Assembly (NCBI RefSeq): GCF_900169565.1 | Contig: NZ_LT828648.1 | Coordinates: forward strand, 124,001-188,000 | Source: Nitrospira japonica | Lineage (GTDB): Bacteria > Nitrospirota > Nitrospiria > Nitrospirales > Nitrospiraceae | DNA length: 64,000 nt | Direction: 5' to 3' | Shown here: positions 1 through 64,000 of the stretch, piece after piece | Numbering within the stretch: position 1 is the first letter of the stretch | Layout: every line of letters starts with the position of its first letter | Made by a program: the position numbers and the translations under genes | Notes under the pieces: generated by a model | Told to the model about the DNA's origin: nothing | Databases searched by the model: none | Seen by the model: only the letters and a program-made list of their open reading frames with translations

Positions 1-1711
1 TACCGAACGCAATGACTGCCGGATAGATGTAGGTCTCCCTGGGGATCGGGGGATTCAGGAACGTATAATAGAAAGCCGACACGGCCATCTTCCGTCCTGC
101 ATCGCCGTTGTGTCCGTCCCAGGCAAAGAACACCGTAGGCACATACTGGCCGACCTCAAAGAACGTGTCCTCATCGTAGTCCTGATCCTTCTTGTTCCCA
201 AGGGGGCGTTGGATCATGACGTACCACCGGCCGTTTTTCCACTCGGCCTTGAGGACTTTGAGGTTCTCCTCATAGGTGTCGCGTTCTTCAAAATCCTTGT
301 CCCATCCCGTTCCCTTGAAGGCTCGGATGGATCCATCCGCTTCCCACTTCACGATGTCGACCGGGAACTGCTCGTTGGTTCCGAACAGGTAGCGCGGCTT
401 GATCGGAGCCGGCAACTCCTTCCACTTGACCGGATGCTCGATCCCGATCGCGTCGTTGTACACGGTGTAGTTGTTCTGATGGGCCGCGATGGACCCTTCC
501 TCACCGGTCTTGGGATCCTGCTCCTTCACATCAACATTTACCTGCGTAGGCGCCCAAGGCAGCTTGCCTTCGGCCACGCTCTTGGTCCGGTCGTCCCACT
601 CCAATAGATACACGAGCGACTTTTCGTTATACAGAGCCCGAACCCAGATGTCGTCGATACGATTGACGAAGTTTCTCGGCTTGTGGGTGATCTGTCCGCC
701 CATCGCGACGTATCGGCGGGAGGCCTTTTGCCACGCCTCATTTTCGATATCGGCCGGAATTTCCCCTTCGACCAGATTCGCCGGCACCACGAAATTGATC
801 TTCGGCTTGTCGGTCAAGGGATCGATGGGAAGTGGATTTCCTTCGAGGTCCCGCTCGCACAACGAATTCACGAAGTTCGCAATATCCCACCGCTCGTCGA
901 CCGAGGTGTTATCCGCGAACGACGGCATCGGCGTTCCATTGACGCCAGTGGAGAAGGTTCGGAAAATGTTCTTCACATTGTACGGATCCTGGCGGCTTCC
1001 ACGGAAATTCCAGCACTTATGCCAGTTGGCCGGCTGAATCGAGAATCCCCAGTCATCCTTCAGGTTGAAGGCATTTCCATCTCCTCGCCCTTCAGTACCA
1101 TGACACTCAATACATTTCTTTTCGACGATGAGTTCTGAACCACGCTTCTTGCTTTCGTCATTTGCGGCTTTCGGCTTGATGTCGCCGAGCTGGAGCACCG
1201 TCTGTGTTTCCGACTGCTTGTCGGTGAACTTCCGGTCCTTCACCAATTGAGTCGTGACGAACGACAATACCTGAAGCCGTTGTTCCTCAGTCAAAATACC
1301 TTCCCAAGACGGCATGGCCGAGCCCGGCAAACCGTGCGTGACGGTCTCAAACAGGTCGTTCTGTCCAGCGACCGGCTTCTTCGCATCGAACAAGGGAAGC
1401 TCGCCGCTCGCCGTGTGACGGATCTTGAAAGTACCCTGATTGAAATTCCGAGGACGAGGCCACAGGCGGTCTGCACCGGGACCATCGCCCGCTCCATCGA
1501 CGCCGTGGCACCAAACACACTTCGTAAAGTAGACCCGCTTCCCCGCCTCGATCATCTCGGCGGAGGGCTCCGCGGCGAGATCGCCTTTTTTGAATCCCTC
1601 TGGCAATCCTTCCGCACCGACGACCGGTATGCCGATCTGTCCGGAGGCCAGGATGATGCCGAAGGCGGCAGCGGCGGCCACTCCTACCTTCTGACTTGCG
1701 CTCTTTCTCAT
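1..1711 (-). CDS. NxrC-like dihaem cytochrome c with C-terminal haem-b (EB_dh-type) domain, partial
   Basis: Open to the window edge, so the C-terminus is missing. ATG at 1711 follows an AGAGGA ribosome site, and a signal peptide covers roughly residues 1-33. Two c-haem sites are visible: CVWCH at residues 65-69 and CIECH at 200-204, each in its own class I cytochrome domain. From about residue 270 the sequence resembles the ethylbenzene-dehydrogenase/DMSO-reductase gamma haem-b domain, as in NxrC-type subunits of nitrite oxidoreductase. It is the last readable gene of a run starting at 6531 with a bd-like oxidase and two membrane cytochromes, so it probably passes electrons to that complex rather than acting as the true NXR gamma subunit. 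Family placement is fairly sure; the partner is inference. Confidence 0.85.
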   Translation of the reverse strand, partial: MRKSASQKVGVAAAAAFGIILASGQIGIPVVGAEGLPEGFKKGDLAAEPSAEMIEAGKRVYFTKCVWCHGVDGAGDGPGADRLWPRPRNFNQGTFKIRHTASGELPLFDAKKPVAGQNDLFETVTHGLPGSAMPSWEGILTEEQRLQVLSFVTTQLVKDRKFTDKQSETQTVLQLGDIKPKAANDESKKRGSELIVEKKCIECHGTEGRGDGNAFNLKDDWGFSIQPANWHKCWNFRGSRQDPYNVKNIFRTFSTGVNGTPMPSFADNTSVDERWDIANFVNSLCERDLEGNPLPIDPLTDKPKINFVVPANLVEGEIPADIENEAWQKASRRYVAMGGQITHKPRNFVNRIDDIWVRALYNEKSLVYLLEWDDRTKSVAEGKLPWAPTQVNVDVKEQDPKTGEEGSIAAHQNNYTVYNDAIGIEHPVKWKELPAPIKPRYLFGTNEQFPVDIVKWEADGSIRAFKGTGWDKDFEERDTYEENLKVLKAEWKNGRWYVMIQRPLGNKKDQDYDEDTFFEVGQYVPTVFFAWDGHNGDAGRKMAVSAFYYTFLNPPIPRETYIYPAVIAFG

Positions 1712-1761
1712 GTTTATCCTCTTCATCGTATGTCCAGGTTATCGAAAAAGCCTTCGGCGCA

Positions 1762-2799
1762 TTAATCCCACGTACGCGGGTAGTAGCCGGTATGCCAATA
1801 TTCGAAGAGAATGACCTTCCAGATTTCGTCGACGGTCAGGTGCTGCTCCCAAGGCGGCATGACGGACGCCCAGGGGAATCCTTCGTTCGGCAATCCAATT
1901 CCGCCCTTGGACACGCGCCAGAAAATGAAGGTCTCCTGGAGCTGCGCGATGGTGCCCGGATCGGTGAAGTTTGCAGGAATAGGATTGAAGGCAAAGGCAT
2001 GGAGGCCGCGGCCGTTCAGATTATCACCGTGACAGAAGTGACAATTCTGAAAGAAAATTTCGCCGCCCTCACGCACGTACTTCAAGTACCCTGCCGCATT
2101 CTGATCCCAGGGATTGGCGTTCGGCTTCATGAGCCGGCCCATGCCCTGCTCCACAATGTTGGCATTGGTATATTCCTGATCATATTTCCCTTCGGGATTG
2201 ACCCGGAAAGGATTCTGGGAGGTCTGCAGTACGTAGGTCTTGCCGTGCACCTTGGTGCTGGCGGGAGGAGCCGGATGCACGGTCCGAAGCTCGATCGGCT
2301 CTTCGGACTTTGGCACCATAGCGTTGTACGAAAATCCACCGATCAGAATCGGCAACAGAATCAGATAGGCATAGCGCAACATCTTATTCATGCCCGTCTG
2401 CGCGTCCATCACGTTCATGATCGGCTGCTTGAACTTTCTCCAGTCCTCTTCGTTTGCCGACATCCACATAAACACGGCCACGAGAGACACGGTCCCGTAC
2501 ATCGCTCGCACGCTGAACGGAATGGGCGGATACACGCGGAACTTCAGATACAGCAAAATGAACGCCCAGAATGTGATTCCCTGCCAGAACCGTGGGATGC
2601 CCATGCCCATCGCGTTGAGCATGTAGCTGAGCCCCGTAAAGCCGGCGACGAAGATCGCCAACTCCGTGAGCATCTGCATGGGCATATAGCCTTCTACCAA
2701 GCGCACGGTGTTCGACGGGACGATATCGAAGATCATCCCGACCAGCAGGAGGAGTCCAACGACTCCAACCAGCGCACCGACGGACATCAATGCTTTCAT
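1762..2799 (-). CDS. membrane-anchored monohaem cytochrome c
   Basis: 345 residues. The first 160 residues contain about five hydrophobic segments; the rest is a periplasmic cytochrome c domain with one haem site, CHFCH at residues 253-257, and a likely distal methionine in the VMPPWE region near the C-terminus. The ATG at 2799 is preceded by GGGAG. It lies 41 bases after the dihaem membrane cytochrome and 50 bases before the NxrC-like cytochrome on the same strand, consistent with one transcript. I infer a subunit of the bd-like oxidase complex or its electron entry branch. No named family beyond cytochrome c is recognised for the membrane part. Confidence 0.85.
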   Translation of the reverse strand: MKALMSVGALVGVVGLLLLVGMIFDIVPSNTVRLVEGYMPMQMLTELAIFVAGFTGLSYMLNAMGMGIPRFWQGITFWAFILLYLKFRVYPPIPFSVRAMYGTVSLVAVFMWMSANEEDWRKFKQPIMNVMDAQTGMNKMLRYAYLILLPILIGGFSYNAMVPKSEEPIELRTVHPAPPASTKVHGKTYVLQTSQNPFRVNPEGKYDQEYTNANIVEQGMGRLMKPNANPWDQNAAGYLKYVREGGEIFFQNCHFCHGDNLNGRGLHAFAFNPIPANFTDPGTIAQLQETFIFWRVSKGGIGLPNEGFPWASVMPPWEQHLTVDEIWKVILFEYWHTGYYPRTWD

Positions 2800-2840
2800 G
2801 GGTTAACTCCCTCTAGTCTTCGAACGATAGACTGTACAGA

Positions 2841-4151
2841 TTAGGAAATCTTCGGTGGCGGCGCTCCGGCCTTCACCTGCGACAAATAGTCAACAATCTT
2901 TTTCAAAGCTCCCGCGCTCAGTTTTTGCCCGAAGACCTTGGGCATCGTGTTGTCCGGGAACGGCTTCACCACATAAGTGCTGGGTTCAACGATCGATTCC
3001 ATGATGTACTCGGGAGTGCTCTTGGCCATTCCCTTGTACTCCTTGTCCTTGATCCGGAGAGGGGCATTGGTACCCTCCTCGAGCTTCGGACCAATCGTGC
3101 CCGTGGCGCCAGGGATACCGGGAATTGTATGGCACGCGACACATTGCGCCTTGGCAAAAATCTGATCGACCGGTTCGGAACCGTCCGCCATCAACGCACT
3201 GGCTGCCTTTGGCGCGTCCTCTTGCATCTTGGGACGATCGGCTTCCGGAATGAATTTCTCATAGGACTTGGTGATGTCTTCAAAAGAAGGCGCGTCGCGT
3301 CCTTCGCGGACGTACAACCACGTATCCACCGCCGCCAGCTCAGGCAGGGAGAGCGATATTGGTGGCTTGTGAATCTTGGGCATCGGGCTCTCTTTATCGT
3401 TAGTCCCCTTCACACCATAGCCCGCAACCACATAGCAGCTGGGACATGCATGGGATTCGGCAATGTACTCCTGCCCGTTGTCTGCCGTTCCAGATCCAGG
3501 AAAAGCCTCCTTATCTGCATACTCACGCTTGGCAGGATTGCCCTTGGAATACTTAGGATCTTCGAGCCGCTCTTTGCCCGCACGCTCAGGAAGACCGAGA
3601 AGGTTAGGCGCACGTTCCCCCAACATACCGGCATGGAATGCGTGACAGAGGGGGCATTGTCCTTTACCGATCGCACCCTGGACTTTATTCTGCCCAATTC
3701 CCCCGAAGATGATCTTTTCACCTTCATCGGCCAACTGCTGGGGCGTCATGGAACTGAAGTCCAGCTTCTCTTCCTTGGGAGGAAATCCTCCTTCTACCTG
3801 AGGCAACCAGTTTCCATAGCCGGAGAGGAAGGCCGCGACGAAAAACATGAATCCGCCAATCTTCAGCAAGGCGGCCAGGTTGGTGAAATACAAGGCCATC
3901 ACAAACGTCGTGGCGGTAATCATCACTAGGGAGACGGGCAGAAGCCGGTTCTCACCATAGAAGTTGTTCTTGTAATTGGCGACGGCGACGAGGATCAGGA
4001 ATGCTGCGAGGATTCCTATAAAGGTCTTGAATACCGCCCGCTTCTTTGCCGCTGGATCGTGGATGGAAACCTGGAAGTAAATGAGCAGCCCGACGAGGGT
4101 GGCCAGGATCATCCACCCCATCGAAAGAGCTTCGTTAATCAGATTACCCAC
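2841..4151 (-). CDS. membrane-anchored dihaem cytochrome c
   Basis: 436 residues beginning with GTG at 4151, eight bases after a good AGGAGG. Four hydrophobic segments fill residues 5-112, followed by two periplasmic cytochrome c domains with CPLCH at 166-170 and CVACH at 337-341. In the first domain a third Cys pair, CPSCY at 236-240, sits where class I cytochromes usually have the loop before the distal methionine (here M257 in an SPMPK motif). It lacks the histidine and is probably not a haem site. Tight spacing with the bd-like oxidase upstream and a second cytochrome downstream suggests a shared respiratory complex. Confidence 0.86.
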   Translation of the reverse strand: MGNLINEALSMGWMILATLVGLLIYFQVSIHDPAAKKRAVFKTFIGILAAFLILVAVANYKNNFYGENRLLPVSLVMITATTFVMALYFTNLAALLKIGGFMFFVAAFLSGYGNWLPQVEGGFPPKEEKLDFSSMTPQQLADEGEKIIFGGIGQNKVQGAIGKGQCPLCHAFHAGMLGERAPNLLGLPERAGKERLEDPKYSKGNPAKREYADKEAFPGSGTADNGQEYIAESHACPSCYVVAGYGVKGTNDKESPMPKIHKPPISLSLPELAAVDTWLYVREGRDAPSFEDITKSYEKFIPEADRPKMQEDAPKAASALMADGSEPVDQIFAKAQCVACHTIPGIPGATGTIGPKLEEGTNAPLRIKDKEYKGMAKSTPEYIMESIVEPSTYVVKPFPDNTMPKVFGQKLSAGALKKIVDYLSQVKAGAPPPKIS

Positions 4152-4230
4152 AGTTGTAACCTCCTGCGGCTACACCGGGGACGGTGCATGCTGCACCCTC
4201 CCCGTGAGCCTCTACTGATAAGTAAGATGG

Positions 4231-6147
4231 TTAATGGCTGCCTGCCGGCTGCGGCGCGCTTCCCGGAACTCCAGCCTTGGCTTCCACAGGTACTTTCTTC
4301 GCCGCCAAGCTGCCGAGCCAAAAGACGAAGAGAATACTGATCCAGAAAAACAGCACGTTGAACGAAATCATATTGGCGGCGAATCCCACCGTATGCGTAT
4401 AGGCCCACGGAGAGTTGTCGCGCATGATCTCATTGACGTGCCAGAAAAGGCGGACGGAAGAGCGGATGTAGCCCATCAGTCCCATCATCCAGGTAAACGC
4501 GGTTGCCAACATGATCAACGCGTACTGGGATCGCGCGGAGATCTTGCCCCACTCGATCGGCCCCATCTGCTTGGCGCCCTTCATCATCACGCTGTTCAGC
4601 GCGAACATGAAGAACAAGCATGACAATGTCGTGGCCACCTGAGGCACCGATAGGCCGACGCGCACGTTGGCCGGAATGTAATATCCATAGACCGCCAACC
4701 AAACAATGTTGATGTAGGCGCAGGCGAAGAATACGCCCATGAAAATGTTGCCGAACTTGGCCCAAGACACCGTCGAGACCTTGTTGCCTCGCATGTACCA
4801 TACGAAGCTCAAGACGGTCGTGGTGATGATCACATTGATGCCGCCGTTCTTCGCGGACATGACACCATAGTTACCCAAGACCGGATGCTGCTGACCGCCC
4901 ATCGCCTTCAGTTCGGCTGGCGTCATGACCATCGTGTGCGGCGTAATGAACACCAAGAATCCGCACGCGAGCAGGAACACGAGATACTTGATGTAGCGCT
5001 GATATTTTTCCGCTCCTCGCATCCGACCCATCGCCTGCCACAGGTAATAGTTGGTGCTGAGGAACAGAATGCCGATCATGGTCGCCTGAATGATGAACAA
5101 CCACGCCAGCAGGCCGCCCATGAGCGTGATGCCCATTTGCTGACGGTAGGCATACACTTCGCGCATGAGCCAGTAGCCGGCAAACGGCAACGGGATCAGG
5201 AACGCGACGCCGAGCGCCATCGCGATATAGCCCATCCAATCATAATGGGCACGGTCTTCTTCGGTCTTGGCCGCCAGGAACTTATAGGCCGCATAGGCCG
5301 CGACGACACCGCCACCGAAGGCCATATTGCCGAGAATGCGGTGCACGTTGAGAGGATTCCACAATGCGGTATGAATCACGTGCCAGATGTTGCCGAGGAA
5401 GCGACCCTGCTCATCGACTCCGGCCGGGGACATCATGAACCCGATCCAGGAATTGGCCAAGAACATCAGCAGCGTGCCGATGATGTTCAGGATGACGGAC
5501 ATGCTCAAGTGGATCCACTTGAGAAATCCCTCCTTCATCTTGTCCCAGCCGTAGTAGTAAATGTAGAGCGTTCCGCTCTCGGCCACGAACATCAACGCAT
5601 AGATATGCATGACGGGACGGAAGATGCTGGAGAGGTATCCGAAAAATGCCGGATAGAGAGTCAAGAACGTGAAGATCAAAATGCCGCCTAAAATTGCCGT
5701 CAACGAATAGGCCGTCAGACTGATCTTGATGAAGTCATAAGCGAGCTGGTCGTACCGCTTGGCGAGCGCCTTGTCCTTCGTCACCACGCCCATGAACTCG
5801 ATGACCATGCAGAAGATCGGAACAGCCAAGACGAAGCTGCCGTAATACAAATGCTGCTGGTTCGCAAACCAGAGCAACACGCGGCTCTCGAAGTTGTAGC
5901 GGGGATAGTCCTTCGGGCCGTCGGTCGTCTTGGGTGCCGGAGCGCCGGCCACAATGCCTTCGGTCTTGTAATAGACATCGCGCCCCTTCTCGACCTTGTC
6001 TCCCTCCTTCTTTGCCCCATCAGCCGCGGGAGCCTCTTCGCCGGATGCCAGCGTCGGCAGCGACATGACGATGGGAAACAGGAGGAGGCCAACCATCGCG
6101 CACAGCGCCATGATTGAAAACACTTTCTTTCGGGTTGCAAGACCCAT
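4231..6147 (-). CDS. cytochrome bd-like oxidase, large form (cluster A)
   Basis: 638 residues with about 14 membrane segments, much longer than E. coli CydA. ATG at 6147 follows a perfect AAGGAGG; the longer open frame to 6219 is not needed. An N-terminal hydrophobic segment and charged linker (residues 1-80) precede the CydA-like core. The core shows NQQH near residue 99, a WIH helix, the SWIGFMMSP motif and LWNPLNVH, reminiscent of haem-ligand helices of the bd subunit I family. No CydB neighbour is present. Large proteins like this have been proposed as the terminal oxidase of Nitrospira, which lack ordinary haem-copper oxidases. Here it is followed by three c-type cytochromes, so cytochrome c rather than quinol may be the donor (inference). 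Confidence 0.88.
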   Translation of the reverse strand: MGLATRKKVFSIMALCAMVGLLLFPIVMSLPTLASGEEAPAADGAKKEGDKVEKGRDVYYKTEGIVAGAPAPKTTDGPKDYPRYNFESRVLLWFANQQHLYYGSFVLAVPIFCMVIEFMGVVTKDKALAKRYDQLAYDFIKISLTAYSLTAILGGILIFTFLTLYPAFFGYLSSIFRPVMHIYALMFVAESGTLYIYYYGWDKMKEGFLKWIHLSMSVILNIIGTLLMFLANSWIGFMMSPAGVDEQGRFLGNIWHVIHTALWNPLNVHRILGNMAFGGGVVAAYAAYKFLAAKTEEDRAHYDWMGYIAMALGVAFLIPLPFAGYWLMREVYAYRQQMGITLMGGLLAWLFIIQATMIGILFLSTNYYLWQAMGRMRGAEKYQRYIKYLVFLLACGFLVFITPHTMVMTPAELKAMGGQQHPVLGNYGVMSAKNGGINVIITTTVLSFVWYMRGNKVSTVSWAKFGNIFMGVFFACAYINIVWLAVYGYYIPANVRVGLSVPQVATTLSCLFFMFALNSVMMKGAKQMGPIEWGKISARSQYALIMLATAFTWMMGLMGYIRSSVRLFWHVNEIMRDNSPWAYTHTVGFAANMISFNVLFFWISILFVFWLGSLAAKKVPVEAKAGVPGSAPQPAGSH

Positions 6148-6223
6148 GGGATACCTCCTTGATGCAATACGACAAAGACTCATGACAAAATTCCAAACTT
6201 TCGCGGAGTCGTAACTCACAGAC

Positions 6224-6346
6224 CTACTTGCGGAACAGGTACCAGTAGTCCAACCCCTGCATGTCCATCAAAAAATGATCGACCAAGGTGAAATAGGCAA
6301 CACAGATGATCAACGAAATCACACCGTAGACGATTGCCTGACCCAT
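6224..6346 (-). CDS. 40-residue single-span membrane microprotein
   Basis: Forty codons and a TAG stop, with GAGGAG five to six bases before the ATG. One hydrophobic segment covers residues 4-22 (IVYGVISLIICVAYFTLV), followed by a short acidic and aromatic tail ending in WYLFRK. It lies between another microprotein and the bd-like oxidase on the same strand with a good ribosome site, so it is very likely translated. By analogy with CydX/CydH and CcoQ it may stabilise the oxidase complex; I recognise no named family. Confidence 0.7.
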   Translation of the reverse strand: MGQAIVYGVISLIICVAYFTLVDHFLMDMQGLDYWYLFRK

Positions 6347-6408
6347 ATTGTCTCCTCCTCAACTCGAAACGCATTCCGGGAAATTATTCACGCCGAATGG
6401 CCCTGCCG

Positions 6409-6531
6409 TCAGCAGGGGCACTGGATGCCGGCGAACCAGTAAAAGAACCACAAACCAATCGCACAGGTGATGTAGAAAATCATCTTGCCGATCTTCACCT
6501 TGAGTTCGCTATCCGCTGTTGCCGTGGCCAT
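6409..6531 (-). CDS. 40-residue single-span membrane microprotein, first gene of cluster A
   Basis: ATG at 6531 preceded by GAAGGAG at ideal spacing. A polar N-terminus (residues 1-16) is followed by one membrane span (about 17-36) and the C-terminal end IQCPC, with two cysteines at residues 38 and 40 that would sit at the membrane surface. First gene of the run that continues into the bd-like oxidase, 62 bases upstream of the second microprotein. The CPC end could bind metal or form a disulfide. No family recognised; the role as an oxidase accessory subunit is inferred from position only. Confidence 0.66.
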   Translation of the reverse strand: MATATADSELKVKIGKMIFYITCAIGLWFFYWFAGIQCPC

Positions 6532-6586
6532 TGGTTCTCCTTCTCTAGACTGGAATGGTAAGTGAGCGCATAAATTCAGGCATTTC

Positions 6587-6615
6587 TTGACACGGACATA
6601 TGCGTGTGTTATTCA
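6587..6615 (+). promoter_or_regulatory. sigma70-like promoter for the plus-strand microprotein
   Basis: TTGACA at 6587-6592, a 17-base spacer and TATTCA at 6610-6615. The -35 box is perfect and the -10 box is weak. The start codon of the 34-residue microprotein lies about 30 bases downstream of the predicted transcription start. Direct reading only; no expression data. Confidence 0.5.
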
Positions 6616-6651
6616 AATTTTGTCGTTGGGCGCGAAATAATAGGGAAAATC

Positions 6652-6756
6652 ATGACGAAGAACTCAAAAGTGTTCGACATTATAGTTTTGGCTGGTATGG
6701 TTGTCAATATAATTTTGGCCGTCTTTTTGATCCTCTACTACTTCGACTTCCTTTAA
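6652..6756 (+). CDS. 34-residue single-span membrane microprotein on the opposite strand
   Basis: Reads ATG at 6652 to TAA at 6756, with a weak GGGAAAA ribosome site. Residues 1-8 are polar (MTKNSKVF), and nearly all the rest is one hydrophobic helix ending in YYFDFL. It is the only plus-strand gene candidate in the first 25 kb. It lies between the two minus-strand oxidase clusters, and its stop overlaps the stop of the FGE-like gene at 6753 tail to tail. The composition and promoter support a real gene, although it is very short. It may be another small oxidase subunit or a membrane regulator; function unknown. Confidence 0.5.
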   Translation: MTKNSKVFDIIVLAGMVVNIILAVFLILYYFDFL

Positions 6757-7655
6757 TTCTTTCCGCCACTTCCATCACTTTTTCCGGTGCTTTTCGGGTC
6801 GGAAATTGCGCACCGAAATCCAATGGTTTCATCGCGAAAGTCCGGCACGATCTTGCTGCGACTCGTAATGCGTACATCGTGCCCCGTAGTCGTATAAGCC
6901 CCCCCTCGCATGACCCGATAGGTACCGTATTCTGGGCTCGGCGGGTCTTGTTCAGGGGAATCGCGGTAGTACGTCTCGGCGTACCAATCATCCACCCATT
7001 CCATCACGTTTCCGGCACCGTCCATGACCCCGTAAGGGCTCTTGTCCGCCGGGAAGGACCCCACTCGCGCTGAAACCTCATGGCCGTCATTCACTCTTCC
7101 CCAGTTGGCCCCATTTGGCTGCTCGAGATTTCCCCAGGGCCAGAGTCGTCCATCGCCGCCCCGCATGGCCTTCTCCCACTCCGCTTCGGTCGGTAACCGC
7201 TTGCCCTTCCAGCGGCAGTATTCGACCGCATCATCCCAGGACACGTAGACGACGGGTTGATTGATCCCCCGCATCTTGCCGACGCTTTTCGCGTATCGCG
7301 AGGGCGGTCCGGCCTTGCGATGACCGGTCGCCGTTACGAACTGCCGATACTGATAGTTTGTGACCTCATGGCGATCGATCTTGAACGCACTCAATGCAAT
7401 CGTACGCTGAGGTTGCTCGTCAAATCCTCCATCCGTCGTACCCCTCAAGAACGGACCGGAAGGAATTGCGACCATGTCTTCGCCGACAGGCTCTTCCTTA
7501 GCATCCGCCTCCAACGGCTCCGCAACCGATTCAGTGCGAGAGGAGGAATCTTCCAACGGCGTCAGAGATGTTCCTCGGAGAATGCCCATAATAGGCAACG
7601 CCGCAAAGGCGATCACGGTGAGCAGGAAAGCGACCTTGAATTTGGTTTCGAGCAT
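6753..7655 (-). CDS. membrane-anchored formylglycine-generating-enzyme-like (SUMF1) protein, probably non-catalytic
   Basis: 300 residues. One N-terminal membrane helix (about 6-26) and an acidic linker precede a complete FGE-sulfatase/SUMF1 domain from residue 60. Recognisable blocks are AIPSGPFLRG, a DRHEVTNYQYRQF-like block, VSWDDAVEYCRWKGKRLPTE, WEKAMRG and GFRCA at the end. In the stretch after VMRGGAY, where active enzymes carry the substrate-binding and copper-binding cysteines, this protein has no cysteine. It is therefore unlikely to make formylglycine and more likely serves as a structural or ligand-binding module of the cell envelope. Last gene of cluster B, eight bases after a paralogue. 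Confidence 0.85.
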   Translation of the reverse strand: MLETKFKVAFLLTVIAFAALPIMGILRGTSLTPLEDSSSRTESVAEPLEADAKEEPVGEDMVAIPSGPFLRGTTDGGFDEQPQRTIALSAFKIDRHEVTNYQYRQFVTATGHRKAGPPSRYAKSVGKMRGINQPVVYVSWDDAVEYCRWKGKRLPTEAEWEKAMRGGDGRLWPWGNLEQPNGANWGRVNDGHEVSARVGSFPADKSPYGVMDGAGNVMEWVDDWYAETYYRDSPEQDPPSPEYGTYRVMRGGAYTTTGHDVRITSRSKIVPDFRDETIGFRCAISDPKSTGKSDGSGGKN

Positions 7656-7663
7656 AACCGGGG

Positions 7664-8581
7664 CTATGACGCCGAGGAATTTCCTCCAGCGTCGGCGTCG
7701 CTGGCACAGCGGATACCAATCGTGATGTCGGTCCGCCAGTGTTTGGCGGCGAAGCGTTTTGACAATCTTGTATTATGTTCCGTCTCCCTCCACGATCCCC
7801 CACGAACAACCTTCAGATCTCCGTTTTCCGGCCCCTTGGGATCCCGATACGGAGACTTCTTATAGTAATTTTCATCGTAGGTATCGGCCACCCATTCCGC
7901 CACGTTACCAGTCATATCGTGCAGGCCGTACGGACTTCGGCCTGACTCAAATGAACCGGGCGGTGCCAAATAGCGGTACCCGTCTTCGCTTCCATCCACA
8001 TTGGCCCGCCCCGTGACGAAGGCCTCGCCCCACGGATATTTTCGCTTGCCTTCCCCGCGCCCGGCCTTTTCCCATTCGGCCTCAGTCGGCAACCGCTTCC
8101 CGGCCCATTTGCAGTAGGCATTGGCGTCATCCCACGAGACGCTCATCGCGGCAAACTCGGGTTTCAGCAACTTGGACTGATCGTCTTCGAACACTTCGAT
8201 CCTCGGCAGTGCGCGCCTTGTCATTTTGGCGAATCGGGCATATTCATCCTGCGTCACTTCATTGCGATCAAGATAAAACTCTTTAAGAAAAACCTGATGC
8301 TCAGGAGCTTCATCCGGATCTCCGTCTTTGCTTCCCATCATAAAAGGGCCTTCGGGAATATGAACCATCTCTCGCCCTTCGTCTCCTATTCTCGTCTTAT
8401 ACATGGAATAGTCCTGCGCGGGGCCGGCGCTCGCAGTTGGCTGACTTTCAGTCTTAATGGACTTCGCCATCTCCTTCATCTTGTAGGCTTTATTCGACTC
8501 CCAGAGCATCATGCCGATCATCAGAAAAAAAGAGGCAAACACGAAGATGATCGAGCCGATCAAGACGCCTCTGTTTTCCAT
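7664..8581 (-). CDS. membrane-anchored FGE-like (SUMF1) protein, probably non-catalytic, paralogue
   Basis: 305 residues with an N-terminal helix (about 6-26), a linker and a full SUMF1-type domain. It has the blocks HIPEGPFMMGS, EFYLDRNEVTQDEYARF, SWDDANAYCKWAGKRLPTE, MTGNVAEWVAD and VVRGGSW. As in its downstream neighbour, the active-site cysteines expected after the RGGSW block are absent. An AAGGGAA ribosome site precedes the ATG. The two paralogues are adjacent, anchored in the membrane and co-oriented with the second bd-like oxidase, which suggests a heterodimeric envelope component of that system (inference). Confidence 0.86.
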   Translation of the reverse strand: MENRGVLIGSIIFVFASFFLMIGMMLWESNKAYKMKEMAKSIKTESQPTASAGPAQDYSMYKTRIGDEGREMVHIPEGPFMMGSKDGDPDEAPEHQVFLKEFYLDRNEVTQDEYARFAKMTRRALPRIEVFEDDQSKLLKPEFAAMSVSWDDANAYCKWAGKRLPTEAEWEKAGRGEGKRKYPWGEAFVTGRANVDGSEDGYRYLAPPGSFESGRSPYGLHDMTGNVAEWVADTYDENYYKKSPYRDPKGPENGDLKVVRGGSWRETEHNTRLSKRFAAKHWRTDITIGIRCASDADAGGNSSAS

Positions 8582-8614
8582 AATATTTCGATTCCCTTCA
8601 CTCGATGTTTACGT

Positions 8615-8968
8615 TCATGCGGCCGGATCGGCAGGTTCAGGCACGTGTTTTCTGGCCGCGCGAATGTCGAGGAGCATGGAGATCTGGACTCCCAGAAATC
8701 CTCCCATCGCCGCTCCGGCCCCGGCCCCAACCCAAATGCGATCGGTCCCGGCGACCAACCAGACCAATGCTCCTCCGAGAACGGTTCCAATCAGGATACT
8801 GACGAGAAATCTTCGACCGCCGAGAAACCCGATCACACCGCCGAGTAGAAGTCCCAACCCGATGGCCACGGGCATGAGGCTGGCCCCCATGATAAATCCG
8901 ATCAGGGTCCCCACCGTGCCCATGACCGTCATACCGAATACGATATCGACAAGCTTCTGGATCGGCAT
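8615..8968 (-). CDS. small glycine-rich membrane protein
   Basis: 117 residues with three or four glycine-rich hydrophobic segments (for example MGTVGTLIGFIMGAS and GLLLGGVIGFLGG), then a short polar tail ending in PADPAA. The ATG at 8968 follows AAGGAAA. In-frame sequence is open only to a TAG shortly upstream, so no longer start is likely. It lies 36 bases after the DUF3047 gene and 33 bases before the first FGE-like gene. No family recognised; probably an inner-membrane component of cluster B. Confidence 0.7.
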   Translation of the reverse strand: MPIQKLVDIVFGMTVMGTVGTLIGFIMGASLMPVAIGLGLLLGGVIGFLGGRRFLVSILIGTVLGGALVWLVAGTDRIWVGAGAGAAMGGFLGVQISMLLDIRAARKHVPEPADPAA

Positions 8969-9004
8969 CGGGTCGGTTTCCTTCGCAGGCGGCTCTGTGA
9001 ATGC

Positions 9005-9637
9005 CTATTTCGCTGCGCTGGCCGTCATCGGTCCGAAATCGATTTCGACCCCCGGACCGGCGATGATCGAGATTCCCCACGCCTTGGCTGCAGGTTCATG
9101 CTGATGAATCCGCTTGAAGTCGTCGTACACGTTGACCTTTTCCTCGAACCATTGTCCGATCTCACCGGTCCCGCTTTGCACGACGATTTCCGATCCGCTG
9201 AACATTCCGCCTTCGGTCAACGTCCCTTCAGGCTTTGTCGCGCTCCACACGTACTTCGTAAAGACTGGGATGAACATGAGGTCCGTATCCAATGACGCGT
9301 AAATGGCCGCTAACGGCTCCGTCCCAGCCACTGCCTTATTCAAGCGCCACCGCCAGGTCAGTACCGGATAGGCTTTGGGATCCCAATCGATCTTCTTCTT
9401 CTTGATGCGCTGCCCCGCATCTTTTGCGGACAAATAGCTGGATCCATTTTCAGTTTGAATCTTGTAGGCGTCACGACCCTTGGAATGGCTGCGCTGGCTT
9501 TCATGATCCCAACTCGAAGGAAACCCGTCAGCATCCTTGGCCTGGAAATCCTCCAAGACCAATGCCTGCCCCTGCCCGACGGCAGAGCCCTGCGCGATCA
9601 CCAGACCACCGAACAGCAATGCGAGCAGCACCCTCAT
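9005..9637 (-). CDS. secreted DUF3047-family protein
   Basis: 210 residues, signal peptide to about residue 24. The mature part matches the DUF3047 pattern: an early DFQAKDADGFPSSWDH-like block, a repeated basic KKKK turn, LTWRWRLN, and a central region ending with an FGPMTASA tail. The start at 9637 is chosen because it places AGGAGGG nine bases upstream and removes a non-homologous N-terminal extension. The family has no known function and is often periplasmic. It sits 34 bases after the second bd-like oxidase and probably belongs to the same transcript. Confidence 0.82.
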   Translation of the reverse strand: MRVLLALLFGGLVIAQGSAVGQGQALVLEDFQAKDADGFPSSWDHESQRSHSKGRDAYKIQTENGSSYLSAKDAGQRIKKKKIDWDPKAYPVLTWRWRLNKAVAGTEPLAAIYASLDTDLMFIPVFTKYVWSATKPEGTLTEGGMFSGSEIVVQSGTGEIGQWFEEKVNVYDDFKRIHQHEPAAKAWGISIIAGPGVEIDFGPMTASAAK

Positions 9638-9671
9638 GCGACGAATCCCTCCTGACATGCGTAAATCACGG

Positions 9672-11543
9672 TCAAACCTCTTGCGATGGAATGGGCGCCA
9701 GCGCCGGCGATTTCTCGCCCTCGAATTCCTCTCCAAAAGCCTCCTGCTGCCCTCGCTGGCACATCCAGAACAGCGCAAACACCGCCCCCCAAAAGACCAC
9801 CATGTTGAGCGTGACCATCTTCGCCGCAAACTCGAGATCCGGTGTAAACGCCCACGGGGACACATCGGCCATCAAGTCGGTGACGTGCCACGACAAGCGT
9901 CCCGACGAACGGATATAGCCCATGAGACCCATCACCCATGTGAAGGCAGCCGCCAGTCCGAAGAGCCCGACCATGCCGCGGACGGGGATCTTGCCCCACT
10001 GGACCGGTCCATGGACGATCGCGTGTTTGAGCATGGCCCGGTTGATCAACACGGACGCAAGAATCACGGTCAAGGTCGTCACTGCCTGCGGTGCGGACAA
10101 ACCGACGCGTACCTTGGCCGGTAAGTAGAACCCATACAGCGACAGCCAGATCACATTGAGAAATCCCACCGCGAACAGCATGCCAATCGCAAGATTTCCC
10201 GTCTTGACCCAGGAGACGGTCATCGTGCGATTGGCCCGTCGGTAGTATAAGAAACTGAGCGAGGTGAGAAGAATCAGGATGTTGATGGCACCGTTCTTGG
10301 CCGACATGACCCCGTAATTTCCCACGACGGGATGTTGAGCCCCTCCCATCGCTTTGACCTCACCGGCCGACATCAACACCGTATGGGGCGTCAACCACAC
10401 GAATAGCGCGAGTGTCAGCGCGCCGAGGAGGATTTGATAATACGGCTGATACCTCTCCCCACCCTTGATCCGGGCCATGCTCTGCCAAATGTAGTAATTG
10501 ACGCCAAGAAAGAGCGCGCCGATCAGAAGCGCCTGCACGACGAACAACCACGTCAGCAATCCCCCCATCATTGTCACGCCCATGCTTTGGCTGAAGGCAT
10601 AGACGGACCGCATCAGCCAGTATCCGGCGATCGGCATGGGCAGCAAGGCGCACACCGTGACGAAGAGGAAAATGTAGCCGACCCAGTCGAAGTACGCCCG
10701 CTCTCCGTCCGACTTGCTGGTGAAGAACCGATAGCAGGCGTAGGCGAGCACGACGGCGCCTCCGGACATGATGTCCGCGAGGAGTCGATGGACGTTCAGC
10801 GGATTCCACAAGGCGGAATGCAGGAGGTGCCAACCATTGCCCAAAAACCGTCCCGTCGCATCCACACCGGCCGGCGCCATCATGAACGCGGACCACGCAT
10901 TGGCCAGCAGCAGCAGCGCGGTCCCGAAGATATTGGTCAAAATGCCGATCGCCGCGTGGATCCATTTCAAACCCGGTTCCGCCATGCGATTCCAGCTGTA
11001 ATAGTAGAGAATCAACAACAGCGACTCACCGACGAACACGATGGCGTAGGCGGGCATGAAATCTTTGAACGTTCCCCCCATGTACTTCATGAAACTCGGG
11101 TAGAACCAGATGAACATGCCCAGCATGAAACTTCCGACCACTGCCGTGACCGATAGGGCCAAGAGTGCGACCTTTGCCAAGTCCCTCGCCAGTCCGTCGT
11201 ATCGAAGCGACAGGGAAGGATTTTTTGTGAGGAGTCCGATAAATTCCAGCAAGGCGCAAAACAAGGGCAGTGCAAGGACGAATCCCCCGAAATAGGTGTG
11301 TTGTTGCGTCACGAACCACACCAGCAATCGGCTGTCCATCGAACCGATTCGCGAATAGACCGTTTCATGAGGCGTCGGAGCCGGCGGCCCTTGCGGGGTA
11401 CCTTCCGTCTTGAAATAGATATCGGCGCCGCCATCGGCCGTCGCGGAAGGGGTGATCCCCGCCCACCCGCCGGCGACGATCAGCAGACCGACAAAGAACA
11501 CCGGCACAACTGCACGCGCAAATCCCGTCTGTGAGGCAGCCAT
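9672..11543 (-). CDS. cytochrome bd-like oxidase, large form, second paralogue (cluster B)
   Basis: 623 residues, about 14 membrane segments, clearly a paralogue of the cluster A oxidase. It shares the QQH motif of the first core helix, ANAWSAFMMAPAGVD, LWNPLNVH, a TPHTVLMS loop and a GNYGVMSAKNG block. The start at 11543 gives an N-terminal signal-anchor helix and leaves a four-base gap to the upstream gene; the open frame continues to 11618, but that would overlap the neighbour. No CydB or small cytochrome follows it. Instead its neighbours are DUF420, PCP_red and DUF3047 proteins. Different partners from cluster A suggest a different electron donor, acceptor or regulation. Confidence 0.86.
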   Translation of the reverse strand: MAASQTGFARAVVPVFFVGLLIVAGGWAGITPSATADGGADIYFKTEGTPQGPPAPTPHETVYSRIGSMDSRLLVWFVTQQHTYFGGFVLALPLFCALLEFIGLLTKNPSLSLRYDGLARDLAKVALLALSVTAVVGSFMLGMFIWFYPSFMKYMGGTFKDFMPAYAIVFVGESLLLILYYYSWNRMAEPGLKWIHAAIGILTNIFGTALLLLANAWSAFMMAPAGVDATGRFLGNGWHLLHSALWNPLNVHRLLADIMSGGAVVLAYACYRFFTSKSDGERAYFDWVGYIFLFVTVCALLPMPIAGYWLMRSVYAFSQSMGVTMMGGLLTWLFVVQALLIGALFLGVNYYIWQSMARIKGGERYQPYYQILLGALTLALFVWLTPHTVLMSAGEVKAMGGAQHPVVGNYGVMSAKNGAINILILLTSLSFLYYRRANRTMTVSWVKTGNLAIGMLFAVGFLNVIWLSLYGFYLPAKVRVGLSAPQAVTTLTVILASVLINRAMLKHAIVHGPVQWGKIPVRGMVGLFGLAAAFTWVMGLMGYIRSSGRLSWHVTDLMADVSPWAFTPDLEFAAKMVTLNMVVFWGAVFALFWMCQRGQQEAFGEEFEGEKSPALAPIPSQEV

Positions 11544-11547
11544 CGCG

Positions 11548-12600
11548 TCAGACCTTTGATGTTGATGGCGCGGCCAAAGAGGCACCCGCGCCGGACTTTC
11601 CCAATATACCCATGACAAACGGACAGCGGAGCATCGCCGTGCTCACTTCGGGTGCTTGTTGATCCTCAATATGGCGACGGTGGCCTAGATAATAGCCGTA
11701 CAAACCCATCAGCGCCCCGACTATTCCGCCGGCCGCCGCCGCACACCACGTTGGAACACCCGGCTCTCTTGCCACAAAGATGACAACACCCGCCGCAACC
11801 AGGTAATAGGTCGAGGCAAACGCCATACCTGGCCACCACCAGTACTTCAGGGACTCGCTGAGCTTGGTGCCGAGCAATCCGGAAGTCCACGGTACTTGCG
11901 GTCGAACGCCGCTGAAATACGCGCCCAAGGCAATGGTTCCTCCCACCAGGGTGACTGCGGTCACTTGCACGATCAGCGCGAGCTGGCCTGTCTGCACACC
12001 GTGCCCCAGAGAGGCCACGAGAGCTCCGGCGAGCAGACCCGTCGCGACCCAGGGTCGCCATGGTGCAGATCGGGAGCCGATCAATTCACGCAACGACGCT
12101 CCGTTGGGAAAGGTGGTGAACGGCCGTCCCATGATCTGCATTTTCCTGACATGTCCGATCTCAAACGCATCACGGGCCACGGCCGTACAGGAAATGATCA
12201 TGGCCATCATCGCCGGACCATCGGGATGTTGGAGATAATCATAGCCAACGAGCCAGAGCAGCGAAAGAACGAGAAGAGACAACTGCACCCCATAGGCAAA
12301 ACCGATCCAACCGGCAATCCAACTCAATAGGCCCGCACCGTCTTGCTCGCCCATGGTCCGCCAGTCGGAGGCACGACCGACGCGATAGGCAGCCGCGGCG
12401 GTCACGACTCCCAGCGCTCCGCAGGTCACGAGGAGAACCCAGGGCTCCGACAACGGCAGGACGTGCTTGGCCAGTCGATAGCATCCGAAGGCCACCATAC
12501 CCGGCGCAAACATGACGATCCGCTTTTTCTTGCGGACTGCGTCCTCCGTGACGGCCAGACTGAGGCTGGGCAAGACCCGCAACACCATCCGATGCAACAT
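11548..12600 (-). CDS. polytopic membrane protein of unknown family
   Basis: 350 residues with about eight to nine membrane segments and a central hydrophilic loop (near residues 155-185, containing RPFTTFPNG). TAAGGA lies just before the ATG at 12600. Charged RKKKR near residue 25 sits before the first span. The gene abuts the bd-like oxidase (four bases) and the PCP_red gene (five bases), so translation is probably coupled. No haem-binding CxxCH or obvious metal site is seen. I cannot name the family; a membrane subunit of the cluster B complex is the most economical guess. Confidence 0.75.
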   Translation of the reverse strand: MLHRMVLRVLPSLSLAVTEDAVRKKKRIVMFAPGMVAFGCYRLAKHVLPLSEPWVLLVTCGALGVVTAAAAYRVGRASDWRTMGEQDGAGLLSWIAGWIGFAYGVQLSLLVLSLLWLVGYDYLQHPDGPAMMAMIISCTAVARDAFEIGHVRKMQIMGRPFTTFPNGASLRELIGSRSAPWRPWVATGLLAGALVASLGHGVQTGQLALIVQVTAVTLVGGTIALGAYFSGVRPQVPWTSGLLGTKLSESLKYWWWPGMAFASTYYLVAAGVVIFVAREPGVPTWCAAAAGGIVGALMGLYGYYLGHRRHIEDQQAPEVSTAMLRCPFVMGILGKSGAGASLAAPSTSKV

Positions 12601-12605
12601 GGTCC

Positions 12606-13106
12606 TTACCGCCTGTCCTTTGCCGCGCCCATTCCGAAGTACCGAGCCTTCACTTCTTCCATCAGGGCGACCGTGATACGGGTGTCCCCCCGTTCCACGG
12701 CGGTCCGCTCCAATTCGATTTTTGCCATCGCACGGACGGCGGACGGCACATTATCCAAACGACGCTCGGCTTCCGGTTCCCACTCGATCCGTTCGCCGGT
12801 CAAGGGGCCCAGCAGCCTGTCGTAGGTGACCACCCGTTCGTTGCCTGCACGCAAACACTGTTCGACGTCCTCCCGGACCAACTCCGCCAGGTACGGCGGC
12901 ATGCGCTCCAACCGGTGCAGTGCGTCGTCCGTCCACATCGTGCGGTCGATTAGGCCTCCAGGCTCACCCGCCGGCACCTCAACCCCGACCCTCAAACCAC
13001 AACCCCGGCATTCCGAGCGTACAAACCACTGGGGGGATGCGCCGTCGTCGACCCGCTCCTCAATGCCCTCGCTATGCATCCAGCGCCCGCATCCGCAGGT
13101 CAGCAT
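12606..13106 (-). CDS. zinc-ribbon protein with two tandem PCP_red domains
   Basis: 166 residues. An N-terminal ribbon has four cysteines as CGC near residues 4-6 and CRGCG near 34-38. Two copies of the short helical module known as PCP_red (C-terminal part of the light-independent protochlorophyllide reductase subunit) follow. One begins WTDDALHRLERMP around residue 60, the other WEPEAERRLDNVP around 110. Both have the characteristic W-x2-A-x2-RL-x2-P beginning. The organism shows no photosynthesis genes here, so the domain is used in another context, perhaps as a small redox or protein-binding module. Spacing of three and five bases to its neighbours places it firmly in the operon. Confidence 0.75.
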   Translation of the reverse strand: MLTCGCGRWMHSEGIEERVDDGASPQWFVRSECRGCGLRVGVEVPAGEPGGLIDRTMWTDDALHRLERMPPYLAELVREDVEQCLRAGNERVVTYDRLLGPLTGERIEWEPEAERRLDNVPSAVRAMAKIELERTAVERGDTRITVALMEEVKARYFGMGAAKDRR

Positions 13107-13109
13107 GGT

Positions 13110-13823
13110 CTAGCCTATTTTGCCCGGATACAGGATGTACAACATCGTGTAGGTGAAGCTCCCGGTGACGAACAAAATGCAGTAGATGATCATCGTGAAT
13201 CGCCCGAGCGCCCGATGGCGCCGCGCGCCGTTCGGCCAAATTCGTTGAATGGTCGTCTCAATGCCAAGAACAAACGCCACGAGAATCAAGAAGCCCAGGT
13301 AGACTTCGAACTTTCGCATGGAAAATCCGGCGGTCGCGCCCCGCAATGCGAAGGCCAGTACCGCTACGGCCGTCGTTCCCCCCATGATCATCCCGATCCG
13401 TTTCCATGTGGTCACGAGGGGCGTCTCGCTCAGTTGCCGACGATTTCCGATAAACATCTGGGCACGAAAACCAAGAATGATCATGTAAATCGCCATGACC
13501 AGGCCGATGATGACCAAGATGATATGAAGGATAAGAACTGGAATAAACACGTTGTCGTATAACGCCTGAGAGCCTCCGAAACCTTCTTTGCCCTCCACCG
13601 CCAGGACGCCGAGCTGTCGAAAAAGGTAATAAGCGATGAAGAAGGACAACATGGCGATCATGCCGCCCAGCATCAGCCAGTGATGCGCGTCGGCCTGCCG
13701 CTTCTTTGCCTGAAACCATCCGATCACAAACAGCCCGGTGAACAAGGTTGCCATGAGCTGACTCAGGTCCGCCCCGATGGTCGCGTGAGTGCCGAGAAAC
13801 CCGGGATCCTTCAACCAATCCAT
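13110..13823 (-). CDS. DUF420-family membrane protein
   Basis: 237 residues and six or seven membrane segments. The pattern fits DUF420: HHWLMLGG in the second helix, FFIAYYLFRQLG, YDNVFIPVLILHIILVIIG, and near the end RRHRALGRFTM followed by a TGSFTYTMLY helix. Several conserved histidines could bind haem or copper. The ATG at 13823 follows GTAAGGT and excludes an N-terminal extension. DUF420 proteins are often encoded beside terminal oxidase genes, which fits its position three genes from the bd-like oxidase. The exact biochemical role of the family is not established. Confidence 0.82.
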   Translation of the reverse strand: MDWLKDPGFLGTHATIGADLSQLMATLFTGLFVIGWFQAKKRQADAHHWLMLGGMIAMLSFFIAYYLFRQLGVLAVEGKEGFGGSQALYDNVFIPVLILHIILVIIGLVMAIYMIILGFRAQMFIGNRRQLSETPLVTTWKRIGMIMGGTTAVAVLAFALRGATAGFSMRKFEVYLGFLILVAFVLGIETTIQRIWPNGARRHRALGRFTMIIYCILFVTGSFTYTMLYILYPGKIG

Positions 13824-13830
13824 GATGACC

Positions 13831-14823
13831 TTACCCGTGACCTTTCGTACCCAGAACAACGGCGGTCGGCTCCAGTTCCACCGCGGAAACAAACCCGGCG
13901 CGGGTCATCCATTCAATCGCGTCGGTAACTTTGTAGCAGCCGCCCTGCTGGGTATTGATGAGGATATGCACCGCGAAGGCGGTCGTCCAAGCCGGTCCCG
14001 TTCCCGTCTCGTTGAGGAAACGGTCCTTGATGATGAGTCTCCCGTCCGCGGCCAAGTGCGCAAAGACCTTGCGAACCAGCGCCGCATTCGTCTCGAACGA
14101 TTGATAATGGAGAATATCCGACATGAGGACGACATCATAGGGTCCGCCCAGTCCGTCTGCATTGAAATTGCCTGCTCGGAGCGAAATCCTCGACTCGAGG
14201 CCCGCTTCTTTGACGGTCTTTTCCGTGAGACGCAGCGTGGCCGGCAAGTCAAAGACGGTGGCGGACAAGTCAGGATAGACGCGGCAGAACGCAATCGCAT
14301 TGGTACCGGCGCCTCCGCCCAAATCCAACAGACGAATCGTCCCCGTCAAATTGACCCGTTTGGCAAAGTCCGGTCCGCTTTGGCGGCCGATCCGATGGAG
14401 TACGGCCAGCACGTTGCCTCCAAGGTCGGGGTCGGTTTCGAACACGTGGCGGTCGACGGAGCGCTGTCCCGTGCGGATCGTCTGCTCGAGCGTTCCCCAA
14501 TTCTCCCATTCCGCGTCGTGAAGGAGCAGGAGATGTCCGACGAAGTCGGACGAATGCCGTACCAAATGCTTGTCGGTGACGGAAGAATTGCCATACAGGT
14601 CGCCGTCCTTGGTCAACAGCCTCATGGCAACTAGGGCGTTCAGAAGGAGCGAGAGCGTGGGTTCGTGTGCTCCGATGCGAACGGCGATCTCACCGGCCGT
14701 CCTTTTCTTGCCGTCGAGCGCGGTGAAGAGATCCAGACGAACCGCCGTCAACAGAATTTTGGTTTCCCAGTAGTAACCGAGTTGGAAGATTTCCGCGAGC
14801 GAGAGTTCTCGTGACACACCCAT
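13831..14823 (-). CDS. SAM-dependent O-methyltransferase (family 2 type)
   Basis: About 330 residues. The N-terminal helical/winged-helix region (LAEIFQLGYYWETKILLTA and LSLLLNALVAM blocks) is the dimerisation part of the plant-type O-methyltransferase family. The Rossmann part contains the SAM loop LDLGGGAGTNA, an acidic VFDLPATL strand, and DVVLMSDILHYQ. Start uncertain: ATG at 14823 directly abuts GGGAGG, while GTG at 14817 lies six bases after it and is well placed; a TTG further upstream at 14853 is unlikely. First gene of cluster B. The substrate is unknown; a quinone, a tetrapyrrole or a small metabolite would all be consistent. Confidence 0.8.
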   Translation of the reverse strand: MGVSRELSLAEIFQLGYYWETKILLTAVRLDLFTALDGKKRTAGEIAVRIGAHEPTLSLLLNALVAMRLLTKDGDLYGNSSVTDKHLVRHSSDFVGHLLLLHDAEWENWGTLEQTIRTGQRSVDRHVFETDPDLGGNVLAVLHRIGRQSGPDFAKRVNLTGTIRLLDLGGGAGTNAIAFCRVYPDLSATVFDLPATLRLTEKTVKEAGLESRISLRAGNFNADGLGGPYDVVLMSDILHYQSFETNAALVRKVFAHLAADGRLIIKDRFLNETGTGPAWTTAFAVHILINTQQGGCYKVTDAIEWMTRAGFVSAVELEPTAVVLGTKGHG

Positions 14824-14846
14824 CCTCCCAGCTGGCCCTTGCAGGA

Positions 14847-14875
14847 TATTCAAAAGACAGGCCGTCCGATTTCAA
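14847..14875 (-). promoter_or_regulatory. weak candidate promoter of cluster B
   Basis: TTGAAA (14875-14870), a 17-base gap and TGAATA (14852-14847) on the minus strand, with the predicted start about 20 bases before the methyltransferase. The -10 box is poor, so this is tentative. Confidence 0.25.
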
Positions 14876-14974
14876 TATCCTATGGGGGGAAATGCCGTTG
14901 AAAGACCGCATCTTACCTAGATCGAAAACGCAAACGCAAGGCGGGGGCACCGCGACATGTCGCACAAAACGCTC

Positions 14975-15012
14975 AAAAACACGAAGGGCAGCGGAACTTC
15001 CGCTGCCCTTCG
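14975..15012 (-). terminator. rho-independent terminator after the first cupredoxin-like gene
   Basis: A 13-base-pair perfect stem (14982-14994 with 15000-15012) and a five-base loop, followed on the minus strand by GTGTTTTTGAG. It lies 36 bases past the stop of the gene at 15048-15842 and separates it from cluster B. Confidence 0.8.
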
Positions 15013-15047
15013 CCATCGACGAGGCTGTCGTCGAGAACCGAATCGAG

Positions 15048-15842
15048 TTACTTGATTTCAGCCTTGAGGTTCGCCGTTCCGCCTTCCGGAACTTCGACCT
15101 CGAACTCCACCTTCTTGCCCTTGGCGGCGAACGGATGCCAGGCCACGACCTTATGCTTGCCGGCCGGCACATCCTTGAGTTCAAACGATCCGTCTTCCTT
15201 CACCACGACGAAATGCGGATTCGTCACGGGCAGGAAGAAGGACTGCATGAACTCGTGCTGGTCGCACTGCAACCGATAATAGCCTTCCTTCTCCGCGCCT
15301 CCGCGGAAGGTCACCGGCTTGTCCAACTTGTCGCCCTTCTTGGCAAGACCGATGTTGAAACCGGTCGCCGAGGTCGAACCCTTCACGGTGAAGCTATGCG
15401 GATTGTGCAATACGCCCGCGGTCGACTTGGGATCGTCAGGATCCGAATCGGTATTTTCAACCTTGAACGGCCTGGTATTCACCACCACACCGCTGAAAGG
15501 CAGAAATTCGCAAAAGGCCGCCGTCACTTCCGTTCCTGCATACCCGTCCACGAAGGCCTTGTCTTCAATGTCGGTAACAGCCACGACCGCACCCTTCAAG
15601 CCCCCGTCCTTGCCGACCTCGACGGTCTTCAAGAACCGCTTGTCGCCGTCCATCAAGGACTTGTTGGGGTTCTTCGGGCAGAACTTGGGGTTCGGGAACT
15701 TCGAGAAGAGAAACTCTTTCTGCTCGGACTTCCCGCCGTAGGTAACCTTGCCGGAGATGGTTCCACCGGCAAATGAGATGACAGGCGTCGCAATGAACGC
15801 GACGGCTGCCACACCGAATACGACTGATAACGCACTCTTCAT
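15048..15842 (-). CDS. secreted cupredoxin-like protein with carboxypeptidase-regulatory-like domain (paralogue 1)
   Basis: 264 residues, signal peptide to about residue 25. An early beta strand block GGTISGKVTYGG resembles the regulatory beta-sandwich of carboxypeptidases. In the middle H146 (VLHNPHSF) and the C193-x2-H196-x2-M199 cluster (LQCDQHEFMQ) have the order of type 1 copper ligands in cupredoxins. The end (SFELKDVPAGKHKVVAWHP) is again carboxypeptidase-regulatory-like. The ATG has AAGGAGG upstream. It is transcribed alone, with its own strong promoter (15992-16019) and terminator (14975-15012), so it may be abundant. Two relatives lie at 18275 and 19227. Likely a periplasmic copper electron carrier; this is inference. 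Confidence 0.78.
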   Translation of the reverse strand: MKSALSVVFGVAAVAFIATPVISFAGGTISGKVTYGGKSEQKEFLFSKFPNPKFCPKNPNKSLMDGDKRFLKTVEVGKDGGLKGAVVAVTDIEDKAFVDGYAGTEVTAAFCEFLPFSGVVVNTRPFKVENTDSDPDDPKSTAGVLHNPHSFTVKGSTSATGFNIGLAKKGDKLDKPVTFRGGAEKEGYYRLQCDQHEFMQSFFLPVTNPHFVVVKEDGSFELKDVPAGKHKVVAWHPFAAKGKKVEFEVEVPEGGTANLKAEIK

Positions 15843-15991
15843 GGGACTGCCTCCTTGTGATTAAGAATTCCCGTTTCCCGGCTCGCGTTTCCCTGTATCT
15901 TCCACCGGCCTATTGAGAGAAAAGCCCTGACTATTCCTCTCTGGTTACCTCGATAGTGAGATGCGGGCAAGGCTGGTCTTGGACCCACATG

Positions 15992-16019
15992 TATATAAAA
16001 TTTTACCGTATGCTGTCAA
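15992..16019 (-). promoter_or_regulatory. strong promoter of the first cupredoxin-like gene
   Basis: Minus strand TTGACA at 16019-16014, then TATATA at 15997-15992 with a 16-base spacer (TATACA with 18 is an alternative). A perfect -35 box and an A/T-rich spacer. The leader to the ATG at 15842 is about 140 bases. The -35 box overlaps the stop codon of the HEAT-repeat gene. Confidence 0.65.
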
Positions 16020-17404
16020 TTGCCGACAACCGGGTGAAAACCGCTCTTGGAAGACCGTTTGCCTTGCAGTAGACGCAGAATGGCCCCTCCGGCGGTTGTC
16101 CGAACGGCCTCGTTTTGGTCATGGAGCGCCTCTTTCACGAGCAGCAGCACCGAGGGATCACCGATTCTTCCCAGTGATCTGACGGCCACAATCTTCGGCC
16201 CCGGGAGCGGATCCGTAGACAGATTCCCAAGGAACGACAGGGCGCCGGGCACGTTGCCTTTTGAGGCTTTACCCAAGGCATGCGCGGCCGAGGTCCTTGC
16301 CCCCGGATCGCTCTGTTGGGTCAACCCCCGTATCGTCGGCGCCACAGTCTCAAACGGTTGACCGAGCTGAAGCAATGCGGCGGCCGAAGCGGCCCGCACG
16401 GAAAATACCCCGTCCTGAAGCGCCTGATCGAGAGCCGGGACCGAGGCGTCATCGCCAAGATCGGCCAGAGCCGAGGCCGCGGCTTCGCGGACGGCCGGCA
16501 CGGGATCGCGCAACAGTCGTTGAATGTCCTCGCGTGCCTCCCGTCGCCCCAGATGTCCCAACCCCCTGGCCGCGGCCCCTCTGACCGAGGGCTGCTTGTA
16601 GCTCAGCGACTCCAGCATGATCGGTACCGCGCGCCGGTCTTTCACGTCCGCCATCACCCGGATCGCCTCGGCGCGGTCCTCCGGATTCACCGCATCCGCT
16701 GCCCGACGCAGCGCGTCCCAGGCTTCTGCGCGTCCGTGCCGCAAGAGCGCGCCGAACGCGGCGATCCTGACCGTCGGCAATTCGTCCTTTGAAGCCTTTT
16801 CCAGCAGAGGAACGACGGACGGATCGCTGCTGCGTCCCAGCGCCTTGACCACACGGGCCTTGACGAGCCCGGCTTGATCGTCAAGGGCTGCCCGCAATTT
16901 CGGCGATTTCCGTCCGGCTTCGGTTCGACTCAACCCTTCCACCGCAAGCATGCGAACAGGACCCGACCCGTCGCTGAGTCCGTCCTCAAAATAGGGGATG
17001 AGCTCTTCCGAGTCGGCTTCCTTCAAGGCCGTAAACGCCGCCCCTCGCATCTGTTCGCGCATATCCTTCAACATCACGGTAATGAATCCCAACGCGACAT
17101 CCCGAAGCAGCGGCGTCTCATCTTGATTGGCGACTCGCTCAAGCCGGTCATATTCCTCCAAGGCCTCCTTGGGATTACCCAATTTCAGCAGCGATCGAAC
17201 CTTGAGCCGGCGAACGTCGGACGCGGAGGATGCTGCGCCGTCCAGCTTGGCAATTTCATCCAATACGGTTTGGTATTGCTGCTTGTCGTACAATCGCTGA
17301 ATCTCGCCCGGCACAGCGGCCAGCGCCACAGCTCGGTCCGGGCCTATCCCCACCGCGATCGTGAGTGCGACCGCCAGCCATATCCGATTCACCACGTCGG
17401 TCAT
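16016..17404 (-). CDS. secreted HEAT-repeat protein
   Basis: 462 residues from ATG at 17404, which has GGAGG eight bases upstream. A signal peptide covers about residues 1-30. An alpha-helical region with a TPR-like block (LLKLGNPKEALEEYDRLER) is followed by about nine HEAT/PBS-lyase-like repeats with the recurring pattern VR-x2-AA-x2-LG-x-LG (for example VRGAAARGLGHLG, VREAAASALADLG, VRAASAAALLQLG). Such repeats are protein-interaction scaffolds. It is read with the upstream unknown secreted protein (gap 26 bases). A periplasmic assembly factor for the neighbouring copper proteins is possible but unproven. Confidence 0.8.
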   Translation of the reverse strand: MTDVVNRIWLAVALTIAVGIGPDRAVALAAVPGEIQRLYDKQQYQTVLDEIAKLDGAASSASDVRRLKVRSLLKLGNPKEALEEYDRLERVANQDETPLLRDVALGFITVMLKDMREQMRGAAFTALKEADSEELIPYFEDGLSDGSGPVRMLAVEGLSRTEAGRKSPKLRAALDDQAGLVKARVVKALGRSSDPSVVPLLEKASKDELPTVRIAAFGALLRHGRAEAWDALRRAADAVNPEDRAEAIRVMADVKDRRAVPIMLESLSYKQPSVRGAAARGLGHLGRREAREDIQRLLRDPVPAVREAAASALADLGDDASVPALDQALQDGVFSVRAASAAALLQLGQPFETVAPTIRGLTQQSDPGARTSAAHALGKASKGNVPGALSFLGNLSTDPLPGPKIVAVRSLGRIGDPSVLLLVKEALHDQNEAVRTTAGGAILRLLQGKRSSKSGFHPVVGN

Positions 17405-17430
17405 CTGATGCCTCCGGAATTCACAAACCG

Positions 17431-18063
17431 TTATCCCTGTCGCTTCTTGGTCGTACCGATGCTGCGCTTCCGATACCCCGGCGGCTCGTCGAAGTAGAAG
17501 GAAGGCTGCGGCGAGAACCGGATCCGTTGATATTCGAACGTCCAATCACGGTCCCGGCTCACCAGTTTCAAGACAATACCGGTTTCCACGTCCACCCACT
17601 CGTAGAATCGTTCGACCCGTCCGTCCTTTTCCGTTTGCACTTCATACAGACGCGTCGGCCGCCCTGCCGCCGTCGCGTCACCCACCAGCACGCGTTCGCG
17701 CTCTCCCGATAGTTCGGATTGGAACGGGAGGACGTCATCGGCATCGAGCGGCATGATCAAGAGCTCTTTTTGCTGTGCGAGAACATACCAGGCTTCTCCT
17801 AAGTCGAGCCTGATGATTTCGATTGCGGCATAGCCATGATCGGTGCGAACGGCATATTTGTATTCCAACCGCAGCCGGTTCCCTTTTGAAAAAATCTGGG
17901 CCTGATGTCGTTGGCCGTTCACCTGCCTGACAAGGCTGCCGGAAAAATCGGGGGTTACCGGAGAGGATTCCGGCTGGGCGGAACCCGCCGAGGTTGTGAG
18001 GCACAGGGTCATCGCAAGCACAAGACCGAGATATCTCGATGTCTTCGCACAGGCACTCCGCAT
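17431..18063 (-). CDS. secreted protein of unknown function
   Basis: 210 residues from the ATG at 18063, which gives a convincing signal peptide (YLGLVLAMTLCLTTSAGSA). The mature part is rich in beta strands: FSGSLVRQVNG, a QAQIFSKGNRLRLEYK block, YVLAQQKELLIMPL, and an aromatic end FYFDEPPGY. The layout recalls the DUF4412/LolA-like group of outer-membrane-lipoprotein-handling folds, but I cannot assign it. The ribosome site is weak. Read into the HEAT-repeat gene with a 26-base gap. Confidence 0.65.
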   Translation of the reverse strand: MRSACAKTSRYLGLVLAMTLCLTTSAGSAQPESSPVTPDFSGSLVRQVNGQRHQAQIFSKGNRLRLEYKYAVRTDHGYAAIEIIRLDLGEAWYVLAQQKELLIMPLDADDVLPFQSELSGERERVLVGDATAAGRPTRLYEVQTEKDGRVERFYEWVDVETGIVLKLVSRDRDWTFEYQRIRFSPQPSFYFDEPPGYRKRSIGTTKKRQG

Positions 18064-18274
18064 GACCCGCGCGAGTCGGCCCCATCGTCGCTCAGACCGG
18101 CGCTCTAGCGAGGGTCGAGGCCCGGACTCCACATGACAAGCGGCCCGGACGGCAATTCCCGTAGCATGCTGCCCGATCATCTTGGGAGAACTTTGAGGTA
18201 TGACGCGATCGCTGACAGGGTGCGCATCACGCCAATAGAGATGGCAGGCTGACCCGCGATCGAATCCGCACCTC

Positions 18275-19201
18275 TTACTGTTGGTGTTCGACAAGCGGGG
18301 TAATCTCGACGGAGTAGCCGAGGGATTCGGGGCCAAAACGGGGATTGTGCATGACTTTGTAGGGAGTACGATTCCCTTTGGGCGCCGGTAGTGACAACTG
18401 TTCAACGATCGTGCCGTTCGGTTGTACAGTTATCATCTTTGCGGAACCGGGCCCCGTCTGGGGATGCCACACGACCAATTGGTAGGTGCCGGGGGGAACG
18501 TCCCCGATGGTGAATTTCCCGTTTCCGTCGGTCAGCGTGTAATAAGGATTGTTGACCGCCATGGCCCAACTCTCCATGTAGGCGTGAAATCCGCACTGCA
18601 TGTAGAACGTCCTGCGCCCCTTGTTGAGATAGACGGGCCCGACGAGCGACTTACCCGGGGCATGATTGTGAATGGCGTGAAGATCGCCGCGCCTGTGCTG
18701 CTGGTTCATGACCAACGGCGTGTTGAATAACACCCGCGCGCCCGCCTCGATGGAAGTCTCGTACCCTTGAATGTCGTGCATGACGGGATCCATGTTGATG
18801 ACTTCCACGGCATGGCCGTTGCGCACGATCGTCACGAACGGCGTGAACATGCAATCCCGGGCCTCGATCAAGGGAACGGACACCTCGAACGGCTTGCCCG
18901 CTTCGACGCCCTCCAGCAAGACGATCGCATCCTTGAGACCGTTGTTCTCGCCCACGACGAAATCGTGAAGCAGCCGCCACCCCTGCCCGTTTGAGATGCG
19001 ACCGCAATAGGCCGGGTCCGGGAACGTGATGAGATTGAATCCCTTGGGCTCCGGGACCGGCCCATCAAGGACCACCGTACCTTCGATGGTCCCTCCGCGC
19101 TGCACGTCGACCACGTTATAGGAAAAAGCAGGGGCAGAGGACCAACTCCAGAATAACCCCATACACGCGAACACAACGAGTACGGATCGCTTTGGCGTCA
19201 T
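18275..19201 (-). CDS. secreted cupredoxin-like protein with carboxypeptidase-regulatory-like domain (paralogue 2)
   Basis: 308 residues from ATG at 19201 (AGAGGGGGG upstream), signal peptide to about residue 27. It has RGGTIEGTVVLDG, then PDPAYCGRIS with a shared cysteine, a copper-like histidine H142 in NMDPVMHDIQ, a histidine-rich loop (NQQHRRGDLHAIHNH), and C203-x2-H206-x2-M209. The end GKFTIGDVPPGTYQLVVWHP is a carboxypeptidase-regulatory-type strand pattern. It is about half identical by eye to the next gene, which points to tandem duplication. The NMDPVMHD block matches the first-ligand histidine of cupredoxins. Probably a periplasmic copper protein. Confidence 0.8.
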   Translation of the reverse strand: MTPKRSVLVVFACMGLFWSWSSAPAFSYNVVDVQRGGTIEGTVVLDGPVPEPKGFNLITFPDPAYCGRISNGQGWRLLHDFVVGENNGLKDAIVLLEGVEAGKPFEVSVPLIEARDCMFTPFVTIVRNGHAVEVINMDPVMHDIQGYETSIEAGARVLFNTPLVMNQQHRRGDLHAIHNHAPGKSLVGPVYLNKGRRTFYMQCGFHAYMESWAMAVNNPYYTLTDGNGKFTIGDVPPGTYQLVVWHPQTGPGSAKMITVQPNGTIVEQLSLPAPKGNRTPYKVMHNPRFGPESLGYSVEITPLVEHQQ

Positions 19202-19226
19202 GATCCCCCCTCTGATATCGGATCGT

Positions 19227-20138
19227 TCAAGGAATCTGAAGTTCAAGCGTAGGCCTGATGTCGACGGACTTCCCCAGAGCCTGCAATCCAAAATGCGGGT
19301 TCTCTTCGATTTCATGCGCACTGCGGCGTCCTTTGGGTGATTCAAACAGGAAATCCGCCCTCACCGTTTCCTTGGCGGGAACGGTAATTTTCTGCTCCAG
19401 GACAATTCCGACGCCCGGGTGCCAGGCAGTCAGCAAGTACTCGCCAGCCGGGACATCGGTCAATGAGAAAGAGCCGTCTTTTCCGGTCACGTGATAATAA
19501 GGATTCTCGACGGCCAACCCCCAACTTTCCATGTAGGCGTGAAATCCGCATTGCATGACGAAAAACTTCCGGCCTTTCGTCATGCGAATGGTCTCCTTGA
19601 TCGGCTCGCCAGCGAGATGTTCATGAGAGTCGGCCCCGACATTCCGCTTGTGATGAGGATTCATGGGAAGGGGGGTGTTGAACAGGACGCGAGGCCCCAA
19701 ATGGGACGTTTCATAGGCTTGGATGTCGTGCATGACCGGGTCCATGTTCATGATCACGACGTCCGCTCGATCTTGGACGACCGTCACGAATGGTAGAAAC
19801 CGACAATCCCTTGCTTCGATCGTTTGCGGTTCAAATTTGAACGGTTTCCCCTTTGGAACATCCGAAAGCAACACGACAACGTCCTTGAGTCCTCCGTCGG
19901 CCGCCACCTCGAATTCCTTCAGAATGCGCCAGCCGGTGCCTGTTGAAATTCGTCCGCAATAGACGGGATCGGGAAACGTAATCAAGTTGAACCCCTTGGG
20001 TGTGGGTTTCCCGGATGTCATCTTGACCTTTCCTGTGACAGTACCTCCATCTACGACCTGCGCCTCTTCATAGGCCCAACCCAGCGACGCGCCCACCGCC
20101 AACCATGACCAGAGAGCTATTATCACCACCCGTTTCAT
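19227..20138 (-). CDS. secreted cupredoxin-like protein with carboxypeptidase-regulatory-like domain (paralogue 3)
   Basis: 303 residues from ATG at 20138 after GGAGGGTG. Signal peptide to residue 22. It carries the same architecture as paralogue 2: GGTVTGKVKM, PDPVYCGRIS, H137 in NMDPVMHDIQ, a histidine loop (NPHHKRNVGADSHEH), C197-x2-H200-x2-M203 and a SLTDVPAGEYLLTAWHP-like end. The gap to paralogue 2 is 25 bases, so they are probably co-transcribed. It lies just downstream of the giant multicopper oxidase and its terminators. Donor or acceptor of that oxidase is a natural guess. Confidence 0.8.
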   Translation of the reverse strand: MKRVVIIALWSWLAVGASLGWAYEEAQVVDGGTVTGKVKMTSGKPTPKGFNLITFPDPVYCGRISTGTGWRILKEFEVAADGGLKDVVVLLSDVPKGKPFKFEPQTIEARDCRFLPFVTVVQDRADVVIMNMDPVMHDIQAYETSHLGPRVLFNTPLPMNPHHKRNVGADSHEHLAGEPIKETIRMTKGRKFFVMQCGFHAYMESWGLAVENPYYHVTGKDGSFSLTDVPAGEYLLTAWHPGVGIVLEQKITVPAKETVRADFLFESPKGRRSAHEIEENPHFGLQALGKSVDIRPTLELQIP

Positions 20139-20212
20139 TTCACCCTCCACAAAAATGAGTCCTTCGAATACGAGATACAATTCTGCCATCGTACCAAAAG
20201 CCCTCATCAAAG

Positions 20213-20241
20213 AAAAAGGGGGAGGCCACAAGGCCTCCCCC
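20213..20241 (-). terminator. rho-independent terminator downstream of the multicopper oxidase
   Basis: Ten-pair GC-rich perfect stem (20218-20227 with 20232-20241), four-base loop, and TTTTTCTTT directly after it on the minus strand. Second of two hairpins after the oxidase stop at 20326. Confidence 0.85.
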
Positions 20242-20282
20242 TAATCCACATTTGCAGAGCAATGAATGAGCGGGAACAAAAT

Positions 20283-20313
20283 CGATGGGTCTTGCAAGAA
20301 GCAAGACCCATCG
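20283..20313 (-). terminator. long hairpin immediately after the multicopper oxidase stop codon
   Basis: Perfect 13-pair stem (20283-20295 with 20301-20313) and five-base loop; on the minus strand ATTTTGTT follows. The flanking CAAAATC and GATTTTG can extend the stem with a bulge. It may act as a terminator or as a 3-prime stabilising hairpin. Confidence 0.6.
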
Positions 20314-20325
20314 TGGATTTTGTTC

Positions 20326-23300
20326 TTATTTCGCCGCGACCGGAATCGCATGCGCCGCCTGTTCAAGCGACGCGCTCTTCATCCCGGCACCGGCACCGGC
20401 CAACGGCAACAACCGCTGGTCGCCGGCCGGCAATACGCGCAGGTAGCCCCACTGACCGGATTGGGAATACGGCAACCGCTGGTTGCTGTACACGTAATCG
20501 CCCGGCAATCGGTAGGGTCCACCGGCTGACGACACGAACGCATCGAGCACTTCCGAGCCGGAGAACTCGACCACGCTGATCTGGTCGGCACCCCGCATGA
20601 AGGGCTCGATCGGCCATTCATGTTTCTCGATGCTGAACATGCCGTTCTGTTCATTGTTCGCCCCGATGACGTGAATTCGAACCGGATCGCCCGCGTGCGA
20701 CTCGATGATGGGAGTCGCAGGATCTTCCGGCTTGTCCGCCTTACAGGGCTGGAATACTTTACCCAATGAACAACCCTGTTCTTCACGATACTTGTACGGC
20801 TCCGACCGATAGTTGATACCAGTCAGGCCCGCGACATTCTGCACGTACGGCATGAAGCTCGTGCCGATGATGTTGTCTTCGTCTTGGAAGAACAACGCCA
20901 CGTCGCGATAGTTGGCTCTCATCTCATTGCCCGGCACGGTACGATCGATGATCACGTCCGCTGCCCAGGCATTCTTGTTCGTCAAATCCGCGCCGGTCTT
21001 CGGATCCCGATACTTGGAACCCTTCGGACCGACCACAACCGCCCCGAACAATCCGTTGCGTGGATTGGTCATGACATTGCCCCAATCCCACACCAGAGAC
21101 GTGGTCTCGCCGTTGAACGGATCCGCGTAGTACGTGTAGGTCCGTTCTCCGCCGGACGCAATCGTTTGATCGCCGGGGTTGTTGCCGACGTTCGCACCCA
21201 TCGAATCCTTCGGATCAAAGGCCAATCCGATGGCCGAGAAGGACGCCTTGCTGGCCTTCATCTTGTTTTTCAGATTGACTTTGACGCAATCGCCGATATT
21301 GACGCGGAGCGTCAGCGGCATCGGGTGCGCTTCTCCTGACACCTTGGCGACATCCTCCTCCAGGGCGTAGATCTTGGCCTCGGGATTGGTGATCTGGATC
21401 TTCCGCTCGAAGTCCACCTCGATCGACTCGGGCGCCTTCGCGTTGAACTTCATGGACGGATAGTCCATCGCCACCACGTTGAAGGTCTTGACCGGCGCAT
21501 CAGCCGGACAAACCGGTAACGCCTTCGGGATTTCGCCTTTGACGGAGAATCCGGCCGGCAGCTTCTTCAGATCGGGCTGCTCCTTGTCGTACACACGGAT
21601 AATGCCCCAGCCGCCCTCCGAAAACTTCGAGGACCGGCCGTTGAAGTGGATATAGTCCCCGGCCAGATGCCGAGGGCCGCCGGCTTCCGGCACGACCAGG
21701 TCGTACCGTTCGGCAATTCCGATATGGATCGAGTTCTTGCGGTTCGCATCCGACGCATAGCGCTCAGACCAGAAGGTGTGACCGGACAAGGTCCAAGTCA
21801 TCGTCTCGTTCATGAGCGTATGCAGAAGACGGAATACCATCGTGTCTCCCGTATACGCGCGCAAAAGCGGCGTGTAGGGATCCCCGTGAATCTGGCTGTT
21901 GAAGGCCTGCGAGACATCGGGATTGGTCGCCAACCGCTGTGCGATCGGACCCGCGCGGAAGTTCAAGCCGCTTCCCGTCGTGTGGGTGCCGCCGTTCAGG
22001 AACGGCATCGGCGTCATGTACAGCTTTTCCGGCATCATGAACGAGACGGTCTTACCCGCCTCCAATGCCACTTCGATCGGCTGACCCGGCGGATTGCCGG
22101 CCGTCACGATGTTGACGGTATGCGGTACCGTATCGTGCACCTGCACCATCAGTTCGCGGAAGCTGTTGTTCACGCCGTGTCCGACCGGCTCGTTGGTATG
22201 GATGTCGGCGATCGGGCCGCTCCACACCAGTTTTCCGGTCTTCGGATCGTGATAGGTCGAGCCGACCGGCTCGGCGATGAACGTGCCGAACCCGCCGTGC
22301 GGCCACGTCGTCGCGCCGAAAGCGTGATCGTGCCAGAACACCGTTCCCACGTCCGCATCAACCCAGAACCGCTGCCGGACGAATTCCACCGTCACGATGT
22401 CGTTCGCCGGATGATCGTTCTTGAGTCCCTTGGCCAACGTGAGCGTGTTGCCACTGATGGCCTTGATCCGGGACACCTCGTTGCCTTTCACGTTATCGGC
22501 TCCCACGAGGATCAGAATGCCCACATGGTACTGCTTGGCATTCTTCACCGTGAGGGTGGTCGAGCCCTTCTTGGCGGCGGCCGACAACACCGTATTCATC
22601 GGAGCCGGAAGGCCCTTGCCGTTTTTCTTTTCCAGCATCGTGAACGGACGCACGGACTGTTCATACGAGAAGCCCGTGATCACGCCGTCCGACGCCTGGT
22701 TGTCGAACTGCAGGAAATGCCAATGGGTATTGATCTTTGACGACTGGAAATTCGTGTAGTCGTCGTCGTCCCACTCGCTGGTCAACGTCCAATCGACGCA
22801 GTCATAGATGTTGCCGCGGACCACCAGCGGATACTTGAGATCGTCATTCGCCCGGATGGCCGCCTCTTCTTCATGAAGCACGTAGATCAGCCCGTTCGGG
22901 TCCACGACCGGCGGCTCCTTGCCTTGCGCCTTGGCGATCTTGATCGGCAATTTGATGAAGTGCACGTTGTAGCTCTTGCGCCCGGCGTTGACCGGACACA
23001 GGCTCCAGTTGCCCTGCTCGCCCGGCGCAGCCTGATCAACGCTTTCCTCGCCGTTGGCATCGCGGCGGATCATCTCCAACCAAGGCGCCCCGACGTGGTT
23101 CGGCGAGAACATGACGCGTTTGCCGAAGTGCGGTGTCAAATGCGGCCACGCCACCTTCCCTGTCAACGGCTCGAACATAATCGGGTGCCGCTTGCCGGGA
23201 TGGCTCGACTTGTACTTGGGGTTGTCGATCGTGCTTTCCTTCTCGCTCATGGCACGACCACCTTCCCACGTCCAGTCGAGCACCGTGGCATCATAGGAGA

Positions 23301-25170
23301 CGATCTGACCCTTTTCGTCGTCCTTGTGTCCGGGCTTCCCTGAAGTAGGAAGCTGCATTTCGACCCAATCCTTGATCGTAATGGTGGCCGGGTTTCCCTT
23401 CCAGTTGCTCTTGCCTTTTTCCACAATTTTGAACTGGGTCCCGAACCAATCGACGGTCTGGCCGATCAACTTGTCGGATGAAACCGGAGTCTTGATGCGG
23501 CCTTTGCGATCGGGAAGCTCGCGCAGATCCGGCATCACGTCGTTCCGCAGGTCTCCCTGCTGGATCGTGTTGTACACGCGCCAGTATCCCCACATGCCCG
23601 CGACATAATGGTGCGCCACGTGGCAATGGAAGAGGAAATCGCCGGCCAGCTGCTGACAGAGTCCTGATCCGCACTCCGTTTCCAGGTCGAGCGCCTCAGA
23701 CGGGCCGATGACCTCGACGTCGACGCGATCGGTCTTGGCACGAATCACCGGATACTTGACCGGTCCGTTCACCGCGGTGGCCCACAGGTTCATATCGTCG
23801 ATCGCCCGCGGACTGCGCGGCCATCGAATCGTTCCCCCATGCGGATGGTGGCTGTGGAACACTTCCGAGCCGCCGTGCACCAGCCGGAACTTCGCGGGAT
23901 CGCCCATGTAGGAACGGGGAATCGTCGGAGAAGGATCGCCGAACGTGTAGGAGCTGTACCCCATCGATTCATCTTCGAAACCGAAGTACTCGTGCTGCAC
24001 GTGCATGTTGTTGATGCCGAAGGGCTCGCTGCGATAGTTGATCGCACGACCGCCCGGACGGTAAGCGTCGGTCAGGGGGTCACGCTGAGGAAGAAAATCG
24101 CCCTTCTTGTTGACCGGCCGAAACGCCTCGTCGCCGACTTCGTGATAAATCAGGACGAATTCACGGAAGTCCGGGCCGGTGCCATTCTGAATCATCACCT
24201 GCCAGCCGCTGTTTGCAGGCGTCGCATCTCCGGAACCGAGCGCCTCGAGATAGTTCGATCCCCTGGGCTCGACGACGAACGCGCCGAACATGCCCATGAC
24301 GGTCAGTTCGCGATCCTGGCTGAACGTATGGAACTGGCGGACGCCTTCCTGGGTGCTGGGGTGGATATACCACTCGAAATCAACGGTCTTCTTCTCATCG
24401 ACGATGGTATCGGGATTGGTCGTCGTCGCCGCGGCACCCGTGGCGGTCACGACCATGCTGGATCCATGGATGTGCAGGCTGACCGGTCCGCCGCCTTCTT
24501 CCAGCTTATTGGTCAACTTGATCTTGACGCAGTCACCCTGGTTGCCGCGTATGACCAGCGGCTGAATCCACTGCGCCTGCACGCCCGGAATCACAGCTCC
24601 AGGATCGAACCCTTCCTTTTCACGAGCATCCTTGTTCTTAGTCTCTTCCGCCCGGACTTTATCGAGATTCTCCTCGAGTGCGTACATGTACCCGGGATAG
24701 TAATCCAGCCACTGATTGAGAGTAATCTCGACGTTGATGGCGGCGACGTTATATTGCTTGACCGGTGCGGCGGCAGGGCACTTGCCCCCTCCCGTCGTGG
24801 AAACGGGCTCCACTCGTGGATCGGATACCAGGAGCATGTCCTGTCCACCGGCTCCATACTGATGCATCATGGAGGTGGTGTTGTACATGCCGGTATTGAT
24901 GCCTTGAACCTGCGGGTCTTGAGCCAGATGCTCCATGACGCGCTGGTGCTGCTGCTCGACCATTGCGGCCCGCTGCCCGTTTCCGGACATCGTATCTTCC
25001 ACAATAGTCTGTCCCTTGAGCTGCTCCGCCCACGCAGGGAGTTGATGCGTCATCGCGACGTGCGATGTGGAGTCCTCAGCGGATGCAAACGGGGCCCAGA
25101 GTAGAGCCGCAAGTGCGGTTGCGCCGAGGATGCGGGTAAAAACACGATCCTCTGCCTTGTGAAAAACCAT
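20326..25170 (-). CDS. giant secreted multicopper oxidase, MnxG-like
   Basis: 1614 residues; ATG at 25170 has AAGGAGG eight bases upstream, signal peptide to about residue 30. Copper motifs in order: LHIHGSS (232-238), HTF at 281, HSHHPHG (439-445), HCHVAHHYVAGM (515-526, a type 1 plus type 3 signature with Met axial ligand), then a second set THWH (815-818), WHDH (946-949) and GATTWPHGG. A small beta module with AKKGSTTLTV and GADNVKGNEVSRI blocks (about 860-930) is inserted before the second set. Cupredoxin-type blocks continue to the end without another HCH. Length and THWHFLQFD/ASDGVITG features recall the manganese-oxidase MnxG type, but the substrate is unknown. It has its own promoter and two terminators. 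Confidence 0.86.
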   Translation of the reverse strand: MVFHKAEDRVFTRILGATALAALLWAPFASAEDSTSHVAMTHQLPAWAEQLKGQTIVEDTMSGNGQRAAMVEQQHQRVMEHLAQDPQVQGINTGMYNTTSMMHQYGAGGQDMLLVSDPRVEPVSTTGGGKCPAAAPVKQYNVAAINVEITLNQWLDYYPGYMYALEENLDKVRAEETKNKDAREKEGFDPGAVIPGVQAQWIQPLVIRGNQGDCVKIKLTNKLEEGGGPVSLHIHGSSMVVTATGAAATTTNPDTIVDEKKTVDFEWYIHPSTQEGVRQFHTFSQDRELTVMGMFGAFVVEPRGSNYLEALGSGDATPANSGWQVMIQNGTGPDFREFVLIYHEVGDEAFRPVNKKGDFLPQRDPLTDAYRPGGRAINYRSEPFGINNMHVQHEYFGFEDESMGYSSYTFGDPSPTIPRSYMGDPAKFRLVHGGSEVFHSHHPHGGTIRWPRSPRAIDDMNLWATAVNGPVKYPVIRAKTDRVDVEVIGPSEALDLETECGSGLCQQLAGDFLFHCHVAHHYVAGMWGYWRVYNTIQQGDLRNDVMPDLRELPDRKGRIKTPVSSDKLIGQTVDWFGTQFKIVEKGKSNWKGNPATITIKDWVEMQLPTSGKPGHKDDEKGQIVSYDATVLDWTWEGGRAMSEKESTIDNPKYKSSHPGKRHPIMFEPLTGKVAWPHLTPHFGKRVMFSPNHVGAPWLEMIRRDANGEESVDQAAPGEQGNWSLCPVNAGRKSYNVHFIKLPIKIAKAQGKEPPVVDPNGLIYVLHEEEAAIRANDDLKYPLVVRGNIYDCVDWTLTSEWDDDDYTNFQSSKINTHWHFLQFDNQASDGVITGFSYEQSVRPFTMLEKKNGKGLPAPMNTVLSAAAKKGSTTLTVKNAKQYHVGILILVGADNVKGNEVSRIKAISGNTLTLAKGLKNDHPANDIVTVEFVRQRFWVDADVGTVFWHDHAFGATTWPHGGFGTFIAEPVGSTYHDPKTGKLVWSGPIADIHTNEPVGHGVNNSFRELMVQVHDTVPHTVNIVTAGNPPGQPIEVALEAGKTVSFMMPEKLYMTPMPFLNGGTHTTGSGLNFRAGPIAQRLATNPDVSQAFNSQIHGDPYTPLLRAYTGDTMVFRLLHTLMNETMTWTLSGHTFWSERYASDANRKNSIHIGIAERYDLVVPEAGGPRHLAGDYIHFNGRSSKFSEGGWGIIRVYDKEQPDLKKLPAGFSVKGEIPKALPVCPADAPVKTFNVVAMDYPSMKFNAKAPESIEVDFERKIQITNPEAKIYALEEDVAKVSGEAHPMPLTLRVNIGDCVKVNLKNKMKASKASFSAIGLAFDPKDSMGANVGNNPGDQTIASGGERTYTYYADPFNGETTSLVWDWGNVMTNPRNGLFGAVVVGPKGSKYRDPKTGADLTNKNAWAADVIIDRTVPGNEMRANYRDVALFFQDEDNIIGTSFMPYVQNVAGLTGINYRSEPYKYREEQGCSLGKVFQPCKADKPEDPATPIIESHAGDPVRIHVIGANNEQNGMFSIEKHEWPIEPFMRGADQISVVEFSGSEVLDAFVSSAGGPYRLPGDYVYSNQRLPYSQSGQWGYLRVLPAGDQRLLPLAGAGAGMKSASLEQAAHAIPVAAK

Positions 25171-25262
25171 GGACTGGCCTCCTTGGTGTTGATGGGTAAC
25201 GAAAAACAGAACTCGTGCGGGAGAGGATGAACTCGGTATCACGGTCGAACCTAAATCAAATT

Positions 25263-25275
25263 CGCGATAATCGCG
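25263..25275. promoter_or_regulatory. 13-base palindrome in the multicopper oxidase leader
   Basis: CGCGATAATCGCG, a perfect inverted repeat with a central A, 16-28 bases downstream of the predicted transcription start and about 95 bases before the oxidase ATG. The position suits a repressor operator. No regulator is encoded next to it. Confidence 0.35.
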
Positions 25276-25297
25276 CCAACGACGCTATTGATGGCGA

Positions 25298-25326
25298 AAT
25301 GTACTGAACTCGGCAACCTCTGTCAA
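25298..25326 (-). promoter_or_regulatory. sigma70-like promoter of the multicopper oxidase
   Basis: Minus strand TTGACA (25326-25321), exactly 17 bases, then TACATT (25303-25298). Predicted start near 25291, giving a leader of about 120 bases to the ATG at 25170. Confidence 0.65.
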
Positions 25327-25461
25327 CCCCGACATTTTTTGACGTTGATCGCTCGACACACTGAGCGGTTAAACGATTTCATTGACATATCACGGTCCAT
25401 GATCGACGCGAGCGAACGATGGCGTCACCGTAACGGATTTCTGCGCCAGGATCGGAGTTTA

Positions 25462-25470
25462 TGAGATAAT
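25462..25470 (+). promoter_or_regulatory. extended -10 promoter giving a possibly leaderless mRNA
   Basis: TGAGATAAT (TGN plus GATAAT) ends seven bases before the ATG at 25477. There is no -35 match and no ribosome site before this ATG, so transcription may begin at the start codon itself. Between 25171 and 25476 I see only this element, the oxidase promoter and the palindrome. Confidence 0.4.
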
Positions 25471-25476
25471 CACGCC

Positions 25477-27300
25477 ATGATCCTCAAACGTTGGCTCGTC
25501 GGCGATCCCCTCAAAACGGCTCAGGCCGCCAACGAACGTCTTTCCAAAACCATCGCGCTGGCAGTCTTTTCCTCCAATGCGATTTCCTCTGTCGCCTATG
25601 CGACGGAGGAAATCCTCTTGGTGCTGATTCTCGCCGGCTCCGCCGCACTGGCCTGGTCCATTCCAGTGAGCCTGGCGATTTTGTTCCTGGTGATCGTGCT
25701 CACGATTTCCTACCGCCAGATCATTTACGAGTATCCGGAAGGAGGCGGCGCCTACATCGTCGCCCGGTCCAATCTCGGCGATATGCCGGCCCTGATCGCC
25801 GCCGCGGCCCTCATGATCGACTACGTGCTCACGGTCGCGGTCAGCGTGGCGGCTGGCGTCGCCGCCATCACATCGGCGGTACCAAGCCTGTACGCCCATC
25901 GCGCCACTCTGGGATTGACGGCCATCCTGTTCATCGTGGTGGTGAATCTGCGTGGAGTGCGGGAGTCCGGAAAGTTCTTTGCCATCCCGACCTATTCGGC
26001 CATCGGCGCCCTGGGCCTGCTGGTGCTCATCGGCACCGTTCAATCCCTGATCGGCTTCGTCCCCGCCGGTTTGTCCGAGTCCACCCCCTCGATCCCCGCC
26101 GGCGTCGAAAGTCTCACGCTCTTTCTGATCCTGCGTTCATTCGCCGCCGGCTGCGCGGCGGTCACAGGAATGGAAGTGATCTCGAACGGCGTGAAAGCCT
26201 TCCGTCATCCCGAATCGAAGAATGCCGCGACGACCATGATCTGGATGTCAGGCATCCTGGCCTCGCTCTTCATGGGCATCAGCTGGCTGGCGTATCACTA
26301 CGGCATCACGGCAAAGGAACATGAGACGGTGGTCTCGCAGCTCGCCCGTCTGACGTTCGGCACGGGAGTGGTCTATTACACCATTCAAGTCGGCACCATG
26401 CTGCTCTTAGTACTGGCCGCCAACAGCGCATTCGCCGGCTTCCCTCATCTGTCCTCGATTCTGGCACGGGACGGATTCATGCCGCATCAGATGGCGACCT
26501 TCGGCGACCGCCTGGTCTTTTCCAACGGCATCATTATTCTGGGATTCTTCGCGTGCCTCCTGCTCGTGCTGTTTCGAGGCGATACCCACGCGCTCATCCC
26601 GCTGTACGCAATCGGGGTGTTCGTATCCTTTACCCTCTCTCAAGCCGGCATGGTCCGACGGTGGCTGATCAAGAAGGGGCATCACTGGCGCAAAAAACTG
26701 ATCGTCAACGGAGTGGGTGCGGTCGCGACGGGCATCGCCACGATCATCATCGCCAGCACCAAATTCATGCAGGGCGCATGGATCGTTTTTCTGCTCGTGG
26801 CCGTGTTGATCATGATGTTTCGGGGGATCCGCTCACATTACCAGGCCGTGGCCGAGCAGGTGGCATTATCCCGCGACGCACGGCCGCCTCGACCGCGCAG
26901 AAACCTCGTGCTCATTCCCATCGGTGCAGTGAACAAAGCCGTGGTCCGGGCAGTCGACTACGCCAGGAGCCGCGGCGGCGAAGTGCGCGCCGTCCTGATC
27001 GACGTCGACAAAGAGGAAACGGCTCTCGTGGAGATCAAATGGGCGCAATGGGGATGCGGCGTGCCGCTGGTCGTTCTTCCGTCACCCTATCGTTCGATCC
27101 TCCGCGCGCTTCTCGGTTACGTCGAAGAAAATCTCAACAAGGATCCCGACTGTTGGATCACCGTGGTGCTGCCGGAAATTCTTCCGGCCCGCTGGTGGCA
27201 AAACATCCTTCACAATCAGCGGGCCCTGCTGCTCAAGGCTTCGCTCCTGTTCAAGGACCGCGTCATCTTGACCGATGTGCCCTTTCACCTGACGAGGTGA
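25477..27300 (+). CDS. KimA-like APC-superfamily transporter (potassium or amino acid)
   Basis: 607 residues, the same length as Bacillus KimA. Twelve membrane segments fill residues 20-450. Blocks typical of KimA are SSVAYATEEILL, SYRQIIYEYPEGGGAYIV, DYVLTVAVSVAAG, ALTGMEVISN-like CAAVTGMEVISNG, and HNQRALLLK near the C-terminus. The cytosolic tail (about 470-607) has a USP-like alpha/beta fold (NLVLIPIGAVNKAVVRAVDYA). KimA imports K+ with protons and is inhibited by c-di-AMP in Firmicutes; whether that regulation holds here is unknown. First of two plus-strand genes, two bases before the next start. Confidence 0.85.
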   Translation: MILKRWLVGDPLKTAQAANERLSKTIALAVFSSNAISSVAYATEEILLVLILAGSAALAWSIPVSLAILFLVIVLTISYRQIIYEYPEGGGAYIVARSNLGDMPALIAAAALMIDYVLTVAVSVAAGVAAITSAVPSLYAHRATLGLTAILFIVVVNLRGVRESGKFFAIPTYSAIGALGLLVLIGTVQSLIGFVPAGLSESTPSIPAGVESLTLFLILRSFAAGCAAVTGMEVISNGVKAFRHPESKNAATTMIWMSGILASLFMGISWLAYHYGITAKEHETVVSQLARLTFGTGVVYYTIQVGTMLLLVLAANSAFAGFPHLSSILARDGFMPHQMATFGDRLVFSNGIIILGFFACLLLVLFRGDTHALIPLYAIGVFVSFTLSQAGMVRRWLIKKGHHWRKKLIVNGVGAVATGIATIIIASTKFMQGAWIVFLLVAVLIMMFRGIRSHYQAVAEQVALSRDARPPRPRRNLVLIPIGAVNKAVVRAVDYARSRGGEVRAVLIDVDKEETALVEIKWAQWGCGVPLVVLPSPYRSILRALLGYVEENLNKDPDCWITVVLPEILPARWWQNILHNQRALLLKASLLFKDRVILTDVPFHLTR

Positions 27301-27302
27301 CC

Positions 27303-28427
27303 ATGACACCCGCATCGACGACCGCAGAACGCGCCACGATCCGGCTCGCCGTATTCACGTTCTCGGCGGCTCTCGCGCTCATCCTCACGACATGTCCGGC
27401 CCACGCCTTCAAGGTCAAGGAACCGGCCGAAGGGTCGTCGTTGACGGCGGGGCAGACCGTCACCGCCCACGTGGATCTGGAGAACGACATCGGCATCATC
27501 AAGGTGCGGTACTACTGGTATCGGGAACAAGATGAAACGTTGGTGCAGCAGGACGAGATCGACTCAAGCATCTCGAAATCCGAGGCCAAGATCTCCGTGG
27601 ACAAGTTTCTGCAAAAGGATTCGGTGGTCGGCGGCGCGGTCGTGGCAGTTCCGGTCCTCGTCTCGACCGGCGATCAAGATCCCGCGTTTGGCGGTGCCCT
27701 TAAGGTTCCGTCCGAGGCGATCGGCCCGATGCGGCTGCTGGCGGTCGCGGAAATCTCGCGCGGACGCCTGGGCACAAGAACCGTCTTTGACGAGATCATC
27801 GTCACGGTCGACCCCGGCGCGGCTTTGCAGAACATCGATTTCGAGACCGAAAAGCCTCTGCTCCTCGGACGAGAGGGGCAATTGGCCACCTACGGACAAG
27901 TGGACGTTCTCGGCAAGATCTTCGAGCTTCCGGTCGTAGGCGAGTTTGCCGACGGGATTACCAGGCCCTTGAGCACGCCGGCCAGCGGAACGAGCTATCA
28001 GTCGTCGAACGAAAAGGTGATCCGGGTGCTGCAGGACGGCATGCTCAAAATCGTGGGGAACGGCAAGACCGTGCTCACGGTGAAGAACAGGGGTAAGGAG
28101 GCCGCGCTGGACGTCACCGTTGCCGTCGGTGACGAACCGAACGAGCCGCCGGTGGCCGTCGCCGGCGCAAATCGCACCGTCAGATCCGGCGCCAAGGTGG
28201 AATTGAATGGCCTGAGCAGCCGCGACCCCGAAGGCGAAGCGCTCTTCTATGCTTGGAGCCAGGTCCGCGGGGCAAAGGTTCCTCTCCTGGACCTCAACAT
28301 GCCAAGGGCGTCGTTCGTCGCCCCGTTCGTCTCAGAGCCCAAACTCTTCCGTTTCAGGCTTCGTGTGACGGACAAAAAGGGCGCGGACTCGTTGCCGGCG
28401 TTTGTGGACGTCACGGTCGAGCCGTAG
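27303..28427 (+). CDS. secreted Ig/PKD-like beta-sandwich protein
   Basis: 374 residues starting two bases after the transporter stop. The signal peptide ends around residue 37 (ALILTTCPAHAFK). The first half has Ig-like strands (GSSLTAGQTVTAHVDLEND) and a repeat-like central region (YQSSNEKVIRVL, a Big2-like block). The C-terminal 95 residues form a PKD/Ig module: PPVAVAGANRTVRSG, LNGLSSRDPEGEALFYAWSQV and FRLRVTDKKGADS. Translational coupling with a potassium-type transporter is unexpected for a surface protein. Function unknown; possibly an extracytoplasmic binding partner. Confidence 0.8.
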   Translation: MTPASTTAERATIRLAVFTFSAALALILTTCPAHAFKVKEPAEGSSLTAGQTVTAHVDLENDIGIIKVRYYWYREQDETLVQQDEIDSSISKSEAKISVDKFLQKDSVVGGAVVAVPVLVSTGDQDPAFGGALKVPSEAIGPMRLLAVAEISRGRLGTRTVFDEIIVTVDPGAALQNIDFETEKPLLLGREGQLATYGQVDVLGKIFELPVVGEFADGITRPLSTPASGTSYQSSNEKVIRVLQDGMLKIVGNGKTVLTVKNRGKEAALDVTVAVGDEPNEPPVAVAGANRTVRSGAKVELNGLSSRDPEGEALFYAWSQVRGAKVPLLDLNMPRASFVAPFVSEPKLFRFRLRVTDKKGADSLPAFVDVTVEP

Positions 28428-28529
28428 CGGAGCCGCACGGTATCGAACGATACTCTTCGAAATTGATTGTGAATCCTGCCGTTAGGCATCGCTCGTGCCC
28501 GCACCTCGCCAGCTGCGGGAACCGCGCTA

Positions 28530-30098
28530 TCAGGCCTTGCTCAATCTCACCGGCCCGTAGGTTTGGCGGGCCGCATGAAGCTCTTTGATATGTTTGCGGA
28601 GGGTGGGGCCGAATTTTGACGCGAGCACTTCGTTTCGATGGCACATGATACGTTGCTGGGCTTTCGAGATCTCCTCTTCGAGCTGCCGAACCAGCCGGGC
28701 ACCAGACCCGGTGATCCATTTGAGATGCCGTCCCGCATAGTCGAGATCTTGGAGTGAATACCGCACCGATTCAATTTCCTCGAAACAGCGAAATCGCGCA
28801 CGGAGGAGATCCCGCCGGGTCAGCCCGGACGCTTTCCATTCGCTCATTCCCCTCGCCGTTTCAGCCCAGGTGGACAGACGCTCGAACAGCACCGCCCCCA
28901 CCGTAAAAGTAAAAGTGGCGTGCAGGATGCCGCGGATCGGCCGCAGGCTGCGGCGCCACGGCGAGTAGAAGATCTGCTGGTTACGGTCGCCGCGGTACAT
29001 GACGTGCTTGCGCAGCAACAGGTTCAAATGGTGATGGCTGTTTTCGTGGATCAGATCGTCGATCAAGTCCAGATTGTCACGGTCGAAACAATTGATGAAT
29101 GACAACCCCGGTCGATGCCGATAACTGAAACTCACAACCCCTGCGGCATGCAGAGGAATCACCCGCGACGTGAGTAGGGCCAGGACTTCATGGCCTTCGG
29201 GCCATGCCAGCCGTACGGTGCGCCAGGCCCGGCCGATGCGATCCACATGACCGGAACTCGTCGGCCTCACGGCCTGAGGTCGTCGCTCTTTGTCATAGCG
29301 CAACGTCGGACCGACCGTGGGAAACTGTTGCCGGGCATCGGTCGCCGCTACCGCCTCCCTTTTTGTCCAATGCCATTCGATGCGATGGCCATGAAGCGTG
29401 CAGATTGGAAAGCGCCGGCCTTTCTTGAGGGCAACCCCGTCTCGGTCGATCTCGAACGTGACGGGACGCGCTGCCTGGCGCACGGCCTGGACGACAGACG
29501 GAGGAACGACCAATGTGTCTCCCGTTGTTCCGTTCGGAACCGTCCACGCCGGCTCCGCCCGCTCGACATGCTGGTCCAGAGTTCCCGGTACGCACCAGAC
29601 ATCCAATCGCCGTAGTCTGGTCCACTGGATCGCCCATCGAGGCTCGAAGAACAATGATTCCTGTGTCACCTCACGGGCCAATCTTGCACAGAGCCATTGC
29701 AGTCTCACGCTCAATCTTCCCGGCCGTCCTGGTCCTTGCGGGAACAACTCGTCCAGATAGCTGCTCTCGAAGAACTTCTGTTCACATTCCACGAAAAGCT
29801 GTTCGGCGAACTCGCGTGGATCGTCCTCCCTGCCGGCTTGCTGAAGGAGGTCCAGAAAGTACACCAGATCGTTGAGGGCTTCGATCCATCCGACGACCTT
29901 CCAATTACAGAACGCACGCTCCTCAATTGCTTGGGCAACGAAATGGAAATAGTCCGCCGGCAGACCGAATCGCGCCGACAGCTGCGGATAGTCGTCAGCG
30001 AGTTCCCGGCAGAGGTCCAAGAGCAGCCGCTTCATGGATCGCCGGAATTCACTCTGCAAACAGGCGAGTGCGGTGGCATCGAACAATGGTGTGGTCAC
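28530..30098 (-). CDS. aKG-HExxH-type peptide beta-hydroxylase homologue (HEXXH motif protein)
   Basis: 522 residues from GTG at 30098 with GGAGG six bases upstream. The hallmark is H351-E-x-x-H355 (HENSH) at the end of a helix, followed 22-33 residues on by YSPWRRSLRP and then IRGILHATF. This spacing and PWR-x3-RP motif define the family of HExxH proteins now known as alpha-ketoglutarate-dependent peptide beta-hydroxylases, which modify RiPP precursors or other proteins. The N-terminal half is helical and specific to this protein; the C-terminus is a coiled-coil-like helix. A 71-residue zinc-ribbon gene lies 116 bases upstream on the same strand and is the nearest candidate peptide partner. 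No other RiPP genes are seen. Confidence 0.75.
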   Translation of the reverse strand: MTTPLFDATALACLQSEFRRSMKRLLLDLCRELADDYPQLSARFGLPADYFHFVAQAIEERAFCNWKVVGWIEALNDLVYFLDLLQQAGREDDPREFAEQLFVECEQKFFESSYLDELFPQGPGRPGRLSVRLQWLCARLAREVTQESLFFEPRWAIQWTRLRRLDVWCVPGTLDQHVERAEPAWTVPNGTTGDTLVVPPSVVQAVRQAARPVTFEIDRDGVALKKGRRFPICTLHGHRIEWHWTKREAVAATDARQQFPTVGPTLRYDKERRPQAVRPTSSGHVDRIGRAWRTVRLAWPEGHEVLALLTSRVIPLHAAGVVSFSYRHRPGLSFINCFDRDNLDLIDDLIHENSHHHLNLLLRKHVMYRGDRNQQIFYSPWRRSLRPIRGILHATFTFTVGAVLFERLSTWAETARGMSEWKASGLTRRDLLRARFRCFEEIESVRYSLQDLDYAGRHLKWITGSGARLVRQLEEEISKAQQRIMCHRNEVLASKFGPTLRKHIKELHAARQTYGPVRLSKA

Positions 30099-30214
30099 GC
30101 GAGCCTCCGAAAGACAACGCGTGACTGTACCGAAGCCTGGAACGATCGTGCAAGGACACCGGGGCGGTCGGCGGTGACGGGTACACCGATGGGGGGTGGA
30201 GAGTCCAACCCCCG

Positions 30215-30430
30215 TTACGCGGGCACTTTGTCTGTACGCGAAATGGACGGTGAAAGACTTTTGACCTTCGACCACGAATCTCTGAGGTCGCGATGCTGTT
30301 GAATCAGCTGGTCAATGATGTTTCCGCAGGACACGCAACGCCACCCCTTCATCCACATCGGAATACTGCTTTCCTGCATATCGATCAAGTCATCAGGGAC
30401 CATGAGTCCTTCACATTTCGTGCAATGCAT
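30215..30430 (-). CDS. small zinc-ribbon protein
   Basis: 71 residues: C3-x2-C6 (CTKC) and C32-x2-C35 (CVSC) form a plain treble-clef or ribbon zinc site, separated by an acidic/hydrophobic linker (VPDDLIDMQESS). The tail is polar and basic. The family looks like a conserved Nitrospira-type short zinc-ribbon protein without known function. It may bind nucleic acid or a partner protein. Whether it is a substrate of the HExxH enzyme downstream is unproven. Confidence 0.75.
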   Translation of the reverse strand: MHCTKCEGLMVPDDLIDMQESSIPMWMKGWRCVSCGNIIDQLIQQHRDLRDSWSKVKSLSPSISRTDKVPA

Positions 30431-30744
30431 GGCCTGCCTCCCTCATTGATGACGGATGTCCGCTGAGTTCTCGTGCGCCGGCCCTACCTGGCGCTGTACA
30501 ACCTCGCGCAGTAGACACAAGCAATCAGGATGCCACGGATTCATACGACAGACTTGCCAGTTTTCATGGGTGATCGTAGAGTGCCTCACCTGGGCATGCA
30601 CAGATCGGTCTGTCAGGTGACCGATTTCGCCCTCTGAGCGATCCTGGACGGGAAGGACCGATCCCTGACCAGTCCACGGAGGCCAGTAGTGCATCTGACA
30701 GGCTGCATGATATTTCCTGCAAAATACGGCGGTGACAGCGCCCC
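30431..30744. other. divergent intergenic region
   Basis: Separates the zinc-ribbon gene (minus) from the NFACT gene (plus). A minus-strand frame at 30443-30694 would encode 83 residues with a cysteine-containing VCRMNPWHPDCLCLL stretch, but it has no good ribosome site and no recognisable family, so I do not call it a gene. No clear promoter boxes were found. Confidence 0.4.
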
Positions 30745-32187
30745 ATGTCTTTAACGGATCTTGAGATCACTCATGTCCTCGCGGAAATCCAGGCCACCGT
30801 CGGCACAGGCTGGCTCCAACGGATCTTCCAGCCTGACATCCACGTACTCGTATTCGAGATCCGCATACCGGGGCGGACCCATCGACTGTTGGTGTCCTGC
30901 CAGCCGGACTGCGCAAGGCTTCATCTCTTGACTGGTCAGGTACGGAATCCGCCTAGGCCTCCGGCCTTTTGCCAATACCTTCGAGCACATATTCAGGGGG
31001 CCCGTATCGACGGGTTTTGCCAGATCCCCGGCGACAGAATCGTGGAATGGCGGCTGACCACCAAGGAGGGATCACGCACCCTGCTGTGTCAATTGACGGG
31101 AAGGCAAGCCAATGTCTATGTCCTGGACCCCACGGGGGTGATTCTCAAAGATCTCTTTGGAGATCGCACACTGGTCGGCACGCACTACCGGCCGCCCGGC
31201 AGACCCGATCACACAGGTCGCAACCGGACTTCTCGTTTTCCCGCCTCCAACGATTCGGGGGACTGTCCGATCTCCGCCGCCATCGAACATCATTATCAGG
31301 ACCGCGAAGCTTCCGCGACGCTGGACCAGATCAAAGACATCCGGCGGCGGGCGCTCAAGAAAACCACTCAGAAAGCGCAGCGTCGCATCGAAGCCTGGAG
31401 GCAAGACTTAGCCAAGGCGACCCGGTTCCAAGAGTATGCCCGCTACGGAGAATTGCTGAAAGCCAACCTGGGGATGATTAGGAAGGGAATGGATCAGGTC
31501 CTATTGACCGATTATTTCGACCCAGAGATGCCTGAGATCTCCCTTCCACTCGATGGGACGAAATCCGCTCAAGGGAATATGGAAGAGTACTTCCGGAAAT
31601 ATCGCAAGTATTCCGCCGCACAGCAGGAGTTGCAGCCCCGCATTGCGCAGGCCGAGCAGGATCTTGCAGAGCTCAGGCAGGAGTTGGCCGATATGGAACA
31701 GGGAACCTGGTCACCCCCGGTCAGTGAACCCGCCTCCGGCACACTCCGCCCAAGCAGACGCGCCAAGGCTGGGCAAGCGAATCAACGGCGCGCGCCATTC
31801 AGGCGGTTCGTCTCGACCGACGGTCTGGCCATTCTGGTCGGGCGCAACGCCAGGGAGAACGATGAACTCACGTTCGGCCTGGCGAACAGCGATGACCTGT
31901 GGCTGCATGCGCGAGGAATTCCCGGCTCCCATGTCGTCGTGCGAATGGAGAAAGGCACGGATGTACCTCCGGCCACCCTGCTGGACGCGGCGACACTGGC
32001 CCTCCTGTACAGCGACCTCAGGAAGAGCGGCAAAGGCGAGATCATCTATACGAGACGCAAGTGGGTCAGGAAGGCAAAAAACCAGGCTCCGGGAGCGGTG
32101 CTTGTGGCGCGTGAGCAGTCTCTGACGGTCCGCTTGGATCAGGTGAGGCTTGCTAATTTGAAGGAACGAGCCAAGGAGAACACTTAG
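30745..32187 (+). CDS. rqcH: NFACT-domain protein (RqcH/FbpA family)
   Basis: 480 residues, shorter than Bacillus RqcH (about 570). The N-terminal NFACT-N domain (EITHVLAEIQATVGTGWLQRI) is followed by a coiled coil (about 215-320) and the NFACT-R domain near 350-470 with the conserved DDLWLHARGIPGSHVVVR block. RqcH binds stalled 50S ribosomal subunits and adds alanine tails to nascent chains for ribosome-associated quality control. The family assignment is secure; conservation of tailing activity is inferred. It is transcribed divergently from the zinc-ribbon gene. Confidence 0.88.
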   Translation: MSLTDLEITHVLAEIQATVGTGWLQRIFQPDIHVLVFEIRIPGRTHRLLVSCQPDCARLHLLTGQVRNPPRPPAFCQYLRAHIQGARIDGFCQIPGDRIVEWRLTTKEGSRTLLCQLTGRQANVYVLDPTGVILKDLFGDRTLVGTHYRPPGRPDHTGRNRTSRFPASNDSGDCPISAAIEHHYQDREASATLDQIKDIRRRALKKTTQKAQRRIEAWRQDLAKATRFQEYARYGELLKANLGMIRKGMDQVLLTDYFDPEMPEISLPLDGTKSAQGNMEEYFRKYRKYSAAQQELQPRIAQAEQDLAELRQELADMEQGTWSPPVSEPASGTLRPSRRAKAGQANQRRAPFRRFVSTDGLAILVGRNARENDELTFGLANSDDLWLHARGIPGSHVVVRMEKGTDVPPATLLDAATLALLYSDLRKSGKGEIIYTRRKWVRKAKNQAPGAVLVAREQSLTVRLDQVRLANLKERAKENT

Positions 32188-32274
32188 TTCAAAATTCTCT
32201 TTTCATAGGGTTTCCACGATCTCTGGACTATTCTGGTCTGATACAACCACAGCCATCAGACCAGGAGCCTAATC

Positions 32275-32775
32275 ATGCCGACATTCGCCGCTCAGACTCA
32301 GACCGTTCTCGTTGTCGATGACGATCCCGGCGTCCTCTCGCTCTGTCGCACATTGTTGGAACGGGCCGGGTTTTCAGTCCTGCCGGCTGCAGGAAGTTCG
32401 GAGGCCTTGAAGATCTGTAAACACCATTCCGGTACCATCGACATCATGGTGACGGACTTGGTGCTTCCACCTCCGGAGTTCTCGTTCGCATCAGGAGGCA
32501 ATGAGTTTCCTCACGTTCACGGACATGAGCTCGCCGTTCGCGCCCTCGGCATGCGGGACAATCTTCGGATCCTGCTGATGTCGGGCAACGTCGAGAAAGA
32601 CCTGGCCGGCTATGGCATCAGGAAGGGATCTCTCCCCTTTATTTCCAAACCTTTTGATAATGTCGCGCTGATCGACCTCGTGCGTCGGACCTTGCAAGAG
32701 GCACCACCGACCAAGGAGTCGCTGCTGCAGGAACATCAGGACAAACACAACGGAACCGACGAATGGTTCGACTGA
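32275..32775 (+). CDS. stand-alone receiver-domain response regulator
   Basis: 166 residues, one REC domain. The acidic pocket VVDDDP (13-18), phosphoacceptor D61 (MVTDLVLPPP), the signalling MSGN around 106, and a SKPFD lysine motif near 130 are all present. An unusual insertion of about 20 residues (EFSFASGGNEFPHVHGHE) sits between the phosphorylation site and the next helix. No output domain; probably acts by protein binding in a phosphorelay, with no cognate kinase in view. Confidence 0.85.
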   Translation: MPTFAAQTQTVLVVDDDPGVLSLCRTLLERAGFSVLPAAGSSEALKICKHHSGTIDIMVTDLVLPPPEFSFASGGNEFPHVHGHELAVRALGMRDNLRILLMSGNVEKDLAGYGIRKGSLPFISKPFDNVALIDLVRRTLQEAPPTKESLLQEHQDKHNGTDEWFD

Positions 32776-32876
32776 TTGGCCCGACCGTCCTATTATTCGG
32801 TTGATACCGGCCACCTTGCCGACCGGTGATCCATCGGGGTTGCCGATGGGTCGTACGATCGTGCAACCGGATAAGC

Positions 32877-32916
32877 AAGAAGGGGGCTGCCGTCGTCCGA
32901 CGGCAGCCCCCTTCTT
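32877..32916. terminator. bidirectional terminator between convergent genes
   Basis: Nearly uninterrupted inverted repeat (32877-32895 with 32898-32916) with GC-rich core GGGGGCTGCCGTC. It lies about 100 bases past the receiver gene and just after the stop of the RRM gene, with short T-rich tails on both sides. Confidence 0.7.
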
Positions 32917-32944
32917 CTTTACACATACGACCTGATCTTATCGT

Positions 32945-33277
32945 TTACCAGCGATCGCGCTTTCCTCCGCCACCGCTCCGGCCCCCTCCGAATCCACCAC
33001 GCCCTCCTCCGCCTCCGCCTGCACGAGGTTCTTGAGGACGCGCTTCATTGACCGTCAAGGTGCGGCCTCCCATTTCCGATCCGTTGAGCGCAGTGATCGC
33101 GGCTTGGGCTTCCGAATCCGAGGACATCTCGACGAAGCCAAACCCGCGGGACTGTCCCGTGAACTTGTCCGTAATGATCCGAGCCGAGGCCACGCCGCCG
33201 TGCACCGCGAACAGATCACTCAACTGCTGCTCAGTTGCCGAATAGGGCAACCCACCGACGTAAATCTTCGAACCCAT
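32945..33277 (-). CDS. RRM-type RNA-binding protein with glycine-rich tail
   Basis: 110 residues. A single RRM carries RNP2 (KIYVGGLPY, residues 4-12) and RNP1 (RGFGFVEM, about 44-51). The tail (about 85-110) is Gly/Arg rich and ends in KRDRW. AAGGAGG lies before the ATG. Such short RRM proteins in bacteria resemble cyanobacterial cold-inducible Rbp proteins and may bind mRNA or act as chaperones. Monocistronic; the upstream 289 bases hold no gene I can support. Confidence 0.9.
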   Translation of the reverse strand: MGSKIYVGGLPYSATEQQLSDLFAVHGGVASARIITDKFTGQSRGFGFVEMSSDSEAQAAITALNGSEMGGRTLTVNEARPQEPRAGGGGGGRGGFGGGRSGGGGKRDRW

Positions 33278-33566
33278 GTGGGGTTCCTCCTTATGAAAAT
33301 GATGACATTGTCTTGAACACGAGCACCGGGGGAAGGGGCGGCCGAAGACGCGAAGGTTGTGGCGACTTGGGTCTGACTTCCGACGAAATTCCCGGACAAG
33401 GCAACATCAATGTGGCGGGTCTCCTTCTCTTGCACCCCCTTCACCGCGAGACCCGTACGTATGAAGTTAGAGCAACCCTAGCACAGGGTCTGGTGGATTA
33501 CAACCGAGGAGGTGGGCTTCGGCCATTAGGAGGAGGAACGTAGGAGAGGCTCGATCATATCGATGG

Positions 33567-34364
33567 CTATTCACCAATCCGAACCAAGGAACCTTGCACC
33601 TTACAATACGCAAAGGTCTTGTAAAACAAGACGATCATGCCCATGAGCATGACCGCGTTGAGGCTGCAGGCCCAGATCAAGTTAGCCACCGGCGCTCCGG
33701 TGCCGTTCAATACAGCCCGCATGCCTTCAAATACGTGAGCCGCTGGATTGACCCAGGCCACGGCCTTGAGCCAGGTCGGTAACACGTCGAGCGGATAAAA
33801 GACGCAAGAGATCGGCTGAAACAGAAAGACCATACTCCAGGCAAGCACCTCCGCCTCCTGCCCGAACCGCATGATCAACGACGTCGTCAAGACTCCGATG
33901 CTCCAGCCGGTTACGACCAGATTGACGACGAACGGGAACAGCCACAACCCCATCACCAGAACATTGTAATCGTAAAACAGCCAGGCGCAGACGCCCATGA
34001 CGAGGGATACGCAGGTCACCTTGAAAATGCTCATGGCGATCGTGGCCGCAAGAAATTCCGCTGGGGTCAGAGGACTCGCAAACAGATTCATGAGATTCCT
34101 CGCCCAGAGCTCCTCGAGAAAGGAAATGGTGATCCCTTGTTGCGACCGAAACAGCATGTCCCAAAGAATCAGGGCGCCGAGAAAGAACGTCACGAATCCC
34201 GGTACGTGAGGCTGGTATTTTGCCAGATACAGCGTGATGAACCCCCAGATCACCAGATCCAGGAACGGCCAATAAAAAATCTCCATGATGCGGGGCAAGC
34301 TTCGTCGATAGAGATACAGATGGCGCGATACCAGTGCGACGACCCGATGGAGTTTCACCCGCAC
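33567..34364 (-). CDS. ABC-2 type exporter permease
   Basis: 265 residues with six membrane segments and the ABC-2 signature region VFLFQPISCVFYPLDVLP-WLK-x-VAWVNPAAHVFEGMR. The GTG at 34364 overlaps the upstream gene by ten bases; a second GTG two codons later has a better-placed GGGGGG and could be used instead. It works with the ATPase at 34790. The substrate is unknown; the sequence resembles permeases of the daunorubicin/polysaccharide exporter type. Confidence 0.85.
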   Translation of the reverse strand: MRVKLHRVVALVSRHLYLYRRSLPRIMEIFYWPFLDLVIWGFITLYLAKYQPHVPGFVTFFLGALILWDMLFRSQQGITISFLEELWARNLMNLFASPLTPAEFLAATIAMSIFKVTCVSLVMGVCAWLFYDYNVLVMGLWLFPFVVNLVVTGWSIGVLTTSLIMRFGQEAEVLAWSMVFLFQPISCVFYPLDVLPTWLKAVAWVNPAAHVFEGMRAVLNGTGAPVANLIWACSLNAVMLMGMIVLFYKTFAYCKVQGSLVRIGE

Positions 34365-34771
34365 CCCCCAGCGTCGCCCGATTCATGTTCATGGTCGCAC
34401 CCGCCGCAGCCTCGATGCCCGCCCAGCAATTCTTCCATGAGGTGGCGCATGCCGGCGAATACGTGAACCCCGGCGCGCTGGCCATCCGGAGCGTTGCGAA
34501 GCCCAAGCACAAGAAGCACGAGCGGCATGACCAGCAATCCCAGCGTGAATAGTCCGGTCGACTGAATGCCTCCGCGGGCCCAGAACAGGCCCGCGCCCAG
34601 CACGAGCGGCAGCCCGCCCACGAGGGCGCTATTGGCCACCACGCGCCATGTGCAGGTTCCCCGCGTCAGGCCGATCGATCCGACGACCAGCCAGAAGAGC
34701 CCCCAGCAGAGGCTGAGTCCGAGCCCCCCGGCCGCCGCGCCGAGAGCGAAGTCTATGATTGTGTCCTGCAC
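34355..34771 (-). CDS. small membrane protein with Cys/His-rich tail
   Basis: 138 residues, starting with GTG at 34771 after GAAGGGAG. Three or four hydrophobic segments occupy residues 5-92. The cytosolic or periplasmic tail ends HRGCGGCDHEHESGDAGGCG, holding four cysteines and three histidines that could bind a metal. It lies between the ATPase and the permease of the ABC exporter, with coupled overlap, so it is probably a subunit of that transporter. No family recognised. Confidence 0.72.
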   Translation of the reverse strand: MQDTIIDFALGAAAGGLGLSLCWGLFWLVVGSIGLTRGTCTWRVVANSALVGGLPLVLGAGLFWARGGIQSTGLFTLGLLVMPLVLLVLGLRNAPDGQRAGVHVFAGMRHLMEELLGGHRGCGGCDHEHESGDAGGCG

Positions 34772-34789
34772 GGCGCTCCCTTCATCGAT

Positions 34790-35524
34790 TCAGCGCGATT
34801 CCCGCGCAATTTTCAAGAACACTTCCTCGAGGTCGGCTTCACCGAACCGCGCCACGATTTCCCGGGCCGTCCCCTCTGCGACGATTGTCCCTCGCTGCAG
34901 AAAAATGATCCGATCCGACATGTCTTCCATCTCGCGCATGTTGTGCGAGGTATACAGGATGCTGAGGCCGGACGAACGGCGTTCCTCTTTCAACAGCGCG
35001 CGGATCTTGTGCGCGATGTCGGGATCCAGGCTTGCCGTCGGCTCATCCAGAAACAGGATCTTCGGCTCGGTGAGAAAGGCCTTGGCCAATGTCAGCCGGG
35101 TCATTTGTCCGGACGAGAGCTTTCGCGCCACCTTCCGGCGGATCTCTTCCATCTCAAGCTTCTTCACGATGTCGTCCACCCGCCGCTCGATGTCCGTCAA
35201 ACCGTAGAGCCTGGCCACGACCCAGAGGTTCTCCTCGACGGTCAGGGCCAGAGGCATGGAAATGTATGTCGAAGAGAAGTTGACCTGCTGGAGGATCTCC
35301 TCGCGATGGGACGCCAGTTCCAGCCCGAACATTTGAATGGATCCCGATGTGGGGGTGATCAGTCCCAGCAGCATCTGCATCGTGGTGGTTTTCCCCGCGC
35401 CGTTCGGACCGAGCAAGCCGAGGATCTCTCCCGGCTTCATGACGAAAGAAATATCCTGCACGGCGGTGAACTCGCCGAATTGCTTTCGGAGTTTGGTCAC
35501 GCTCAGGACGGGCGGGGTCATCAT
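34790..35524 (-). CDS. ABC transporter ATP-binding protein
   Basis: 244 residues. Walker A GPNGAGKTTT near 41-50, Q-loop, LSSGQMTRLTLAK signature, Walker B ILFLDEPTASLD and switch His (LYTSHN). First codon ATG at 35524, with a second ATG directly after it. It belongs to the ABC exporter group of daunorubicin-resistance type (DrrA-like). Partner permease and a Cys/His-tailed protein follow it. Confidence 0.9.
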   Translation of the reverse strand: MMTPPVLSVTKLRKQFGEFTAVQDISFVMKPGEILGLLGPNGAGKTTTMQMLLGLITPTSGSIQMFGLELASHREEILQQVNFSSTYISMPLALTVEENLWVVARLYGLTDIERRVDDIVKKLEMEEIRRKVARKLSSGQMTRLTLAKAFLTEPKILFLDEPTASLDPDIAHKIRALLKEERRSSGLSILYTSHNMREMEDMSDRIIFLQRGTIVAEGTAREIVARFGEADLEEVFLKIARESR

Positions 35525-35540
35525 GGGACGATGAGCCGGT

Positions 35541-36248
35541 CTAGAATGAGAGGAAACTTTTGAGCTTGTCGGGCAGGTGGCATGTCTCGCACTTTCGATC
35601 CAATAGTTTCCCTTGGTGCTCGGTCTTGCCGTCGTGACACCGGAAACAATCTTTAAGGGCCCGCTCCCGGAGATACGATCCGTCCGGATGGTCCGGAAGC
35701 CACGGTTTGCTGTCGGCCGAGACATGACCGCGGGGCAGCACGATCGGATACCCCTTGATCGGTCGCTCGTGGACAACCCCCGAGTGGCAGCTGGTACAAC
35801 CGTCCCCACGCCCCTGCAGCCGGAACGCCTCCATGTGCTTCCGATGGCTCATCACCAACCCGACGTCCCGGACCGGTGGAGGCAGATCACGAGGCGCCAC
35901 CTCCGACACCCGAAGAATGTTGCGATGGCAACCCAGGCAGACGTCGGAATCAACCGAGGCCTTCAGATTATGCGCATCAGTCGGTGTGCCGAACGTATAA
36001 ATGAAGACATCTCGCGTTCCCGCCCAGACCTTGTCATGAAGCCAGCCTTCGACTCCGGGCCGCACATGGCAGGCCACGCACGTGACCTCCTTATGGGACG
36101 ACGCCGCCCAACTATCATACGAGGGCGTGATGTTGTGGCAGCTCGCGCAAAACTTCGGATGGTTGGTCAGGGGAACGGCCACTCCGCCCAGCGCCAAGGC
36201 ACCGGCGATAAGTACCGATATGGTGATCGCCTTAGGCCTCCAGCTCAT
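35541..36248 (-). CDS. hexahaem NapC/NirT-like membrane cytochrome c
   Basis: 235 residues, N-terminal anchor helix (8-26), then six CxxCH sites: 34-38, 57-61, 104-108, 151-155, 201-205 and 220-224. NapC/NirT/NrfH proteins have four or five; the extra sites resemble NapC-like proteins extended at the C-terminus. Such proteins take electrons from the quinol pool to periplasmic reductases. Its start overlaps mobB by 17 bases, so it is co-translated with molybdenum cofactor genes. Confidence 0.85.
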   Translation of the reverse strand: MSWRPKAITISVLIAGALALGGVAVPLTNHPKFCASCHNITPSYDSWAASSHKEVTCVACHVRPGVEGWLHDKVWAGTRDVFIYTFGTPTDAHNLKASVDSDVCLGCHRNILRVSEVAPRDLPPPVRDVGLVMSHRKHMEAFRLQGRGDGCTSCHSGVVHERPIKGYPIVLPRGHVSADSKPWLPDHPDGSYLRERALKDCFRCHDGKTEHQGKLLDRKCETCHLPDKLKSFLSF

Positions 36249-36756
36249 GCGCCGCGCGTGGTCGCCGCAAGGGGAACCGCTTGATGATAAGCGCGGCCAC
36301 CCCCGTGACGTCGTTGAGATCGAAGGTGGGCACCCCCAGGTCCACGGGTTTGTCGGACACTACGGCGAGCAAGCCCTCCTGCGAAATCGGTATTTCTCCG
36401 ATTTGCTCGCGGACGATCACGACCTTCGGATGACCTTCGTGCTTCCATCCTTCGGCGAGGATGAGGTCATAGGACTCGTCGAGGAAGCGACCGCGCACGT
36501 CCTCGACCGTCAATTGATCGGACACATCGGCGAACATGGCCATGCTGCCCTTCGACAGGATGACGACGCTGCTGGCCCCGGCCTGTTTGTGTCTCCAACT
36601 GTCTTTGCCTTCCGTGTCGAGATCAAACCCATGGCCCGCATGCTTGACCGTCGCGATCTTGTACCCGGCCTTGACCAATTCGGGGATGATTCGTTCGATG
36701 AACGTCGTCTTACCGCTGTTTGATTTTCCGACGAAGCATACGATGGGTACGACCAT
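36232..36756 (-). CDS. mobB: molybdopterin-guanine dinucleotide biosynthesis protein MobB
   Basis: 174 residues. P-loop GKSNSGKTTF near residue 10 and the GTPase-like blocks of MobB (VKHAGHGFDLDTEGKDSWRH, ILAEGWKHE) are present. MobB assists the conversion of molybdopterin to the bis-MGD form used by DMSO-reductase-family enzymes, including nitrite oxidoreductase. ATG at 36756 follows GAGGGAAA. Sixteen bases after moeA. Confidence 0.9.
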   Translation of the reverse strand: MVVPIVCFVGKSNSGKTTFIERIIPELVKAGYKIATVKHAGHGFDLDTEGKDSWRHKQAGASSVVILSKGSMAMFADVSDQLTVEDVRGRFLDESYDLILAEGWKHEGHPKVVIVREQIGEIPISQEGLLAVVSDKPVDLGVPTFDLNDVTGVAALIIKRFPLRRPRAAHELEA

Positions 36757-36771
36757 GGCTTGGAATTTCCC

Positions 36772-38070
36772 TCAACAACTGGACTGCCGGTGGGGACCGC
36801 CGCTCACATGCACGGCATGACCGTCCCATCCCTGCTCGCTCAGCAGCTGCACGGAGATCGGATCTCCCGGATTGAGCCGTTCCACCTCCATCGGAACGTC
36901 GATCAGGCAATTGGCTTTGACCATGGAGGTCAGAATGCCGGATCCCTGGTCTCCCGTCGTCCAAACCCTGAAGACGCCGCCCTCGTTCGTCAGGACCCCC
37001 CTGAGGAAATGGCGCCGATCGGCCCGCTTCGAAAACTTCTCTTGGAACAGCGCCTGCACCACGGGACGTCCGTAGCTTCGATGCCCGCCCATTTTGAGCA
37101 TCGCCGGACGGACCAACTGCTCGAAGGTGACCATTGACGACACCGGATTACCGGGAAGACCGAATGCCAGCTTGCCCTGAATCTTTCCGAAGGCCAACGG
37201 CTGTCCAGGCTTGATCGCCAATTTCCAAAAATTCATTGCCGCACCGAGGTCTTGGAACACGGCCTTGGTGAAATCATAATCCCCCATCGACACGCCGCCG
37301 GACAGCACCAGAATATCGGCCGTCAGCCCATAGGAAATTTTCTCCTTGAGCGCGGCGGGGTTGTCTTTGGCAATGCCAAGCAGGAAGGGAATGCCTCCGG
37401 CGTCCTGTACCGCAGCGGCAATCCCGTAACTATTCGAATTGATGATCTTTTCCTCGCTATATCGCTCGTCCAGGTCGGCCAGTTCGTCTCCCGTCGACAA
37501 GATGGCCACCCGCGGCCGTTGATGGACGAAGACGAACGATTTGGCCAGGATCGCGAGCATGCCTGCTTCACCGGGCCGCACAGGAGTGCCCTTGGCGATG
37601 ATCCGCTCGCCCTTCTTCACGTCTTCGCCTTGCGGACGGATATTTGAGCCCTTGAGTTCGGGTTTGAAAACCCTGACGGAATCCGGCGTATGTTCCGTAT
37701 CCTCCACCTTCAATACCGTGTCGGCTCCTTTGGGAACCGGCGCGCCGGTCATGATGCGGATGGCCTGACCTGGTCCGACCGTCTTCATCGGCATTTTCCC
37801 GGCCGGCACATCTTCGATCACCGTCAGCGTCACAGGCTTGTCGATCGGGTGCTCGCGCTTGATGTCATCCCAACGAACGGCGAACCCGTCCATCGCGCTG
37901 TTGTCCCACGGCGGATTGTCTCGCTCGACGATGATGTCCTCACCCAACACGCGCCCTAGGGTATCGAGCAGCGGAATCTTCTCCAGTCCCAATACCGGTG
38001 TGCTGTCGAGCACGATCTTCTGGGCTTCCTCGAGCGGCGTCAGTCCTTGCATGGCGTCTTTGGCTTTCAT
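36772..38070 (-). CDS. moeA: molybdopterin molybdenumtransferase MoeA
   Basis: 432 residues in the usual MoeA domain order. Recognisable blocks are NSAMDGFAVR, PVRPGEAGMLAILA, STGDELA, LSGGVSMGDYDF and GLPGNPVSSMVTFEQLVRP. It inserts molybdenum into molybdopterin. It lies between an Mrp-type ATPase and mobB, forming a molybdenum-cofactor set that fits a periplasmic molybdoenzyme lifestyle. Confidence 0.93.
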   Translation of the reverse strand: MKAKDAMQGLTPLEEAQKIVLDSTPVLGLEKIPLLDTLGRVLGEDIIVERDNPPWDNSAMDGFAVRWDDIKREHPIDKPVTLTVIEDVPAGKMPMKTVGPGQAIRIMTGAPVPKGADTVLKVEDTEHTPDSVRVFKPELKGSNIRPQGEDVKKGERIIAKGTPVRPGEAGMLAILAKSFVFVHQRPRVAILSTGDELADLDERYSEEKIINSNSYGIAAAVQDAGGIPFLLGIAKDNPAALKEKISYGLTADILVLSGGVSMGDYDFTKAVFQDLGAAMNFWKLAIKPGQPLAFGKIQGKLAFGLPGNPVSSMVTFEQLVRPAMLKMGGHRSYGRPVVQALFQEKFSKRADRRHFLRGVLTNEGGVFRVWTTGDQGSGILTSMVKANCLIDVPMEVERLNPGDPISVQLLSEQGWDGHAVHVSGGPHRQSSC

Positions 38071-38087
38071 GGGTGCGTCGCGTCAAG

Positions 38088-39041
38088 TCAATGATGATGA
38101 CGTGGGGCGACGTTGACGAGCGAACCGCTCTTCTTGCAGAACGCCTCGACCTTGTTCGCAATCTCGTGATACGCCTCGGCCGTCGGCGTATCCGAATAGA
38201 ACATGGCAAACGGCTCCCCGGCGTCAGATTGGGTCACGACGTCGGGGTCGAGCGGAATGCGGCCGAGAAACGGCACGCCCATATCATGAGCCGAGGCCTC
38301 GCCCCCGCCCTTCCGGAAGACCTCGATGTGATGGTGACAATGCGGACACTCGAGACCGCTCATGTTTTCCACGATACCGACGATCGGCACTTCGCTGTCC
38401 TTGCAGAACGTCACGGACTTGCGCGAATCCAGCAAGGCGACTTCCTGGGGAGTCGTGATGATCACCGCCCCGCTGACTTGGCCAAGGAGGTCGATGGTCG
38501 TGACCGATTCGTTGCCGGTGCCGGGAGGCAGATCGATCAGGAGGAAGTTCAGGTCCTGCCATTCGACTCCGCCGAGAAGCTGATTGATGAATTCGTACTT
38601 GTACGCGTCGCGCCAGATGATGGGATCGTCCGGATTCTGGAGAAGAAATGACATTGAGGCGATTTTGAGATTGTACGCTTGAAACGGAATGATGCCGCCC
38701 GACGTGCTAATCTTGAGCTTTTGCCCTTCGGCCCCGACCATCTTCGGAATGTTCGGTCCATGAATATCCATGTCGCAGATACCCACGTGCCAACCCTTCA
38801 ATGCCAGACTGACCGCGAGGTTGGTCGTGCAGGTACTCTTGCCAACTCCGCCCTTGTTACTCATGATGAGCACTTTGTATTCGATCCGCTCCATCCGCTT
38901 CGCGACGAGCCAGCGGCTGTGCCCTTCCTTGTCCTTCTGGCACGATTCATTTTCATCACAAATCGCGCAGGCCCACATGTAGGTGCAGGCGTCGCTTCCG
39001 CCGGATGTCGGCGTTTGAATAATGTTCAGTTCACGAGGCAT
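38088..39041 (-). CDS. Mrp/NBP35-type P-loop ATPase (iron-sulfur carrier)
   Basis: 317 residues. Deviant Walker A SNKGGVGKSTC (near 62), CDMDIHGPN, LPPGTGNE and MSGLECPHC with the CxxC used for Fe-S binding by Mrp/ApbC proteins. An N-terminal stretch of about 45 residues with extra cysteines (CTYMWACAICDENESC) may bind a second cluster, as in Nbp35. AGAGAGGG precedes the ATG at 39041. It likely loads Fe-S clusters onto the molybdoenzymes or cytochromes around it. Confidence 0.88.
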   Translation of the reverse strand: MPRELNIIQTPTSGGSDACTYMWACAICDENESCQKDKEGHSRWLVAKRMERIEYKVLIMSNKGGVGKSTCTTNLAVSLALKGWHVGICDMDIHGPNIPKMVGAEGQKLKISTSGGIIPFQAYNLKIASMSFLLQNPDDPIIWRDAYKYEFINQLLGGVEWQDLNFLLIDLPPGTGNESVTTIDLLGQVSGAVIITTPQEVALLDSRKSVTFCKDSEVPIVGIVENMSGLECPHCHHHIEVFRKGGGEASAHDMGVPFLGRIPLDPDVVTQSDAGEPFAMFYSDTPTAEAYHEIANKVEAFCKKSGSLVNVAPRHHH

Positions 39042-39073
39042 AATTTATTACCCTCTCTCGCAGGTCACGAGTA

Positions 39074-40009
39074 TCAATGTCGCCTACCGCCCGATGGAAC
39101 CCCGACATAGTCTCCTCCGGACGCACCGGACATGGCGGGGGCCATCGGTTTGCCGTGGCCGGATCCGGCCGGGGCTACCACTGTTGCCGGCTCCGCAGGG
39201 GCGGATTTCTTCTTGTTGAAAAACCCCGCGCTCACGATCCCGACTTCGTAGAACACATACATCGGAAGCGCCATCAGGCACTGGTTGAAAGGATCGGGCG
39301 TGGGCGTCAGCACGGCCGCGACGATAAAGGAGCCCAGCAACGCCCATTTGCGATAGCGCTTGAGGAACGGAGCGTCTACCCATCCAAGCTTGGCCATGAG
39401 CGTGATCGCCAGCGGCACCTCGAAGATCAGTCCGAACACCATCAGAAACCACAGCGCGAACCCCACATACTGGGCGATCGACAACTGCGGAATGAACCCG
39501 GCGTTTACCCCGTATGACACGAGAAAATTCAGCGCGAACGGCAAAACGAAGAAAAACGAAAAGCCGACCCCGGCGTAGAAGGCCAACGCGCTCAGGAAAG
39601 TAAACGGCCCCACAAAACGCCTCTCCTGGGCATGGAGTCCCGGCACGACGAATTGCCAGATTTCGAACAAGATATAGGGAGTCGCAATCACCAGCGCAAA
39701 GAGACCCGCGACCTTCACGTTCTGCCACAACGCCTCTGCCGGAGCCAGAAAGACGAAGGGCACCGTCGGCAAATCGGTGGGAACCCAGGAAAGCGACCCG
39801 GGAACGAACATGTTTTGCAGCGGCACGCGAAGCCATTTCACAAGCGTGTCGGCATAGAAAAACGTGCCGACGAACACGAGCGCCGTGACGATGACCGCCC
39901 GGGTGAGCCGGACCTGGAGCTCCACGAGGTGCTCCATGACCGGCATCTTTTTGTCTTCCAGCGGCTTAAAAACGGAGTCTTGCAGCCACCGATTGAGATC
40001 GTTTAGCAC
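39074..40009 (-). CDS. tatC: Sec-independent protein translocase TatC
   Basis: 311 residues, six membrane segments (about 37-230), with the TatC features MPVMEHLVELQVRL near 22 and the FEVPL block in the fourth helix region. GTG start at 40009 next to GGTGTG and GAGGA. The C-terminus has a nonconserved tail rich in Ala/Gly. TatC exports folded cofactor proteins such as molybdoenzymes. Followed by the Mrp gene after 32 bases. Confidence 0.92.
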   Translation of the reverse strand: MLNDLNRWLQDSVFKPLEDKKMPVMEHLVELQVRLTRAVIVTALVFVGTFFYADTLVKWLRVPLQNMFVPGSLSWVPTDLPTVPFVFLAPAEALWQNVKVAGLFALVIATPYILFEIWQFVVPGLHAQERRFVGPFTFLSALAFYAGVGFSFFFVLPFALNFLVSYGVNAGFIPQLSIAQYVGFALWFLMVFGLIFEVPLAITLMAKLGWVDAPFLKRYRKWALLGSFIVAAVLTPTPDPFNQCLMALPMYVFYEVGIVSAGFFNKKKSAPAEPATVVAPAGSGHGKPMAPAMSGASGGDYVGVPSGGRRH

Positions 40010-40074
40010 ACCGTCCTCAGCATTCGCCGGAAGCCGACCATGGGCTCTTCGGAAGCCTTGCGGCTAGGTCGACG

Positions 40075-41571
40075 CTATTTCGGGTTGACCGCAACGAACA
40101 GGTTATTCCCCTGTCGACTGAGGAGGAGGACGGCCAGCTCCTCCTTTTTAATCTTCTGCGCGGCCTTATGGTAGTCCTCCAGGCTCTTGACCGCCTCGTG
40201 ATTGACCTCCTGAATCACGTCACCCCGCTGGATGCCCGCCGCTTCTCCCGGCCCGCCTGGTTCCACGGAAGATACCACCACCCCGGTGGTCTTGGAGGGA
40301 ATGTTCAATTGGCTCATCGTCGCGTTATCCAACGCCTGGACCCGCAGCGACGCGAGCACATTGTCCGGCGGCTTGACGGTTTCGCCTTGCTCTTTCTGCG
40401 GAGCCGATTCTTTCTTGGCCAGCATCTCGTCCGAGGGCCGTTCGGCCACCTTCACCGACAAGGTCTGCTCCTTCCCGTCTCGGAGAATCTTGACCTGTGC
40501 ATCCTTCCCCACGACGGTCCGTGCCACCAGATTCCGCAATTGACTGACGCTCTGCACTTCCTTGCCGTTGAAGGCGATCACGACATCGCCCCGTTTGACG
40601 CCCGCGGCGTGCGACGGCCCGTTCTCGTTGACGTCGCTGATCAGAACGCCCTTTCGCTGTTCGGGAAGCTTGAAGGACTTGGCAAGAGCGGGAGTGATTT
40701 CCTGGATTGCCACGCCCATCCAGCCACGCACGACTTTACCGGTCTTCTGGAGGCTTTCGACGATATCCAACGCGATGCTGCTTGGAATCGCAAAGCCGAT
40801 CCCTTCGGACCCTCCGGTTCGGGAGAAGATGGCGGTGTTGATGCCGATGAGGTCTCCGTTCATGTTGATCAGCGCCCCACCTGAATTCCCGGGGTTGATG
40901 GCCGCATCGGTTTGAATGAAATCTTCATAATCGGCAATGCCGACGTTCCCACGCCCAAGCGCGCTGATGATCCCAAGCGTCACCGTCGAGCTCAACCCGA
41001 AGGGGCTGCCGATCGCCAGCACCAGATCTCCGACCTGCAACTTTTCATATTCCGCCCACTTCAATGACGGAAGATCCTGCGCTTCGATCTTCACAACGGC
41101 CAAGTCGGTTTTGGGATCGGTCCCCACGATCTTGGCCGAAAATTCACGGCGGTCGCTGAGCGTCACCGTGATTTGGGTCGCACCCTCGACCACGTGATTG
41201 TTCGTGACGATGTATCCATTGGCATCGAGAATGACTCCGGATCCGGCGCTCTGGTCGGGACGATGGGGCCCGCCGGGAGGCATTGGCGGAGGAGTCGGAA
41301 GCTCGCCGCCCGGTTCGTCACCGCCGGGAGGACCACCGGGGGGGCCACCGAACGGTCCGGGAGGGAGCGGTCGCCGTCCACGGCCACCCTCGCCTCCGCC
41401 GGTCACGGCAATATTGACCACGGCCGGAGTAACTTTCTTCACAATGTCTGAGAACCCCTGGGCCATCGAGGGGGGAACCCCCGCAGCCTGAGCACCGGGC
41501 AGGGCAGAAGAAAGGATGACAACGCATGAGAGTACGGATAACGGCATGCAGACCCTACTCCACTTCACCAT
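40075..41571 (-). CDS. HtrA/DegP-type periplasmic serine protease
   Basis: 498 residues, signal peptide to about residue 29. Catalytic triad H126 (NNHVVEG), D156 (KTDLAVV) and S230 (PGNSGGAL); two PDZ domains in the C-terminal half, with a Glu/Lys-rich linker between them. A Pro/Gly-rich insert (residues 57-104) precedes the catalytic domain and is longer than usual. GAGGAG lies before the ATG. It acts in envelope protein quality control. It heads the run toward tatC and may use the tandem palindrome upstream. Confidence 0.9.
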   Translation of the reverse strand: MVKWSRVCMPLSVLSCVVILSSALPGAQAAGVPPSMAQGFSDIVKKVTPAVVNIAVTGGGEGGRGRRPLPPGPFGGPPGGPPGGDEPGGELPTPPPMPPGGPHRPDQSAGSGVILDANGYIVTNNHVVEGATQITVTLSDRREFSAKIVGTDPKTDLAVVKIEAQDLPSLKWAEYEKLQVGDLVLAIGSPFGLSSTVTLGIISALGRGNVGIADYEDFIQTDAAINPGNSGGALINMNGDLIGINTAIFSRTGGSEGIGFAIPSSIALDIVESLQKTGKVVRGWMGVAIQEITPALAKSFKLPEQRKGVLISDVNENGPSHAAGVKRGDVVIAFNGKEVQSVSQLRNLVARTVVGKDAQVKILRDGKEQTLSVKVAERPSDEMLAKKESAPQKEQGETVKPPDNVLASLRVQALDNATMSQLNIPSKTTGVVVSSVEPGGPGEAAGIQRGDVIQEVNHEAVKSLEDYHKAAQKIKKEELAVLLLSRQGNNLFVAVNPK

Positions 41572-41624
41572 AACCAGGCTCCTCCAGAAGTTATAGGCGC
41601 GATTTGGTTGGCTGAACGATCCTC

Positions 41625-41653
41625 ATTGTAGTCTAAGTATGGAACGAGATGAA
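41625..41653 (-). promoter_or_regulatory. candidate promoter of the htrA-tatC-moeA run
   Basis: Minus strand TTCATC (41653-41648), a 17-base gap and TACAAT (41630-41625). The -10 box is good, the -35 box weak, suggesting need of an activator. The start would be about 50 bases before the HtrA ATG. Confidence 0.4.
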
Positions 41654-41680
41654 AGGGGCCGACCATGCCCCTTGATCCCG

Positions 41681-41722
41681 GGATCTACCACTTTTGTGGA
41701 TGAGATCTACCACTTTCGTGGA
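41681..41722. repeat. tandem copies of a 20-base imperfect palindrome
   Basis: GATCTACCACTTTTGTGGA and, 22 bases on, GATCTACCACTTTCGTGGA. Each has the inverted arms CCAC and GTGG around TTTT or TTTC. A 22-base period places both on the same helix face. They lie between the divergent htrA and small-protein genes, 50-100 bases from the predicted htrA start, as expected for an activator or response-regulator site. Confidence 0.7.
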
Positions 41723-41827
41723 GTAGGCGCGGACAGAAAATTGATGCATGGTGAGAGTGACATTTCGGCAGTGCGGCCGCGTCCGGAACTCGATATCCAA
41801 GGCAACCACCTATTGGAGGAGATACCG

Positions 41828-41995
41828 ATGACGAACGACGAATTGACGAAAGAAGAATTCCGCTCCCTCCTCGAATCACTGCCGATCATCGGCAACGAGA
41901 CGGCAGACGCTCGGCTCAGCAAACTGTCGCGTCATAACGAAGCGCTGTGCAGAAAGATCGAGCAACTGCAACGAGCCCAGCTGATCCCGGCATAG
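41828..41995 (+). CDS. small hypothetical protein of 55 residues
   Basis: ATG at 41828 with a strong GGAGGAG eight bases upstream. The protein is acidic and helical (TNDELTKEEFRSLLESLP, then a C-terminal coiled coil ending EQLQRAQLIPA). No family recognised. It is transcribed away from htrA, and the longer open frame to 41639 lacks a suitable start. The ribosome site argues that it is real. Downstream, 42046-42064 can form a seven-pair hairpin without a T-run. Confidence 0.62.
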   Translation: MTNDELTKEEFRSLLESLPIIGNETADARLSKLSRHNEALCRKIEQLQRAQLIPA

Positions 41996-42082
41996 CGCGG
42001 GATCCCTGCCGATATTGGCGCTGGGTCCCAGGCTTTCCCCCCTCCGGTCGGATCGACTCCGACCTTCCTGGACGTCTAGATG

Positions 42083-42925
42083 CTAGGAGCTCTCGTGAAC
42101 CTCCGCACCGGCGGCCTGCAATGACTCGATCCATGCCTTCTGAAGATTGAGCGTCATGCGCTTTGCGGCCTGGTCGAAGGAAACGACCCGCAGTGTATTG
42201 GGCGCCCCTTCGTAGGTCGGAGGCCAGATCCGCCGTTCCGGATCTTGCGGGCGCAGATAAATGACGGGATACCACTGATTGATCCCGGGGGCCGTAGGCG
42301 AGTCCAGAGTCGCCCATCCTCGCCCCTCGGCTTGAATGAGCACGCGGTTGTTCCTGACGTCCAGCAGCGCGACTTCAAGCAACGACCAGTTATCCCGTCG
42401 GAATCCAGGCTGTGCATAGGTCGTCCAACCCAGAAAAAGCGTCACGGGATACTCTTGCTCCGTACTGGAGAGAACGACGAGGACGAGATACTCGAGTTCG
42501 TGCTTCTTCGCCAACTCGGCGAACTGAGCCCAATCTCCATTGGCCTGAGGCTGAATGCTTTCCGGCGGAACCATCTCCTTGATGCGCACCGGAATGGCCC
42601 GGCTGACTTCTTGTTTCAGGCTCTCACCCAGTTGGCGCAACGCTTCATCCGGCAAGTTCGGGCTCGCACCAGGATGTGCAGTATCCGAAACCAACAGGAG
42701 GCCAGCCGGCACAGGCCTGGGCTCCAATCGACCGAACACCCCCGCATCGGCCTGTGACTCGGGCGACAGATAGTCTCCGAGCCGGGACGGCGGCACGGCC
42801 GATGCGCAGGATGCGAGTAGCATGGCACTGACCAACGCGAAGGAAACTCCTCTCGCACCCTTCCGAGACACTTGTCCCTCCGTCATTCGGCCGTTCGGCG
42901 CTTTTTCTTCTCGGAAATACAACAT
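42083..42925 (-). CDS. lipoprotein of unknown function
   Basis: 280 residues. Lipobox LLASC with Cys40 (or Cys27 when starting at the second ATG, MTEGQV). The mature protein has a repeated alpha/beta look: LLLVSDTAHPGASP, a QLGESLKQEV helix, LEYLVLVVLSSTEQ and an RRMTLNLQKAWIES-like helix at the end. It resembles no family I can name. Anchored in the outer or inner membrane; divergent from the GT2 gene. Confidence 0.75.
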   Translation of the reverse strand: MLYFREEKAPNGRMTEGQVSRKGARGVSFALVSAMLLASCASAVPPSRLGDYLSPESQADAGVFGRLEPRPVPAGLLLVSDTAHPGASPNLPDEALRQLGESLKQEVSRAIPVRIKEMVPPESIQPQANGDWAQFAELAKKHELEYLVLVVLSSTEQEYPVTLFLGWTTYAQPGFRRDNWSLLEVALLDVRNNRVLIQAEGRGWATLDSPTAPGINQWYPVIYLRPQDPERRIWPPTYEGAPNTLRVVSFDQAAKRMTLNLQKAWIESLQAAGAEVHESS

Positions 42926-43079
42926 ACGTTCGCTTCCCTACAGACGAACTGTCAAGTGCGGGAGGCTGCCCTTGTATTCCCCGCGTAGCTCGGGTACGGT
43001 ACCTCGCGTCGAGATAACCTGCCGTTGCTCCTCGAGGGAGACGGCGGCCTGATGTTGTTCCCGCTTCCCAGTGGAATCC

Positions 43080-43868
43080 ATGCATCACTCGATCATCATC
43101 CCCGCCTACAACGAAGCCGGACGTATTCTGCCCTACCTGCGGAGAATTACGGACTACATGCGGGGCCGCGGGAATCCCTATGAAATACTCGTGGTCGACG
43201 ATGGAAGTACCGACGCCACTCCGTCCGTCGTCGACGGCCTCTCGGCATGCATACCGGAAATCAGCCTGCTTCGGCTCCCCGGTCGCCGGGGAAAGGGCGC
43301 CGCGGTCAAACGCGGGATGCAGGCCGCAACCGGGCAACTTCAATTGTTTGCCGATGCGGATGGCGCCACCCCCATTGAAGAACTAGCCCGCTTGGAACAA
43401 GCCCTCGAAACAGGAGCCCACTTGGCGATCGGATCGCGGGCTCTGGCATCCCGGCTTCCGGAATTTTCCGTCCGAGCCAAGCTGTACCGCACGATCCTGG
43501 GCGGCCTGTTCAACGCAGCCGTCAGGCAAGGTGGCATTCGGAACATTTCGGACACGCAATGCGGGTTCAAGTTGTTCCGTCGCACAGTCGCACAAGACCT
43601 CTTCGGTGTGGCGACGATCGAGGGCTACGGGTTGGATTTGGAGCTACTCTACGTCGCGCAGCGCCGGGGCTATAGGATTGCAGAGGTTCCGATCAATTGG
43701 ACCGATCAGCCTGGATCGAAGGTGCGCGTCTGGCGTGACGGCCTGCTGATGATGCGGGAACTCGCCCGTGTGCGGCAGAACGATCGAAAGGGGCTTTACC
43801 ATACTGCGGCGTTCGCCGAATCGTTGGCTGCAAACCCCTCCCGCCGTCTTGGCCTGCCACTCAATTAG
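43080..43868 (+). CDS. GT2-family glycosyltransferase, dolichyl-phosphate glucosyltransferase-like
   Basis: 262 residues from ATG at 43080 (GTG at 43071 is possible). A classical GT-A domain: SIIIPAYNEAGRI, VDDGSTDAT, the DADGAT metal-binding acid and EGYGLDLELLYVA; the length and DADGAT suit the ALG5/DPM1-like branch that transfers sugar to a polyprenyl phosphate. No membrane segment is evident at the C-terminus. Probably supplies a lipid-linked sugar for the GT-C-like protein encoded next to it on the other strand. Confidence 0.87.
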   Translation: MHHSIIIPAYNEAGRILPYLRRITDYMRGRGNPYEILVVDDGSTDATPSVVDGLSACIPEISLLRLPGRRGKGAAVKRGMQAATGQLQLFADADGATPIEELARLEQALETGAHLAIGSRALASRLPEFSVRAKLYRTILGGLFNAAVRQGGIRNISDTQCGFKLFRRTVAQDLFGVATIEGYGLDLELLYVAQRRGYRIAEVPINWTDQPGSKVRVWRDGLLMMRELARVRQNDRKGLYHTAAFAESLAANPSRRLGLPLN

Positions 43869-43901
43869 CAACGACCCTACGGAGGTCTGTCCGCTCCCGC
43901 C

Positions 43902-45404
43902 TCACGGCATGACATAGAGCGAGACTTTTTCGTCCTCATAGACCCGCACCCACTTCGTCTCGCGATAGAGTGCACGGTCCAACGGTGTTTCGCGGCGCAC
44001 AAGAGCCCAATCTACGGCATACTTTTCAAGAACGGACAGATCGACCGGCTCACCCCGCGTGAGCGCAACATAATCCTGAAAGATACGCCGGTTTCCGATC
44101 CGCCAAGCCGGCATGCGTCCATCGATGAAAATCTTGTGCTCCGGCATCCACCAGAGCAGAAAGCCGCCGTAGCCGTAATCATTGTAGATCCGGGCTCCCG
44201 TTTGCGCGGAATGCGTCCGGATCCACTCCACGGCCTCGATCGGATACGAGGTCGTCCGAAAGTATCGGGCCGGGTCCGTCCCGGACTGGACCACGTGATG
44301 CAAATGGTCGGGCCCTTCCCATATCAGCAACAGCGCCGCAAGGATGGCCCCCGCCAACATGGCATGCCGCATGGCCGCCGCGCCAAGCCCCCGGTTCAAC
44401 CAGTCGAATGCCGCGGCTGTCAGCTCGGCGGCCAACGGCAGACTGATGACGAGAAACACCGGCACGTTCCGCATGTGCCGCAAAGAAAACCACAGGAAAG
44501 CGATCCATATGATCCACCGGACCGGTTCATATCGGCGATACCAGCAGCCCATCGCGGCACTCAACGCGGCAAGATACAGGACATAACCGCGACCAGCCGT
44601 CGTCGCCAAGGACAGGGGTTGCCACTCCTGTAACTCGTCCACCATAAACTGGTTCGCCAAGGAATCGATGATTTCCCCATGGAGTCTCCATCCGTACGGA
44701 TTCACCAGAGTCATGAGGGCCGACGCCGCTGTCAGGAGAACCAGCCGACGGAGATCCCACTGGGCAAAACCGGACTCGTCGGCTGGCGAGAATCTGAACG
44801 CCCGCTTGGCGTGCAGCCACCGCATCACCCAGAGAGCGCACGCGACCACGCTCATCAGCACAAGTCCCATCACGAACCCGCCATGCAGGTTCGCCCACAC
44901 CAGAAAGAGCAGCGGGATCCAGCGCTGGGAAGCCCCCGCGGGATTCGACAGCAGGCGAAGCAGGACGGCAAGTCCCAGCCAGGAGACGAGCTGCGTACGC
45001 GCGCCCAGATAGGGCAGCGCGACCCAAATCGACAGCGTCGCGGCAAGCCAGCGAGCGGACCGTGGGACCGAGGCGGCGCCGGCCGCAATCAGCCAGGCAC
45101 CGGTCGCGACCGCCCCGAATAGCACTATCACTCCCAATCCTCCCATCCATGATGCATACAGCGCCCCGATGATCGCATCGGTCAGCCATGCATGTTCGAC
45201 CCATGGCCAGTCCGGCATCGTGTGGGAATAGGGATCGAGGGCGGGAAGCGGCAAACCGTTGTGAAGCAGGTCGAGCCCGGTTCGAAGGTGCCACCCGAAG
45301 TCAGGCTCGGTCAGAGGCTGAAGGGTAAAGTTGACGAGAAACAGCAACAGCAGCGCGTTGAGGGCAACCGCGTGACCGACTTCCCCTGCCGAACGATTCG
45401 GCAT
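43902..45404 (-). CDS. polytopic GT-C-like membrane protein
   Basis: 500 residues with about ten membrane segments. The first loop contains EPDFGWHLRTGLDLL and DPYSHTMPDWPWVEHAWLTD, the pattern of the undescribed GT-C-superfamily glycosyltransferases in which the Asp of the first loop binds the lipid sugar phosphate. A soluble C-terminal domain of about 110 residues follows. Start codon adjacent to the stop of the carbamoyltransferase gene, with no gap, so translation is coupled. Likely transfers a sugar in the envelope. Confidence 0.78.
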   Translation of the reverse strand: MPNRSAGEVGHAVALNALLLLFLVNFTLQPLTEPDFGWHLRTGLDLLHNGLPLPALDPYSHTMPDWPWVEHAWLTDAIIGALYASWMGGLGVIVLFGAVATGAWLIAAGAASVPRSARWLAATLSIWVALPYLGARTQLVSWLGLAVLLRLLSNPAGASQRWIPLLFLVWANLHGGFVMGLVLMSVVACALWVMRWLHAKRAFRFSPADESGFAQWDLRRLVLLTAASALMTLVNPYGWRLHGEIIDSLANQFMVDELQEWQPLSLATTAGRGYVLYLAALSAAMGCWYRRYEPVRWIIWIAFLWFSLRHMRNVPVFLVISLPLAAELTAAAFDWLNRGLGAAAMRHAMLAGAILAALLLIWEGPDHLHHVVQSGTDPARYFRTTSYPIEAVEWIRTHSAQTGARIYNDYGYGGFLLWWMPEHKIFIDGRMPAWRIGNRRIFQDYVALTRGEPVDLSVLEKYAVDWALVRRETPLDRALYRETKWVRVYEDEKVSLYVMP

Positions 45405-47147
45405 CTACCGCCCGGTGCCCGATGAAGAGCCGGAAGGGAGCCCGGGCCGTTTCGCCAGAAGATTTCCCATCACCAACCACTCCACGTCGGTTCGAAGAAA
45501 ACAACGCACGGCATCCTCCGGCGTACAGACGATCGGTTCGTTCACATTGAACGACGTATTCAGAAGCACCGGCACCCCCGTCAGCCTGTCAAAGGCCTCA
45601 AGCAACAGACGATATCGAGGATTGGCATATTCATCTACGGTTTGCACGCGTGCCGAGCCGTCGACGTGCACGACCGCGGGGATCCGCTCCCTGGCCGAGG
45701 GAAGAACCGGCGCGGTGAACAGCATGAAGGGAGACGATCCGGAAAGATCAAAATACTCACCGGCACGCTCCTCCAGCACCGACGGTGCAAAAGGACGAAA
45801 CGGTTCGCGGTGTTTCACCTTGGCGTTGATCAGTTCCCGCACATCCTCGCGGCGGGGATCGGCCAAGAGGCTTCGATTCCCCAATGCCCGTGGGCCGAAT
45901 TCCATTCGATCCTGGAACCAGAATACCAATCGGCCGCTCGCCAGCTCGACGGCGACCTTCTCGGACAACTTCCCATCCGACAGCGTTTCCACGTCGAGAC
46001 CGGCCGCGTCCAGCGCGCCCTTGCAGTCCCGGTCCTCGTATCCGGGGCCCCAGGCAGCCGTCCGCATGGGCGTTCGAGAAGTGAGCGCGCCGCGCCGGTG
46101 CGTCAGCCAGAGCGCCGCGCCAAGCGCCGCGCCGGAATCCCCGGCGGCGGGAGGGACATAGATATCGTCGAATCCGGACTCGCGTCTGAGACGGCTGTTG
46201 GCGACGCAGTTATACGCGACGCCTCCGGCCAGGCACAGGCGTGTCAACCCCGTCATCCGCCGTAGATGGCGGGCCAAATGCAGCATCGTCTCTTCCAAGA
46301 CACATTGCACGCTGGCTGCAAAATCTCGATGGCGGCCGGTCACCTCTCCGCCGGGCGGCCGGGCGGGACCGAACAGCTCGAGGAACTCCGGAGCGAAGAT
46401 GCGCAGCCGCGCCAAATGAAAATCCAATAGGCTCGTGTTCAGATGAAATTCCCCGTCCGCGAGCAGCGGCAAGATACGATCGCGAAGGGTCCGGGCAAAG
46501 ACGGGCTTTCCATATCCCGCCAGTCCCATGACGATATATTCATCCTGATCCGGAACAAAGCCCAAGTACGCCGTCACCGCCGCATAGAATTGCCCGAGCG
46601 AATGAGGAAGCGGAATGCGGCTCAGGACGTCAATGGTCTGCCCATCAGCCCGGGCGAGCGTCGTCGTGTGGGATTCAGACGCGCCGTCCACGATCAGCAC
46701 CGCGGCCTGCTTGAACGGCGAGACCAGCACGGTGCTGGCCGCGTGACAGAGATGATGATCGAGAAAAACCGGATCCGGACAGGCCGTTCCGTCCACCTGC
46801 CGGGAAAGAAATCGGCGCAGGAACATCAGTTCCTTCCATTCCTGGCCGAGACGCTCGAAACTCCTACGAGCTTTTGCCTTGCGCAGCTGAGCGGATTGCA
46901 GCATTCCCCGAAGCACAAGGGCCGCGCGCCGTCGCACTTCCCAGTATTTCCAAGGCACCGCGACGGCGTCGACGTCGCAGAGGCGCACTCCCGCCGTGTG
47001 AAGACAGGATCGAATGGCATGAACCGGAAGCGCCGTGACGTGTTTGACGCGGACGAACCGCTCCTCCTCGGCCGCCGCCAGAATCCGGCCGTCCTCCGTC
47101 AATGCCGCGGACGCGTCCCGCATGTTTGAAAGGCCGAGTACCAGCAT
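45405..47147 (-). CDS. NodU/CmcH-family carbamoyltransferase
   Basis: 580 residues. The N-terminal ASKHA-like domain has GLSNMRDASAALTEDG, EEERFVRVKHV, and the DHHLCHAAST metal site; CLAGGVAYNC follows. The C-terminal YrdC-like part has EFGPRALGNRSLLADPR. The family transfers a carbamoyl group to hydroxyls on sugars, antibiotics or other metabolites. Position next to glycosyltransferases suggests carbamoylation of a glycan. Confidence 0.9.
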   Translation of the reverse strand: MLVLGLSNMRDASAALTEDGRILAAAEEERFVRVKHVTALPVHAIRSCLHTAGVRLCDVDAVAVPWKYWEVRRRAALVLRGMLQSAQLRKAKARRSFERLGQEWKELMFLRRFLSRQVDGTACPDPVFLDHHLCHAASTVLVSPFKQAAVLIVDGASESHTTTLARADGQTIDVLSRIPLPHSLGQFYAAVTAYLGFVPDQDEYIVMGLAGYGKPVFARTLRDRILPLLADGEFHLNTSLLDFHLARLRIFAPEFLELFGPARPPGGEVTGRHRDFAASVQCVLEETMLHLARHLRRMTGLTRLCLAGGVAYNCVANSRLRRESGFDDIYVPPAAGDSGAALGAALWLTHRRGALTSRTPMRTAAWGPGYEDRDCKGALDAAGLDVETLSDGKLSEKVAVELASGRLVFWFQDRMEFGPRALGNRSLLADPRREDVRELINAKVKHREPFRPFAPSVLEERAGEYFDLSGSSPFMLFTAPVLPSARERIPAVVHVDGSARVQTVDEYANPRYRLLLEAFDRLTGVPVLLNTSFNVNEPIVCTPEDAVRCFLRTDVEWLVMGNLLAKRPGLPSGSSSGTGR

Positions 47148-47319
47148 TCCGAATCCTACTTAAAATCGATGCGCAGGCTCCGAATCGCTGAAGCATAGCC
47201 GGAGCGACCGCCGCCCGCAAGAAGCCGGCTCCAGTTGCATTCACGCCGCCGTTTCGGTACGGTGCTGAACGTCACATGACAGGTGCGTGCCCGTCTTGAG
47301 TCATGAACCCGCGTACCCG

Positions 47320-49200
47320 ATGACCCCTGGGCCCTCGATCCTCATTTCATCACACCGAACCCGCGCCCGATGGGCCCTTGTGTTGGTGTGCCTCTGGATC
47401 GTGGGCTTGTCCATGGGATGCGAGAAACTCGCCTCCGCGTTGCGGCGTACTCCGCTGCCGGACATGGGCCCGCGGCTCAACAACTCCGTCAGACTGACCT
47501 TCGATCCCGCCTTGAGCAACATGAAATCCACATACAAGAACGATTGCGGAAATTTGCGCGAAGTCTACATCGGCACCGAATTAGAATCGGTGATGATCGA
47601 CGCGGCCGCGCAGAATTTTCGAGCCGTATCGGTCGCCGGCGGGATCACGTCCCCCACCCCTCCCGACACCGAAATACTCGTGACGGTCGAACGATCCTCT
47701 TTCAGGCTGATCCAGGATCACCTGTATGACCGGGTTCCGGCGGACCTGAAGATCGATGCCTTGGTGACGTTCAAGGACATGTCGGGACGCGAACTGGGGC
47801 AACAGCCGATTTCAATCGACCGCAATCAACGACTGATCCTGGAGCCGACGCAGAAGCGATGCGACTACGGCAACATCGACGAGTTCCTCTACGAGTCCGG
47901 CGTCGCACTGTCGACGGAATTCATCCGGGTCTCCCGCCACCAGTTGACGGCAGCCGGCGCGGTCCCGGCGGCTGCCGTGGCCAGCGCCGCGAAAGCACCC
48001 GAGCCTGCACCGAAGGCTGGCCGCTCCCCGCTGTCGTTCAAAGCGACGGTGCTCGACGAGAACGGCAACCTGATCCTGGAGGGTGGAGAACGGGTGCGGG
48101 TGCGGGTCGACCTGGTAAACGGGGGCGATCAGGAGCTTCAGCAGGTGACCGCAACCATTTCAGGCACATCGGCGATTGTGGCACAGTTTCCTGCGACGAC
48201 GCTTTCGGCCGGCCGGCTGCAGCCCGGTCAGTCGCGATCTCTTGAGTTCGCCGCCACACTGCCTCAATCCGTGCAGTCCCAGAAGGCGGAGATTCATGTG
48301 ACCGTCTCCGATCCCAGCGTCGCCGCCGCCCCCGAACAAGTGCTCTCCGTCGCCATGCAGCCGACCGCCGCAAACGCGGACGACGTGGACCAAGTTCCCG
48401 CCACCGCAGCCGGTTTCAAACGCCCCAACACGTTTCTCTTGTCGATCGGCATTGGGTCGTATCGCGACACGCAATTGCCGGTCCGGAAATACGGGGCCTC
48501 TGATGCCGAAATGGTCGCGACCTATCTGCAATCGGTGGGCGGGATACCGGCATCCAATGTCCGCCTGCTTCAGGATTGGAAGGCCTTGCGCCCCGACATC
48601 GATGAGGCCCTGCTGGACTGGTTGCCGGCTCACGCGGGAAAAGATGCGATCGTCATCGTGTATTTCGCCGGGGTGGCGACGGTGTCGCAAACAGGAGAGG
48701 TCTATCTTCTTCCTTACGACGGGAGCCTCTCTTCCGCTTCCCGCTCCTATCCGCTCAAAGATCTGGAGGCGGCGTTGGCTCGCGTGAAGGCGAAGCAGGC
48801 GATCGTGCTGTTCGACGGGACCGTGTCGCGACTCGGATCAGGAACGGATGGCCGAGGGAAGAGTTCGCCTCCGCAATGGGGTGCTGCCGGCGGTTCCTCG
48901 ATTCGTCTCGTATCGACGGGCAGCCTCGGAAAATCCATCGAAGACGAAAAACACCGGCATGGACTGTTTACCTACTACTTCCTCCGCGCGCTGCGCGGAG
49001 ACGCCGACACCAATCGGGACGGTGAGGTCACGCTGGGTGAAACCGCTTCATATCTGAGCCAGAAAGTGTCCTGGGCCTCCAAGGCTCAATACGGACAGGA
49101 GCAGCGCCCGCTCGTGTTGCCGCCGCTCAAGCCCACGGATCCGTCCGGCACCCTCGTGCTGGCAAAGCCGGCCGCGATCACCGCCGTCGAAGCGCCCTGA
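47320..49200 (+). CDS. lipoprotein with degenerate caspase-like (peptidase C14) domain
   Basis: 626 residues from ATG at 47320 (GTG at 47287 also in frame). Lipobox LSMGC with Cys34. An N-terminal domain of unknown type precedes an Ala/Pro linker (about 215-240), a CARDB-like beta domain (about 245-355) and a caspase-fold domain from residue 370 (LLSIGIGSYRD). The catalytic histidine region reads VYFAGVATVS instead of YFSGHG, and the cysteine region reads VLFDGTVSR instead of DACxSG. Both catalytic residues are gone. A calcium-binding EF-hand-like loop (DADTNRDGEVTLGE) sits near residue 575. Probably a scaffolding pseudo-protease on the envelope. Confidence 0.8.
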   Translation: MTPGPSILISSHRTRARWALVLVCLWIVGLSMGCEKLASALRRTPLPDMGPRLNNSVRLTFDPALSNMKSTYKNDCGNLREVYIGTELESVMIDAAAQNFRAVSVAGGITSPTPPDTEILVTVERSSFRLIQDHLYDRVPADLKIDALVTFKDMSGRELGQQPISIDRNQRLILEPTQKRCDYGNIDEFLYESGVALSTEFIRVSRHQLTAAGAVPAAAVASAAKAPEPAPKAGRSPLSFKATVLDENGNLILEGGERVRVRVDLVNGGDQELQQVTATISGTSAIVAQFPATTLSAGRLQPGQSRSLEFAATLPQSVQSQKAEIHVTVSDPSVAAAPEQVLSVAMQPTAANADDVDQVPATAAGFKRPNTFLLSIGIGSYRDTQLPVRKYGASDAEMVATYLQSVGGIPASNVRLLQDWKALRPDIDEALLDWLPAHAGKDAIVIVYFAGVATVSQTGEVYLLPYDGSLSSASRSYPLKDLEAALARVKAKQAIVLFDGTVSRLGSGTDGRGKSSPPQWGAAGGSSIRLVSTGSLGKSIEDEKHRHGLFTYYFLRALRGDADTNRDGEVTLGETASYLSQKVSWASKAQYGQEQRPLVLPPLKPTDPSGTLVLAKPAAITAVEAP

Positions 49201-49229
49201 TCCTGCATCGAGAAACAGAACATACCACC

Positions 49230-49262
49230 AAAAAAAAGGGGTGGAGGTCATCCCTCCACCCC
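49230..49262 (-). terminator. rho-independent terminator of the cytochrome c gene
   Basis: Perfect ten-pair stem (49238-49247 with 49253-49262) and a five-base loop, then eight T on the minus strand. It lies 25 bases past the cytochrome stop. Confidence 0.9.
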
Positions 49263-49286
49263 AAGTACCGAACGATGGCCGACCGA

Positions 49287-49736
49287 CTATTCGTCGCCCT
49301 TGCAGAAGCTCCGCTCGTAGTTGATGATCGTCCACGCTTCTTCTTCGGTGATGGCCGCAGGAATCAACGACACCATCCCGGTTCCCGGGCTGCCGTTCTT
49401 GATTACCCAGAACAACTCGCCGTCCTTCCGCTTCTTGTGGAACTTGCAATTCGTGAAGTTCCGCGGGCTGGGATTGAGAATCGCGCCGGCAGGGCCGTCG
49501 CCCTTGCCTTCTTTTCCGTGGCAGTTGAAGCAGGTGCCCTTACCCTCGAACAACGCCTTTCCTTTGGCGATGCTCTCAGGGCTGGACGCAACCGGATTCT
49601 TCATGGCTTTGGCCTCGGCGATCTGGTCCGCCGGAACGCGCGGCTTCAACGGATCCTTCTCTTCGGCTCCCGCCACGCTCGCGGACAACATCAGCACCGC
49701 AGCGCTGACTCCCAAAAACTTAGAAAAAGTCCCCAT
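49287..49736 (-). CDS. periplasmic monohaem cytochrome c
   Basis: 149 residues, signal peptide to about residue 24. One haem site, CFNCH near residue 69-73, and a Met ligand candidate in TGMVSL. Extra cysteines after the haem region (NCKFH, SFCKGDE) may form a disulfide. AAGGAGG lies before the ATG. With a near-consensus promoter and a strong terminator, it is a single-gene unit and may be highly expressed, as expected for a soluble carrier between periplasmic dehydrogenase and oxidase. Confidence 0.9.
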   Translation of the reverse strand: MGTFSKFLGVSAAVLMLSASVAGAEEKDPLKPRVPADQIAEAKAMKNPVASSPESIAKGKALFEGKGTCFNCHGKEGKGDGPAGAILNPSPRNFTNCKFHKKRKDGELFWVIKNGSPGTGMVSLIPAAITEEEAWTIINYERSFCKGDE

Positions 49737-49828
49737 CAGAAATCCTCCTTTGTGTTGAACCTACCGCAGATCTGAGGTCGGCCATGAGGCCGTCGACTCG
49801 TTGACCAAAAAGACGAAAAACGTTCGGG

Positions 49829-49858
49829 ACTATAACAACGGCGTTCCGGCGATGTCAA
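49829..49858 (-). promoter_or_regulatory. promoter of the cytochrome c gene
   Basis: Minus strand TTGACA (49858-49853), 18-base spacer and TATAGT (49834-49829). Predicted start near 49822, leader about 85 bases. Confidence 0.7.
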
Positions 49859-49967
49859 GCAATTCGACCCTGATTCCGCTCTGTTGCGGCCGCCTGGAGT
49901 TCAAAACTTTTCGCCGGGTCTCCACTCCCATTTTGTCCGCCACCTGCCTAAGAGAACATCAAGGCTC

Positions 49968-50198
49968 ATGCCACGGTGCTCGCGATGCGGGGACCGATAT
50001 TTCGCTACGTTAGACGGATCCACCAAGGACGGGCCGGTATTCCAGACACCATTAGGCCCCACCTGTGACTTCCTGCCCCAGAAGGGTCCGGTACCGGCGG
50101 GCACGAATCGGCCTGTGATGAAGGAGAACCGACGAGGTGATCAGCGCTTGAGAACGATGTCGCGGGCGACTTTCCCGCTCGGCCCAAACGGCTTTTGA
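49968..50198 (+). CDS. possible small CxxC protein
   Basis: A 76-codon plus-strand frame starting MPRCSRCGDRYFAT, with one clear CxxC pair (residues 4-7) and a single later cysteine. Its end overlaps the rodZ-like gene by 58 bases in convergent orientation, and only a weak ribosome site (CAAGG) precedes it. The CSRCGDRY start looks like a zinc knuckle, but the evidence is thin. The rest of 49737-50140 contains only the cytochrome promoter. Confidence 0.25.
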   Translation: MPRCSRCGDRYFATLDGSTKDGPVFQTPLGPTCDFLPQKGPVPAGTNRPVMKENRRGDQRLRTMSRATFPLGPNGF

Positions 50199-51091
50199 GG
50201 CTTGCCGTTCAATTCGGCTTTCACACCGCCGGCGTTGCCGAGTGTCAGCACGAATTGATCCTGCCCTTTCCACTTGGCTTTCTCCCCGGGCCTGAGCAAG
50301 GCTTCCTGCGGGCTGCCGCCGTCGATTTGGATGACCACCCAGCTCAGTTCCGTGGCTTCCAGATCCAGCACCAGCTGATCCGTTGCGTCGGGAGCGGTCT
50401 CCAAGGAGATGCCTCCCAGCGGGCCGTCGGACCCGATCGGCGCTGGAATCGGAGCGGCAGGGGGAACCGGTTGGCTGGCGGTGACGGCGGGAGCCGGCGC
50501 GGGGCTCGAGACCCGAGGAGCATTGGTCTCGACCTTCGGCGGAGCGGGAGGCGGCTGGTCTGCCGGCTTGGATTTCGATGGCGGCGTCGAGGCGGTCTGT
50601 GGCTCCGGCTCGGGCTTAGGCGCCGCGTCACGGGCCTCGGGAGCCGGCGTGCTTGTCCGCTTGCTGGCGATAGGCGGAAGATCCGTCGCGGGACGGCGCA
50701 CCAACACGGTGGACTGTTCACGGCTCAACAGAAAAATCAGCGTGATGATTGCGATGCCGATGGCCACCGCGACCGCCTTGCGGTTGGCCTGTCGTTTTCG
50801 CTCCTCTTGAACCTGGCGGGCTTTCAGCCGTTCCTTCTCGTCCTGCTTCTCGTAAAACGCGCCGGCGGATTGAATGAAGCGATGGATCGCATCTTCTTCG
50901 TCGAGGCCCAGCGAACGCGCGTAGGAGCGCACGAACCCCCTGGCAAACACCTGGTCGGGCAGCTTGGCGAAATTCCCCTCCTCCAGCGCCCGGACAAAAT
51001 CCGAACGGATTCTGGTTTTCGACGCCACCTCGTCGATCGTGAGCCCTTTGGTTTCACGAACCTGTTTGAAAAAATCGCCGATCGATTCCAT
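50141..51091 (-). CDS. RodZ-like cytoskeletal protein
   Basis: 316 residues. An N-terminal HTH of the RodZ kind (EVASKTRIRSDFVRALEEGNFAKLPDQVFARGFVRSYA), a membrane helix (about 108-127), a Pro/Ala-rich periplasmic linker (135-235) and a C-terminal DUF4115 domain (LDLEATELSWVVIQIDGG). RodZ connects MreB to the cell wall elongation machinery. Last gene of the unit that begins with tolQ. 122 bases after the TPR lipoprotein. Confidence 0.86.
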   Translation of the reverse strand: MESIGDFFKQVRETKGLTIDEVASKTRIRSDFVRALEEGNFAKLPDQVFARGFVRSYARSLGLDEEDAIHRFIQSAGAFYEKQDEKERLKARQVQEERKRQANRKAVAVAIGIAIITLIFLLSREQSTVLVRRPATDLPPIASKRTSTPAPEARDAAPKPEPEPQTASTPPSKSKPADQPPPAPPKVETNAPRVSSPAPAPAVTASQPVPPAAPIPAPIGSDGPLGGISLETAPDATDQLVLDLEATELSWVVIQIDGGSPQEALLRPGEKAKWKGQDQFVLTLGNAGGVKAELNGKPQKPFGPSGKVARDIVLKR

Positions 51092-51213
51092 GCAGTTCTC
51101 TCTTACGCGTTATGGGCAAGCGGGTGTCCCCTCGCCCGAACGAACAGCCGAAACAGCCGCGGCGCCCCGGTCCGCGCCATGCCAATCCGGGATCGCGTCC
51201 CGGCACGATCAGG

Positions 51214-51903
51214 TCACGGCTTCAATCGAGCCAGAATCTCCTTGGCCGCCGTCCCATACTCTCCGTTCTTGTCGATCAGGGTGACTTTCGTGAGGGTCTC
51301 GACGGCGCGCCGATCGAATCCCATCTTGTAGTAGATCCGCCCCAATTCAAGATTTGACTGTGCAGGAGGCACGTTGGGGGGATTCACCGTCAGAGCATCC
51401 TCCAGCGCCTCCATGGCACCCTGCAGATCGCCTTCGTGGGCCAGCGCGCGCCCGAGATGGAAGCGGGCGAGATCCGGGGTACTGTACAGCGGATTGGTCA
51501 GCGCCTTTCGAAATTCCGGAATCGCCTCGGCCCATCGGTCCTGGCTGATCAACACTTGGCCCAGGTACGTATGCGCCTCCGAGTACTCCTCGTCGATCTT
51601 GATCGCCGCCCGAAATTCCTGTTCGGCCTGGGCGAACTTGCCCTGGACCGCCAGAATGTGACCCAAGCCGTACCGAGCCTCTTTGTTGTCGGGATTCAGT
51701 TGAACGGCCTTTTGAAAGGACACGTAGGCTTTCTGACGGTCCCGGTCGAGGCTGGCCAATCCTTCCTGATAATACCCCTTGGACTTTTGCTTGGACTCCT
51801 CGGACGTGGCGCAGCCGGTCACCAGCCCCAGACCGATGACCGCCACGGCGGCGCAATACGACGACCGACGGCCAGCAGCCGTCCTGGAAAGACTCGTGGT
51901 CAC
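51214..51903 (-). CDS. TPR-repeat lipoprotein (PilF/NlpI-like)
   Basis: 229 residues. Lipobox LVTGC, Cys31. About five TPRs (for example KAYVSFQKAVQLNPDNKEARYGLG, QAEQEFRAAIKIDEEYSEAHTYLG). GTG start overlaps the kinase stop by four bases, so it is translationally coupled to it. TPR lipoproteins act as scaffolds; the PilF type assists pilotin-like secretin assembly, but no secretin is seen here. Confidence 0.84.
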   Translation of the reverse strand: MTTSLSRTAAGRRSSYCAAVAVIGLGLVTGCATSEESKQKSKGYYQEGLASLDRDRQKAYVSFQKAVQLNPDNKEARYGLGHILAVQGKFAQAEQEFRAAIKIDEEYSEAHTYLGQVLISQDRWAEAIPEFRKALTNPLYSTPDLARFHLGRALAHEGDLQGAMEALEDALTVNPPNVPPAQSNLELGRIYYKMGFDRRAVETLTKVTLIDKNGEYGTAAKEILARLKP

Positions 51904-52814
51904 GGAAGGTCCTCGAAATGGGTCAACCGCTTGAAGGCTTTGAAGCGCTCCTGGATCTCTTTGTAATCCAGGATGCGCAAACGGTCAAGACTAAAGGCTT
52001 CTACGGTAAAGGAGGCCATGACGCTGCCGAACACAATGGCTTGCTTGAACGCCTCGGCAGACCGGTTTCCGGTTGCAGCCAGATGCCCGAGAAAACCACC
52101 GGCAAAGGTGTCCCCTGCCCCGGTCGGATCGCGCACATCCTCCAGCGGAAAGGCCGGAGCGCCGAACACCTGTTTTTCATTGAACATCAACACGCCGTAT
52201 TCGCCCCGTTTGATGATCAGGTGCTTCGGCCCGCGCGCCAGAACCTTCTGCGCCACCTTGACCAGATTGGAATCCTCGCCCAACGCACGGGCTTCGCCGT
52301 CGTTGATGATCAGAATGTCCACCTTTTCCAAGACGCGCCACAATGCGTCGCGCTTGCCGTTGATCCAGAAATTCATGGTGTCGCACGCGACGAGCGGCGG
52401 ACGAGGCAGCTTGTTCAGCACGTCCAGTTGGAGTTCCGGATCGATATTTCCCAGGAACAGCACGTCCGGAGCGCGATACGCTTCCGGAATTTTCGGCCGG
52501 AAAGTTTCGAAGACGTTGAGCTTCGTGTCCAGCGTACGGGCTTCGTTGAGCTGATGGGAGTATTCCCCCTTCCACCGGAAGGTGGCGCCCGGGCGGCGTT
52601 CCAATCCGGCAAGATCGATGTTCCGGCTCTTCAGAAACATGAGATGTTGCGACGGAAAATCTTCCCCCACCACCGCGATCAGATTGACGTCCGCAAAATA
52701 GCTCGCCGACGTGGAAAAATAGGTGGCGGACCCCCCCAGCACTTCCTCCACCGCCCCGAACGGCGTCTTGACCGTGTCCAATGCGACTGACCCGACAACG
52801 AGCAATGTACCCAT
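51900..52814 (-). CDS. PfkB-family carbohydrate or nucleoside kinase
   Basis: 304 residues. The GGSATYFS-type first signature and the C-terminal DPTGAGDTFAGGFLGHL signature with its catalytic Asp. Fits the ribokinase fold, near the adenosine/sugar kinase branch. Next to the methylthioadenosine phosphorylase gene, so the substrate may be a purine-nucleoside-derived sugar, for example methylthioribose-like or adenosine (inference). Four bases after mtnP. Confidence 0.85.
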   Translation of the reverse strand: MGTLLVVGSVALDTVKTPFGAVEEVLGGSATYFSTSASYFADVNLIAVVGEDFPSQHLMFLKSRNIDLAGLERRPGATFRWKGEYSHQLNEARTLDTKLNVFETFRPKIPEAYRAPDVLFLGNIDPELQLDVLNKLPRPPLVACDTMNFWINGKRDALWRVLEKVDILIINDGEARALGEDSNLVKVAQKVLARGPKHLIIKRGEYGVLMFNEKQVFGAPAFPLEDVRDPTGAGDTFAGGFLGHLAATGNRSAEAFKQAIVFGSVMASFTVEAFSLDRLRILDYKEIQERFKAFKRLTHFEDLP

Positions 52815-52818
52815 GAAA

Positions 52819-53727
52819 TCACCGTTTTCCTTTCGCGGGAGACAAACGGTCCGTCAGGACCGCCAATTTGCGGCGAAGCGCAGCCGGAATTCGAGCCGGA
52901 TCCGTCACGATGGCCTCGCGCAAGGCCCGCTGGCAGGCGCACTCTCCGCCTGCCGCCGCCGACGGGATCGAAGCCCGGAGCAGCCGCTTCGCCAACGCCA
53001 CGTTCTGCCGCAACGTGGCCAAGATCGCCTCGACGGTCACCGGTTCCTCCGTCTCATGCCAGCAATCGTAGTCGGTCACCAGGGCGATCGTGGCGTAACA
53101 CAGTTCCGCTTCCCTGGCGAGTTTCGCTTCCGGAAGATTCGTCATGCCGATCACGCTGACGCCCCACTGCCGGTACAGGCGCGATTCGGCCTTGGTGGAA
53201 AACTGAGGCCCTTCGATGCAGACGTACGTGCCGCCGCCATGAGCCGTCGCCCCGACCGAATGGGCCGCGGACGAGAGGTGAGACGCCAAAGACGGGCAGA
53301 TCGGCTCCCCGAAGGCCACGTGCGCCACCGCGCCGCCCTCGAAGAAGGTCGACTCCCGCTGTTTCGTCAGGTCGATGAATTGATCCGGAAAGACGACATG
53401 CCCCGGCTTGATCGATTCCTTCATGCTTCCGACCGCGCTGACCGAGATGAGCCGCCGGATACCCAGTGATTTCAACGCATAGACGTTGGCCCGATAGTTG
53501 ATCTCCGAGGGGCTGCGCGTATGCCCCCGCCCGTGGCGTGACAGAAAAGCGATGCGGACCCCGTCCAACTCTCCCAGTACGACGGCGTCGGACGGGGCGC
53601 CGAACGGCGTCCGCACCGACACCTCTTTGACCTGCCTCAGGCCGTCCAGATCGTACAATCCGCTTCCGCCGATGATCCCGACATCGGCCTGCCACGCCCG
53701 TCCTCTTCGCACCTTGATCATCGCCAT
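52819..53727 (-). CDS. mtnP: S-methyl-5-thioadenosine phosphorylase
   Basis: 302 residues from ATG at 53727 with AGAGGGAAG upstream; GTG at 53748 is also in frame but lacks a better site. PNP/UDP family: GIIGGSGLYDLDGL, FLSRHGRGH, SVSAVGSM, EGPQFSTKAES and the GMTNLPEAKLAREAELCY block. It cleaves methylthioadenosine from polyamine and radical-SAM metabolism to adenine and MTR-1-phosphate. Confidence 0.92.
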   Translation of the reverse strand: MAMIKVRRGRAWQADVGIIGGSGLYDLDGLRQVKEVSVRTPFGAPSDAVVLGELDGVRIAFLSRHGRGHTRSPSEINYRANVYALKSLGIRRLISVSAVGSMKESIKPGHVVFPDQFIDLTKQRESTFFEGGAVAHVAFGEPICPSLASHLSSAAHSVGATAHGGGTYVCIEGPQFSTKAESRLYRQWGVSVIGMTNLPEAKLAREAELCYATIALVTDYDCWHETEEPVTVEAILATLRQNVALAKRLLRASIPSAAAGGECACQRALREAIVTDPARIPAALRRKLAVLTDRLSPAKGKR

Positions 53728-53765
53728 CCCGCTTCCCTCTAAATTCACGCGGCGTCCGGCCCCCG

Positions 53766-54764
53766 TTACAGTCCGGCCAGAAACAGATCAATCAGTTCCG
53801 TCACCCGGGCAGCCGTGTGCTCAGGGGATTCCGACTCTCCGATTTCAAACCACCGGATAGCCGGCTCACGGCGAAACCACGTCAACTGGCGCTTGGCAAA
53901 CCGCCTGGTGTCCCGCTTGAATCGCCGAACCATTTCGGCGTAATCGCATTCGCCCGCGAGATACTCCGCCGCCTGGCGATAGCCGAGGCCCTTCATCGCG
54001 GCGCTGTCGCGGCGATAGCCCCGGGCCAGCAGCCGGCCCGTCTCCTCGAGAAACCCGTGATCCAATTGCCAATCGATCCGCGCCTCGATCCGCCGGTACA
54101 ACGAGTCCCGATTGCGGTCGAGCCCGATCAGCAAGGTGCGATACGGCTGGTCGCCGAATGCATGGGACGTGTGAAAGGCCGATAGGGGCTTTCCAGACAG
54201 CTGATGAACTTCCAGCGCGCGGATCACCTTCGCGCCGTCGTGCGGGTGCAGTTTGGACGCGGAAACCGGATCGATCGCGACCAATCGGCGGTACAAACTT
54301 TCGACGCCCGACTCTCTCACCTCTTCCTGCAGCCGGATACGAACCGCCTGATCTGCCGGAGGAGCCTCACAGAGCCCTCTCACCAGAGTCCGCACATAGA
54401 GGCCGGTCCCTCCGACGACCAGCGGGATGAGCCTGGCCTGATGCAAATGCTCGATTGCCTCCATCGCATGCTGACGGTAGAGTCCGGCATTGAACGGTTC
54501 GTCCGGCTGTGCCAAATCGATCAAGCGATGCGGAATCCCCTGCCGCTCGGACACGGTCGGCTTATCGGTTCCCAGGTCCATGCCGCGATACACCTGGCGG
54601 GAGTCCGCGGTCAGTACCTCGGTGTTGAAATGCTTGGCGACCTCCACGGCGACGCGGCTCTTCCCCACCGCCGTCGGACCGACGATGGCAACCAACGGTT
54701 TCAACCGTGCCTGCGCTTCGGTCAGAAGGGACATCGGAAGCAGTGCGCCCGGCGTCACGTCCAC
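53766..54764 (-). CDS. miaA: tRNA dimethylallyltransferase MiaA
   Basis: 332 residues. P-loop AIVGPTAVGKSR, ADSRQVYRGMDLGTDKP, GGTGLYVRTLVRG and YAEMVRRFKRDTRRFAKRQLTWFRRE are typical of MiaA. GTG at 54764 overlaps the mutL stop by ten bases; ATG at 54734 would also be plausible and gives a normal N-terminus. Adds the isopentenyl group to A37 of tRNAs reading UNN codons. Confidence 0.93.
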   Translation of the reverse strand: MDVTPGALLPMSLLTEAQARLKPLVAIVGPTAVGKSRVAVEVAKHFNTEVLTADSRQVYRGMDLGTDKPTVSERQGIPHRLIDLAQPDEPFNAGLYRQHAMEAIEHLHQARLIPLVVGGTGLYVRTLVRGLCEAPPADQAVRIRLQEEVRESGVESLYRRLVAIDPVSASKLHPHDGAKVIRALEVHQLSGKPLSAFHTSHAFGDQPYRTLLIGLDRNRDSLYRRIEARIDWQLDHGFLEETGRLLARGYRRDSAAMKGLGYRQAAEYLAGECDYAEMVRRFKRDTRRFAKRQLTWFRREPAIRWFEIGESESPEHTAARVTELIDLFLAGL

Positions 54765-56545
54765 CCGACCCGCCCAAACAGCTTGTCGAGTTCGTCCGTC
54801 GACATCCTATACGCCGTGCGCCGGCCGTGGGGGCAGGTCATGACGAGCCCTTCCTCCACCCAATCCCGTACTAGTTGTTGAATTTCCGGTAACGCCATAT
54901 GCCGGCCGGCTCGAACTGCGCTGTGACAGGCCAGGGACGCCAGCACGGGGGCGACCCGATCGTCGAGCGAGGAGAGACGGTCCCATTGCGAGAGATCATC
55001 CAGCAGGTCGCGCACGAGCGACGCGATGTCCATTCCGCCGGTTCCGGCCGGAACGGATCGCACGGCCACGGCGGTCCCTCCGAACGGTTCGATGGCCAGT
55101 CCCAGTGTTTCCAAATCGTCCAGGTGTTTTGTCAGAAGAGCGAACTGCGCCGCCGGCAGCTCGACCGTTTCCGGAATCAACAGCGGCTGGGATATCAGCT
55201 CCCGCCGCTGCCATGATCGATGGATCCGCTGAAACAGGACGCGTTCGTGGGCGGTATGCTGATCGATGACATGGAGTTCCTGCCCCACCTGTGCAATGAC
55301 GTAGCGGCGGAGCATTTGGCCGAACGGCATGACATCGGGCAGCGGGGCGGTCCCGTACGATGACTCCGACTCCCGTACCCAGGTCAGTTGGTCCGCGCCG
55401 ACCGGTTCGGATGTCGGCTTGGCCGGGCGGCTGGCTCGTGCGTCGAACCTTGTCTGCTCGACCGAGAGCGCGACCGCCGACGCTTCCTGGACCGGCCCCC
55501 CGGCTCCATCGTTCGCAATGGCCGTGGCCGCCGTTCGCTCCGGGCCACTGAATACCCGCCGCAGGGTCTGGGCAACCAATTGATGAATCCGGTCGGTCTC
55601 CGCGAAGCGAATTTCCCGCTTCGCGGGATGCACGTTGACGTCGAGTTTGTCGGGGTCCACTTCGAGGTACAAGACGTAGGTCGGATGACAGCCTTTCGCG
55701 AGAAGCGACGCATATCCCCCCGTCACGGCGTGAAAGACAGTGGAACTGCGCACCGGCCGCCGGTTCACGAAGCAATCTTGAGGTGTCTTCGCGCTCCTGG
55801 CGTGGACCGGATCGATGACCACCCCCCGGACCACGTAACCCGTGGCACGACCGAGGACCTCGACGGTGGATCCCACGAATGTCCGGCCGTAGACCTGCAG
55901 GATACGGTCGCGCCCTTCGCTGACGGCGGGATAATTCAACACGTCTTGGCCATTGTGGATCAATCGAAAGTGCACCGAAGGCCAGGCCAGGGCAGCCTGC
56001 TGCACGGCGTGACTGATATGCGAGAACTCCGTGCTCTTCGCCTTGAGAAATTTCTTTCTGGCCGGCTGATTGTAAAACAACTCGGCCACGTCGATCCTCG
56101 TCCCCGGCACCGGCGGCGCATCGGTGACGGTCCCGGCCACGCCTCCGACCAACGTCAGATGCGCGGCGGCGGCATCCCGTCCGGTAAACGTCGTGACGGC
56201 CACCTTGGAGACCGACGCGATGCTCGGCAAGGCTTCGCCGCGAAAGCCCATCGTCATGACGGAGGTCAAGTCTTGATCGGATGCCAGCTTGCTGGTCGCA
56301 TGACGCTGGAAGGCGAGAGGAAGATCGAGCCGGCCGATTCCAGCCCCGTCGTCCGTCACCCGGATGAGGGACAGGCCTCCGTCTTTGACTTCGACGGAGA
56401 TCCGACGGGCTCCCGCATCCAGGCTGTTCTCCACCAATTCCTTGACGACGGCGGACGGACGCTCGATGACTTCTCCCGCGGCGATCCGGCTGACCACATC
56501 GCCCGGCAGAATGTGGATGGTGGGGACACAGCCGGCAACGGCCAT
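54755..56545 (-). CDS. mutL: DNA mismatch repair protein MutL
   Basis: 596 residues from ATG at 56545 with GGAG nine bases upstream; an ATG at 56587 would add a poorly conserved 14-residue extension. GHKL ATPase motifs: VKELVENSLDAGA, DDGAGI, ATSK and GFRGEAL. The C-terminal dimerisation domain lacks an obvious DQHAxxERxxYE-type DQHTAHERV endonuclease start at full length, although a DQHTAHERVLFQ motif is present. Read after the cpoB-like gene. Confidence 0.93.
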   Translation of the reverse strand: MAVAGCVPTIHILPGDVVSRIAAGEVIERPSAVVKELVENSLDAGARRISVEVKDGGLSLIRVTDDGAGIGRLDLPLAFQRHATSKLASDQDLTSVMTMGFRGEALPSIASVSKVAVTTFTGRDAAAAHLTLVGGVAGTVTDAPPVPGTRIDVAELFYNQPARKKFLKAKSTEFSHISHAVQQAALAWPSVHFRLIHNGQDVLNYPAVSEGRDRILQVYGRTFVGSTVEVLGRATGYVVRGVVIDPVHARSAKTPQDCFVNRRPVRSSTVFHAVTGGYASLLAKGCHPTYVLYLEVDPDKLDVNVHPAKREIRFAETDRIHQLVAQTLRRVFSGPERTAATAIANDGAGGPVQEASAVALSVEQTRFDARASRPAKPTSEPVGADQLTWVRESESSYGTAPLPDVMPFGQMLRRYVIAQVGQELHVIDQHTAHERVLFQRIHRSWQRRELISQPLLIPETVELPAAQFALLTKHLDDLETLGLAIEPFGGTAVAVRSVPAGTGGMDIASLVRDLLDDLSQWDRLSSLDDRVAPVLASLACHSAVRAGRHMALPEIQQLVRDWVEEGLVMTCPHGRRTAYRMSTDELDKLFGRVGWT

Positions 56546-56608
56546 TGAATCAGACTCCGGAGGAGCGGAAGAGGAGTATTGCTGCATGGAAACAGGAAGC
56601 GAATGGGA

Positions 56609-57376
56609 TCATCGAATTTCCGCGAGCTTGTTCTTGGCCAGTTTTGCCTCGTCGGACGTGGGGAACTCCTCGATCACCCGTTTGAGATTTTTCTTGGACT
56701 TGGCCAGGTCGCCGGTTTCTCCGGCGGCCAACCCGAGTTTGAAGAGCGAGGCAGGGACCTTTTCGTTGCCCGGATATTCAGTGGACACGTACTCAAACGA
56801 TTGCATCGCCCGAACATAATCCTTTTGCTGGTAGTAGGATTCACCGAGCCAGTAATAGGCATTGGGCGTCAACGAGGTGCCGGGAAAGTCTTTCACAAAC
56901 CGCTGAAAGCCGGAAACGGCCAAATCGTACTTGCCGTTGAGATAATCGTTGTAGGCCAGGTTGAACGCCGAGGTCGGCGTGATGGCCGGGACTCCAGGAA
57001 TCGCCGCCGATTCCATTGAGCCGCCCGGCTTTTGAGACTTGGAGCGGGTCGGCTCACTCGCCGCCGGCTCGATCCTGGAAAATGACGAACTGGCGGCGCC
57101 GTCTTCGACCTTGGCGAGCCGGCTTTCAAGCTTCTGAATCCGCGCGGACACCTCGTCGAACCGCGGCCGGGCGCCGTCGCCGTCCTTGATTCGCTCCAAG
57201 GTCTCCATCCGGCGCTGCAAGGCATCCAGCCGCTTCTGATCCTGCTCTTGAGACTTGGTCACCGTCGCCAAGTGATCGCGCAACTCGATGAAATCAGCAT
57301 GCTTGGCGCATCCGGACAGGAAGAGAAACCCGACCGCCATCACCACTGCTCCGCAAACCGATGTACGTGTGCCCAT
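56609..57376 (-). CDS. cpoB: CpoB/YbgF-like Tol-Pal coordinator, short paralogue
   Basis: 255 residues. Lipobox LSGC with Cys23, a coiled coil (about 30-95) and three to four TPRs at the C-terminus (FNLAYNDYLNGKYDLAVSGF, PNAYYWLGESYYQQKDYVRA). This is the YbgF architecture, which links Tol-Pal to peptidoglycan synthesis. Follows the longer paralogue after five bases. Confidence 0.87.
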   Translation of the reverse strand: MGTRTSVCGAVVMAVGFLFLSGCAKHADFIELRDHLATVTKSQEQDQKRLDALQRRMETLERIKDGDGARPRFDEVSARIQKLESRLAKVEDGAASSSFSRIEPAASEPTRSKSQKPGGSMESAAIPGVPAITPTSAFNLAYNDYLNGKYDLAVSGFQRFVKDFPGTSLTPNAYYWLGESYYQQKDYVRAMQSFEYVSTEYPGNEKVPASLFKLGLAAGETGDLAKSKKNLKRVIEEFPTSDEAKLAKNKLAEIR

Positions 57377-57381
57377 CGCCG

Positions 57382-58932
57382 TTATCGGGTCTCCTTCAAC
57401 TGGGCCAGCTTGTCGTATGCCTTGCCGGCCTCCAGACTTTTTGGATACAAGGTCACCACTTGCTTGAACGCCGAGGACGCGCGTTTCTTGTCTTTCAACG
57501 CCAGGTAGGCGTATCCCTTCTTGAGAATCGCCGCGGGAACCTTTTCGCTCTGCGGATAATCCATTTCAACGCGATCATACGCATCGATCGCCTGCTTGTA
57601 ATCCTTTTTGCCGTAATGGGATTCTCCGAGCCAATACCGAGCGTTGGGCGCAAGGTCCGAGTTGGGATATTGGCTCAGGAAGGCCGTGAAGCCCCGGCGT
57701 GCCCCGTCCAGGTCTCCATCCCGGAACAACCCGAGTAGCCGCTCGTATTCCGCCTTGTCCGGGCGATCGGACGTCCGGTTTGCCGCGGGTTTTTGGGCTT
57801 CTTCCGATTCCTCAGACACAGCCGAACGATCAACGGCCGGCGCGCTCTGCTCCGTGTCTTGAGGCGGGACGGACGCCGTGACGGTTTCTCTCTCCTGTTG
57901 CGAGGCGCCCTCCTGACCGGGCACGGGAACGGGAACCGGAACGACCGCGGACCGCTGAGGCGTCGAACTGGCGACCTGCGGGCGTTGCCCATTCCTCACC
58001 ACCCCTTGAGCCTTGACCTCCTGCGATACCTGATCCAACGACCTAGTCAACGTGTCGAGCCGCTGGTCCTGTTCATCCAAACGGGTCGCCAGTTTTTGGG
58101 CAACCGATGCGACGCTCTTGTTCACTTCATTCAAATGGCCGGTCACCGCTTTGGTCGTTTCGTTGATATGCGTCGTGGAGGCCTTGCCATCGGCTTCCAC
58201 CTTCGATGCCATCGTGCGGCTGGCCTGTTCCTCTTGTCCCACCCGCTCGTTCAAGCCCGTCAGCGATTCCCGAAACCCGGTCAAAGCCTGACTGAACTGG
58301 GTGAACTTGGTCGCCAGTTGCTCCGTACGGGCCTGATTCTCCGTCACCGCCTTGCGCTGCTCGTCCAGTTTGACATCCACGCTTTTCGCCAAGGTGGTGT
58401 TGGATTTTTGCACCACCTCGATGATGTCTTTTCGCAACAGTTCCATCTGCCGGTTGATTTCGTCGAGTCGGTTGTTGACCTCGGTGCGCAACTGGTCCCG
58501 ATCAGTCTTGCTCTTCGTGTCCTGCGCATTGAGGCTTTCCCGAAGCTGCGAATATCGGGCGGTGTTTTCCGTTTCCAGATTCTTGGCCCAATGGTCCAGC
58601 TTCTGATCCAACTTCTTGGTCTGCTGTTCCAACCCGGCCGAGCGCTGCTTCAAATCCTCCTGTTTACCTTGGAGATCCTGAGTCGCGTGCTGCACCCGGT
58701 CCAGATCGCCTCGCAGCCGCGGAATCTCCTGCCCCTTGATTTCTTCCAATTCCTGCCGTTGCTGCGCGCCTCGCTGCGCCAGTTCTTCGTTCGACTGCTT
58801 GATGCTCTTCTGCAGTTGACGCTCCGTGGTCTTCAAGTCCGCCTGCTGCGCGACACAACCACCCATGCCCAGCGCCCACACCACGCCGCCCGCTGCCGTC
58901 CACATCCGCATGAGGCTCGCTTCAGGCTTCAT
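57382..58932 (-). CDS. CpoB/YbgF-like protein, long paralogue with extended coiled coil
   Basis: 516 residues. Lipobox GMGGC with Cys26. Residues 28-320 form a very long coiled coil rich in Gln/Glu/Lys, followed by a Pro-rich linker and YbgF TPRs (PNARYWLGESHYGKKDYKQAIDAYD). About twice the length of the usual protein. Two tandem cpoB-like genes after pal are unusual; the second may span the periplasm. Confidence 0.84.
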   Translation of the reverse strand: MKPEASLMRMWTAAGGVVWALGMGGCVAQQADLKTTERQLQKSIKQSNEELAQRGAQQRQELEEIKGQEIPRLRGDLDRVQHATQDLQGKQEDLKQRSAGLEQQTKKLDQKLDHWAKNLETENTARYSQLRESLNAQDTKSKTDRDQLRTEVNNRLDEINRQMELLRKDIIEVVQKSNTTLAKSVDVKLDEQRKAVTENQARTEQLATKFTQFSQALTGFRESLTGLNERVGQEEQASRTMASKVEADGKASTTHINETTKAVTGHLNEVNKSVASVAQKLATRLDEQDQRLDTLTRSLDQVSQEVKAQGVVRNGQRPQVASSTPQRSAVVPVPVPVPGQEGASQQERETVTASVPPQDTEQSAPAVDRSAVSEESEEAQKPAANRTSDRPDKAEYERLLGLFRDGDLDGARRGFTAFLSQYPNSDLAPNARYWLGESHYGKKDYKQAIDAYDRVEMDYPQSEKVPAAILKKGYAYLALKDKKRASSAFKQVVTLYPKSLEAGKAYDKLAQLKETR

Positions 58933-59001
58933 TGTGACGATCCCCTCTTCGATTCGTCCGTCTCCGGTCGGCGCGAAGATCCTGCTCGGCGGGGCACAGA
59001 A

Positions 59002-59760
59002 CTACTTTCCTGTTCGGACCACCAGGTGACCGCGTCGGTTCTGTTGGTAGCACGCTTCCGCATGGTCGTTGCAGAACGGCCGCTCCTTGCCGTAGGAGAC
59101 GACCGACAACCGGTTGGCGCCGATGCCCAGTTCCACCAGATAATTCCGCACCGCTTTGGCCCGCTTCTCTCCCAACACCAGGTTGTACGCGGCGGTTCCA
59201 CGCTCATCGCAATGGCCTTCCACCTTGAGCATCGCGCCCGGGTTGGATTTCAGCCAATCGGCATCGCGGCCGAGCGATTGGCGGCCTTCTTCCGAAATCG
59301 TCCAGCTATCATAACCGAAAAAGACGTCCCGCAGACCCGCCGCCGCGGACGCGGCCTGTTCCGCCCTGATCTCGTCAAGCTGATGTCCCGCACTTTCCGA
59401 CGGATCCGCCTTGGCCAGCAACGTCCCGCTGCCCGGCCCGCCCTGGCTACCTTGGCCGCCCGGCCCGTTGCCCGAACTGCCGCCAGGACCGCCGCCAAGA
59501 CGTTCTTCCGACGGATTTTTATCCAACCCCTTCAGCCCCCCGCTCCCCGATTGCATGCTCGTATCGGGAAAACTTCCCACTCCCGATTTCATGCTGCTGG
59601 AGGAGCCGGAACCGGTTCCGGCCGCCCCGCTCTTTGCCGCGCTCTGCTGTGCGGTTTGGTCTCCCGCCGACTGAACGCCCTTCTTCGCGCAACCGGCCGG
59701 GCCGACCAGCATCGCGATCGCGAGTAAGGCGATGGGAAATCTCTTAGACATCGTACGCAT
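59002..59760 (-). CDS. pal: peptidoglycan-associated lipoprotein Pal
   Basis: 252 residues from ATG at 59760, with AGAGGAG eight bases upstream. Lipobox GPAGC, Cys24. A Gly/Ser/Gln-rich unstructured linker of roughly 85 residues (about 28-110) precedes the OmpA-like peptidoglycan-binding domain: DVFFGYDSWTI, VEGHCDERGT and AYNLVLGEKRAKAVRNYL. Outer-membrane end of the Tol-Pal system. Confidence 0.93.
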   Translation of the reverse strand: MRTMSKRFPIALLAIAMLVGPAGCAKKGVQSAGDQTAQQSAAKSGAAGTGSGSSSSMKSGVGSFPDTSMQSGSGGLKGLDKNPSEERLGGGPGGSSGNGPGGQGSQGGPGSGTLLAKADPSESAGHQLDEIRAEQAASAAAGLRDVFFGYDSWTISEEGRQSLGRDADWLKSNPGAMLKVEGHCDERGTAAYNLVLGEKRAKAVRNYLVELGIGANRLSVVSYGKERPFCNDHAEACYQQNRRGHLVVRTGK

Positions 59761-59822
59761 GGGTGCAGTCTCCTCTTTGAAAGTTGGTGTCACCTATAAG
59801 CCGCCGAAGTTCCGGACGATCC

Positions 59823-61166
59823 TCAGGACGCAGGCGACCAGGACGGCGCACTGTTATGTGTCCCTTCGAACGTCAGGCGCTCCAAGTTCTTGCCGTCCGA
59901 ATCGATCATGTAGATGTGGCTCTTCCCGTCCGCCGACGAACTGAAAACCAAATGCCGGCCGTCCGGGGACCAGGAAGGCGAGTCGTCCACCCCGGGCCCT
60001 GTAGTCAATTGCATGCGCTTCTGCCCGTCAGGAGTAATGACGCACAGCTTATATTCCTTTCGGGGTGTTCGGCAAACATACGCGATCCAATTGCCCCTCG
60101 GCGACCAAGCTGGGGCGGCATTGTAATCCCCTTCGAACGTCAACCGCCGCACATTGGATCCGTCGGCGCTCATGAGGAACACTTGGGGTCCGCCTCCACG
60201 ATCCGAGACAAAAGCAAGTTCCCTACCAGTAGGCGACCACGAGGGAGACAGGTCTCCCGAAGGGTTCACCGTCAAACGCTGGTTAATTTTGGTCCTGGTA
60301 TCCAGACGATAGATCTCGGAATTGCCTTCATGACTGGACGCAAACGCCAGGAAATTTCCGTCGGGCGATAGAGCCGGGGTGATATTCAGCCCTCCCTGGG
60401 AGAAAATCGTCCATCGCTTGCCGGTCGCCAACTCGATCATGTCGATATCCTGGGTGTTGCGGTCCCGATAGGCCGTGAAGACAAGGAACCGGCGATCGGG
60501 CGACCATCGCGGCATCAAATTGAGAAAACCGTCCGCCGTCAATTGACGGGCATCGTAACCGTCATAGTCCATCACGTACAGCTCGCGCGCGGCTCCCTGT
60601 GCCGACACGTAGGCAATCTTCGTTCTGGCGATTCCCGGCTCGCCCGTATAACGGAAGACCAGTTCGTCCGCAAATCGATGGGCCATCAATCGGACCACGG
60701 AGGGTGAGCCGGCGTAGCGTTTTCCACCCACGACCTCGTCGCTGCCGCTGTCGTAGACGAACCCTTCCATGTTGACGTCCGCGTCCTTCTCCCCGTCCTT
60801 CTGCGCCGCTTTGCCCCAGACGAGCACCGAGACTCCGTTCTCGGCCGCCTGCTTGAAGACCGCCGCGGATGCGCTGCCCGTGCCGTTTCCCACGTCGCGA
60901 GCCTTGATGCCCAAACTGGGAAGATCCACCAATTCGAAGATCAGCGAGCGCTTCACGTCCTTTTTCAGGACCTCTTCCAACCGTCCGCCGAGCCACTCGG
61001 GACCGCCTCCGTTGTGGATTCCCAGTATGCCCAGCGAAATTTTCTGAAAGTCGGGCCGTGTCGCCTCCAAGAAGACGTCGGCTGCTCCCGATTCCAATAT
61101 CCCCACGGCACCGGCCGCGAGAATCAGCACGGCCAGCGTCGCGCCGGCCAGTTTCATGACAATCAT
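59823..61166 (-). CDS. tolB: Tol-Pal system protein TolB
   Basis: 447 residues. Signal peptide, an N-terminal TolB domain (ILGIHNGGGPEW region) and a six-bladed beta-propeller of repeats such as PRWSPDRRFLVFTAY, PALSPDGNFLAFASS, PSWSPTGRELAFVSD and PSWSPDGRHLVFSSS. ATG overlaps the preceding stop by four bases. Interacts with Pal. Confidence 0.94.
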   Translation of the reverse strand: MIVMKLAGATLAVLILAAGAVGILESGAADVFLEATRPDFQKISLGILGIHNGGGPEWLGGRLEEVLKKDVKRSLIFELVDLPSLGIKARDVGNGTGSASAAVFKQAAENGVSVLVWGKAAQKDGEKDADVNMEGFVYDSGSDEVVGGKRYAGSPSVVRLMAHRFADELVFRYTGEPGIARTKIAYVSAQGAARELYVMDYDGYDARQLTADGFLNLMPRWSPDRRFLVFTAYRDRNTQDIDMIELATGKRWTIFSQGGLNITPALSPDGNFLAFASSHEGNSEIYRLDTRTKINQRLTVNPSGDLSPSWSPTGRELAFVSDRGGGPQVFLMSADGSNVRRLTFEGDYNAAPAWSPRGNWIAYVCRTPRKEYKLCVITPDGQKRMQLTTGPGVDDSPSWSPDGRHLVFSSSADGKSHIYMIDSDGKNLERLTFEGTHNSAPSWSPAS

Positions 61167-62269
61167 CCCAGTGCCTCTCCTACGCGAAACACCATCTCCA
61201 CGTCCTGATAGGCCTCGGTCATTTCCGAAGGAAACGGAGGAAAAGCACGGGGCTTTTGCACGGCCCGCTGCCCCGCCATATCAAAATAGTCGTTTCCGGA
61301 CGAATGCTCGATGCCGATGTCCTTGACCGTGCCGTTGCGGTAAAAACGGAACTTCACCACGACGCTGTACGTGCTGCCGGTGGCGTCAACGGGAGGCGGC
61401 TCCCAGTTGCTCTTGATAATGGCTTCCACTCTTGCCCAAAACGGATTGGTGCCGGACGCCCCGGACGCTTTCAGCATCGTCTGCGGCGCGACCTTGGCCA
61501 CCGGCACGGAGGCTTCCTGCGGCGGAGGCGTCACCTTGACCGGGACCTCCTTGGGTGTCTCCAATTTGGCGGCCGGCTGGAAGTGTTTCACCTTTTTCAG
61601 TTCTTCCTCCAGTTCCCGGTTCTGATCCTCGCTCAGCGACGTCTGCGGCGTCTGTTGGTGCGCTTTCACGACCCGGTCCGGCATGGTGTCGGGTATGCGG
61701 GGCAAATCCGGAAGCTTCACTTTGGGGATCGGGGCCTGAGGCTGCGGCTGCGCAACCGCCTTGGCCGGAGTCAATTCGCCAAGTTTCGGTGCATCCGGGG
61801 GCAGTTGAAGATCCCGCAAAATATCCTTGGCGATGCTTTGGCGAACCGGGGCCGCGACCGGCGCGGGCGGAGTCGGTGCAGGAATCGGCGAGACTGGGAC
61901 AGCGGGAGCGGGCGGTGCCGGATTCGGTGCGACGGAGGCGCGGGGGGCCGGCGGGACGGGTACGGGAGCCGGCGCGACCTGCTTGACGGGCGGAGCCGGC
62001 GCACGGCGCGGCTCCGATGGTTTCGGCTGGACGACGGGCTTTGAGGCTTCCACCTGCTGAACCGGAGCCGGCACGCTGACCAGCGACACTTCCATCGAGG
62101 ACAACGGACGCTCCCCGTGTTGCGGAAGACGAAGCCCTGCCACGACGAGCAGGAGGACGACATGCAGGACGAACGAGGCCGCCAGCGCGCGCTTCAGCTT
62201 CAAAAAAAGCTTGTCCTGCTCCTCGGCGTCAAACCATTGAACAGGATGGACGTGCGCTTGAGCCGACAT
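61163..62269 (-). CDS. TolA/TonB-family energy transducer
   Basis: 368 residues. One membrane helix (about 27-48), a Pro/Ala-rich periplasmic stretch (about 60-230), and a TonB/TolA C-terminal domain from about 275 (NPFWARVEAIIKSNWEPP, VVKFRFYRNGTVKDIGIEHSSGN, AVQKPRAFPPFP). Position between tolR and tolB marks it as the functional TolA, although the sequence is TonB-like. Confidence 0.9.
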   Translation of the reverse strand: MSAQAHVHPVQWFDAEEQDKLFLKLKRALAASFVLHVVLLLVVAGLRLPQHGERPLSSMEVSLVSVPAPVQQVEASKPVVQPKPSEPRRAPAPPVKQVAPAPVPVPPAPRASVAPNPAPPAPAVPVSPIPAPTPPAPVAAPVRQSIAKDILRDLQLPPDAPKLGELTPAKAVAQPQPQAPIPKVKLPDLPRIPDTMPDRVVKAHQQTPQTSLSEDQNRELEEELKKVKHFQPAAKLETPKEVPVKVTPPPQEASVPVAKVAPQTMLKASGASGTNPFWARVEAIIKSNWEPPPVDATGSTYSVVVKFRFYRNGTVKDIGIEHSSGNDYFDMAGQRAVQKPRAFPPFPSEMTEAYQDVEMVFRVGEALG

Positions 62270-62289
62270 ACGACCCGGTGAACTCCTGG

Positions 62290-62742
62290 CTAATTCTTGC
62301 GCGGTGGTTGTCCCGACGTGACGGTCTCCGTCACGCGCTCGGGACCCGTCGGATCCGTGACCATCCCGATCTTCTCGATACCCGCCTTCTTCACGCCATC
62401 CATGACCTGAACGACCACTCCGTACGGCACGTCGCGGTCGGCCCGCAAATACAGCGATACGTCGGGATGATCCCGTTTCAACGCCTTCAGTTTTTGCTCC
62501 AACTGCGCCACCCCGACCGCGTCCTTGTCGAGATAGAGCCGCTGGTCCTTTTCGATGGTCAGGACCTTCCGCATCTCAGGCTTGATGGTGTTCGTGGCGG
62601 ACGTCGGCAACTTGATGTCCATGCCGCGATACAGCATCGGCGCCGTGACCATGAAGATCACGAGCAGGACCAAGACGACGTCGACCAGCGGGATCACGTT
62701 GATCTCCGCCATGAAGCGCCGCTGCCGGGATTCGAACATCAC
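62290..62742 (-). CDS. tolR: ExbD/TolR-type biopolymer transport protein
   Basis: 150 residues. One membrane helix with the essential Asp in INVIPLVDVVLVLLVIF, then a periplasmic domain (KLPTSATNTIKPEMRKVLTIEKD, LRADRDVPYG). GTG at 62742 or ATG at 62739 (both at the tolQ stop). Proton-motive-force coupled stator subunit with TolQ. Confidence 0.92.
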   Translation of the reverse strand: MMFESRQRRFMAEINVIPLVDVVLVLLVIFMVTAPMLYRGMDIKLPTSATNTIKPEMRKVLTIEKDQRLYLDKDAVGVAQLEQKLKALKRDHPDVSLYLRADRDVPYGVVVQVMDGVKKAGIEKIGMVTDPTGPERVTETVTSGQPPRKN

Positions 62743-63437
62743 CGCTGGGCCCCCACGGGGACCGGTGCGGACTTCGGAGCGGGAGAAGGCACCGCACCCA
62801 GCAGCTCGATCGCCACGGTGTCGAGGCGGAACGCCGTCCGCCTGATGCGTGTCAGAAAATAGTTGTAGGCGATGACTGCGGGAATCGCGGTGAATAAACC
62901 GGCCGCGGTCGCGACGAGGGCCTCCGACACTCCCGGGGCCACTGCGGCGATGCTGGCGGTTCCTTGCGATCCGATTTCACGAAACGCGTCGATGATGCCC
63001 ATGACGGTTCCCAGCAATCCGACGAACGGAGTGATGTTGCCGGTCGTCGCCAGAAACGGCAGCGCCGATTCGAGCTTGGACAGCTGGCTTTGAGACAAAT
63101 GTGCGGCGCTGCGCTCGACCAGGTGCCGGTCGATGGGCGCGGACCCATCCTGGCCCTCTGCGCGCGCACCGGCCAAGCGATCCATCACCCCTTCGAAGAC
63201 GGCCGCCGACGGGCTGGCCGGCAAATGGCGAACCTGGCGGTACAGTTCGTTCAAGTCATGAGACTTGGCCAGAAGATTCATGAACTGCTTGTCTCCCCGA
63301 TCCGCAGAGCGAAAGGCCCGCCACTTCGCGAAGATGATGGCCCATGAGATCACGGAGAACACGAACAACAGCAACAGGACGACTTTGGAGACCGTCCCGA
63401 GCGTACCGACCGCCCCTGTCAATCCCGCTTGAAACAT
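62739..63437 (-). CDS. tolQ: TolQ/ExbB-type proton channel protein
   Basis: 232 residues. Three membrane segments and the FVGLLGTVMGIIDAFREIGSQG and VSEALVATAAGLFTAIPAVIAYN blocks of the MotA/TolQ/ExbB family. AAAGG precedes the ATG at 63437. First gene of the Tol-Pal unit. Confidence 0.94.
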   Translation of the reverse strand: MFQAGLTGAVGTLGTVSKVVLLLLFVFSVISWAIIFAKWRAFRSADRGDKQFMNLLAKSHDLNELYRQVRHLPASPSAAVFEGVMDRLAGARAEGQDGSAPIDRHLVERSAAHLSQSQLSKLESALPFLATTGNITPFVGLLGTVMGIIDAFREIGSQGTASIAAVAPGVSEALVATAAGLFTAIPAVIAYNYFLTRIRRTAFRLDTVAIELLGAVPSPAPKSAPVPVGAQR

Positions 63438-63616
63438 GTGCCTATACCTTTCCCGGACCGCGGCCTGTTTGCCAACACACGTATGGATTGTAGTCGTTGC
63501 CGGGGATCACTCGGAGGCCGGAGACGTTCGACCGCGAGACATGCGCCGGACCGAACCCAACGGAATAGCCTGTCGCAGGCACGTCCTCCTCAACACACAC
63601 AGGCTGACTCGAAAAA

Positions 63617-63694
63617 TGGCGGGGCCGACGGGATTTGAACCCGCGACCTCCAGATTGACAATCTGGCGTCCTAACCAGGCTGAACGACGGCCCC
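63617..63694 (-). tRNA. tRNA-Asp (anticodon GUC)
   Basis: Cloverleaf read on the minus strand: acceptor GGGGCCG/CGGCCCC, D arm, anticodon stem CCAGA/TCTGG with loop TTGTCAA (anticodon GTC), T arm GCGGG-TTCAAAT-CCCGT, discriminator G and an encoded CCA. TTTTT directly follows as a short terminator. Confidence 0.96.
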
Positions 63695-63814
63695 ACGTGA
63701 CTCTACTGATGGCGGAAGATCTGGCTGACAAGACTATGTGTAGCGGCTGGTCCAATCGACAATTTTTATAACGCTGTCGTACGTGTCATGTCTCACCTGC
63801 AACCGCCCTATTGT

Positions 63815-63890
63815 TGGTAGGCGGAACAGGGATCGAACCTGTGACCTCTGCCTTGTAAGGGCAGCGCTCTCCCAACTGAGCTATCCGCCC
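63815..63890 (-). tRNA. tRNA-Val (anticodon UAC)
   Basis: Minus-strand cloverleaf: acceptor GGGCGGA/TCCGCCT, anticodon stem CTGCC/GGCAG with loop CTTACAA (anticodon TAC), T arm ACAGG-TTCGATC-CCTGT, discriminator A and an encoded CCA. Confidence 0.96.
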
Positions 63891-63913
63891 GATTTTTCTA
63901 AGTAAGCTGGCGG

Positions 63914-63942
63914 ATGCTACCAAGTCCGTCTACTCTTGTCAA
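63914..63942 (-). promoter_or_regulatory. promoter of tRNA-Val
   Basis: Minus strand TTGACA (63942-63937), 17-base spacer and TAGCAT (63919-63914), with the start about 15 bases before the mature tRNA-Val. Confidence 0.6.
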
Positions 63943-64000
63943 CCATATCGCGCACTCTTCTTGCAGTCCTTTTTTTGAAGTACAGTCGAAAATTCCTGCA

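Follow-up and report, generated by a model that had tools for sequence, protein, structure and literature searches.

A multicopper oxidase of six cupredoxin domains is encoded on the minus strand of the window, the 64,000-nucleotide stretch of the Nitrospira japonica genome that was analyzed. The protein has one complete multicopper-oxidase site, with ligands permuted in order, predicted to lie where domains 2 and 3 meet, as in the arrangement of MnxG. The family is near-universal in the class Nitrospiria, and its function does not hinge on nitrite oxidation. The anatomy and general mechanism of the enzyme are well supported; that it is an exported oxidase of the MnxG/ceruloplasmin kind, with a housekeeping role in the oxidation of periplasmic metal ions with O2, we consider about evenly balanced. 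The oxidase is a multi-copy, uncharacterized enzyme of the most widespread nitrite oxidizers, and the class also holds manganese lithotrophs.

Gene, protein and copper site

The open reading frame runs from a start at 25170 to a stop at 20326 and encodes 1614 residues; a first-pass annotation, made from the sequence of the window, had given these same coordinates, length and start, all of which were borne out. The N-terminus is a hydrophobic leader (signal peptide of about residues 1-31), from which export is predicted. In a Pfam scan only Cu-oxidase_3 exceeded its cut-off, and the domain borders used here are estimates from alignments. The protein had been called longer than typical manganese oxidases, which holds against Bacillus MnxG (about 1217-1228 residues) but not against Pseudomonas MnxG (about 1920-1970 residues) or most relatives of the window oxidase, which span 1600-1850 residues.

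Four ligand motifs (Table 1) provide a type 1 (T1) copper site and eight histidines of a trinuclear cluster. The T1 ligands H439, C516, H521 and M526 all lie in domain 2; the cluster ligands are divided, half in domain 2 and half (H816/H818 and H947/H949) in domain 3. All 12 copper ligands, the lack of which the first-pass annotation had held to count against a multicopper oxidase, are present, and 12/12 are invariant in alignments of about 40 relatives spread over many phyla in both domains of life, comprising paralogues, orthologues and distant homologues and excepting two wrongly called frames (L073 and L074) that break the pattern. The active-site domains 2 and 3 are also the best conserved parts of the protein. 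The T1 assignment of H521 was checked independently, as this residue aligns with an alanine of the MnxG structure 9bxa, which is titled 'Mnx H340A'. Two apparent sets of copper ligands had been proposed. Only one full set is conserved, and the histidine pair of domain 1 (H233/H235) varies among relatives, which rules out a second set.

The small beta module described earlier as lying between two ligand sets sits instead within domain 3, between the HWH and HDH motifs (about residues 851-932). Searched alone, this insert had no significant Pfam or PDB match, and it is missing from the divergent homologues L044 and L045. The insert of L040, L041 and L046, from three genomes in a different family of Nitrospirales, contains a LysM-like stretch (PF01476, E of about 1e-14 in the two inserts scanned), which would suggest that those orthologues attach to the cell wall.

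AlphaFold2 was run on residues 128-1215 with an alignment of 31 distant homologues; the mean pLDDT was 48, and the model was therefore not used for site geometry. Prediction of the first neighboring cupredoxin-like protein from three window sequences gave a pLDDT of 46.5, and this model was set aside too. A Foldseek search with the low-confidence oxidase model returned MnxG first, with ceruloplasmin among the matches, and is taken as supporting evidence only.

Table 1. Positions, within the window, of the oxidase gene, its motifs and signals, and neighboring genes.
Feature	Positions	Strand	Basis or remark
Six-cupredoxin-domain multicopper oxidase gene	20326..25170	minus	ORF; Pfam Cu-oxidase_3; phmmer to MnxG 9bxa; hydrophobic leader
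HxxHxH: H439 (T1), H442, H444 (trinuclear cluster), domain 2	23839..23856	minus	Invariant in alignments
HCHxxxHxxxxM: H515, H517 (cluster), C516, H521, M526 (T1), domain 2	23593..23628	minus	Invariant in alignments
HWH: H816, H818 (cluster), domain 3	22717..22725	minus	Invariant in alignments
Beta-type insert of about 80 residues, domain 3	22375..22620	minus	Sequence comparison; no Pfam match
HDH: H947, H949 (cluster), domain 3	22324..22332	minus	Invariant in alignments
Sigma-70-like promoter TTGACA-17-TACATT	25298..25326	minus	Kept in 26/29 relatives
Shine-Dalgarno AAGGAGG, conserved start context	25178..25184	minus	Upstream comparison of relatives
13-bp stem-loop past the stop codon	20283..20313	minus	Hairpin scan
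11-bp intrinsic-terminator-like hairpin, then T-run	20217..20242	minus	Hairpin scan
Cupredoxin-like protein 1 with CarboxypepD_reg domain	19227..20138	minus	Likely T1 ligands H137, C197, H200, M203
Cupredoxin-like protein 2	18275..19198	minus	Architecture as in cupredoxin-like protein 1
Exported protein, conserved neighbor	17431..18084	minus	No Pfam match; start uncertain
HEAT-repeat protein, conserved neighbor	16016..17545	minus	Start uncertain
Cupredoxin-like protein 3	15048..15842	minus	
Cytochrome bd-like oxidase subunit I-type protein	9672..11618	minus	Oxidase gene cluster
Second cytochrome bd-like protein	4231..6219	minus	
Alternative NxrC-like protein	1..1726	minus	Two cytochrome c stretches and EB_dh; cut by window edge

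Relationship to characterized oxidases

The nearest solved structure by sequence (phmmer) is MnxG 9bxa (E=1.7e-83), and full-length homology together with the permuted motif order places the protein in the MnxG-like superfamily of six-domain multicopper oxidases. Identity to proven manganese oxidases is below 30%. Against NF041487, the equivalog model of Pseudomonas MnxG, the window oxidase scored 137.4 bits, below the cut-off of 3100; a Pseudomonas protein (L118) used as positive control scored 3867 bits. Against TIGR01480 (CueO/PcoA), whose members are of three-domain size, it scored 20 bits (cut-off 479). In a tree, the Nitrospiria copies grouped with sequences from Chloroflexota and one Streptomyces sequence in a Nitrospiria-centered clade apart from that of MnxG, where a betaproteobacterial sequence (L068) was found; the deep branching order is uncertain, since the tree was made by a quick method and has long branches. 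The earlier description as MnxG-like thus stands for the superfamily, whereas the low equivalog score and separate clade do not support MnxG orthology, which was rejected.

Copies and distribution

The 4.08 Mb single-contig genome carries three copies of the oxidase, the other two (C1:751012-755820, L035; C1:1039715-1044580, L036) being 73% and 68% identical to the window copy. The oxidase was found in 59 of 61 relatives, with one to four copies per genome. Across a phylum sample it was detected in 122/296 genomes with strong matches confined to the class Nitrospiria; among the genomes listed, all members of the class matched, and negatives and weak matches fell outside it. Closer kin (39-47% identity) occur in 5/301 Chloroflexota genomes. 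Only distant kin were seen in 301 genomes of the order of one betaproteobacterial relative. In a genome-contig scan with a three-row alignment, MnxG-like oxidases were also seen in Methanoperedens, the anammox organism Jettenia and Geobacter (L061, L069 and L074), lineages regarded as anaerobic, which is puzzling for an O2-dependent enzyme.

NxrB matches were obtained in 22/22 near-complete Nitrospirales, with fragments only in G243; as this case indicates that NXR copies can go missing from assemblies, the lack of an NxrB match in another genome (G010) was left uninterpreted. Fifteen members of the class outside Nitrospirales carry the oxidase and have no NxrB match, which rules out a link to NXR as a requirement. 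Cupredoxin-like neighbors are retained at most of the non-Nitrospirales loci read, and the oxidase/cupredoxin module is therefore independent of nitrite oxidation. In N. japonica itself NxrB is present in three copies of identical protein sequence (G000:C1:759646, 884213 and 2095965), and the same genome encodes a NirK-like protein that, as read from its sequence, is fused to a cytochrome c-like C-terminus (L003, 1243-2721).

Transcription signals and gene neighborhood

The first-pass annotation had credited the gene with its own promoter, a palindrome and a double terminator. The promoter was found in 26/29 upstream regions, against 0.002 expected per shuffled sequence, a null of mononucleotide shuffles to which related, and hence not independent, upstream sequences were compared; an extended motif is kept in 20 relatives. 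The start context AAGGAGGCC-GTCCATG is conserved, and 25/29 upstream regions have AGGAGGC close to the start. The palindrome CGCGATTATCGCG is indeed present at 25275-25263, but it occurs in 1/29 relatives, which rules it out as a conserved operator. Both downstream stem-loops were located. Since terminator-like matches in the whole region are near shuffle level (11 versus 7.8 +- 2.9), it is their strength and position that support them; as terminators between the oxidase and the first cupredoxin-like gene, they argue against a single transcript. No RNA family was found by Rfam over positions 1-33000, and no report of expression of this gene was found in the literature.

Downstream follow two cupredoxin-like genes, the gene for the exported protein (carrier-like, by reading only), the HEAT-repeat gene, the third cupredoxin-like gene, and genes for a methyltransferase, DUF420 and PCP_red. 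The cluster continues with a bd-like oxidase, two FGE-domain proteins, the second bd-like protein, two cytochromes c and the NxrC-like protein, which is whole in L183. By their own family assignments, the neighbors belong to families other than MnxE/MnxF. H137, C197, H200 and M203 of the cupredoxin-like proteins are kept in 52/52 sequences and plausibly form a T1 site. At most loci examined the oxidase adjoins a cupredoxin-like gene; loci with no such neighbor in the stretch read are L035, L036, L050-L052, L171 and L173. A second oxidase copy adjoins a NirK-like gene and nxrB, and copy B adjoins a NirK-like gene in two genomes. FGE-sulfatase-like proteins also lie near oxidases at several loci (window, 6753-8581; L036, 6677-7657; L042, 12035-12988; L043, 11372-12253; L050, 4186-5142); NirV, found beside nirK, has the same fold and may offer a parallel. 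At L044 (3981-13563) a very divergent oxidase of 1718 residues is followed by a 915-residue protein in which CusF, cytochrome c and periplasmic-binding domains are combined, and then by a cytochrome-d1-like propeller.

Proposed function and alternatives

The copper-loaded enzyme would accept electrons one at a time at its T1 copper in domain 2, and the His-Cys-His bridge would carry them to the trinuclear cluster that domains 2 and 3 share, where O2 would be reduced to water. The electrons may come from Mn(II), Cu(I) or Fe(II) ions in the periplasm, and the enzyme would then either detoxify copper or yield Mn(III) that protects against oxidants. Multicopper oxidases take up electrons at T1 and pass them on to O2, and the neighboring cupredoxins are consequently unlikely to accept electrons, as had been suggested; they would be donors, copper carriers or unrelated, and most likely supply copper or electrons. 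No CueO/PcoA-type three-domain oxidase was found among the Pfam matches of this genome. The remaining matches belong to NirK-type proteins or to the family's third copy, leaving no other evident Cu(I) or metal oxidase. This, together with independence from NXR, is why housekeeping metal oxidation is preferred.

Two narrower forms of metal oxidation overlap with the preferred reading. Oxidation specifically of Mn(II), with Mn(III) as an oxidant shield, was proposed in 2013 for Nitrospina and Nitrospira (PMC3578206) and agrees with MnxG being the nearest solved structure and with the two novel multicopper oxidases encoded by manganese-oxidizing Ca. Manganitrophaceae (PMC9040806). The authors of the latter study nevertheless favored Cyc2 and PCC_1 for manganese oxidation, the tree splits the family deeply from MnxG, and the family is near-universal in nitrite oxidizers without known lithotrophic manganese oxidation. 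We regard this form as possible but somewhat unlikely, a likelihood that is not to be added to that of the broader reading. A Cu(I) oxidase standing in for CueO would suit a genome with no detected CueO/PcoA-type oxidase and a neighborhood rich in copper proteins, yet three copies of 1600 residues far exceed the need that CueO meets, and CueO/PcoA have been reported from many nitrifiers in a survey (PMC13374858), where the oxidase would then be redundant; this we judge unlikely.

Equally doubtful is a cupredoxin or cytochrome c oxidase, in which a T1 cupredoxin would feed electrons of the respiratory chain into a soluble, periplasmic, O2-reducing side branch. Cupredoxin-like genes are adjacent even in genomes without NXR, bd-like oxidases and an NxrC-like protein belong to the gene cluster of the window copy, and the second copy lies beside nxrB and a NirK-like gene. 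Such a branch would, however, conserve no energy, the loci named above have no cupredoxin neighbor in the stretch read, and no six-domain multicopper oxidase is known to use a cupredoxin donor. Ceruloplasmin is also reported as a nitric-oxide oxidase (NO to nitrite). A similar activity here is very improbable: the NirK-like neighbors of copy B and the ceruloplasmin match of the low-confidence model would fit, but the family occurs also where NxrB was not found. A broader and quite speculative idea is that oxidase and T1 cupredoxin form an ancestral, NXR-independent, O2-reducing pair in the periplasm of the class Nitrospiria, fed by the respiratory chain or scavenging NO. With its copper ligands mapped and with a conserved promoter and a cupredoxin partner, the oxidase lends itself directly to expression and assay.

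Comparison with known systems

Ceruloplasmin is likewise a six-domain multicopper oxidase, matched by Foldseek with the low-confidence model. Its identity to the window oxidase is about 9%, and its active site lies between domains 1 and 6, whereas that of the window oxidase is predicted between domains 2 and 3. Bacillus MnxG (9bxa) and a Priestia homologue (L056) share the six cupredoxin domains, the permuted ligand order and the 12 aligned ligands. Bacillus MnxG differs in being shorter, in lacking the domain-3 insert and in its identity of about 28%; it has MnxE/MnxF as partners (PMC5622069). With Pseudomonas MnxG the fold class and ligands are held in common, but the score (137 bits against 3100) and the clade set the two apart.

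The window gene cluster resembles the alt_NxrC_2/bd-like_3/bd-like_4 cluster of N. moscoviensis (PMC6606698). A 2025 paper on the comparative genomics of the order does not use the word 'multicopper' in its main text. A periplasmic MnxG-like multicopper oxidase was described in 2013 in the NXR gene cluster of Nitrospina and Ca. N. defluvii, being highly conserved in the latter (PMC3578206), which limits the novelty of the present findings; new are the single site with its permuted ligands, the existence of paralogues, the near-universal occurrence, the association with cupredoxins independent of NXR, the conservation of the promoter, the variants carrying LysM and the placement in a clade of its own. 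By description that protein is like the window oxidase, periplasmic, MnxG-like and accompanied by bd-like oxidases and NXR-type genes, and the window gene is probably its Nitrospira counterpart.
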